A DNA stretch of 35,455 bases from an uncultured Gammaproteobacteria bacterium (GCA_913060775.1 CAJXVN010000005.1:1-35455), one strand, 5' to 3'. Positions 1 to 35,455 are shown, counted from the stretch's first letter. Numbers and translations: made by a program. Notes: generated from the sequence alone by a model not told the origin.

Positions 1-1191
1 ATCGCCCACGATTCGCAGATTCCCAAAACCGGTGATTTTGTCACCACCTACATGGGAGAGGACGGAGTCATTGGCGTCCGCGATAAAGGCGGTCAGGTAC
101 GGGTGTTTCTCAACTCCTGCCCCCATCGAGGCAACAAGGTTTGCTACGCAGACAGCGGTAATTCCAAAAATTTCACCTGCAACTATCACGGCTGGGCGTT
201 TGGCATGGATGGCTCCTTGCTAGGCATCCACAACGAGCACATTTACGAAGGCGATATCAACAAAGCCGACTGGGGCCTGCGGGAAGCACGAGTTTCAACC
301 TATAAGGGTCTGGTGTTTGCCAATTTCGATGTTGAAGCCCCGGAGCTAGACGACTGGCTGGGTGATTATCGCTGGTACCTGGACATGCTCCTCGATAACG
401 AAGAGGGCGGCATTGAATTTTTACCCGGCACGATTAAATCCTACGTCAACGCCAACTGGAAATTCGGCGTCGAAAATTTCATCGGCGACTCCCTCCACGC
501 AATGTGGACCCATGACTCCGGCGCCAAAGCAATGATGGGCGGGGAACCCTTCCCACCGGCGGACCAGACCGGCAGTTACCACGGCTCAGCCAACGGCCAC
601 GGTTGGGAGTTTGGCACGGATGGTATCTCCGATATCGCCATCCTCGGACAGCCGGAAGTTATTGAATACTACGAATCGATACGACCGAAAATGCGTGAAC
701 GACTCGGGGAGATGCGCGCCAAAATTTTCGGCTCGCTGGCCTCCGCCGCCATGTTTCCGAACATCTCGTTTCTGCCCGGTCTTGGGACCTTCCGGGTCTG
801 GCTACCACGCGGACCCCGCAAGATGGAACTGCGCATCTGGACCATCGTCAACAAAAACATGCCGGACCATATCAAGCAGCTGATTAACAAAGGCACCATG
901 CTCACCTTCAGCCCCGGCGGCACCCTGGAAATGGACGACGGCGAAAACTGGGAAGGCAATACCCAGACAAACAAGGGCGTTATCACCCGTCAGGGCAAAC
1001 TCCATTACGGCTGCGGCAACGCCAGCCGTATCGACCACCCGGAAATACCCGGCATTGTCCATCACGGCCAGTATAACGATGCTAACCAGCTGGCGTTTTA
1101 CCAGCGCTGGGCCGACCTGATGAACGCCGACAGCTGGGAGGATGTTCCCCAGCGCCACGAACCTCGTTTCGCCGGCAAACCGACTCGCTAG
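1..1191 (+). CDS. Rieske ring-hydroxylating dioxygenase, alpha subunit (5' truncated)
   Basis: Large catalytic subunit of a Rieske non-haem iron oxygenase, which would dihydroxylate or monohydroxylate an aromatic ring in the cytoplasm using electrons from a ferredoxin. The frame is open from base 1, so the gene begins outside the window; 396 residues remain. In fragment numbering the Rieske ligands are C40, H42, C60 and H63 (CPHRG, CNYHGW). The catalytic-domain motif ENFIGDSLHAMWTH gives bridging D163 and iron ligands H166 and H171, and LEMDDGEN near the C-terminus carries the third, Asp ligand. Compared with naphthalene dioxygenase, about 40 N-terminal residues are missing. The layout and the C-terminal MDDGEN motif place it with the naphthalene/PAH dioxygenase group, close to the second alpha subunit at 3037. 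The beta subunit follows after 12 bases. Family is certain; substrate is unknown. Confidence 0.93.
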   Translation: MAHDSQIPKTGDFVTTYMGEDGVIGVRDKGGQVRVFLNSCPHRGNKVCYADSGNSKNFTCNYHGWAFGMDGSLLGIHNEHIYEGDINKADWGLREARVSTYKGLVFANFDVEAPELDDWLGDYRWYLDMLLDNEEGGIEFLPGTIKSYVNANWKFGVENFIGDSLHAMWTHDSGAKAMMGGEPFPPADQTGSYHGSANGHGWEFGTDGISDIAILGQPEVIEYYESIRPKMRERLGEMRAKIFGSLASAAMFPNISFLPGLGTFRVWLPRGPRKMELRIWTIVNKNMPDHIKQLINKGTMLTFSPGGTLEMDDGENWEGNTQTNKGVITRQGKLHYGCGNASRIDHPEIPGIVHHGQYNDANQLAFYQRWADLMNADSWEDVPQRHEPRFAGKPTR

Positions 1192-1203
1192 GGAGAATCA
1201 ACC

Positions 1204-1752
1204 ATGGGCGCCACCGCACAAAAAATCACCAAAAAACCCAATCCAGCCAAACCGAGTCTGGAACTCATCAACGACGTTCAACAGTTCCTCTACCGCGAAG
1301 CCCGACTGCAGGATGCTCAGGCCTACCGAGACTGGCTAACCATGCTTACCGACGATATCCACTACTGGATGCCGACCCGGGAACAACGCTACCGGTCCAA
1401 CCCTATGGAGCCGGACATTACCCACGCGGCCCATTACAACGACAACTACGCCGACCTGGAAACCCGTATCCGCCGCACCGAGACCGGCACCTGCTGGTCA
1501 GAGGACCCGGCGACCCGCAGCGCCCACGTCGTCACCAACATTGAAGTGGAACTCACCGATTCGCCGAATGAATATCGGGTTTATTCGCTAATCGCGGTCT
1601 ATCGCAACATGAACGAGGACGAGGAGCACACGCTCTACGGCCATCGCGAGGACATTCTGCGTAACGTCAATGGAGAATTAAAACTGGCCAGGCGAAAAAT
1701 CATTATCGACCAGAATATTTTCCTGAGTAAAAGCCTGAACGTTTACCTCTAA
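1204..1752 (+). CDS. Ring-hydroxylating dioxygenase, beta (small) subunit
   Basis: Small structural subunit of the alpha3beta3 dioxygenase formed with the alpha subunit just upstream. It has 182 residues, typical for the family, and the usual start of the fold (FLYREARLQDAQAYRDWLTML), the core DDIHYWMP and a C-terminal segment in which RRKIIIDQNIFLSKSLNVYL-type residues end in a hydrophobic strand. It has no cofactor motif, as expected. GGGAG lies 8 bases before the ATG, and the gap after the alpha gene is 12 bases, so the two are translated from one message. A Lys/Pro-rich tail of about 20 residues precedes the conserved fold. It stabilises the hexamer and is not expected to bind substrate alone. 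Confidence 0.93.
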   Translation: MGATAQKITKKPNPAKPSLELINDVQQFLYREARLQDAQAYRDWLTMLTDDIHYWMPTREQRYRSNPMEPDITHAAHYNDNYADLETRIRRTETGTCWSEDPATRSAHVVTNIEVELTDSPNEYRVYSLIAVYRNMNEDEEHTLYGHREDILRNVNGELKLARRKIIIDQNIFLSKSLNVYL

Positions 1753-1764
1753 ACTCTGACACAC

Positions 1765-1781
1765 GGGTGTTAATGACACCC
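1765..1781 (+). other. Small intercistronic hairpin
   Basis: GGGTGT and ACACCC form a perfect 6-bp stem around a TAATG loop, in the 45-base gap between the first beta subunit and the XylM/AlkB-like gene. There is no T-run after it, so it is not a typical terminator. It could tune mRNA stability between the soluble oxygenase genes and the membrane protein gene. It is short enough to be chance. Confidence 0.3.
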
Positions 1782-1797
1782 CTGTAGGACCACCAAA

Positions 1798-2913
1798 ATG
1801 ATGGATTACTTACGTTATTACCTCTGTTCGCTTACCGTCATAGTAGCCATCATTGGCTTCATGCTCGGTGGACAGTGGATGTGGCTGGGCCTGGGAACCT
1901 TTCCCGTGCTGATGGCACTTGACCTCTTACTAGGTAAAGATTTTGCACCGCGCAAGATCAACCACCCGCTGATCGCGGACATACCGCTTTACCTGCATGT
2001 CGCGTTAATGGTCGCGCTCTATGCCACCTTTGCGTGGCGTGTAGACCAGGGTATCGGCACCAGCGGTGGTAATGCTGCGCTCGCACTGACCGGCGCATTT
2101 TTTACAATGTTGTGGCTGAACATGGTGCCAACGGTACCCGTGGTCCACGAACTGATGCACCGTCATGGACAAATTCCGCGTTTTTTTGCCAAGTTCGGCT
2201 CAGCATTTTTTGCCGACATGAACCGCGACGTTGCTCATTTAATGACCCATCACATTCACTTTGACACCCTCAAGGACAGCGACACCGGGGTTCGTGGTGA
2301 AAATGTTTACCGGTTCATGTGGCGAGCCACCAAAGGCAGTTATCTTGATGCATGGGAAACCGAGAATCGGCGCCTGGCCGCCCGCGGCAAAAGTGCCTGG
2401 TCATTGCAGAGCATGATTCTCTGGGCGGCACTCACCGTGGCATTGATATTCCTCGCCATCACACTCTATGCCGGGATTACCGCCGGACTGGTGGCATTGG
2501 CATCCATCATAGCCTCCAAATTCATGCTCGAAGCACTGAATTTTCTCCAGCATTACGGCCTGGTTCGCCCCGAAGGCGTGCCCATGGGCAAACAGCACAC
2601 CTGGAATCACCTTTCTACCGTCTCCAGAATTATTGGCTACGAAATCACTACCCACATTGATCACCACAAAAACGGTGACCTGCGCTTTGATCAGCTAATA
2701 CCCCACCGAGACGCGCCGCAAATGCCCAGTGTTTTTCTCTGCGCGGTCATGGTGTTATTTCCACCAATCTGGAACCGTTATGCGCAACAACGGCTTCAGG
2801 AATGGGATGAAACCTTTGCATCCCCAGAAGAGCGTGAACTTGCCCGAGCCGCTAATCGCCGAGCCGGCTGGCCTGACTGGCTCGCAGAGTCTACCGAGTC
2901 GGTAGCTGCGTAA
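1798..2913 (+). CDS. Membrane di-iron hydroxylase, XylM/AlkB family
   Basis: Integral membrane non-haem di-iron monooxygenase, expected to hydroxylate an alkyl carbon such as the methyl group of an alkyl-aromatic (XylM, p-cymene monooxygenase) or an alkane (AlkB). The histidine boxes are HELMH at residues 117-121, HLMTHH at 147-152, LQHYGL with H252, and THIDHH at 286-290. Hydrophobic helices occupy roughly residues 8-45, 60-80, 93-115 and 203-245. At 371 residues it matches XylM and is shorter than AlkB (about 400). HELMHR in place of the HELGHK of AlkB favours the XylM side. It sits between two soluble Rieske alpha/beta pairs with AGGA before the ATG, so all five genes are probably one operon. 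No XylA-type reductase is nearby; a rubredoxin gene lies 3.7 kb away on the opposite strand. Confidence 0.85.
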   Translation: MMDYLRYYLCSLTVIVAIIGFMLGGQWMWLGLGTFPVLMALDLLLGKDFAPRKINHPLIADIPLYLHVALMVALYATFAWRVDQGIGTSGGNAALALTGAFFTMLWLNMVPTVPVVHELMHRHGQIPRFFAKFGSAFFADMNRDVAHLMTHHIHFDTLKDSDTGVRGENVYRFMWRATKGSYLDAWETENRRLAARGKSAWSLQSMILWAALTVALIFLAITLYAGITAGLVALASIIASKFMLEALNFLQHYGLVRPEGVPMGKQHTWNHLSTVSRIIGYEITTHIDHHKNGDLRFDQLIPHRDAPQMPSVFLCAVMVLFPPIWNRYAQQRLQEWDETFASPEERELARAANRRAGWPDWLAESTESVAA

Positions 2914-3036
2914 AATCCACGAAGCCCGGCGCGACAGAGTTCTCTAAATACTACTTTCGCGACAGGCCATGCGGGCTTTGCTACCAGCACCCAGCGATGT
3001 AACAATGCGGGTTGATCAAAGCTAAAGGAAAATCCG

Positions 3037-4371
3037 ATGAAACCAGTTGACGAACTAGTCCTTGAGGACGGCGCTTACCAGCACCGCACCATGTTCTGGA
3101 ACGAAGATATTTACGAAGCAGAACTGGAACATATTTTCTCCCGCGCCTGGCTGTTTTTAACGCACGAGTCACTAATCCCGGAAGCTGGCGATTACAACAC
3201 CACCCGCATGGGTGAAGATAAAGTCATCGTCATCCGCCAGCAGGACGGTTCGATCAGAGCATTCATCAACTCCTGTCGCCATCGTGGTAACACGGTTTGC
3301 CATGCCGATGCTGGCAACACCCGTCAGTTCACCTGCAGTTATCACGGCTGGTCTTATGGCAGCAACGGCGAATTGATTGGCGTGCCGCTAGAACAAGACG
3401 CTTATTTCAACCAGATCGACAAATCAAAATTTGGCCTTCAGGAAATTGCCCAGGTGGCATCTTACAAAGGCATGGTTTTTGGTACCTTCGACGCAAGCGC
3501 GCCCGACCTGGAGACTTACCTGGGTGATATGCGCTGGTATATGGACTCATTTCTGGATGTGCCGGGCGGTATCGAGCTGATCGGCCCGCCGATGAAGTCG
3601 ATTCTAAACTGCAACTGGAAGACCCCGGCGGAGAACTTTGGCGGAGACGATTACCATTTTGGCTGGACCCATGCGGCCGGAGTAGCGGTAATGGGTGGCC
3701 CACTGGAAATGCTTGCCGGAAATACCGGGGTACCCAATGAAGTTGGTTTTCAGGTCGGCTCCAGTTATGGCCACATTTTTGGCTTTATTGAGGGTGGCGC
3801 GGCAGCGCTACAGCCGTTCCCTGAATGGCGGGAAATGTACGATAACTGGCTCAACAGCCGCCTTCCAGGTCAGGAAGAAAAATTTGGGCCTCTGCAGGCA
3901 CGGTTTTATAAGGGCCACTGGAACGCAAACATTTTCCCTAACTGCAGTTTTTTATACGGCACCAACACTTTCAAGGTATGGCAACCCAGAGGCCCTCGGG
4001 CAATCGAGGTCTATACCTGGACGCTAGTAGAAAAAGAGATGCCGGCCGAGCTCAAGCAGATGATGCACCGCAGTAACGCGGCCACCTTTGGCACCGCCGG
4101 CATGCTGGAAAGCGACGACGGCGAAAACTTTGAGGAGTGCACCCAAACCAATCGCGGGTTTAATACGCGTCAGGGATATTGTCATGCAGGCATGGGGCAG
4201 CAGAATGAGGGGCCCCACCCCGATATGCCCGGCGTCATCAGCGATAACCTCATGGCCGAAACCGGCCTGCGTAATTTTTATCGAACCTGGGCGCGCATGG
4301 TCAACGGTGACGACTGGACCCAGATAGGGGCACCGGCCACCGCGCCGCTAAAAAAATTGAGGGCGGTTTGA
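3037..4371 (+). CDS. Naphthalene-dioxygenase-like alpha subunit
   Basis: Catalytic subunit of a Rieske dioxygenase, 444 residues, full length. It can be aligned by eye along most of its length with naphthalene dioxygenase NahAc: WLFLTHESLIP, the DGSIRAF stretch, CSYHGW, GSNGEL, and AENFGGDDYHFGWTHA all have direct counterparts. Rieske ligands are C80, H82, C100 and H103. D204 bridges to the iron held by H207, H212 and D361 (LESDDGEN). AAAGGAA precedes the ATG. The beta gene overlaps it by one base (TGATG), which points to coupled translation. The product is expected to act on a bicyclic or other large aromatic, but substrate specificity cannot be read from these residues. No ferredoxin or reductase gene is adjacent. 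Confidence 0.94.
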   Translation: MKPVDELVLEDGAYQHRTMFWNEDIYEAELEHIFSRAWLFLTHESLIPEAGDYNTTRMGEDKVIVIRQQDGSIRAFINSCRHRGNTVCHADAGNTRQFTCSYHGWSYGSNGELIGVPLEQDAYFNQIDKSKFGLQEIAQVASYKGMVFGTFDASAPDLETYLGDMRWYMDSFLDVPGGIELIGPPMKSILNCNWKTPAENFGGDDYHFGWTHAAGVAVMGGPLEMLAGNTGVPNEVGFQVGSSYGHIFGFIEGGAAALQPFPEWREMYDNWLNSRLPGQEEKFGPLQARFYKGHWNANIFPNCSFLYGTNTFKVWQPRGPRAIEVYTWTLVEKEMPAELKQMMHRSNAATFGTAGMLESDDGENFEECTQTNRGFNTRQGYCHAGMGQQNEGPHPDMPGVISDNLMAETGLRNFYRTWARMVNGDDWTQIGAPATAPLKKLRAV

Positions 4372-4925
4372 TGGCCGATCAAACCCAACCATCAACCGGT
4401 TCGACTCAGGCTGGTCAACCCGTCGATCAGCAAACCCATTTTGAAATTGAACGATTTATGGTCCGCGAGGCACGCCTGCTTGACCAGGATCGTCTGCACG
4501 AATGGCTTGAACTGTTGGCGCCAGACATTCGCTATCAGCTGCCGGTACAGGAAGTTCGCTACCGCAAGGACACCCAGCCGATTGGTTCCGCCACTGGCAC
4601 CTACATCTTCGATGATGATTACAAACTGCTGGAGATGCGCGTCAACCGCATGGACACAAACCTGGTCTGGTTTGAAGATCCCAAAACCAGTAGCCGACGA
4701 CTGATTACCAACATCGATGCCGAATGGAGTGAACAGGCGGGCGAAATCGACGCCTATTCCACCTTTTTAACTTACCGTAATCGGCGCCAAAGCGACGAAA
4801 CCTGGCTAGTAGGCGCTCGTGAAGACCGGCTACGTAAGACCGATCAGGGCTGGCGGCTAGTTAACCGGGTGATACTGCTGGATCAACGGGTCGTTCAGGA
4901 CAAAAATCTTCACCTGTTCCTGTAA
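4371..4925 (+). CDS. Ring-hydroxylating dioxygenase, beta subunit (second pair)
   Basis: Small subunit partner of the naphthalene-dioxygenase-like alpha subunit. It has 184 residues, with the family pattern FMVREARLLDQDRLHEWLELL, then DIRYQLPVQEVRYR, and a C-terminal hydrophobic stretch ending in HLFL. I chose the ATG at 4371, whose A is the last base of the alpha stop codon; GAGG lies 8 bases upstream. The first 20 or so residues are a Gln/Thr/Ser-rich tail. Only 10 bases separate its stop codon from that of the convergent yaaA, and no strong terminator is visible there. Confidence 0.93.
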   Translation: MADQTQPSTGSTQAGQPVDQQTHFEIERFMVREARLLDQDRLHEWLELLAPDIRYQLPVQEVRYRKDTQPIGSATGTYIFDDDYKLLEMRVNRMDTNLVWFEDPKTSSRRLITNIDAEWSEQAGEIDAYSTFLTYRNRRQSDETWLVGAREDRLRKTDQGWRLVNRVILLDQRVVQDKNLHLFL

Positions 4926-4935
4926 TCCAGAAAAC

Positions 4936-5709
4936 TCAGCTTTCTGCGCTATCCCGGCTAAACACCCAGTCGTTGCCCTGGGATTGTTCAGCATCAAAAC
5001 GATAGCCCTGCCAGTCAAACTGCTTTAATTGTTCGGGGTGCTGCAACCGGTTTTCGATCACAAACCGGGCCATGGCACCGCGCGCCCGTTTAGCAAAGAA
5101 ACTGATGATTTTGTATTTGCCGTTTTTCAGGTCCTTGAATTGCGGGGTAATAATCTCCCCTACGACCTGACTGGCTTTCACCGCCCTGAAATACTCGTTT
5201 GAGGCCAGATTGACCAACACTTTTTCTGTTTTAAGTAACCGATTCAACTCGTCAGTGAGCTGGTTACCCCAGAATTCGTAGAGATTCCTGCCTTCACTGT
5301 TTTCAAACCGGGTGCCCATCTCCAGCCGGTAAGGCTGAATTAAATCGAGGGGTTTTAGCAGGCCATACAGCCCCGACAGAATACGTAGATGCTGCTGGGA
5401 GAATTGTAGATCCTCCTCGGTGAACGAGGTCGCATCCAGGCCCTGATAAACGTCACCGGTAAAAGCCAGTAACGCCTGCTTGCTGTTATCAACAGTAAAC
5501 CTGGGTTCCCAGCTCTGGTACCGCTGATAGTTCAGATCAGCCAGTTTCTCGCTAATCGACATTAACCCCGCAATCTCACCACTACCGAGTTTACGCAACT
5601 GCGCTATCAACGCAGTCGACTGATCAACAAAATCAGGCTGAGATGCGGGCAGGTGCTCGGCAGGGGTTTCAAAATCAAGGCTTTTAGCAGGAGAAAGAAC
5701 AATAATCAT
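4936..5709 (-). CDS. yaaA: Peroxide-stress protein YaaA (DUF328/UPF0246)
   Basis: Cytoplasmic protein of 257 residues that matches the YaaA family from end to end: MIIVLSPAKSLDFETP at the start, FTGDVYQGL, LSGLYGLLKPLDLIQPYRLEMGT in the middle and KIISFFAKRARG near the end. In E. coli, YaaA lowers free iron during hydrogen peroxide stress and binds DNA; the biochemical activity is not well defined. The ATG has no good Shine-Dalgarno sequence. It is convergent with the oxygenase operon and is probably core genome next to the catabolic genes. Confidence 0.93.
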   Translation of the reverse strand: MIIVLSPAKSLDFETPAEHLPASQPDFVDQSTALIAQLRKLGSGEIAGLMSISEKLADLNYQRYQSWEPRFTVDNSKQALLAFTGDVYQGLDATSFTEEDLQFSQQHLRILSGLYGLLKPLDLIQPYRLEMGTRFENSEGRNLYEFWGNQLTDELNRLLKTEKVLVNLASNEYFRAVKASQVVGEIITPQFKDLKNGKYKIISFFAKRARGAMARFVIENRLQHPEQLKQFDWQGYRFDAEQSQGNDWVFSRDSAES

Positions 5710-5802
5710 GGGAGGTTACCGCCCAGGCAAGGTGATGGACTGAAGAATACCGCTATCGACAATGACAAATTGTGAACGGGTATTCGGTGTCAATATACCA
5801 AT

Positions 5803-6258
5803 TCACAGCGGGTCACTTGAAGTGCCCCGGTCATCGAGGGCCCCCCAGTAGCGCTGCATTTCAAGAAAAAGCATCGATGCGGACCAGGTGATTAACACCA
5901 GGCCGGTCAGTGACTCCATCCCGGCCATAAAACGCAGGTGGCCAATCGGTTCAATATCGCCATAACCGACGGTGGAATAGGTAGTGAACGAAAAATAGAC
6001 ACAATCCCAGACGGATCCGACGATATTGCCCTGCAAAGATCCGAGCGCTCCATTCAGATTGATCAGGTAATAACCGATGCCGAACAGCCACACCGCCACC
6101 AGATGGGATAACAACGCGGCAAACACCCCGAGTAATACCCGATAGCGATAACGCACGCTTATCTGACGAAGCAGTCGGTAGGTACGATAAAGAAACTCGT
6201 AGTGGATGATCACCACAAGCGTCACCAGAAGGCTGTTGATCAGCAGCATTACGCCCAT
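5803..6258 (-). CDS. Two-helix potassium-channel-like protein (Ion_trans_2)
   Basis: Small inner-membrane protein of 151 residues. It has an N-terminal hydrophobic segment (about 4-22), a second (about 42-66), a pore loop with the K+ selectivity-filter motif TVGYGD near residue 117, and a final helix (about 128-150). The pattern is that of the Ion_trans_2 domain with an extra N-terminal helix and no cytoplasmic RCK domain. GAGGAT lies 6 bases before the ATG. It probably forms a tetrameric cation channel. No link to the surrounding catabolic genes is evident. Confidence 0.85.
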   Translation of the reverse strand: MGVMLLINSLLVTLVVIIHYEFLYRTYRLLRQISVRYRYRVLLGVFAALLSHLVAVWLFGIGYYLINLNGALGSLQGNIVGSVWDCVYFSFTTYSTVGYGDIEPIGHLRFMAGMESLTGLVLITWSASMLFLEMQRYWGALDDRGTSSDPL

Positions 6259-6486
6259 CGATGATCCTCTATCGAGATAACCTCCAGGGTCGGAATTTTC
6301 TACCGACCCGCCATTCAGGGCATTCTAGCGCAGACCACCAGACCCACATCCGAAAGAAACCGTTAGCCTTGTCATTCTCTAGCCGGTGGACGTCCTTAAA
6401 CTGGTTTTCTGCCGGGCGGAGATTCAGAACAACCTGTAATTGCTAACTCTTTAAAAAAACACCCTGACATGGGCCGCCAGTATTCG

Positions 6487-6660
6487 TTATCCCACCAGCT
6501 CAAAGTCTGTTTTAAAAGCACCACAACTTGGACAGATCCAGTCATCTGGAAGGTCCTCAAACCGGGTGCCGGGCGCCACGCCCTCTTCAGGCAGGCCCTG
6601 AGCCTCATCATAAATTTCACCGCAATAACGGCAGCGCCATTGACGAAAATCGTTGTTCAT
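6487..6660 (-). CDS. Rubredoxin (57 residues)
   Basis: A one-iron electron carrier that typically passes electrons from an NAD(P)H-rubredoxin reductase to AlkB-type membrane di-iron hydroxylases. The short frame reads [20 protein letters not shown] at its start and [12 protein letters not shown] near its end, giving the two CxxCG-type knuckles (C10, C13, C43, C46) that bind iron, with the usual acidic/hydrophobic middle ([11 protein letters not shown]). It is close to the family length (about 53-60). AAAGG directly abuts the ATG, and another AAAGG lies 12 bases further upstream. A T7 run follows a weak hairpin about 30 bases after the stop. It lies between the channel gene and a membrane di-iron desaturase; the XylM/AlkB-like protein at 1798 is another possible client. 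No rubredoxin reductase is in the window. Confidence 0.92.
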
Positions 6661-6838
6661 CCTTTGGAAGTACCTTTATAAGATCTTGGGGTCTTGCGCT
6701 GAAACGGTCGCTTCAACGTCGTGGCTATTTGAACCCCTCCCGACCAGGCGACGGACGCTTCCGTCAGCCAGCAGGGTTGCCGACTGAGCAGGGAACATCG
6801 CCTGGACAACCGGCAAAAATCGAGGGGGTTACAGCCTG

Positions 6839-6873
6839 ATACCGGCGGGGGGGAGATGCCCGCCCGCCGGTAT
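6839..6873. terminator. GC-rich hairpin downstream of the desaturase gene
   Basis: ATACCGGCGGG (6839-6849) pairs perfectly with CCCGCCGGTAT (6863-6873), an 11-bp stem with a 13-base loop. It lies 26 bases beyond the desaturase stop codon, where a terminator is expected, but the T-run (TATTTTCGTT) follows it on the + strand rather than on the - strand. It may act in both directions or simply protect the transcript 3' end. Confidence 0.5.
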
Positions 6874-6898
6874 TTTCGTTCAGAGAATCACCAGGAGC

Positions 6899-7807
6899 TC
6901 AGTTTGAGGCAGGCTGTGCGTAAAAACCTTTATGCACCTCAACATTCTCTGGCTCCAGCGTAAACGCTGTTTGATAGCTAACGTCGTGCTTGTTTAGCTC
7001 GTCTTTTTTCAGATGCCAGACCCGGTGCATTTTGTAAAACGGCACCGTCGGATAGAGGTGATGAATCAGGTGGTAATTCTGGTAAACCATTACCGGCGTT
7101 AACAGCCACTCCCATCCCATCCGCATGGTGGTTGCGAGGTATTCATTGTCCTCGCACTTCACGATACCCGGCGCATGGGGCAGGATGACAAAAACAATGT
7201 CGATTAACAGCAGCCCGATGCGGGTTGGAATAAACCAGAGTACGAATACTTCCAGGCCGTAACCGTAATAGATCGCCGCCGACAGGATCACCAGCGCCGT
7301 CACTACGTAAGTAAGAAATACCCCCATAAACTTGGTGACAAACTCACCGCCGTAGCGAAAGTAGTAGTACATGTAGTAGCCGTCGAAAAAGGCCCAACGG
7401 AAGGGTGCCTGCCATCGCGGCGAGGTGGCGGTAAACCAGTCCGGATCGTTATCGGCGTTGGTAAAACGGTGATGCTGGATGTGCAGCCAGCGCAAAATAG
7501 GCATGGGCGCGTAGGGGAACAGAAACACCAGCCCGATGGTGCCAATGCCATCGTTAACCCACCTGTTGCTGGAAATAGCCCGGTGGGACGCGTCATGAAT
7601 AACGCTGAACATACCGTAACTGGCCAACCCGTTGATGATACAGGCGAGCCACATGGGCAATGACCCATCCAGGGCCGCGGACCAGGAACCAATGATAACC
7701 GCCATCATGGCGATACAAATCAGCGTCGTCGGCACCGCCAGGACGGGTGATTTTTTATAGCCATCCAGTATTACTTTTGTCTGTTTTCTTGTTGCTGCAG
7801 TCGTCAT
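6899..7807 (-). CDS. Membrane fatty-acid-desaturase-family di-iron oxygenase
   Basis: Integral membrane non-haem di-iron enzyme of 302 residues. The three histidine boxes are HDASH at residues 71-75, HIQHH at 109-113 and HLIHH at 246-250, with hydrophobic spans around 22-40, 50-70, 88-105 and two in 145-195. The family includes fatty acid desaturases, carotene hydroxylases and related hydroxylases; which reaction occurs here is not determined. I chose the ATG at 7807 because AAGGG lies 9 bases upstream; a TTG three codons earlier is also open. The rubredoxin gene immediately downstream is a plausible electron donor. Its 5' region carries a TTAAC-type palindrome shared with the divergent Rieske genes (see 7956). 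Confidence 0.85.
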   Translation of the reverse strand: MTTAATRKQTKVILDGYKKSPVLAVPTTLICIAMMAVIIGSWSAALDGSLPMWLACIINGLASYGMFSVIHDASHRAISSNRWVNDGIGTIGLVFLFPYAPMPILRWLHIQHHRFTNADNDPDWFTATSPRWQAPFRWAFFDGYYMYYYFRYGGEFVTKFMGVFLTYVVTALVILSAAIYYGYGLEVFVLWFIPTRIGLLLIDIVFVILPHAPGIVKCEDNEYLATTMRMGWEWLLTPVMVYQNYHLIHHLYPTVPFYKMHRVWHLKKDELNKHDVSYQTAFTLEPENVEVHKGFYAQPASN

Positions 7808-7819
7808 CTCACTCAACCC

Positions 7820-7830
7820 TTAACGGTTAA
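7820..7830. promoter_or_regulatory. Short palindrome TTAACGGTTAA next to the desaturase start
   Basis: TTAAC and GTTAA half-sites separated by one base sit 13-23 bases before the desaturase ATG, overlapping the ribosome binding region. The half-sites are those of the longer 14-base palindromes found at 7956, 12762 and 12979, but the spacing differs (1 instead of 4 bases), so it may not bind the same protein. Confidence 0.25.
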
Positions 7831-7955
7831 TAGTCTGAATTCAAATTACGCGTCGTAAGTCGACTCCATTCGCTAAAAAATTAACGCACCAGATCACCCA
7901 GAAAATTGGCAATTACCGGCGCGAAAACCGCGCTGTTACGGTAGATTATCGCAGC

Positions 7956-7969
7956 TTAACGACCGTTAA
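7956..7969. promoter_or_regulatory. Candidate operator TTAACG-AC-CGTTAA
   Basis: A perfect 6-2-6 inverted repeat in the 227-base gap upstream of the desaturase gene and beyond the end of the DNA glycosylase gene, about 150 bases before the desaturase ATG. The outer bases AG and CT extend the symmetry with one mismatched pair. It belongs to the same motif class, TTAACR-NN-YGTTAA, as 12762-12775 and 12979-12992. The form is that of a site for a dimeric repressor such as a MarR- or TetR-family protein, but no regulator gene is present to tie it to. Confidence 0.5.
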
Positions 7970-8034
7970 TCTAGTGGCGTTTTTGCATCGGATCCGACCC
8001 AGGTCAATCAGGCCGCTAAAACTCTCTTCAGGCA

Positions 8035-8553
8035 TTAAATTAACACCACATCCGCCACCACTCGCCACTGCTCCAGTTTTTCAGCGGGTCGTAACCGGGC
8101 CATGGCCGGACTGGTGGATGGCAGTCGGGTCATCGCCAGACTCTCCAGACGCTCACCCAGCAACGGCAGGATATGTCGGCGAAATTCCTGATCGGCGCGA
8201 CTACCGTTAAAAAATAGCTGAGTGATCGTCGGGTGGCTTTGCAGAAAATCGACTAACCCGTTCGGTTGTATCGATTCTGTCTCGATGCTCGAGTCAAGAC
8301 TGCCAGGACGTAAACAGCTGTCAATCACATCCCAAACCGCAATCGGATTGCGCAGCAACTGCGTCACTCGCTGCTCATACTCCAGTTCCACTGAAAAACC
8401 GAACAGCTCCGCCATAATGCCCCAGAAGGCATTGCGCGGGTTCCCGTAATACTGCTGCTTGCGTAATGCTTCTTCACCGGGCAGGGTGCCCAGAATTAAC
8501 GCCCGCGGTTGCCGGCCGACCAGGGGGGCAAAACTCCTTTTAGCTTCGCTCAA
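8035..8553 (-). CDS. Family-6 uracil/hypoxanthine-DNA glycosylase
   Basis: Base-excision repair enzyme of the UDG superfamily, family 6 (hypoxanthine-DNA glycosylase, often annotated DNA-deoxyinosine glycosylase), which removes deaminated adenine from DNA. Its 172 residues carry the family signatures LILGTLPGEEALRKQQYYG, then NPRNAFW, VWDVIDSCLRPGSLDSSI, FNGSRAD and LPSTSPA. The Asn in the NPRNAFW stretch is the likely catalytic residue. The start is a TTG with AAAAGGAG just inside the frame, and no ATG is available upstream of the conserved N-terminus. It begins 24 bases after the VOC gene stop and may be cotranscribed with it, although a repair role has no obvious link to catabolism. Confidence 0.88.
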   Translation of the reverse strand: MSEAKRSFAPLVGRQPRALILGTLPGEEALRKQQYYGNPRNAFWGIMAELFGFSVELEYEQRVTQLLRNPIAVWDVIDSCLRPGSLDSSIETESIQPNGLVDFLQSHPTITQLFFNGSRADQEFRRHILPLLGERLESLAMTRLPSTSPAMARLRPAEKLEQWRVVADVVLI

Positions 8554-8576
8554 AGATTGAATCGGCGGCCAGCCGA

Positions 8577-9644
8577 CTACTCGCCAGTCAGAATCGCCGC
8601 GTCTTCCGGGCTATCGAACATCAAATTTTTCCAGTCGTCCCGCAACGGTATCACTACCTCGGTGGTGATACCCGGCAGGTATCGGCGGCTGTCAATGTAG
8701 TAGTAGGTCATCAGGTCGCCAATATCGCCGCCCTGAATAATGGGCATATCAGCGGCTTCGAGCAGCGGTTGGGCAACCGCAAACTCGGCCTCGCTTACCA
8801 GGCAGGGAAAAGTGTGGTGCATCCCCTCCCCCCGCTGGTTAAAAAACTCGTCGTAGACATTGTGGCTACTGCGCGAGGTAATCAGCTCAAAACAGAGGCT
8901 GTCGAACCGGCCGACGTGATTATCGTAGGCGTGATAGCAGGACTCACCGTAATAGGTGGTGTTATCCATCGACACCCCGGACTCGATATTGAACTCAATC
9001 CAGCGGCCCCCTCCAAACAGGCGCTGCAATGCTGATTTGACCTTGTCGCGATCGGCGCAAACCACTCCGATATGCAGCATCGCGCCGGTGGGCATAAATT
9101 GGGGCCCGAGAGTGGCCAGGTCGAACTTCACTACTTCATCCGCTGCTCGCCCCTGGAAATCGGCACTCTGCGGACAGACAACCTTAACAACAATATTGGC
9201 AATCAGATCCCGGGTATCCAGCCAGTAAACGTCGGCCTGCCCCGCCACTGATAGCGACTGTAACAGTGACACGCCCTCGTCTTTGAGCAGACCTGATTGC
9301 AGGCCAGTAAATTCTGCATCGCTGCATTGGGTCGCATAAACCCCGAACATGCCCTCGCCGGTGGTATCGAGAAAGGTCTGATAGGCACTGTCACCTGAAA
9401 TCGGCTGCACCAGCTCAATGCCCAATTTATCGGTCTTACCCACTACCGATACCCATTGGGCAGATGCGGCCTTGCCCTCGTAGGTATAACCGTCGCAGTC
9501 GCTGGTATCGACGTTACGTACATCCCAGCTGCTAATACCAAAAAACCGTGCAAAATTAGCCAGCACTGCCTTGTAATCACGTACCACGACCGTGGTCGTC
9601 CGCCACTGGTCTACCGGTATGGACTGATTTGAACTGGGGGCCAT
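8577..9644 (-). CDS. Two-domain VOC (glyoxalase/dioxygenase superfamily) protein
   Basis: Cytoplasmic protein of 355 residues made of two vicinal-oxygen-chelate halves. The first runs from about residue 15 to 165 (TTTVVVRDYKAVLANFARFFGI, then YWLDTRD and a strand ending IVVKVV). The second runs from about 185 to 345 (MLHIGVVCADRDKVKSALQRLF, GEGMHHTFPCLV, YYYIDSRRYLPG, TEVVIPL). The second half has candidate metal ligands in HIGVV, MHH and the TEVV Glu; the first half lacks the matching histidine in its first strand, so it may be structural. GGAGAG lies 6 bases before the ATG. Members are isomerases, lyases, epimerases or ring-cleaving dioxygenases; I cannot say which. Its place downstream of oxygenase genes suggests a lower-pathway step. 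Confidence 0.75.
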   Translation of the reverse strand: MAPSSNQSIPVDQWRTTTVVVRDYKAVLANFARFFGISSWDVRNVDTSDCDGYTYEGKAASAQWVSVVGKTDKLGIELVQPISGDSAYQTFLDTTGEGMFGVYATQCSDAEFTGLQSGLLKDEGVSLLQSLSVAGQADVYWLDTRDLIANIVVKVVCPQSADFQGRAADEVVKFDLATLGPQFMPTGAMLHIGVVCADRDKVKSALQRLFGGGRWIEFNIESGVSMDNTTYYGESCYHAYDNHVGRFDSLCFELITSRSSHNVYDEFFNQRGEGMHHTFPCLVSEAEFAVAQPLLEAADMPIIQGGDIGDLMTYYYIDSRRYLPGITTEVVIPLRDDWKNLMFDSPEDAAILTGE

Positions 9645-9747
9645 GCTTCTCTCCCTGACAACTAAATAGGTTGATACTGGAAATCGGGACTCAAACCCAT
9701 GCCGGGCTTGATGCTGTCAACAATCATTACAGTCGAAGCGAGACCCT

Positions 9748-10707
9748 CTACTCGAAGGTAAAGTCTTCGCCCATATCAGCAATCTGTGCATAGGTAGCCG
9801 GCGTGACCACCTCCAGAAACATGCCACCGAGCTGGTCACGGGTATCCAGATAATGCAGCTCAATCATGCCGCCAATATTGCAGTAATTGCCTACTTTCAC
9901 CCCATTACTGGTGTATTGCTTGACCAGCTCCTGTGGGTTCTGGTGACTCAGGTCACCGACATGCTGCATGCCATCGCCGTGTTGATCGACAAAATCGGCA
10001 AATACGGTTTTGCCACTGACTGGCTCACACAGCTCCAGTAAGGTATTGCCCTGCATGGCAAAAGCGCTGATCCAGCGAAATTCGGCTGGCTCACCGTAAT
10101 ATTCCGCCTGGGTCATCATATCGGTACTGATATCCATAATCCGCCAGGTTTTCAGACCCATCATCGATGCATAGCCCTGGGCCGCACTCTTCCAGTCCTT
10201 TACCGCCATGGCGACGTGATTGATCGGTCCGAGTCTTACGCCTAAATCGTCCATTTTCATCCTCTCCGTTGTATGGGGCCGCGCAGCGGCAACCGATTGC
10301 TTCTGATCCCGTTCCGCGAGCACTTCTCCCATCACCCGCATCGCCATCGGCAGAGATGGCACTCCGACATAGATACCGGCCTGGAACAATGCCTCCATCA
10401 CCTGCTCGGGCGACAGGCCACCAAACAGGGCGCCACGAATGTGGTCCTTGAGCGGCCCTTCACGGCCCAGGGCCATGTCGGTGCCCATCAGCACCAGCGA
10501 GCGCTCACGCACACTCAGCTCCGTGCGCGCATACAGAGCCCCCCAGGTTTTGGAGAACATCCAGCCGATGTAATCACCAAACAGAGGATGATCCAGCAAC
10601 CCTTCCACATGTTTGGCATCACTGTCACCCAGCACCTTACGCATCAGCGCGATGCCCTGCTGATAATCTTTACTGTCGCGTGAAAAAGGAAACCCTTCTT
10701 CTGCCAT
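9748..10707 (-). CDS. Carboxymuconolactone decarboxylase-like / VOC fusion protein
   Basis: A 319-residue protein joining two domains. Residues 1-135 match the carboxymuconolactone decarboxylase (CMD/AhpD-like) family: ELSVRERSLVLMGT, LKDHIRGALFGGLSPEQVMEALFQ, GIYVGVPSLPMAM. There is no CxxC, so it is CMD-like and not a peroxidase AhpD. After a polar linker (136-158), residues 160-319 form a VOC domain with INHVAMAVKDW (H164), DGMQHVGD and a Glu in GMFLEVVTP as likely metal ligands. I chose the ATG at 10707, with GAGGAG just upstream, over a GTG nine codons earlier. A perfect ribosome binding site lies at the domain joint (see 10261-10267), so the two halves may once have been, or may still be, made separately. 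Confidence 0.8.
   Translation of the reverse strand: MAEEGFPFSRDSKDYQQGIALMRKVLGDSDAKHVEGLLDHPLFGDYIGWMFSKTWGALYARTELSVRERSLVLMGTDMALGREGPLKDHIRGALFGGLSPEQVMEALFQAGIYVGVPSLPMAMRVMGEVLAERDQKQSVAAARPHTTERMKMDDLGVRLGPINHVAMAVKDWKSAAQGYASMMGLKTWRIMDISTDMMTQAEYYGEPAEFRWISAFAMQGNTLLELCEPVSGKTVFADFVDQHGDGMQHVGDLSHQNPQELVKQYTSNGVKVGNYCNIGGMIELHYLDTRDQLGGMFLEVVTPATYAQIADMGEDFTFE
10261..10267 (-). promoter_or_regulatory. Internal ribosome binding site at the CMD/VOC joint
   Basis: On the - strand GGAGAGG lies directly before codon 150 (ATG) and 6 bases before codon 152 (ATG) of the fusion. Initiation at codon 152 would give a free VOC protein starting MDDLGVRLGPINHVAMAVKD, a natural start for a single-domain VOC protein. 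Confidence 0.55.
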
Positions 10708-10869
10708 GATTACGCTCTCCTCAACCAAAACCACCCACCCGCAGCACTATCTTAAATCCGGACAGCCAGTCAGTAACTAACCAGCCCCTGGTCCTTCTGG
10801 ATTAGCCAGGAGCCACCAGAGGACAGGGGATAGTACCTAATTATTCTGGCCAGCCCGATTCCGACGAAC

Positions 10870-11355
10870 TCAAATCAGAAAAGTAAGATCATGAATTTCG
10901 CCGTCGCAGTTGAGCAACGCCACTTTTTTAAAAGCAATTTTCCACTCATCACCTTCCTTTCGCAGCCGATGTTCGCAGAAAGCGGGAAAGGTTTGCAGCG
11001 GATAAAAACGCCTCTGAACGTTATTCCGATACTCATAGATCAGCACGTTTGAACGCAGAGTGACTTCCTCGTCGGTGTCATTTTCAACTTCAACATTGCT
11101 AATCTGGTGCAGCGTGCTCGAAGGCGGCTGCTGCGCCCAACAGTAATCACTTTCCAGGCGACCGAGTCGCTCTTCGAGCAGGTCCATATCATCGTAAATA
11201 TAGGAAACGTGCTCCTCGGGATCGGCATCCGGATCATTAGCAGGGACCCAGTAAATAGCATCGCTGGTGAAGAGTTTCTGCCACTCACGGTTTTTGCCAG
11301 TATTGAGCAGGCGCGCTTCCCGGTATAAAAAATTTTCTGCTTCGCTTCGTTCCAT
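10870..11355 (-). CDS. Ring-hydroxylating oxygenase, beta subunit (third pair)
   Basis: Small subunit of the oxygenase encoded with the alpha gene at 11375. It has 161 residues, with ENFLYREARLLNTGKNREWQKLF, SDAIYWVPANDPDADPEE, and a C-terminal FKKVALLNCDGEIHDLTFLI-like strand typical of the family. I chose the ATG at 11355, 20 bases after the alpha stop, with GGAG 10 bases upstream; an in-frame GTG at 11385 would overlap the alpha gene by 11 bases. The 162 bases after it, up to the CMD/VOC gene, hold only weak imperfect inverted repeats and no clear terminator, so the message may continue. Confidence 0.9.
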   Translation of the reverse strand: MERSEAENFLYREARLLNTGKNREWQKLFTSDAIYWVPANDPDADPEEHVSYIYDDMDLLEERLGRLESDYCWAQQPPSSTLHQISNVEVENDTDEEVTLRSNVLIYEYRNNVQRRFYPLQTFPAFCEHRLRKEGDEWKIAFKKVALLNCDGEIHDLTFLI

Positions 11356-11374
11356 TGAACCCTGTCTCCGAACC

Positions 11375-12634
11375 TTATTCCACACCAGCCATCAGGCGAC
11401 GATACTCATAGTAGGGCGCGCGTTGCTGGGTTTCCTGTGTTAAGTCACCCATCCGGTTACCCTTCTCATCTACCGTTTCGGATTCAACGCCTCGGTTAAG
11501 GTGTACCCACGGCACTTCGCCGGCTTTGTAGCCTTCCTGCATACGGGCAAAAATAGAGTAGTCGTCCGGCCCGCCAAAAGAGGCCTGGCCGTAAAAAAAC
11601 TCATGATCACGGATTCGACGCAGGTTAACTTCCTTCGGCACCCCATCGAGCAGGGTGTGGTATAGCCGCACCTCGGTTTCGGTGGCACTGAGCGGTCGAA
11701 TCACCCGGAACTGATATTCCAGAATCGCGAAATTGGGGAATATCACCATATTGAAACGCGAGCGGAGCGCGTCCATCGCCGCCGTTTCGCCGTGGGCTTC
11801 TCGCAGCATTTCAACGTAATCTTTTGGCCAGCGCTGGTGCACCTCTTCATCCGAGAGTTTATAAATCTCCAGCACGTTATTGCCGTGACCGGTGTCGTAC
11901 CCATGCAGTCCGGAGTTAGTCAAACCCTTCAGGTGGCCACCCATTTTGCGGGCCATAACATCCAGCGCCGTGTGGTGGGTAAAAATCGCGTGGTACCCCT
12001 CGACACTACCCTCGGTCTGAATTTTCCAGTTACCGTCATACGGGTGTTTATAAACCCCAGACTTACCGACAATAATTTTGCCGGTAGGGGAGAGATTCAT
12101 ATAAAGGTCGATCACCTCCTTGATATTGCCAAGCTTTTCGTCAAGCGTGATATCCGGGGCTTCATAAAGGCTGGCAAAAATAATGCCGCGATAACTGTCG
12201 ACCTTGGCCGCGTGCACCAGGCCCAGTTTTTCCTGATCAACCTCGCCGTCGTTGTAACCCCGCGGCAAACCGATGGTAATCAGCTCGCCGTCTGGCCCGT
12301 ATTCCCAGCCGTGGTAAGGACAGACAAATTTATCTTTATTGCCCGATTCGGAATTGCAGACCGTCGAACCGCGATGCATACAGCGGTTAATCATTACGTT
12401 GATTTTGTCGTTCTGATCCCGGGTAACCAGTACCGGAATTTCGCCGATAAACGTGGTTTTGTAATCACCGGGATTGGGAATTTCACTGTCGTGAGCCACG
12501 TAAATCCAGGAACGGTAGAAAATCCTCTCTAACTCATCCTGATAGACCTCTGGCGAGGTGTACAGACTAACGTGGGTATGGCCAGTACGGGCCAGATCTG
12601 CGTAATTGCGTTTGGATCCCCCTGGTGCGTTCAT
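11375..12634 (-). CDS. Rieske oxygenase alpha subunit with a bridging glutamate
   Basis: Catalytic subunit of a Rieske non-haem iron oxygenase, 419 residues. Rieske ligands are C85, H87, C105 and H108 (CMHRG, CPYHGW). The iron-site motif reads TEGSVEGYHAIFTHH: H215 and H220 are the iron ligands, and E212 stands where nearly all family members, including the other four in this window, have the Asp that connects the two metal centres. The usual preceding Asn is Gly. Glu at this place is known from the carnitine oxygenase CntA group. GGGGAGG lies before the ATG. It diverges from the benzoate-dioxygenase-like gene at 13062 and shares control elements with it. Having a true beta partner sets it apart from CntA, which has none. 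Substrate unknown. Confidence 0.92.
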   Translation of the reverse strand: MNAPGGSKRNYADLARTGHTHVSLYTSPEVYQDELERIFYRSWIYVAHDSEIPNPGDYKTTFIGEIPVLVTRDQNDKINVMINRCMHRGSTVCNSESGNKDKFVCPYHGWEYGPDGELITIGLPRGYNDGEVDQEKLGLVHAAKVDSYRGIIFASLYEAPDITLDEKLGNIKEVIDLYMNLSPTGKIIVGKSGVYKHPYDGNWKIQTEGSVEGYHAIFTHHTALDVMARKMGGHLKGLTNSGLHGYDTGHGNNVLEIYKLSDEEVHQRWPKDYVEMLREAHGETAAMDALRSRFNMVIFPNFAILEYQFRVIRPLSATETEVRLYHTLLDGVPKEVNLRRIRDHEFFYGQASFGGPDDYSIFARMQEGYKAGEVPWVHLNRGVESETVDEKGNRMGDLTQETQQRAPYYEYRRLMAGVE

Positions 12635-12671
12635 ATCGAACCTCCCCCTCTTTATATTGACTGGTTAAAAT

Positions 12672-12695
12672 CGACGAGTCTGAATAGACCCGTCG
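12672..12695. promoter_or_regulatory. Inverted repeat with AATAGACC core, leftward gene side
   Basis: GACGAGTCT (12673-12681) and AGACCCGTC (12686-12694) are inverted repeats around a GAAT spacer with one mismatch, and C12672 pairs with G12695. The right arm with its flank, AATAGACCCGTC, repeats at 12994 with one change. It lies about 40-60 bases before the leftward ATG, a usual position for a repressor site. Confidence 0.45.
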
Positions 12696-12761
12696 CTCTC
12701 TATACGGACAGGCGGGCGACCATTTCCAGCCCTTTCCACAATAGTCCTGACGCCCGTCAAG

Positions 12762-12775
12762 TTAACAAATGTTAA
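12762..12775. promoter_or_regulatory. Candidate operator TTAACA-AA-TGTTAA
   Basis: A perfect 6-2-6 inverted repeat, flanked by G on both sides, about 130 bases before the leftward alpha gene. It is the same class as the sites at 7956 and 12979. Confidence 0.5.
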
Positions 12776-12978
12776 GGGCGCGTATCTTGCCACGCCTTGC
12801 CGGTTGCCTGACGAAAAAATATATCGCTATGAATTTTACCCCCTGATCGGAGCAGCACCCCGAATTTCCGACCTGAAGTCAGCCCCAATCAACGATTCGT
12901 TATGAAATCGGACAACTCTGAACACCCTCATCAACGGCTCATGCCGGCCGACAGGGTGGAACAGACGGCTCAGTAGCT

Positions 12979-12992
12979 TTAACGAACGTTTA
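12979..12992. promoter_or_regulatory. Candidate operator TTAACG-AA-CGTTTA
   Basis: A 6-2-6 inverted repeat with one mismatched pair that overlaps the -35 hexamer of the promoter at 12989. A protein bound here would block polymerase. It shares the TTAACG-NN-CGTT core with 7956 and also the AGC found just before that site. Confidence 0.5.
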
Positions 12993-13018
12993 CAATAGAC
13001 CGGTCGGTCAACTATAAA
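12989..13018 (+). promoter_or_regulatory. Sigma-70-type promoter of the benzoate-dioxygenase-like operon
   Basis: TTTACA (12989-12994; one change from TTGACA) and TATAAA (13013-13018; one change from TATAAT) are 18 bases apart. Transcription would begin near 13025, leaving a leader of roughly 35 bases that includes GGAGGAG before the ATG at 13062. Both candidate operators of this region overlap the promoter. Confidence 0.6.
12994..13011. promoter_or_regulatory. NemR-box-like element in the promoter spacer
   Basis: AATAGACC-GGTC-GGTCAA lies between the -35 and -10 hexamers. TAGACC-N4-GGTCAA differs by one base from TAGACC-N4-GGTCTA, which I recall as the operator of the TetR-family repressor NemR. 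The word AATAGACCSGTC recurs at 12683 on the other side of the divergent region. A TetR-family repressor is the natural guess; none is encoded here. Confidence 0.45.
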
Positions 13019-13061
13019 ACCACCCAGAATTCCCATACACCCTTTACGGAGGAGCTACCCC

Positions 13062-14411
13062 ATGCAACCAGAAGATCTTAACTGGCGAATCAAGGACGAA
13101 CCCGGCGAAACATTTCGCGTGCATCGCTCAATTTACACCGATGAAGAGATTTTTGAACTGGAAATGAGCCACATCTATGAAGGTGGCTGGATCTACATTG
13201 ATCATGAAACTCATTTGCAGAAAGAGAACGACTACATCACCACCTTTATTGGCCGCCAGCCCGTCATCATTGTTCGCGGCAAGGGTGATGATTATCGCGG
13301 CTACATCAATGCCTGTAGTCATCGCGGCGCTAAAGTCTGCCGACAGGCCAGCGGGAACGCCAAAAATTTTGTTTGTCCCTATCACGGCTGGGTCTACAAC
13401 AGCAGCGGCAAACTACTGGACATTAAAGACAAAGATCGCGGTGGATTTCCGGAAGGTTACCTGGACCGCGATTACGACCTGGTGCCCGTGCCCCACGTTC
13501 AGGCCCACCACGGATTCATTTTCGCCAGTCTGAATCCCAACAGCCCCCCTTTGCTCGAACACCTGGGTGAGAGTGCACGCTTCATCGAAATGTTTGCTAA
13601 CGAGTCCAAAGATGGCCTGGAAGTGCTGCGTGGTCGTTCGACCTACACCCATCGCGGAAACTGGAAAATGCAGGCCGAAAATGGGGTCGATGGCTATCAC
13701 GTTGATGTCGTCCACGCGTCCTATTTCCGACTGGCCGCAGAACGGGCCAAGCTGGCGGCTGCCGCCAAAGGTGAGGATGGAGTCAAGGCCATTCAGGTCA
13801 ACTTAACCGACACCGATAACGGCAATTACGACCTGGGCAACGGCCACGTGATGATCTGGACCGATATCCCCAACTACCGAGATCGCGCTCTGGGCATGCA
13901 ATACGACACCCTGGAAGAGCGAGTCGGTAAGCTGGAAGCAAAATGGATGGCCGGTCGTCTTCGTCAGGTTCTCATTTACCCAAATCTGATCCTGTTCGAT
14001 GGCATTTCTACCCAGTTACGTAGCTGGAACCCGATCGCCGTCGATAAGACTGAAGTCTATGCCGTCTGCGTCGCTCCCAAAGGGGAACCGGAAGAAGCCC
14101 GCGAACGTCGAATCCGTCAATACGAAGATTTCTACGGCGCGAGCGGCATCGCAACCCCCGATGACCTGACCGAATTCGATGCCTGCCAGGATGGCTACAA
14201 CGGTCGACTGGCCGAATGGCACGATTTTGATCGCGGCATGGGTAGACTCCACCTGGGCGCCGATAAATTTGCCGAGGAAGTGGGTATTACTCCCGTGAGT
14301 AGCGCCAGCGATTTTGCCGATGAGGCGCTTTACCACGGAGAGTATCGTCACTGGCTCGAAACACTAACCAAAGGCATTCAGGCTGAACAGGAGACAGCAC
14401 ATGGCGCTTGA
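13062..14411 (+). CDS. Benzoate-dioxygenase-like (BenA/XylX type) alpha subunit
   Basis: Catalytic subunit of a Rieske dioxygenase, 449 residues. It resembles BenA/XylX by eye over its length: YTDEEIFELEMSHIYEGGWIY, the IGRQPVIIVR stretch, INACSHRGA, GLEVLRGRSTYTHRGNWKM, AENGVDGYHV, and RRIRQYEDFYGASGIATPDD. Rieske ligands are C85, H87, C105 and H108; D210 is the bridging Asp, and H213 and H218 bind iron. In that family benzoate or a substituted benzoate is dihydroxylated to a cyclohexadiene diol carboxylate. GGAGGAG precedes the ATG, and the beta gene overlaps the 3' end by 11 bases. The reductase (BenC) and diol dehydrogenase (BenD) that normally follow are absent: a terminator comes directly after the beta gene. 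The exact substrate is therefore open. Confidence 0.93.
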   Translation: MQPEDLNWRIKDEPGETFRVHRSIYTDEEIFELEMSHIYEGGWIYIDHETHLQKENDYITTFIGRQPVIIVRGKGDDYRGYINACSHRGAKVCRQASGNAKNFVCPYHGWVYNSSGKLLDIKDKDRGGFPEGYLDRDYDLVPVPHVQAHHGFIFASLNPNSPPLLEHLGESARFIEMFANESKDGLEVLRGRSTYTHRGNWKMQAENGVDGYHVDVVHASYFRLAAERAKLAAAAKGEDGVKAIQVNLTDTDNGNYDLGNGHVMIWTDIPNYRDRALGMQYDTLEERVGKLEAKWMAGRLRQVLIYPNLILFDGISTQLRSWNPIAVDKTEVYAVCVAPKGEPEEARERRIRQYEDFYGASGIATPDDLTEFDACQDGYNGRLAEWHDFDRGMGRLHLGADKFAEEVGITPVSSASDFADEALYHGEYRHWLETLTKGIQAEQETAHGA

Positions 14412-14907
14412 TGCAGCCCAGCTAAAAGAAGCAGCAACCGAACTACTGCTGGAAGAAGCAGACACCATTGACCAGCGCCGTTGGGATGACTGGCTGGCAC
14501 TTTTTGAAGAAGACGCCACCTACTACGCGCCTGCCTGGGAAGGTGATGATGATCTCACTAGCGACCCGCATCAGGAGATATCACTCATCTTCTGCGGCAA
14601 TCGGGAGCGCATGTGGGACCGGGTCTGGCGGATCAAGTCAAATTTGTCATCGTCACTGGCCAGAATGCCCCGCACCTGCCATTTGGTGACCAATATTCGT
14701 GTTAGTGATGTCAGTAATTCGGCTCTCAAGGCCACGGCTAATTTTCGTACCGAAACGTTTAAGCATGAGGAAAAAGACAGCACCGCGTTTTTCGGTCGCT
14801 ACCTTTATGACTTAAAGCGCACCGGCGACCAGTTAACCATCCAGAACAAAAAAATCATCGTCTACAACGACATCATTCCCCGGCAGATGGATATTTTTAA
14901 TATCTGA
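14401..14907 (+). CDS. Benzoate-dioxygenase-like beta subunit
   Basis: Small subunit partner (BenB/XylY type) of the alpha subunit it overlaps by 11 bases. It has 168 residues, with LLLEEADTIDQRRWDDWLALFEEDATYYAPAWEGDDDLT-like residues at the start of the fold (residues 14-50), NRERMWDRVWRI, and a final IQNKKIIVYNDIIPRQMDIF stretch. AGGAG lies 8 bases before the ATG, inside the alpha gene. It ends 15 bases before a strong hairpin, so this operon has only two genes. Confidence 0.92.
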   Translation: MALDAAQLKEAATELLLEEADTIDQRRWDDWLALFEEDATYYAPAWEGDDDLTSDPHQEISLIFCGNRERMWDRVWRIKSNLSSSLARMPRTCHLVTNIRVSDVSNSALKATANFRTETFKHEEKDSTAFFGRYLYDLKRTGDQLTIQNKKIIVYNDIIPRQMDIFNI

Positions 14908-14922
14908 TTTTTTCCGCAACAA

Positions 14923-14958
14923 AACCAGAACGCCCCGCTAATGCGGGGCGTTCTGGTT
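14923..14958. terminator. Bidirectional terminator between convergent operons
   Basis: A perfect 16-bp stem, AACCAGAACGCCCCGC (14923-14938) with its complement at 14943-14958, closed by a TAAT loop. On the - strand it is followed by TTTTGTTG, so it is a good terminator for the molybdenum hydroxylase operon ending at 15004. On the + strand the tail is TTATAAC, weaker but still likely to end the benzoate-type operon. Confidence 0.85.
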
Positions 14959-15003
14959 ATAACAATGCGACTGGAACTCGCAACGGCTCAGGGCATCGCG
15001 TAA

Positions 15004-15294
15004 TCACCCACCGCCGATGGCCGGAATAAAGAATAATTCGCAGGATTGCTGCAAAGGCACCAGTAACGCATTCGTTACTACCCCATCCACAGCAACGGCC
15101 ACTCCAGGCGCCATGCGGCCGTCGACCATCAACTTGTCGAGAAAACCGGGATGAATTTCATCCAGGTTGCGAATGATCTGACGAACGCTATTACCCTCAA
15201 CCTCTACCCACTCTTCACCCGCCGACAATGGGCGCATGGTCACCGGGATATGCACCCGGTGAACCAGCACCTGTTTGGCAGTCGCTTCAGCCAT
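15004..15294 (-). CDS. MoaD/ThiS-like ubiquitin-fold protein
   Basis: Small protein of 96 residues whose C-terminus is FFIPAIGGG, the flexible Gly-Gly tail that MoaD and ThiS use as an adenylated then thiocarboxylated sulfur carrier. The middle (VEVEGNSVRQIIRNLDEIHPGF, then VAVAVDGVVTN, then PLQQSCELFFIPA) fits the beta-grasp fold. It is the last gene of the molybdenum hydroxylase operon, 6 bases after the large subunit, which suggests a role in making or sulfurating the molybdopterin cofactor for that enzyme. The N-terminus is about 10-15 residues longer than E. coli MoaD. The ribosome binding site is weak, so expression probably depends on coupling. Confidence 0.8.
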   Translation of the reverse strand: MAEATAKQVLVHRVHIPVTMRPLSAGEEWVEVEGNSVRQIIRNLDEIHPGFLDKLMVDGRMAPGVAVAVDGVVTNALLVPLQQSCELFFIPAIGGG

Positions 15295-15300
15295 GAGTAG

Positions 15301-17589
15301 TTACTTACCCTTCTGTTCCCAGATCGCTTTAAGCACGTTACCAGGCTTCATCGGCAAGTCGTTCAGGCTCACGCCGATGGCATTCTTGATAGCGTCGCGA
15401 ATTGCAGCAGGTGGCGGCACAATTGGAACCTCACCAACGCCACGAACACCATAAGGATGGCCCGGGTTCGGGGTCTCCAGAATGGTGCAATCGATATTGG
15501 GAACATCCAGGCTGGTCGGCATCCGATAATCGAGCAATGTCGGATTACGAAGGGTGCCCTTCTCGTCGTAGAAGTACTCTTCGTTGAGCGCCCAACCGAT
15601 ACCCTGAACGGTACCGCCCTGCATCTGACCTTCAACAAAGTCAGGATGGACTGCCTTACCGACGTCCTGCAAGGTGCTGTAACGGAGGATATCGACCTTG
15701 CCCGTTTCCACATCAACTTCGACATCAACGATGTTGGCCGCAATCTGGAAACCCACGCCCTCAGGAAACTCAGAGGCATCGGCAATCAATGGACCACCGG
15801 TATGGTCAGCTTTCCCACAAATCTCGCCAAACGACAGCGTCTTGCTGGAATCGCTTTTGAGAGTAAAAACACCCGAGGCATAATCCACCTCGGACCCTTC
15901 CACTTCCCATTCCATCGCCGCCCGTTTTTTCATCTCCTCTACCAGCTTTCTACAGGCTGAAATAACGGCGATACCGGTGGCAAAGGTGGTACGACTGCCC
16001 ACCGACTGAAAGGTATAGCCAACCGAATCCGTATCACCAACGTTGGTGGTAATCAGGTCATTGTCGACACCCAGTTCTTCCGCCGCCTGCATGCCCAGGG
16101 TCGTGCGCGTACCACTAAGGTCAGCACTACCGGTAGTCAGGTTGATGGTGCCATCCGTGTTACAACGAATCTCCGCACAGGAAGCCAGGCCAGCACCGAA
16201 CCAGAAGGCATAAGAAATACCACGACCCCGGTTTTCACCTTCCAGCGGAGCGGTGTAGTGGGGGTGGTTTTTGATGGCATTAAGCATCTCGATGCTGCCC
16301 AGAGGCGGGCAGGGGAAACCCATCGGCATCATGTCGCCCGGCTTCAGCGCGTTAGTAAGCCGGAACTGAATCGGATCAATGCCAGCCATTTCCGCTAAAT
16401 CAGCGATTGCACTCTCTGCCGCAAAGTTTGCCTGAGTTGCACCCGGCGCACGGTAAGGTTTCATCTTTGGCTTGTTCAGAAACACATCGTAGCCATCTAA
16501 CCGCACATTCGGGATGTTGTAACGCGTCAGCGCGCACATGGTGCCGGGGGCAATCGGGCCACCAGGATAAGCACCCGCCTCAAACAACAGATACAGATCT
16601 GCCGCCAGCAGCTGGCCTTCGTTATTACAGCCAATTTTTACTTTAATGTAGGTCTCAGGACTGGGGCCGGTGCCACGAAGTACTTCGCTGCGGCTCATAA
16701 AAATCTTCACAGGCCGACCGGTGCGTTTGGCCATGACGGCGGCCAACGAATCAAGATAAACCACGTCTTTACCACCAAAGCCGCCGCCAATTTCCATTGG
16801 CACAACTTTGATTTTGCTCATCGGCATGTTCATGAAACTGGCCATGAAATCACGAATAGCAAAACCACCCTGAGTGGAGGTATGGATGGTCAGCGTATCT
16901 TCACCAGTCCAGACGGCGGTTGTCACGTGGGGCTCAATATAGCCCTGGTGAACCGATTTGGTGGTGAACTCGCGCTCGACCACGTGATCGCAGGCATCGA
17001 AAGTAGCATCGACATCGCCGTGCTCCATGAACAGACGACCGGCGTTGGGTAAGGCTTTTTGAGTGGGGAACAGAAACGCACCCGGGGTGTAATCCTCATG
17101 CAGGACCGGCGCCCCTTCTGCCACCGCATCGTGAACATTCAGCACCGGCTCGAGCAGTTCATACTCAACCTCGATCAGCGCACAGGCAGCCTCGGCAATA
17201 TGCTTGTTATCCGCCGCCACTGCAGCCACCACGTGACCGTCATAAAAGACCTTGTCACGGGCAATACAGTTATCGGCGATATCCTGCATGTTGACTTCGC
17301 CGCCTTCACCGGCTGCGACCACCGTTGAGCTCAAGGTCGGCATATCGGCACCGGTAATGACGGTGCGAACGCCCTTGAGTGCAGCGGCTTTGCTGGTATC
17401 GATGGACACGATCCGCGCATGCGGATGCGGGCTACGCAACATGGCACCGTGGAGCATTCCGGGTAGATGAATATCATCGCCAAACAGGGCGGCACCGGTA
17501 ACTTTCTCCTCGCCATCCTTGCGGATCGGGGTAGTACCGACGACGTCAAATTCAGTTTTTACGGGTGGGGGGGTTGTTGGCGCATTCAT
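15301..17589 (-). CDS. Xanthine-dehydrogenase-family molybdopterin subunit (CoxL-like)
   Basis: Large catalytic subunit of a molybdenum hydroxylase, 762 residues. After the a/b-hammerhead region (GTTPIRKDGEEKVTGAALFGDD at about 18-39), it has the MoCo-binding signatures GGGFGGKD, PYRAPGATQ and near the C-terminus GVRGVGEVP, in which E720 is the catalytic Glu. The PYRAPGA loop differs from the AYxCSFR of form I CO dehydrogenase, so this is not a CO dehydrogenase. Relatives hydroxylate N-heteroaromatics, aldehydes or purines, or reduce 4-hydroxybenzoyl-CoA. GGAGGAA lies inside the end of the preceding 2Fe-2S gene, and the two genes are 2 bases apart. Gene order M-S-L is the usual one. It may prepare a substrate for the neighbouring oxygenases, but that is inference. 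Confidence 0.92.
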   Translation of the reverse strand: MNAPTTPPPVKTEFDVVGTTPIRKDGEEKVTGAALFGDDIHLPGMLHGAMLRSPHPHARIVSIDTSKAAALKGVRTVITGADMPTLSSTVVAAGEGGEVNMQDIADNCIARDKVFYDGHVVAAVAADNKHIAEAACALIEVEYELLEPVLNVHDAVAEGAPVLHEDYTPGAFLFPTQKALPNAGRLFMEHGDVDATFDACDHVVEREFTTKSVHQGYIEPHVTTAVWTGEDTLTIHTSTQGGFAIRDFMASFMNMPMSKIKVVPMEIGGGFGGKDVVYLDSLAAVMAKRTGRPVKIFMSRSEVLRGTGPSPETYIKVKIGCNNEGQLLAADLYLLFEAGAYPGGPIAPGTMCALTRYNIPNVRLDGYDVFLNKPKMKPYRAPGATQANFAAESAIADLAEMAGIDPIQFRLTNALKPGDMMPMGFPCPPLGSIEMLNAIKNHPHYTAPLEGENRGRGISYAFWFGAGLASCAEIRCNTDGTINLTTGSADLSGTRTTLGMQAAEELGVDNDLITTNVGDTDSVGYTFQSVGSRTTFATGIAVISACRKLVEEMKKRAAMEWEVEGSEVDYASGVFTLKSDSSKTLSFGEICGKADHTGGPLIADASEFPEGVGFQIAANIVDVEVDVETGKVDILRYSTLQDVGKAVHPDFVEGQMQGGTVQGIGWALNEEYFYDEKGTLRNPTLLDYRMPTSLDVPNIDCTILETPNPGHPYGVRGVGEVPIVPPPAAIRDAIKNAIGVSLNDLPMKPGNVLKAIWEQKGK

Positions 17590-17591
17590 GA

Positions 17592-18068
17592 TTAAGCTTC
17601 CTCCATCACAGCAGCGGCTTTCTGCACGGCTTTAACAATTTTATCGTAGCCAGTACAACGGCAAAGGTTATTAGCCAGCCAGAAACGAATCTCTTCTTCG
17701 CTGGGGTTGGGCTTTGATTTCAGTAATTCTTTGGAGGAAATCAAAAACCCCGGTGTGCAGATACCGCATTGCATGCCCGTCTCTTCGAGAAATGCCTGCT
17801 GCAGGGGGTGCAGCGCGTCCGGGGTTGCCATGCCTTCAACGGTTTCTACCTTCTTACCATCGGCTTCAACGCCCAGCACACAGCAGGACGCGACCAGGGT
17901 GCCGTCAAATACGACACTACAGGCACCGCAGTTACCATCATTGCACCCTTCCTTGGTACCGGTCAGCTTTAGTTCATCGCGAAGAACTTCTAACAGGCTT
18001 TGCCGTGGTTCAGCAAGAAACTCAACCTCATCACCATTAACGGTGGTGGTTACATGTACTTTGCTCAT
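17592..18068 (-). CDS. Molybdenum hydroxylase 2Fe-2S subunit (CoxS-like)
   Basis: Small iron-sulfur subunit, 158 residues, carrying two [2Fe-2S] clusters that pass electrons from molybdopterin to FAD. The plant-type cluster ligands are C42, C47, C50 and C62 (EGCNDGNCGACS). The second cluster, in the helical domain, uses C101, C104, C136 and C138 (QCGICTPG, LCRCTGY). The length is normal for the family. It starts 15 bases after the FAD subunit gene, with AGGGAG upstream of the ATG, and ends 2 bases before the large subunit. Confidence 0.95.
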   Translation of the reverse strand: MSKVHVTTTVNGDEVEFLAEPRQSLLEVLRDELKLTGTKEGCNDGNCGACSVVFDGTLVASCCVLGVEADGKKVETVEGMATPDALHPLQQAFLEETGMQCGICTPGFLISSKELLKSKPNPSEEEIRFWLANNLCRCTGYDKIVKAVQKAAAVMEEA

Positions 18069-18083
18069 CAGTGATCGTCTCCC

Positions 18084-18953
18084 TTAGCCTTTGGCCCGCG
18101 CCACTGCTTCCCGCAGGGTACGTTTGGTCAATACATTTATCAGATGCTTGCGCTGTTCAATCGTGCCACGCATGTCGTTAATAGGCGTAGCGACTGCCTC
18201 GGCAGCGTCAGCGGCCTCCTGGATAGACGCTTCATTCACCGGCTTGCCGGCAAGCAAATCGCCAGCACCCTGGGCAAAAATCGGCGTGGGGCCAACCGCA
18301 CCCAGTGCAATGCGGGCGGACTCAAAGGTACTTCCGTCACCGCTGAGCACCACTGAAGACGCCACACTGGCAATCGCGATATCCATTTCATTACGCGGAA
18401 TAAAGCGTTGAAAGCAGGCACCGCTATTAGCAGCGGGAGCCGGGATATTGATGGTCAATAGCAACTCGTTATCTGCTAACGAAGTTTTACCCGGCGCGAC
18501 GCAGACATCTTCCACGGCCAGATTGCGCTGGCCATTCGGGCCAATAACGACGGCCTCGGCTCCCAACACAATCAAGGTTGGGATAGAGTCGCCACTGGGG
18601 GCTGCATTACAGAGATTCCCACCGATGGATGCACGACCCTGAGTCTGCATGCCACCAATAAGTTCCGCCGACTCGATCAACGCTGGATAGGCATCAACCA
18701 CGGCCGAATCTTCATAAAGTGTCCGGCAGGTAACGGCTGATCCCAGCTGCAGTCCATTACCATCAAGCTTGTACTGCTTGAGCTCTGGAATTTGCTTGGC
18801 ATCGACTACCAGGCCGGGGGTCGCCCGACCCACACGCATACCGATTAGTAAATCTGTGCCGCCGGCGAGAAGGCGCGCGTTGGACCCCTCTTTAGCCAAA
18901 ATGGCGACGGCATCACTCACCGATGTCGGTGTAGCGAAGTCAAAACTGTGCAT
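18084..18953 (-). CDS. Molybdenum hydroxylase FAD-binding subunit (CoxM-like)
   Basis: Medium subunit of 289 residues that binds FAD and hands electrons to the acceptor. FAD-contact motifs are LLAGGTDLLIGMRVG near residue 28 and RASIGGNLCNAAPSGDS near residue 107, and the C-terminal domain is of the CO-dehydrogenase flavoprotein type. It has the family's usual length. AAGGAG lies 8 bases before the ATG. It is the first gene of the operon, and because a terminator stands upstream at 19044-19076, its promoter should lie between 18954 and 19043; I see no near-consensus hexamers there. Confidence 0.93.
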   Translation of the reverse strand: MHSFDFATPTSVSDAVAILAKEGSNARLLAGGTDLLIGMRVGRATPGLVVDAKQIPELKQYKLDGNGLQLGSAVTCRTLYEDSAVVDAYPALIESAELIGGMQTQGRASIGGNLCNAAPSGDSIPTLIVLGAEAVVIGPNGQRNLAVEDVCVAPGKTSLADNELLLTINIPAPAANSGACFQRFIPRNEMDIAIASVASSVVLSGDGSTFESARIALGAVGPTPIFAQGAGDLLAGKPVNEASIQEAADAAEAVATPINDMRGTIEQRKHLINVLTKRTLREAVARAKG

Positions 18954-19043
18954 GGCCGCACTCCTTCCATCTGTAATATTGAATAGTTCTGATCACCATT
19001 GATGGCTGCTGGCGATCATCCTGAAAAGGTCGAAGAGCTTATC

Positions 19044-19076
19044 AAAAAAGCCCCTGGCAATGTCAGTGGTTTTTTT
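19044..19076. terminator. Bidirectional rho-independent terminator
   Basis: AAAAAAGCCCCTG (19044-19056) pairs with CAGTGGTTTTTTT (19064-19076) around a GCAATGT loop, a 13-bp stem with one C/T mismatch and one G-T wobble. The T tracts form terminator tails on both strands. It lies 18 bases beyond the stop of the lone Rieske gene at 19095 and separates it from the molybdenum hydroxylase operon. Confidence 0.85.
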
Positions 19077-19094
19077 CAGTTATTTAACAACCGT

Positions 19095-20363
19095 TCAACG
19101 TAACTCCATCATCTCGGTATACGCATTCCAGAACCCACGCACCGGGCCTTCGTCACCGAGAAAATCACCCTCGGTAGGTACGTCGGTGCCGCCCATCTTG
19201 ATCACCGCAGAGGCTTCGCTGTCTCTGGCGATACCTTTCTGGGCAATCTCAACGGCCAGACCGTCTTCCATCGACACCAGCCCGGCGGGGCCAATCAGAT
19301 TAATCTGCTTAAGCCGCATTTCGTCGATTTGCTCATCGTCATCTTCATAACCAAAAAAGGTGTAATGCACCGTGACCGAATCTGGACCATGGGGCTCAAA
19401 CTGGCGAATATTGAGCACGTTGGCGATCTGCTGGAGCATCATGATGGGAAAAACATCAATAATCACCAGGTTAATTCCGTCATCCCACTCCATTTTTCCG
19501 GCGAGCAGGCTCATGTCCTCAAGGGTGAATTTACCTTCCTGATAAGTATGGGCGGCCTCTTTGGTTCCCTGCGCTTTCGCCTGCTCATCCTCTTTACCCG
19601 CAAAGGTGTAAAAGCAGGTCTGTTTACCACCATTTTCAACGTGAATGCGTCCCTCCTGGCTGGCTCGAAACAGGCCAAAGGTGGCGAAAAAAACATGCAG
19701 CAGACTGGCGTGATAGCCATCTCGCGGGTTTTCTGCGTAGAGCTTCCAGTTGCCTTTCATATGCTGGCGCTGGCGACCGAGAATTTTGATCGGCCGATTA
19801 AAAATGCGCTTCATAAATTTGGCAACAGTGGGACCCAGATACTCTTCAAGCGGCTCTACTTCATCGCTAAAAGAGGCGAAAATCACCCCGTGAAAGCTCT
19901 CAACCTGTAGCGCCCGCGGGCGGTGCTTGGTCTGATCAAAGCACTCCGACATGCCGCCTTTACCGCCAAGACCGCGCTTGAAAGTAACACTCTCCAGAGT
20001 CCCGTCCAGGCCATAGCCCCATTGGTGGTAAACACAATAAAAGCCGTCACTGTTACCGTAGTTATCCAGAACGATATTGGCATTGCGGTGGGAACAGCGA
20101 TTCACCCAACAGTGAATCTGCTCATCATCACCCCGAACCAGCACGACCGGGGTATCGCCAATGTAGACAGTTTTGTAATCGCCCCGCTGAGGAATTTCCA
20201 CTTCCAGCCCGACAAAATTCCAGACTTCGCCGCGAAAGATTTTTTCCTGCTCACGCTGATAAATAGCCGGGTCATAAAACACACGGCCAGGAACTTCGGT
20301 GGCATTTTCCTCATCACCCGGCCATTCAAAGTCACCCAGATCGATGGATTCAATACGGTTCAT
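19095..20363 (-). CDS. Lone Rieske alpha subunit, salicylate/anthranilate-hydroxylase type
   Basis: Catalytic subunit of a Rieske oxygenase, 422 residues. Rieske ligands are C90, H92, C110 and H113. The surrounding residues are unusual: CSHRNA instead of CxHRG, and CVYHQW instead of C-x-YHGW. CVYHQW, together with the following Gly-rich stretch (RGLGGKGGM, residues 130-138), is a feature I associate with the NagG/AndAc group (salicylate 5-hydroxylase, anthranilate dioxygenase). The iron site AENPRDGYHASLLH gives D215, H218 and H223. That group normally has a beta subunit, but none is adjacent and a terminator follows directly, so it is a single-gene unit. GAGGAG lies 8 bases before the ATG. 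A partner beta subunit must be borrowed, lie elsewhere, or be dispensable. Confidence 0.9.
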   Translation of the reverse strand: MNRIESIDLGDFEWPGDEENATEVPGRVFYDPAIYQREQEKIFRGEVWNFVGLEVEIPQRGDYKTVYIGDTPVVLVRGDDEQIHCWVNRCSHRNANIVLDNYGNSDGFYCVYHQWGYGLDGTLESVTFKRGLGGKGGMSECFDQTKHRPRALQVESFHGVIFASFSDEVEPLEEYLGPTVAKFMKRIFNRPIKILGRQRQHMKGNWKLYAENPRDGYHASLLHVFFATFGLFRASQEGRIHVENGGKQTCFYTFAGKEDEQAKAQGTKEAAHTYQEGKFTLEDMSLLAGKMEWDDGINLVIIDVFPIMMLQQIANVLNIRQFEPHGPDSVTVHYTFFGYEDDDEQIDEMRLKQINLIGPAGLVSMEDGLAVEIAQKGIARDSEASAVIKMGGTDVPTEGDFLGDEGPVRGFWNAYTEMMELR

Positions 20364-20397
20364 GCTGTTTTCTCCTCAATGGGATGGCGCGCATCTT

Positions 20398-20413
20398 TGA
20401 CAGAAGGCTGTCA
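20398..20413. promoter_or_regulatory. Inverted repeat TGACAG-N4-CTGTCA upstream of the lone Rieske gene
   Basis: A perfect 6-4-6 inverted repeat lying 35-50 bases before the start codon at 20363 and 26 bases beyond the apaH stop. The position fits an operator; the absence of a T-run makes a terminator for apaH less likely. The sequence is unrelated to the TTAAC palindromes. Confidence 0.35.
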
Positions 20414-20438
20414 TCCACTAAACGACCAGATTACCGAG

Positions 20439-21257
20439 TCAACTGGCATATTGTTCACATTTTATGCTTACCCAGCGCGGCTGATCCAGACAAAAAGCGC
20501 TGAGCTGACGACCCCAGAGGCAGCCGGTATCCAGCGCATACACACTGCTGTTATCAACCAATCCCAGGCTCGACCAGTGACCAAAGATTATCGGTATTTC
20601 GGCCGTTGCCCGCTGAGGCAGATCAAACCAGGGCCAATACCCCGACGGCTGGCTACCCGGCGGCCCCTTAAACTGAACACTGTAGTGGCCATCAGGCTGA
20701 CAAAACCGTACCCGGGCAAAGTAATCCGTAATCACTCTTAGCCGATGGGTACCGGTAAGTTCTTCAGACCAGCAGTCGTCCGCCTCACTGTACATAGCCT
20801 GAAAAAAGGCATCGTTATTATCGCTGCGCAGAATATTTTCGACTTCGGCAGCATGTGTTCTGGCGGCCTGCAGGTCCCAGGAGGGCGCAACACCGGCGTG
20901 AACCATCAGATACCCCAGACCCTCATCATAATGTAGCAACGGCCGACACCGTAACCAGTCCAGCAATTCCGCGCGATCGGGCGCATCAAGGATCGGTTGC
21001 AGGGTATCTTTTCGATGCAGTCTGCCCACGCCTGCGGCCACCGCGAGCAGGTGAAAATCGTGATTCCCCAACACCACCGAGGCCGTTTCACCCAGATCAC
21101 GGATGTAGCGCAGCACTTCTAAAGATTTTGGCCCCCGATTAACCAGATCGCCAACCAACCAGAGACGATCTTGATCGGGTTTAAAGTTGATTTTTCTTAA
21201 CAGCTGCTGAAGCTCGTCAAAGCAGCCCTGAATATCGCCGATTGCCCAGGTTGCCAT
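20439..21257 (-). CDS. apaH: Symmetrical diadenosine tetraphosphatase ApaH
   Basis: Hydrolyses Ap4A to two ADP in the cytoplasm, and also removes Np4-type caps from RNA in E. coli. Its 272 residues carry all the metallophosphatase motifs: GDIQGC at 7-12, GDLVNRGPKS, LGNHDFH, the MVHAG histidine and FGHWSSLG. Length and termini match the family. It follows dtd after 46 bases on the same strand. Confidence 0.96.
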   Translation of the reverse strand: MATWAIGDIQGCFDELQQLLRKINFKPDQDRLWLVGDLVNRGPKSLEVLRYIRDLGETASVVLGNHDFHLLAVAAGVGRLHRKDTLQPILDAPDRAELLDWLRCRPLLHYDEGLGYLMVHAGVAPSWDLQAARTHAAEVENILRSDNNDAFFQAMYSEADDCWSEELTGTHRLRVITDYFARVRFCQPDGHYSVQFKGPPGSQPSGYWPWFDLPQRATAEIPIIFGHWSSLGLVDNSSVYALDTGCLWGRQLSAFCLDQPRWVSIKCEQYAS

Positions 21258-21303
21258 CGCGATTTTCCCACTCAGTTGTTGACCCGGTTACCGGCGACGA
21301 TAC

Positions 21304-21741
21304 TCAGCCGTTTAATATAAAGGTCACCGGCCCATCGTTAGTCAAATTCACCTGCATATCCGCACCAAAACTACCCACCGCCACCTGACCATGCAGGGCC
21401 CGCGCAGCCTCGACAAACGCATCAAACAGGGGCTCGGCGTCAGCCGGCGCAGCAGCCGGCTCGAATCCAGGACGCAATCCCTGGCCAGTATCGGCCACCA
21501 GGGTAAATTGCGGAACAATCAACAGACCACCGGCGGTATCCTGCAGAGAATTGTTCATTTTCCCGTCACCGTCCGCAAACAGACGGTAACTAATTACCCG
21601 CTCGGCCAGCTTGCCCACCTGCTGGGCAGTGTCACCTTTTTCAATTCCCAGAAATAGCACCACGCCCTGGCCGATCTGACCCACCGCAACCCCATCGACG
21701 AATACCGATCCGTGCGACACGCGCTGCAGCAGCGCAATCAT
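21304..21741 (-). CDS. dtd: D-aminoacyl-tRNA deacylase
   Basis: Proofreading enzyme that removes D-amino acids, and glycine mischarged on tRNA-Ala, from tRNA. It has 145 residues, the normal length, with [13 protein letters not shown] at the start, GLLIVPQFTLVAD in the middle and the Gly-cisPro motif in NDGPVTF at the end. The usual SQFT motif reads PQFT here: residue 77 is Pro instead of Ser, while T80 is kept. The start codon shares one base with the typA stop (TAATG), so translation is coupled. Confidence 0.94.
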   Translation of the reverse strand: MIALLQRVSHGSVFVDGVAVGQIGQGVVLFLGIEKGDTAQQVGKLAERVISYRLFADGDGKMNNSLQDTAGGLLIVPQFTLVADTGQGLRPGFEPAAAPADAEPLFDAFVEAARALHGQVAVGSFGADMQVNLTNDGPVTFILNG

Positions 21742-23561
21742 TAGCCATCCCCCTGGCGGGACTGGCGTTTGCGATCAGATTCAAGCAAAAAGCGTTTACG
21801 CACCCGGATGGATTCCGGGGTTACTTCAACCAGTTCATCATCAGCGATAAATTCGAGTGCCTGCTCAAGTGTGTGCCGGTTTATCGGCGTTAAAGCAATC
21901 GCCTCATCCGTACCCGAGGCACGCACGTTGGTAAGCTGCTTGGCCTTCATCGGGTTGACGACCAGATCATTATCACGGGAATGAATACCCACTACCATGC
22001 CTTCGTAGATTTCCTCACCCGGCTCCACCAGCATCTTGCCCCGCTCCTGCAGGTTAAACAGGGCAAAGCCCACTGCCTTACCTTTGGAGTTAGAAATAAA
22101 GACGCCGTTGTTGCGACCCGACAGGTCAGAGGTGTTGGCCTCGGCATAGCCATCAAATACCGAATGCATCAGCCCGGTTCCCGAGGTGGTCGTCAAAAAC
22201 ACGGTGCGCAGCCCGATCAACCCCCGCGTTGGCACTCGGTACTCTAACCGCACGCGCCCCTGCTGCCCCGGCTCCATGCCTTTAATTTCACCGCCACGCG
22301 CGGCCATCAGCTCCATCACCGCACCCTGATAGGCGTCATCAACATCAATGGTCAACATTTCCCAGGGTTCGTGACGTTTACCGTCGATTTCTTTAAAAAT
22401 AACCCGAGGGCGGGAAACCGCCAGTTCGTAACCCTCGCGGCGCATTGTCTCCACCAGGATAGACAGGTGTAACTCGCCACGACCAGACACCACAAAAATA
22501 TCAGGATCGGGGCCATCCGCTACCCGCAGAGCGATATTGGTTATCAGTTCCCGCTCAAGGCGTTCGCGAATCTGCCGAGAGGTGAGGTATTTACCTTCTC
22601 GGCCCGCCAGTGGCGATTTGTTGACCTCAAAATTCATGCTCACAGTGGGTTCATCCACCGCTAGAGCCGGCAGCGCCTCAACCATCCCCGGATCACACAG
22701 GGTGTCGGATAAACCGAGCCCTTCGATACCGCTGATAGCGACGATGTCACCGGCCTCGGCACTGTCGACCTCGACCCGTTCGAGCCCCTGAAAATTCAGC
22801 ACCTGCAATATCCGGGCACTCACCTGCTTACCATCCGGCATCACCCGCGTGACTGCCTGGTTGCGTTGCACGCGACCACGTTGCACGCGACCCACACCAA
22901 TGACACCAACATAACTGGAGTAATCCAGGGCACTGATACGCATCTGAAAGGGCGACTCGGTATCCTGCTCCGGCGCGGGCACGTGGGCCTCAATGGCATC
23001 GATCAGGGGCTGCATATCACCTTCAGTGGCAGAAGAGTCCTGACTGGCAAATCCCTGAATCGCCGAGGCATAGATAACCGGAAAATCAAGCTGTTCGTCG
23101 GTAGCGCCGAGGCTGTCAAACAAATCGAAGGTGGCATCCAGCACCCAGTCAGGACGGGAACCAGGACGATCGATCTTATTAATCACCACCAACGGCGCCA
23201 GCCCCATGGCAAATGCCTTTTCGGTAACAAAGCGGGTCTGAGGCATTGGTCCCTCAACCGCATCTACCAGTAACAACACTGAATCGACCATGGAAAGAAT
23301 CCGCTCCACCTCACCGCCGAAATCGGCATGACCGGGGGTATCCACGATATTGATTCGATGCTCACCCCAGGTGATGGCGGTGTTTTTGGACGTGATAGTA
23401 ATGCCGCGCTCACGCTCCTGGTCATTACTGTCCATCACTCGCGTACCCATGGTCTGGTGCGCAGCAAAGGTGCCGGATTGTTTTAGCAGGCAGTCAACCA
23501 GGGTAGTTTTACCGTGGTCAACGTGGGCGATGATAGCGATATTGCGCAGAGAACTGGACAC
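21741..23561 (-). CDS. typA: Ribosome-associated GTPase TypA/BipA
   Basis: Translational GTPase that binds the 70S ribosome and helps 50S assembly under cold or stress. About 606 residues, with G1 [10 protein letters not shown]2 RERGITI, G3 DTPGHADF and G4 NKIDRPG, followed by EF-G-like domains and the BipA-specific C-terminal region. I chose the GTG at 23561, which yields the standard N-terminus [19 protein letters not shown] read with initiator Met; a GTG six codons earlier (23579) is also possible. Neither has a clear Shine-Dalgarno. A TATAAT lies on the same strand at 23603-23608, overlapping the stop codon of the thioesterase gene, and could be its -10 box, but no good -35 was found. Confidence 0.95.
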
Positions 23562-23603
23562 GGCAGGAGGGGGTCTCACAAGGAAGAGAAAACGGGCGGC
23601 GGA

Positions 23604-24038
23604 TTATACTCGATTCAGTTGCTCAATACGGTTGACAAACTGCGCGGGCGGGCGCGCCGCTCGTTGCCTGCCATAATCAAAGAACGCCATGCTGGTAATC
23701 CCGGTAGCGATCAACACGCGGTCGCGCGGGCGGGCTAACCGGTACTCAAATCGGCAGCGCGCTCGTGCCGACATGGCAACCCCGATATCAAGCTGAAGCT
23801 TGTCAAACAGCAGAGCCTGCGCCCGGTAATCAACCTCAGAGCTACGCATGATCAACCCGGCACCGCCGACATCCAGCTCGCTCCAGCCAAGGCCCTCCAG
23901 CAAAGCCACTCGGCCCTGATGAAAGTATGCAAGCACACTATCGTTACCGAGGTGATTTCCGTAGTTCAGGTCGGCGACGCGCACGTCAAGTTCTACGCGG
24001 TGCAGCGCGGCCCCCTTTAAAAACCCCTGTGCGCCCAT
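23604..24038 (-). CDS. Hotdog-fold acyl-CoA thioesterase (4HBT type)
   Basis: Cytoplasmic thioesterase of the 4-hydroxybenzoyl-CoA/YbgC-type hotdog family, 144 residues from the ATG at 24038 (AAGGGG lies about 12 bases upstream; a GTG four codons earlier is less likely). The motif VADLNYGNHLGNDSVLAYFHQGRVALLE is the family signature stretch (residues about 20-48), with an Asp near the start of it as catalytic candidate. The acyl group is unknown. It lies just before typA on the same strand and diverges from the PagL-like gene. Confidence 0.82.
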   Translation of the reverse strand: MGAQGFLKGAALHRVELDVRVADLNYGNHLGNDSVLAYFHQGRVALLEGLGWSELDVGGAGLIMRSSEVDYRAQALLFDKLQLDIGVAMSARARCRFEYRLARPRDRVLIATGITSMAFFDYGRQRAARPPAQFVNRIEQLNRV

Positions 24039-24266
24039 GCTGACAAACACCCCTTAGGTCGATTTTCAGTTCAGGCAACGAGGGTAGCAGAGGTAAAAAC
24101 TAACAACTCACATTAATACCAGTACATTACCATTTGATTATATTGACTGTTTTGTTAAATTTAGTCGGATAAATAACGCCAAAAGTTATTCCTAAAAATG
24201 GCGTCTGCAGCCGGCCTATCGCGAGCCGGAGCTATAAGCGGCAGGAACAAAGGGAGAAATATAACA

Positions 24267-24830
24267 ATGAATATTAAACGGCCAGCCTGGGCCGGGTTCT
24301 TGCTACTGATGGTTTCCTCGGTCGGGGCCCAGCCATTCGAGGGCATCACGGTGGATAGCCTCTCCTTTTCTCTGGGCCAGGGACAGGGTGACGCCGATAT
24401 CTACCGCATTGGCATGCAGAACAACTGGTCCCGGAGCTGGTTTAGCGAGGGTGACTGGCACGTCAGCGGATACTGGAATCTGGAAGCAGGTCATTGGCAC
24501 AGCAATAAAAGAGGCGGCCATGAGGACAACGTTTTCGAACTGGCGCTGACACCAGTCTTTCGCCTGGAACAGAAAAGCGCCAACACCGGCCACATTAGCC
24601 CTTACTTGGAAGGGGGAATCGGATTGCATTTAATCGGCCCGACCTCCATCGGGGACCGGAGTCTGTCCAGCGCCTTTCAACTCGGCTCTCACGTCGGGGC
24701 AGGTATCCGCTTTGGGGAGCAGGGCAAATACGATCTGGGTTATCGCTATCAGCACATTTCTAATAGCAGCCTGGATCAACCGAACGACGGCCTCGACCTG
24801 CACACGATTAGCTTTGGTATGAACTACTAA
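24267..24830 (+). CDS. pagL: PagL-like lipid A 3-O-deacylase
   Basis: Outer-membrane beta-barrel enzyme that removes the 3-linked acyl chain of lipid A. Its 187 residues start with a signal peptide (KR, then a hydrophobic FLLLMVSSVGA, cleavage likely after A21). The C-terminal strand pattern ends in aromatic Y187, as in outer-membrane proteins. The PagL active-site stretch reads YRYQHISNSSLDQPNDGLD: H163 and S165 match the catalytic His and Ser, and the acidic third residue is D177 where P. aeruginosa PagL has Glu. GGGAG precedes the ATG. The 228-base gap upstream, shared with the thioesterase gene, is AT-rich and probably holds both promoters; TTGACT occurs at about 24144, without a well-spaced -10. 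Confidence 0.85.
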   Translation: MNIKRPAWAGFLLLMVSSVGAQPFEGITVDSLSFSLGQGQGDADIYRIGMQNNWSRSWFSEGDWHVSGYWNLEAGHWHSNKRGGHEDNVFELALTPVFRLEQKSANTGHISPYLEGGIGLHLIGPTSIGDRSLSSAFQLGSHVGAGIRFGEQGKYDLGYRYQHISNSSLDQPNDGLDLHTISFGMNY

Positions 24831-24879
24831 TCGCGACTGCCCTATCAACCACCCGTTCTCGGCAACGTGATGAAACACT

Positions 24880-25563
24880 ATGCACTGGCTACTGTTAATT
24901 GCCCTGGCTATCGCGCTCATCGCAGGACCACAATGGTGGGTAAAAAAAACGCTTAATCGTTACTCTGCACACCGGGACGATATCCCCGGCAGCGGTGCAG
25001 AGCTGGCCACCCACCTGCTTGACCGTCTGCAGTTATCCGCAGTGGAACTCTCTACCGAAGGCGAGAGCGACCATTACGACCCAATAAAAAAACAGGTCTG
25101 TTTGAACGGCACGGTTGCCAGCCAGCACTCACTAACAGCGGTGGTGATTGCCGCCCATGAGGTCGGCCACGCCCTGCAGGATGCCACGGGCTACACCCCT
25201 TTGATGTGGCGCACCCGGATTGCCCGTATCTATACTGCACTGGAGAAATTTGGCGGCCTGTTATTTCTCGCAATCCCCCTGGTGTTACTGATTACTCGGG
25301 TACCACAAAGTAGTCTGGTGATGTTATTGCTGGCCGCAGGCTCTATTGGTGCTTCGGTGCTGCTAAACCTGATTACCCTGCCGGTGGAACTGGACGCTAG
25401 CTTTAACCGCGCCCTGCCCCTGCTCAAAGCGGGTAATTACCTCTCCCCAGCGGATATGCCAGCGGCTCACAAAATACTGACGGCCTGCGCACTGACCTAC
25501 GTGGCCGCGTCGCTGATCAGCCTGGTGAATGCGGGACGCTGGCTGCGCTTTGCCCGGCGCTAG
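24880..25563 (+). CDS. Membrane zinc metallopeptidase, YugP-like (Zn_peptidase_2)
   Basis: Integral membrane putative metallopeptidase of 227 residues. It has an N-terminal helix (4-20), the zinc-binding motif HEVGH with H93, E94 and H97, then two central hydrophobic segments (about 128-147 and 148-168) and a final one (about 198-215). VELDASFNRAL, with its Glu/Asp residues, follows the second helix as in YugP homologues and may supply the third ligand. Substrates of this family are unknown. It begins 49 bases after the PagL-like gene on the same strand; the ribosome binding site is weak. Confidence 0.85.
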   Translation: MHWLLLIALAIALIAGPQWWVKKTLNRYSAHRDDIPGSGAELATHLLDRLQLSAVELSTEGESDHYDPIKKQVCLNGTVASQHSLTAVVIAAHEVGHALQDATGYTPLMWRTRIARIYTALEKFGGLLFLAIPLVLLITRVPQSSLVMLLLAAGSIGASVLLNLITLPVELDASFNRALPLLKAGNYLSPADMPAAHKILTACALTYVAASLISLVNAGRWLRFARR

Positions 25564-25712
25564 GCATTGGTTAACCCTCTGCCATCACCTGCCACGGACG
25601 TTGACTACCGCCCTATTCACCAACTATTGGTAGAAACCAACCACGACAGACAATTAATCATTCGCCAGCCATTGGCCGTAAATTCAGTGTTTTTCTGGAC
25701 TGGCTGAACACC

Positions 25713-27260
25713 CTACTCTGGATTTGGAGGCGTCGTGCGAATACCAGCGGTTGATAATATCGCGTCGATATAGATCGCCATTCCTTTGCGAAGCACTTCA
25801 ACCGGCATCCGTTCGTTCGGCGCATGCACGGGTACCCGGTGATCGGGAAATCCCATGCCGAAGGCCACATAACCTGGAAACGCCTTCGCATAAGTCGTAC
25901 CACCAATGGCTATTGGTGGCCGCTGATCATCGACCCAACGTCGGTAACTTGCCAGCAACTGCTGTACCAGTACCTCGTCAGGGTCAACCCATAGAGGATC
26001 CATCGCAGCGACCATGGATACTACCCCCTTCAGTGGCGCCACGGCCTGAACCAGCGCCGATTCAATCTGCTTTGCACTCAAGCCGACTGGACCACGAATG
26101 TTTAAATAACTGTGGACACCCCGGTCATCGGTTAATACCTGCCCAACATTAACCGTCGTTTTACCCATCACTGGATGGGTTCGGTCAATTCCCAGGGAAC
26201 TACCATCGGTCGCATCGCCAACAATTCGCCCCAGGAACTGCAGCGCACGCCCCGCAGCAGAGCCATCAGCCAGACTGCTGGTGAGATCTGTTTCTGCACC
26301 TCGCCGGGTAATCATTCTGGCCAGATGAGTAATGGCATTGACGCCACTATCCGGCCGGGAACCATGACCGGCTTTGCCGATAGCAGTAATGGTGACGGTT
26401 TCCCCGTCGCCATCGAGCTTAAACGCTACCTGGGGGTTATCCTCCACATAGCTGGCAATCCAACCGGCAACCGTCTCTTTATCCCGGCGCAGCCGCAACG
26501 AAGCCTGAGCAGGAATGGAATTAGGCGCTGAGCCACCCTGCCAGCCATCAAGTTGCCAGTTATCTGGCGATAATCCTGTTCGGCCTCTACCATCGGCAAA
26601 ACTGACGACGGCGTTTACAAAACTCTTTTCCGCATGGACTACCGGAAAAGCTGCATCGGCGGTCCAGCCTTTTTCTGGCACCACCCCCATATCGCCAATC
26701 GCAGCAAAATCGTCCCAGACCATATTCTCTTCGCTGGTCCCAACAATCACCCGGACGCCACCGGATAGCTCCAGTTTTAACGCCCGGATTGCTGCCAGGG
26801 CATAAAGCGTGGCTGCAATCGGGCCCTTGTCGTCCGCTGCGCCGCGTCCCCAGACCGCCTGCTCCGCCAACTGCCCGGAAAATGGTGGGTATTTCCAGCT
26901 ATCCAGGTCGCCGGCCGGAACCACATCCGCATGAAGTAAAATGCCGATGGCTGGCGTTTGCTGATCAAAGTCGATGATCGCTACTCGCTGATCCGCGACC
27001 AGGCGACCTTCAAAACCCAGCTTTTCTGCCTCCTTAACAATCTCTGTCAGTAACCGAGTTTTGTCGTCCCGATAGCTGTCAGTCGCATCGGTCACTGACG
27101 GAATGGTGACCCATTTTTGCAGCGCGGCTATTGCTGACGGTAACTGTTGATCAGCGGCTGACTGAATCTGGTCTGCATCGACGGCGCTCGCCGCGCCACT
27201 GAACCCCAGCAGCGCCAGCAGCACTCCACAACTCTGCTTAACCCAGCAGGGCATCTTCAT
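25713..27260 (-). CDS. Secreted M20-family dipeptidase/carboxypeptidase
   Basis: Metallopeptidase of about 515 residues with a signal peptide (KQSCGVLLALLGFSGAASA, cleavage after ASA), so it acts in the periplasm or outside the cell. Zinc-site motifs are LHADVVPAGD, GRGAADDKGP (bridging Asp), GTSEENM (Glu pair) and a C-terminal HAPNERM. KAGHGSRPDSG belongs to the lid/dimerisation domain. It overlaps the 3' end of purF by about 23 bases. Three ATGs lie close together; I chose 27260 because GGGAG is 6 bases upstream, with 27266 and 27254 as alternatives. It is convergent with the YugP-like gene, with no clear terminator in the 149 bases between. Confidence 0.88.
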   Translation of the reverse strand: MKMPCWVKQSCGVLLALLGFSGAASAVDADQIQSAADQQLPSAIAALQKWVTIPSVTDATDSYRDDKTRLLTEIVKEAEKLGFEGRLVADQRVAIIDFDQQTPAIGILLHADVVPAGDLDSWKYPPFSGQLAEQAVWGRGAADDKGPIAATLYALAAIRALKLELSGGVRVIVGTSEENMVWDDFAAIGDMGVVPEKGWTADAAFPVVHAEKSFVNAVVSFADGRGRTGLSPDNWQLDGWQGGSAPNSIPAQASLRLRRDKETVAGWIASYVEDNPQVAFKLDGDGETVTITAIGKAGHGSRPDSGVNAITHLARMITRRGAETDLTSSLADGSAAGRALQFLGRIVGDATDGSSLGIDRTHPVMGKTTVNVGQVLTDDRGVHSYLNIRGPVGLSAKQIESALVQAVAPLKGVVSMVAAMDPLWVDPDEVLVQQLLASYRRWVDDQRPPIAIGGTTYAKAFPGYVAFGMGFPDHRVPVHAPNERMPVEVLRKGMAIYIDAILSTAGIRTTPPNPE

Positions 27261-28746
27261 CCTCATCTCCCAGATCCAGACTCTTCTGTTTAGCTTTCTC
27301 GCTCCGCTTTATCCCGATTTTTTGCAAATAATCGGCACCGACATCGCCGGTAACATAGTGACCATCAAAACAGGCAGAATCGAGGCCAGTGATGCGTTCG
27401 CTTCCTTCAGAAACCGCCTGCTTCAAATCGTCCAGGTCCTGATAAAAGAGCCGGTCGGCCCCGAGAAACTCCGCCACTTCGGCCTCTTCACGTCCAAACG
27501 CTACCAGCTCGCTCGGTGTCGGCATATCAATCCCGTAAACATTGGGGTAGCGCACGGGTGGTGCCGCAGAAGCAAAGTAAACCTTGCGAGCACCCGCGGC
27601 TCGGGCCAACCGTACCAGCTGTTCTGAAGTCGTACCGCGGACAATGGAATCATCGACTACCAGTACATTTTTCCCCCGGAACTCCAGGTTAATCGGGTTT
27701 AGCTTACGTCTCACCGAACGCTTACGCTCATGCTGTCCTGGCATAATGAAGGTACGAGCAATGTATCGATTTTTTATAAACCCTTCCCGGTAATTGACGC
27801 CAAGCAGGTGGGCCAGCTCAAGCGCCGCGGTGCGCGCTGTGTCCGGCACCGGTATCACCACATCAATATCGTGGTCCGGCCATTCCCGGAGGATTTTTTT
27901 AGCCAGTGCTTCGCCCATACGCAGCCTTGACTGATTGACCGACACACCGTCAAGAATTGAGTCTGGTCGAGCAAAATAGACGTATTCAAACAGGCAGGGC
28001 ACCACGCCTTCTGCCGGCACACACTGGTGACTATGGAAGACCCCGTCACGGTCAATAATTACCGCCTCTCCCGGGTTTACATCCCTCACCAGCTCGAACC
28101 CAAGCACATCAATCGCCACACTTTCCGAGGCGATAATGTGATCGTAACCTCCCGATCGACGGCGGCGACCGATCACCAGCGGTCGAATCCCGTGGGGGTC
28201 ACGGAACCCGGCAATTCCAAAACCCGTGATCAGCGCAACGGCTGCATAGGCTCCCTGACAACGTTGCTGGGTGGCGGCAATGGCACGAAACAGCTCTTCA
28301 TGACCAATTTGCGGATGGCCACCCTTCTGAAGCTCGCCGGCAAGGACATTCAACAGCACCTCTGAATCCGAATCGGTATTCAGATGGCGCAGTTCAGTAT
28401 TCGTCAATTCATCCCGTAACGCTTCGGTATTGGTCAGGTTACCGTTATGCCCCAACGCGATGCCATAGGGCGAATTGACATACAGGGGCTGTGCTTCAGC
28501 CAGGGAAGAACTACCGGCCGTGGGATAACGCACATGCCCAATACCCATGTTGCCCTGCAACTTGGTCAGGTGGCGCGCTCGGAAAACATCGCGCACCAGT
28601 CCGTTGCTTTTACGCATATAAAGGCGGTGGCTGTCGGCCGTTGCGATGCCCGCAGCATCCTGACCGCGATGCTGAAGGACGGTGAGCCCCTCAAACAGGG
28701 ACTCATTGACAGGTGTATCGGTGACGATACCAATAATTCCACACAC
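27238..28746 (-). CDS. purF: Amidophosphoribosyltransferase
   Basis: First committed step of purine synthesis: PRPP and glutamine give phosphoribosylamine. 502 residues. It starts with the Ntn-hydrolase nucleophile MCGIIGI (C2 after Met removal), has the glutaminase-domain QHRGQDAAG, and the PRTase PRPP-binding VLVVDDSIVRGTTS. The start is a GTG with GAGGGAA upstream. It follows cvpA as in many gammaproteobacteria. The acidic C-terminus (GDEDEDALLG) overlaps the start of the M20 peptidase gene. Confidence 0.97.
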   Translation of the reverse strand: MCGIIGIVTDTPVNESLFEGLTVLQHRGQDAAGIATADSHRLYMRKSNGLVRDVFRARHLTKLQGNMGIGHVRYPTAGSSSLAEAQPLYVNSPYGIALGHNGNLTNTEALRDELTNTELRHLNTDSDSEVLLNVLAGELQKGGHPQIGHEELFRAIAATQQRCQGAYAAVALITGFGIAGFRDPHGIRPLVIGRRRRSGGYDHIIASESVAIDVLGFELVRDVNPGEAVIIDRDGVFHSHQCVPAEGVVPCLFEYVYFARPDSILDGVSVNQSRLRMGEALAKKILREWPDHDIDVVIPVPDTARTAALELAHLLGVNYREGFIKNRYIARTFIMPGQHERKRSVRRKLNPINLEFRGKNVLVVDDSIVRGTTSEQLVRLARAAGARKVYFASAAPPVRYPNVYGIDMPTPSELVAFGREEAEVAEFLGADRLFYQDLDDLKQAVSEGSERITGLDSACFDGHYVTGDVGADYLQKIGIKRSEKAKQKSLDLGDEDEDALLG

Positions 28747-28793
28747 TGGGGTTTATTCCCTCATGAATTTGATGGACGAAAATTTGTCACGAC

Positions 28794-29291
28794 TCAGGCT
28801 GACTGGGTATTACTAAACTGGCCAACAATGATTCTGATTAACTGCTCAACGGCGTCCGCCGGTCCATTGAGCGGCTCGACCAGCAAAGAACTCTGCCACC
28901 AGGCGTGCTGATCAAAACCCGCCGCTCGCAACAGCAGTACAGTTCCTGCTGCCAGCACGATCCCCCTGACGATCCCAAACACCAGACCCAATGAGCGATC
29001 CGCTCCACGCATCCCGGCCTTTTCCACCAGCAGGGCCGTAAAGGTGCCTACCAGGCTCAATAGCAGGACCGTAGCCACAAACAGCACGACGCCGCCAATC
29101 ACCTGTTGTAACACTGGGTCCGAAATCCAGTTCTGTAAAAGGGCGCCTGCCACTCCTCTGAATGAATAGGCCAGCCAGCCGGCAACCGCCCAGGAAACCA
29201 GTGAAAACAGTTCCCGCAGCGCGCCTCGCAGCCAACCCACCCCCGCGGAAATCAGCAGGACTACCAGTATCCCAACATCAAAAATACTCAA
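28794..29291 (-). CDS. cvpA: Colicin V production protein CvpA
   Basis: Inner-membrane protein of 165 residues with four hydrophobic segments (about 5-22, 28-45, 63-88, 102-123) and the family signature GVGWLRGALRELFSLVSW. In E. coli it is needed for colicin V export and affects envelope stress; its precise role is unclear. The start is a TTG with AGGA about 8 bases before it. It lies 47 bases before purF. Confidence 0.93.
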   Translation of the reverse strand: MSIFDVGILVVLLISAGVGWLRGALRELFSLVSWAVAGWLAYSFRGVAGALLQNWISDPVLQQVIGGVVLFVATVLLLSLVGTFTALLVEKAGMRGADRSLGLVFGIVRGIVLAAGTVLLLRAAGFDQHAWWQSSLLVEPLNGPADAVEQLIRIIVGQFSNTQSA

Positions 29292-29405
29292 TATTATTCC
29301 TATAAATTACCGGCGAAGCCTGAAAGCCCTGTCATCAATATCAACCGCTCCGCGCCGACCCCAGGAGCAAGCCAGCTGACATGCTAACCGCGTCAACGCG
29401 GTCGA

Positions 29406-30002
29406 TCAGGGAAACCGTAAAATAATCCCTGCGTACTCGGTGTTTGCCTGCAGCTTTACCTGATTTGCCTCGGCCTGTTCACGGTCAACTTCGGGTCCGA
29501 TACGTACCCGCGACATATTACCGGCTGGGGTCTTCACCGGCTCCACAAATGCGACAAAACCCATATTCACCAATTGTGATCTGACTTTCTCTGCGCTACT
29601 GGAATTGCTAAACGTTGCAACCTGCACGACCCAGCCTTTATTCAGCGAACGAACTGGCTCGGCCACTGCATCCTCATCGTTGCGAGCCTCGGCGACCGGC
29701 GCCCGGGCAACCGGTGAAGTGGTCGCCGGTTTGTCCTGGCTAACGGCACTAGCACGCGACTCCACGGAAGTGCGAGATACGGCTCCCTGGTTGTCAGGGT
29801 CTGTGGTTGGGAAAGGTATTTCAATCGGCACCACCCGCGACTGGTAATCACGGTAAGGCGGCGCCGGGCGTGCTTTAACGGGATCAGCCACATGATTGGG
29901 TTCCCGCTGATAGTCCACCAGGGCAGGCAACAAAATTAATGCGATAGATAGTAAAACCACTCCACCAACCAGCCGTTGCCTTAATTTCGAATCTTTCGTC
30001 AT
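29406..30002 (-). CDS. dedD: SPOR-domain cell-division protein (DedD-like)
   Basis: Inner-membrane protein of 198 residues with a short cytoplasmic start, one transmembrane helix (about 12-29), a long Pro/Ala/Arg-rich linker and a C-terminal SPOR domain (about 122-198: GWVVQVATFSNSSSAEKVRSQL to the end) that binds denuded peptidoglycan at the septum. Position between folC and cvpA matches dedD in E. coli and Pseudomonas. Confidence 0.9.
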   Translation of the reverse strand: MTKDSKLRQRLVGGVVLLSIALILLPALVDYQREPNHVADPVKARPAPPYRDYQSRVVPIEIPFPTTDPDNQGAVSRTSVESRASAVSQDKPATTSPVARAPVAEARNDEDAVAEPVRSLNKGWVVQVATFSNSSSAEKVRSQLVNMGFVAFVEPVKTPAGNMSRVRIGPEVDREQAEANQVKLQANTEYAGIILRFP

Positions 30003-30113
30003 AGCCTTTGCAGCGTCGACCTGTTTAGCGGATATCCCTGCCGGGAAAGTTGCCTGGGACAGCGGGCATTCGGCAACCTGACCGTGGTTACTCTCCCGCT
30101 AGTCGACCGTATT

Positions 30114-31382
30114 CTAGCGCGCTGCTGCCACCGTATGAAAGGAACCGAACACGACCAGTAGATCGGCGTGGGGAATTCTGGCTTTTGCCTTACCAAAGGC
30201 CTCCTGCACCGAATCACAGATAACCACTGGCTTGTCACAACTCAGCCCCCTCAGCACCGACTGCAATTCACTTGCCGAGGCGCCACGTGCTCCCTCCAGT
30301 GGCGCCAGATACCAACCATCGAAAAGCCCAAGCAGGGGTTCTAAACAGGCAGCGATGTCCTTATCCGCCAGCATACCCAATATCGCGTAACAATTATCCA
30401 CCGGCCCCAACTGCGCCAGGCTAGCAGCTAGCGCCCGGCAGGCCTGGGGATTGTGTGCCACATCTAAGATCACTGGTGGATCGCCGGGCTGGTACTCGAA
30501 ACGTCCCGCAAGCGCTACCTGGCGGAGGCCTTCCGACTGCTCGACGACGGAGACCGGCAACTGCGGCTGTAATAACTCCACCACCTGTAGCGCTGCGGCC
30601 GCATTATCGAGCTGACCAGTACCGGTCAGGGCAGGCCGTGGGAGCTGCAGGGTATTGCCATCCAGATGCACCTGCCAGTTTTCAGCGCCTGGTGAAATGT
30701 CAAAGTCGAACTGCCGACCGAGCACCAACTCTTTGGCGCCTAATTCACGGAGCCGATTGATCACGCTATCAGGCGGGTCGCGGTCAGCACAAACCACCGG
30801 GCGTCCCGCCCGCATAATGCCGGCTTTTTCCTTCCCGACCATCTCACGGGTATCTCCAAGCCAGTCACGATGATCCAGGTCAATCTGCGTAATCAGCGCG
30901 AGGCTACCATCAACAATGTTAACCGCATCCAGGCGACCACCCAGGCCCACTTCCAGCAATAGCAAATCTAAATTTTCTGCTTTCATAATCAGTAGCGCAG
31001 CCAGCGTACCGAATTCGAAAAAGGTTAGGGGTATGTCACCACGCGCCTGTTCAATTGCATCAAAAGCAGCACAGAACTGGTTTTCACTCGCCCAGACACC
31101 GTCGATCCGCACCCGTTCGCGGTAATCATGTAAATGGGGCGAGGTGTAACTACCAACTCGGTAACCGGCCGCGCGATAAATCGCCTCTAACAGGGCCACA
31201 CTGGAGCCCTTGCCATTAGTACCGGCAACTACCACCGATACCCCGGGCACCGGTAACAGTTCAAGTGCCTCAGCGACCTGGGCAACTCGTGCCAGACCAA
31301 GCTCCACTTCCTGCGGGTGAATTTGCAGTTGATAATCGAGCCATTGGGCCAGATTACGGCTGCCCGGAGAGAATTCACCCAT
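30114..31382 (-). CDS. folC: Dihydrofolate synthase/folylpolyglutamate synthase
   Basis: Bifunctional Mur-ligase-family enzyme that makes dihydrofolate and adds glutamates to folates. 422 residues, with the ATP P-loop GTNGKGS at 54-60, SYTSPHLHDYRERVRIDG, LLLEVGLGGRLDAVN, TQIDLDHRDWLGDT, the EKAGI Lys and DVAHNPQA in the C-terminal domain. The ribosome binding site is weak. The 116 bases between accD and folC show no gene. Confidence 0.96.
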   Translation of the reverse strand: MGEFSPGSRNLAQWLDYQLQIHPQEVELGLARVAQVAEALELLPVPGVSVVVAGTNGKGSSVALLEAIYRAAGYRVGSYTSPHLHDYRERVRIDGVWASENQFCAAFDAIEQARGDIPLTFFEFGTLAALLIMKAENLDLLLLEVGLGGRLDAVNIVDGSLALITQIDLDHRDWLGDTREMVGKEKAGIMRAGRPVVCADRDPPDSVINRLRELGAKELVLGRQFDFDISPGAENWQVHLDGNTLQLPRPALTGTGQLDNAAAALQVVELLQPQLPVSVVEQSEGLRQVALAGRFEYQPGDPPVILDVAHNPQACRALAASLAQLGPVDNCYAILGMLADKDIAACLEPLLGLFDGWYLAPLEGARGASASELQSVLRGLSCDKPVVICDSVQEAFGKAKARIPHADLLVVFGSFHTVAAAR

Positions 31383-31498
31383 GGTAGCTGGCCCGCTTCG
31401 CCGAAAAATAACCGTTGGCGGAGCGAAACAGGGGCACCACTAGCACCTTACAAAAGCACTCTGCAGACCGTCCGGGCAGTTCTTTTTGCGAGTTCGGG

Positions 31499-32413
31499 TC
31501 AGTCCGTTTCGGAAGTTTCGTCACTGGTTATTAATTCAGGTTCGATACTCGCTTCAGGCGCTTGCTGTCGCGTTAGCAGGGCCAGCAGAGTGGCTACCCG
31601 GTGACGCATTTCACGGCGATCGACGATCTGGTCGATTGCGCCGTGCTCCAGCAAAAATTCACTTCGTTGAAACCCCTCTGGCAGGGATTCGCCAACGGTC
31701 TGAGCGATTACCCGCGGCCCGGCAAAACCGATCAGTGCTTTCGGTTCAGCCAGATTAATATCGCCCAACATCGCCAGACTCGCCGATACACCACCGGTCG
31801 TCGGATGAGTTAGAACCGAAATAAACGGGATGCCCTGATCCCCCAGGCGAGCGATAGCCGCACTGACTTTGGCCATCTGCATTAACGACAGCAGCCCTTC
31901 CTGCATCCGCGCACCACCGCTTGCAGAAAAACAGACCAGGGGGATTCTTTCCTCCAAACTTCGCTGAGCGGCGCGGTGGAATTTTTCACCAACCACCGAT
32001 CCCATTGATCCACCCATGTAGGCAAAATTAAACACGGCAACTACGAGATCCACCCCCTCGACTGCGCCACGCATGACAATCAGGGCATCTTCCTCACCGG
32101 ATGCTTTGCTCGCCCGCGCAATACGTTCCTTGTAACGCTTCGAGTCTTTGAATTTGAGCACATCGACGGGTTCCAGCCCAACGGCGATTTCCTCTCGCGG
32201 CTGCTGATCGAGAAAGCCATCTAACCGCGATCGGGCAGGTATGCGCATGTGAAAATCGCACTTTGGACAAACTTGCTGATTGCGCTCAAGTTCGGCTCGG
32301 TAGAGCACCGCGCCGCACTCGTCACACTTATCCCAAAGCCCTTCCGGGATAGACTTTTTACCATCACCTTGAACACGGATGCTGTTGGGTATTAAGCGGC
32401 TTAACCAGTTCAT
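31499..32413 (-). CDS. accD: Acetyl-CoA carboxylase carboxyltransferase subunit beta
   Basis: Beta half of the carboxyltransferase that makes malonyl-CoA for fatty acid synthesis. 304 residues, with the N-terminal zinc ribbon C30, C33, C49 and C52, and the crotonase-fold body with [13 protein letters not shown] and [10 protein letters not shown]. The start lies 3 bases after the trpA stop, so it is in the same operon. Confidence 0.97.
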
Positions 32414-32416
32414 CGT

Positions 32417-33220
32417 CTATTCATCCATTGCCTGTCGAATTTGCCTGACCAATTCAGTGGCGGCCTCAATACCGGCTGCACCAGGTTGCTCTTCTATTTG
32501 TTTGATAATCGCGCTGCCGACAACCACGGCGTCTGCAAATTCAGCGATCTGTGCCGCGTCCTGCGGATTACTGATACCAAAGCCCACCGCCACGGGTGTC
32601 GTTGACTGCTTTTGTAGTGTACCGACTTTTTCAGCCACCTCGACAAAATCGGCCCTTGCACCTCCGGTTACCCCTTTTACCGCCACGTAATAGACGAATC
32701 CAGAGGATGCGGTGGCGATTTTCTGACTACGATCGGCACCACTGGTAGGGGCCACCAGGAAAACCGTATCGAGGCCGGCACCGTTCATCACCTCGCGATA
32801 ATTGGCCGACTCCTCCAGCGACATGTCGACCGTTAACACGCCATCGACACCAGCGGCGACAGCTTCATCCGCGAACCCTTCGTAACCTTTATGTTCGATC
32901 GGATTTAAATAGCCCATCAACACGACGGGAGTATCGCTATCCTGCTGCCGGAATTGCCGAACCAGCGCCAGCACATCACCAACGGATACGTGGTGGGCAA
33001 GCGCTCGTTCGCTGGCTTTCTGAATAACCGGGCCATCGGCCATGGGGTCAGAAAAGGGCACGCCTAGTTCAATGATATCTACGCCCGCATCAACCAGCTT
33101 GCGCATCAGCATTAAACTGGTTTCGAGATCAGGGTCGCCGCAAGTTATAAAGGTTATTAACGTTTTCTTACCGGCAGCCTGATTTTTTGTAAACCGTGCC
33201 CCAATTCGAGTTGCTGGCAT
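32417..33220 (-). CDS. trpA: Tryptophan synthase alpha chain
   Basis: Cleaves indole-glycerol phosphate to indole, which is channelled to TrpB. 267 residues. Catalytic E51 and D62 lie in ELGVPFSDPMADGP. I chose the ATG at 33220, 7 bases after GAGG; the ATG at 33226 overlaps the trpB stop (ATGA) but has no room for a ribosome binding site. The frame is open further upstream inside trpB, without meaning. Confidence 0.96.
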   Translation of the reverse strand: MPATRIGARFTKNQAAGKKTLITFITCGDPDLETSLMLMRKLVDAGVDIIELGVPFSDPMADGPVIQKASERALAHHVSVGDVLALVRQFRQQDSDTPVVLMGYLNPIEHKGYEGFADEAVAAGVDGVLTVDMSLEESANYREVMNGAGLDTVFLVAPTSGADRSQKIATASSGFVYYVAVKGVTGGARADFVEVAEKVGTLQKQSTTPVAVGFGISNPQDAAQIAEFADAVVVGSAIIKQIEEQPGAAGIEAATELVRQIRQAMDE

Positions 33221-33222
33221 CG

Positions 33223-34440
33223 TCATACCTCGATCCCCTGTAGAGCGGCAACGGTGTGCACATCTTTGTCTCCGCGACCCGACAGGCAAACCAGCACCGC
33301 CTGATCTGGCTTCATGCCCGCTGCCAGCTCAACGGCATAGGCCATTGCATGGGAAGATTCCAGCGCAGGCATGATCCCTTCCGTCAATGTCAGCTGGTGA
33401 AATGCGGCCATCGCCTGGTCATCGGTAACCGCGACATAATCCACCCGTCCGCTATCCTTTAACCAGGCATGCTCAGGCCCAACCCCGGGATAGTCGAGGC
33501 CAGCAGAAATGGAGTGAGTTTCGATGATCTGACCATCTTCATCCTGCATCAGATAAGTTCGATTGCCGTGCAAAACACCAGGCTCACCGGCGCCTAATGG
33601 GGCCGCGTGGCGGCCAGTTTCGATACCATCACCACCGGCCTCAACGCCATAAATCCGTACACCGTCATCGCCGAGAAACGAGTGAAACATACCAATGGCA
33701 TTGGAGCCGCCGCCGACACAGGCCACGACGGCATCGGGTAACTGGCCGTGTTGCCGCTGCATCTGTTCACGGGCTTCTTCGCCGATGACCGTTTGAAAAT
33801 CCCTGACCATCATCGGATACGGATGCGGTCCAGCCACCGTGCCAATGATGTAAAAAGTGGTATCCACATTGGCGACCCAGTCACGCATCGCCTCGTTCAT
33901 CGCGTCCTTTAACGTACAGGAGCCCGAATCCACGCCTACAACCTCAGCACCGAGAAGGCGCATTCGGTAAACGTTAAGCGCCTGACGCTTAATGTCATCA
34001 ACGCCCATATAAACCACACACTCCAACCCTAGCCGAGCAGCCACGGTCGCGGTGGCAACGCCGTGCTGTCCGGCACCGGTTTCCGCAATGATGCGCGTTT
34101 TACCCATGCGCAATGCAACCAGCGCCTGACCCACCGTGTTATTAATTTTATGGGCACCAGTGTGATTCAGGTCTTCCCGTTTCAGGAAGATACGAGCACC
34201 ACCAACCTGTTCTGACAGGCGTTCGGCGTAATAAAGCGACGATGGCCGGCCAACGTAATCTCTCAGGTCCTGCTGGAGCTGTTGACGAAAACTCTCGTCA
34301 TTACGACATTGGAGGTAGGCGGTTTCTAATTCCTGCAACGGCAGCATTAATGTTTCGGATACAAAACGCCCGCCGTAGTTGCCGAAATGCCCGCGACTAT
34401 CGGGGAGGTCATCTGCCTCAATATTCTCTGGGTTATTCAC
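33223..34440 (-). CDS. trpB: Tryptophan synthase beta chain
   Basis: PLP enzyme that joins indole and serine into tryptophan. 405 residues, with K98 in [10 protein letters not shown] binding PLP and [10 protein letters not shown] holding its phosphate. The start is a GTG that overlaps the end of trpF by 8 bases; the Shine-Dalgarno is poor, so coupled translation is likely. Confidence 0.97.
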
Positions 34441-35050
34441 AATTTTTTACTCTGGTTACAAATTCGATTATTTGATCAGCTGATTTAATCCCCGGCGCAC
34501 TCTCAACACCGCTACTGACATCAACTGCGTAAGGCTGCACTCGGGTGACCGCTTCAACGACATTCGAACAATTCAATCCACCGGCCAGAACCAGTGGCAC
34601 ATCGGAATCTTTGGGCACCCGCTGCCAGTCAAAGGTTTCACCACTGCCACCATATTTATCCGCGTCAAAACTATCGAGAAGCAGCGCCGTTGCCTGACGG
34701 TACTGTCCCATCATTTCGGTGACTGAACGCCCCGGCGCCATTCGAACTGCCTTGATAAACCGCTTGCCAAACCGGCTACAGTCCGACGGCGATTCATCGC
34801 CGTGGAACTGCAACAAATCCAGTTCTACCTGGTCGCAGATCTGGTTCACCTGGTCCGCCGAATGGTTAACAAACAACCCCACCGTGGTCACAAACGGAGG
34901 CAACTCGCTGACGATTTCGGCCGCGACCGTTGTAGTGACGTAACGCGAACTCTTCGGATAGAAAACCAGGCCAATGGCATCAGCCCCGGCTTTTGCCGCA
35001 GCAATGGCGTCGTCTACACGGGTAATTCCGCAGATTTTAACTCGGGTCAC
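34433..35050 (-). CDS. trpF: Phosphoribosylanthranilate isomerase
   Basis: Third enzyme step of the tryptophan branch from anthranilate: an Amadori rearrangement. 205 residues, a TIM barrel with general-base C7 in KICGIT and the late acid in [14 protein letters not shown] start; it overlaps the truA 3' end by 14 bases. The order truA-trpF-trpB-trpA-accD is common in gammaproteobacteria. Confidence 0.96.
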
Positions 35051-35406
35051 TCTGGCTCCAAAACCCGTTGACGGGCACTTTCAACATAGTTCCAAAATCC
35101 GTAGACCACCCCGGGTAATCAACCCCGACAAAATAGAGACCGTGGGGCGGAGCAGTCATTCCTCCCTGACGACGGTCACGAGCAGACAACACAGTGGCAG
35201 ACCAGTGCGCCGGTTTATCGCCCACGCCAATGGCCATCAGCACACCAGCTATGTTCCGTACCATGTGATGCAGAAACGCGTTGGCACTAACTTCAATAAT
35301 GACAAAATCACCGGTTCGGGAGACCTGCAATCGACTAATTGTCCTGACTGGGCTGGAAGCCTGACAGGCAGTCGCGCGATAGGAGCTGAAATCATGGGTC
35401 CCAACC
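35037..35406 (-). CDS. truA: tRNA pseudouridine synthase A, C-terminal part (cut by contig end)
   Basis: The last 123 codons of truA, which makes pseudouridine at positions 38-40 of tRNA anticodon arms. Native sequence begins VGTHDFSSYRATACQA and includes ANAFLHHMVRNIAGVLMAIG and the closing GLYFVGVDYP, all characteristic of the C-terminal domain. The catalytic Asp lies in the missing N-terminal half. The frame seems to continue to a start at 35423, but those residues (MCIRDR) are adapter, not protein. Confidence 0.93.
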
Positions 35407-35455
35407 CTGTCTCTTATACACATCTGACGCTGCCGACGAAGAGGATAGTGTAGAT
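35407..35455. other. Nextera sequencing adapter left on the contig end
   Basis: CTGTCTCTTATACACATCT (35407-35425) is the Tn5 mosaic end used in Nextera libraries. It is followed by GACGCTGCCGACGA (35426-35439), the rest of the read-1-side transposon adapter, then AGAGGATA (35440-35447), the reverse complement of i5 index TATCCTCT (known as S503/N503), then GTGTAGAT (35448-35455), the start of the P5 flow-cell sequence. It is not genomic DNA. Confidence 0.97.

Follow-up and report, generated by a model that had tools for sequence, protein, structure and literature searches.

The DNA stretch analysed here (the window, 35,455 nucleotides, the entire contig C5 of a draft genome) probably begins with the 3' portion of an upper-pathway operon for aromatic hydrocarbons, built like the sphingomonad block bphA1a-A2a-bphA1b-A2b-xylM. 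In this reading, which explains the data best, the full unit would comprise a divergent XylR-type activator, a sigma-54 promoter and the genes A0-B0-A1-B1-XylM-A2-B2. The arrangement is a variation on a known operon plan rather than a new kind, and it is marked by an extra pair A2-B2, an XylM of a different sub-clade and the lack of redox genes of its own. The source genome (G000; 3.06 Mb, 351 contigs, 90% complete) represents an uncultured genus of the Immundisolibacteraceae, as placed by its relatives, and is kin of the pollutant-eating Immundisolibacter. Besides the window's own genome, the comparison set included G001 (same genus), G004 and G005 (Immundisolibacter) and G003 (a further relative). 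The left edge of the window is the end of the contig, not of the operon.

The order alpha-beta-XylM-alpha-beta given in the original prediction was recovered, with all five open frames on the plus strand (Table 1). The two soluble Rieske dioxygenases and the XylM-type hydroxylase, likewise predicted, are distinct enzymes whose genes share one strand; between these genes no terminator was found, and no reductase gene adjoins them. Profile searches yielded E values of 5e-16 and 2e-21 (Ring_hydroxyl_A, the two alphas), 7e-41 and 6e-37 (Ring_hydroxyl_B, the two betas) and 6e-17 (FA_desaturase, the hydroxylase); chance is excluded as the source of these matches. Both alphas keep C81/H83/C101/H104, D205 and H208/H213/D362 (NDO numbering), and all Rieske and iron-site ligand residues are conserved in A1 and A2. 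With these residues intact, alpha1 is no pseudogene as far as it is present. The genes had been described as tightly spaced and overlapping, which is only partly correct: the gaps measure 12 bp (A1-B1), 45 bp (B1-XylM) and 123 bp (XylM-A2, the largest in the set), and the sole overlap is that of A2 and B2, of one base (TGATG).

Table 1. Genes and boundaries at the left end of the window (positions counted from the first base of the window)
Feature	Position	Strand	Remarks
alpha1 (A1), Rieske oxygenase alpha subunit, AhdA1b/BphA1b/EtbAa clade	1..1191	+	start codon absent; first 49 codons off the contig, by comparison with G001
beta1 (B1), Ring_hydroxyl_B subunit	1204..1752	+	47% identical to pNL1 BphA2b
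XylM-type membrane hydroxylase	1798..2913	+	conserved histidine motifs; no adjoining XylA
XylM-alpha2 gap	2914..3036	+	neither terminator nor sigma-54 site found
alpha2 (A2), full-length Rieske oxygenase alpha subunit, closest to PAH dioxygenases of the BphA1f type	3037..4371	+	
beta2 (B2), Ring_hydroxyl_B subunit	4371..4925	+	ATG at 4371 shares one base with the alpha2 stop
yaaA (peroxide stress protein)	4936..5709	-	convergent; right-hand boundary of the operon, common to G001

The arrangement had been presented as unusual, which does not hold, since the same plan occurs in family relatives and on sphingomonad plasmids. The gene order in G001, G004 and G005 is A0-B0-A1-B1-XylM; plasmids pNL1 and p1 of strain KK22 carry alpha-beta-alpha-beta-xylM-xylA, with TonB before xylM on pNL1; and a GTDB scan returned 24 loci with the plan A0-B0-A1-B1-XylM in sphingomonads and related alphaproteobacteria. 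Descriptions of such sphingomonad clusters, from strains F199 and B1, reportedly date back to the late 1990s. The predicted contrast to classic pathways, in which these enzymes are encoded in separate units, is valid for TOL pWW0 and the NDO plasmids, but not for the sphingomonad plasmids and the family relatives.

Regarding the alpha subunits, A0 is 65-76% identical to the first alphas (BphA1a) and A1 62-63% identical to the second alphas (BphA1b) of pNL1 and KK22, where the names BphA1a and BphA1b for the pNL1 alphas rest on how these relate to EtbAa and on their position in the cluster, the plasmid table giving no such names. Between A0 and A1 the identity is only about 40%, and the A0/BphA1a and A1/BphA1b clades are each fully supported in the alpha tree. 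A1, adjoined by its beta subunit, falls inside the AhdA1b/BphA1b/EtbAa clade (12 rows, support 100/100). An assignment of alpha2 as the second alpha of the sphingomonad operon was rejected, as identities and tree identify A0, not A2, as the orthologue. The set of bphA1 genes of pNL1 is discussed in PMC2358900.

The sphingomonad bph/xyl block (Novosphingobium aromaticivorans F199 pNL1, Sphingobium fuliginis KK22 p1, ahd of Sphingobium sp. PNB) resembles the predicted unit in its divergent sigma-54 regulator, in the order A0-B0-A1-B1 followed by XylM and in its alphas (62-76% identity), whereas the window differs in the sub-clade of its XylM, in the absence of XylA and TonB and in the position of A2-B2 after XylM. 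EtbAa, the ethylbenzene dioxygenase of Rhodococcus jostii RHA1, is 63% identical to A1 across its whole length, but its neighbours on pRHL2 are meta-cleavage genes and a Rieske ferredoxin, not XylM as in the window. The xylMA genes of TOL pWW0 encode a membrane hydroxylase of the same family (45% identity to the window XylM); there, however, xylM is coupled to xylA and to benzyl alcohol and benzaldehyde dehydrogenases without an adjoining Rieske dioxygenase, and the window operon does not fit this pattern. In G003, a transposase-like frame comes after a relative of A1-B1 (59% to BphA1b), and no XylM was found on that contig.

The only close orthologue of A0 in the source genome is located on the 4143-bp contig C252 and is 84% identical to A0 of G001. 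C252 carries A0-B0 and a divergent regulator with XylR_N, V4R, Sigma54_activat and HTH_8 domains, and a -24/-12 sigma-54 site is present upstream of A0 (CTGGCACCCGAATTGCT). Of the 10 upstream regions tested, 7 contain a site of this form, the expected number being about 0.01 per 300 bp; the pattern was written after some of the sites had been seen, though it is the known -24/-12 consensus. C252 runs into a Nextera adapter within the final codons of B0; such adapters were left untrimmed at contig ends in this draft. No exact overlap with the window start was found because C252 ends in this adapter. Synteny predicts that C252 abuts base 1 of the window, and by comparison with G001 the stretch missing between them would be about 0.2 kb. 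The likely unit is therefore A0-B0-A1-B1-XylM-A2-B2, in which A0-B0 would be a third alpha-beta pair at the left end.

Alternatively, the window may start a different operon of which C252 is not the left neighbour, so that only A1-B1-XylM-A2-B2 stand together. This is improbable: the absence of shared sequence would agree with it, as would four Rugosibacter loci (L094, L096, L098, L099) with A1-B1-XylM and no A0-B0 found before A1, but A0-B0 directly precedes A1 in G001, G004 and G005, the adapter accounts for a break located exactly in B0, and C252 carries the genome's sole close A0 orthologue.

A2-B2 is an extra, BphA1f-like pair. In the window this pair is located between XylM and yaaA, whereas in G001 a strong terminator separates XylM from yaaA; A2-B2 is not found at the corresponding place in G001, G004 or G005. 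The operons of these three genomes and of Rugosibacter share with the window A1-B1-XylM of the same clades and the lack of an XylA adjoining XylM, but have no A2-B2 behind XylM, and those of Rugosibacter also have no A0-B0 before A1. The best solved relative of A2 is PDB 2gbw from Sphingobium yanoikuyae B1 (506 bits), and A2 is 51% identical to BphA1f of pNL1; in the family genomes nothing exceeds 61% identity to it. BphA1f-type PAH dioxygenases are the closest to A2, yet in the alpha tree A2 appears to fall beyond the BphA1f branch and groups, on a long branch, with sequences specific to the family (91/81). On pNL1, BphA1f is encoded apart from xylM, whereas A2 directly follows XylM in the window.

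These observations also bear on whether two units adjoin here. In that case the conserved operon would stop at XylM, and A2-B2 would be a dioxygenase that arrived behind it with a separate promoter and with a substrate and regulation of its own. XylM is indeed the last gene in G001, the gap before A2 is the widest of the set, and A2 has relatives elsewhere in the family that occur as lone alpha-beta pairs. Sequence scans of the gaps in the window operon, however, found no terminators, including none after XylM, and no sigma-54 sites; sigma-54 and sigma-70 matches inside the operon, including those before A2, were no better than in shuffles; A2-B2 is on the same strand, and no mobile elements were seen at the operon junctions. 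Two adjoining units are rather unlikely, although a promoter of a type outside the sigma-54 and sigma-70 scans could lie between XylM and A2. No tRNA genes were found as insertion sites, and GC3 was dropped as a mark of XylM-A2-B2 being a foreign segment, as it was uninformative. It is very improbable that A2-B2 was wrongly joined behind XylM during assembly. The source is a draft in 351 contigs with adapters left at contig ends, but no adapter was found inside the region, reading frames run uninterrupted across the operon junctions, GC is even, and both flanks are syntenic with G001.

Of the 'XylM/AlkB-type' assignment originally made for the membrane hydroxylase, the XylM side is borne out: its full-length identity to annotated XylM proteins is 44-48%, AlkB structures score only about 100 bits, and nine histidines (H117, H121, H147, H151, H152, H252, H286, H289 and H290) are invariant between it and TOL XylM. 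In the tree it is placed with XylMs, apart from AlkB-like rows (support 100/99), and groups with the XylMs of Rugosibacter and Immundisolibacter. Forcing the window-type and sphingomonad XylMs into one clade costs 121 log-likelihood units and is rejected (p-AU 2.3e-6). Either two separate recruitments brought an XylM to this position or one lineage exchanged its XylM, and the data do not choose between the two. The window XylM is only 66% identical to the G001 protein, against 81-93% for ten neighbouring genes, with a third-codon identity within the range of these genes. Such a pattern suggests relaxed or altered selection more than a clear import, and a recent import of XylM is unsupported, the third-codon identity being ordinary.

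No XylA, ferredoxin or TonB genes were found in the window operon, and no XylA adjoins XylM in G001, G004 or G005. The source genome encodes one close BphA3-like Rieske ferredoxin (C2:2656-2979, 45% identical to EtbAc), two other matches being weak. The nearest XylA homologue is an XylA-like reductase on the same contig (C2:10855-11862), and a second XylA-like protein is encoded on contig C60. The G001 counterpart of the reductase on C2 adjoins another XylM, which is absent at the same place in the source genome, and no XylM remnant was detected beside this orphan XylA. The BphA4-type reductases of pNL1 and RHA1 carry Reductase_C (PF14759), a domain that a search of six family genomes, the complete one among them, did not find. 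A search with the BphA4 protein of pNL1 yielded weak matches only, and the best of these (26-30%) lay within open frames of far greater size. A divergent reductase could have been missed by these searches. The FAD_binding_6 proteins number only three to four per genome tested, and the Ring_hydroxyl_A domains about 61 each in the source genome and G005. In I. cernigliae, 21 xylX-annotated copies and six alkB have been reported (PMC9535955).

Which redox partners serve the window oxygenases can be guessed from genome content. Electrons would come from shared partners encoded elsewhere, namely the BphA3-like Rieske ferredoxin and an XylA-like reductase. It is conceivable, if somewhat doubtful, that in this lineage this one ferredoxin and a few XylA-like reductases, without any BphA4-type reductase, feed the very large set of Rieske oxygenases and XylM-type hydroxylases, among them the three dioxygenases and one XylM of one sigma-54 operon, and that one XylA-like enzyme may feed both XylM and soluble dioxygenases. 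The imbalance between about 61 Rieske alphas and one close ferredoxin, with no BphA4-type reductase found, raises the question of how one donor can serve so many oxygenases.

XylM of the TOL plasmid hydroxylates aromatic methyl groups. The A1 orthologue AhdA1bA2b of Sphingobium sp. PNB, given AhdA3 and AhdA4, forms dihydrodiols from ethylbenzene, propylbenzene, cumene, p-cymene, biphenyl and PAHs (PMC4048848). Its oxidation of p-cymene, other alkylbenzenes and PAHs makes it plausible, by analogy, that the window operon attacks the ring as well as the alkyl group. With only about 62% identity between AhdA1b and A1, the substrate range of AhdA1b may not carry over. In the proposed mechanism an aromatic effector would act on the divergent XylR-type activator, which would switch on transcription of the operon as one unit. 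A0B0, A1B1 (alkylbenzene/PAH type) and A2B2 (PAH type) would form cis-dihydrodiols from rings, while XylM would hydroxylate methyl groups alongside. Such a co-induced set would attack the bare and methylated aromatics of an oil mixture in parallel; a sequential attack on one molecule by the ring and methyl enzymes is also possible.

The sphingomonad bph/xyl plan, with the same type of regulator and promoter, is also seen in a gammaproteobacterial lineage tied to PAH removal. As both lineages show the plan with the XylM slot filled from different XylM branches, the coupling of ring and methyl attack becomes testable as a selected trait, and since the A1 orthologue has already been assayed, direct experiments are available.

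The XylM-type membrane hydroxylase of the window (1798-2913) shares 66% protein identity with its counterpart in the sister species (L029:3771-4871), whereas the ten neighbouring genes show 81-93% identity in the same comparison; the XylM protein thus changes much faster than all ten compared neighbours, most strongly around residues 200-240. A run of such genes was seen in Centralia_MAG_294 (L115:4340-12214), in which an alpha-beta pair is followed further along the same strand by XylM-XylA-alpha-beta. This run is independent of that in the window, and XylM flanked on both sides by dioxygenase pairs therefore arose elsewhere too.

The gene order on contig C14 of the sister genome, G001 (L047:195-3746), is ADH-XylM-XylA. 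On contig C2 of the window's own genome, G000 (L193:9161-11865), ADH and XylA are separated by only about 0.6 kb, and no XylM remnant was found between them. This XylA, orphaned without a XylM beside it, could be the partner of the window's XylM. A BphA4-type Reductase_C domain (PF14759) was found in none of six family genomes (G000, G001, G003, G004, G005 and G006), which carry 53 (G001) and 42-61 (the other five) Rieske alphas; each family genome tested has one close BphA3-like ferredoxin. Matches to Ring_hydroxyl_A (PF00848) numbered about 61 in the 3.06-Mb genome of the window, 61 in the complete genome G005, 22-57 in each of the remaining family genomes (among G001-G007) and just 0-6 in sampled class members outside the family.

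The counterpart of the window's first alpha gene (A1) is intact in the Immundisolibacter genome G004 and broken across two reading frames in G005 (L031:11061-12247), either by a real frameshift or by an assembly error. Nextera adapter occupies the right end of the window (35407-35455), so that these final 49 bases are a sequencing artefact, and is also present at each end of C252 (L197, near positions 30 and 4118), the predicted left neighbour; the adapters may have caused the contig breaks.

Within 10870-20363 of the window, three additional Rieske alphas and two betas adjoin molybdenum hydroxylase genes.

Further oxygenase and hydroxylase genes in the window
Feature	Position
Beta subunit	10870-11385
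Rieske alpha	11375-12634
Rieske alpha	13062-14411
Beta subunit	14401-14907
Three-subunit molybdenum hydroxylase, xanthine dehydrogenase type	15301-18953
Rieske alpha	19095-20363
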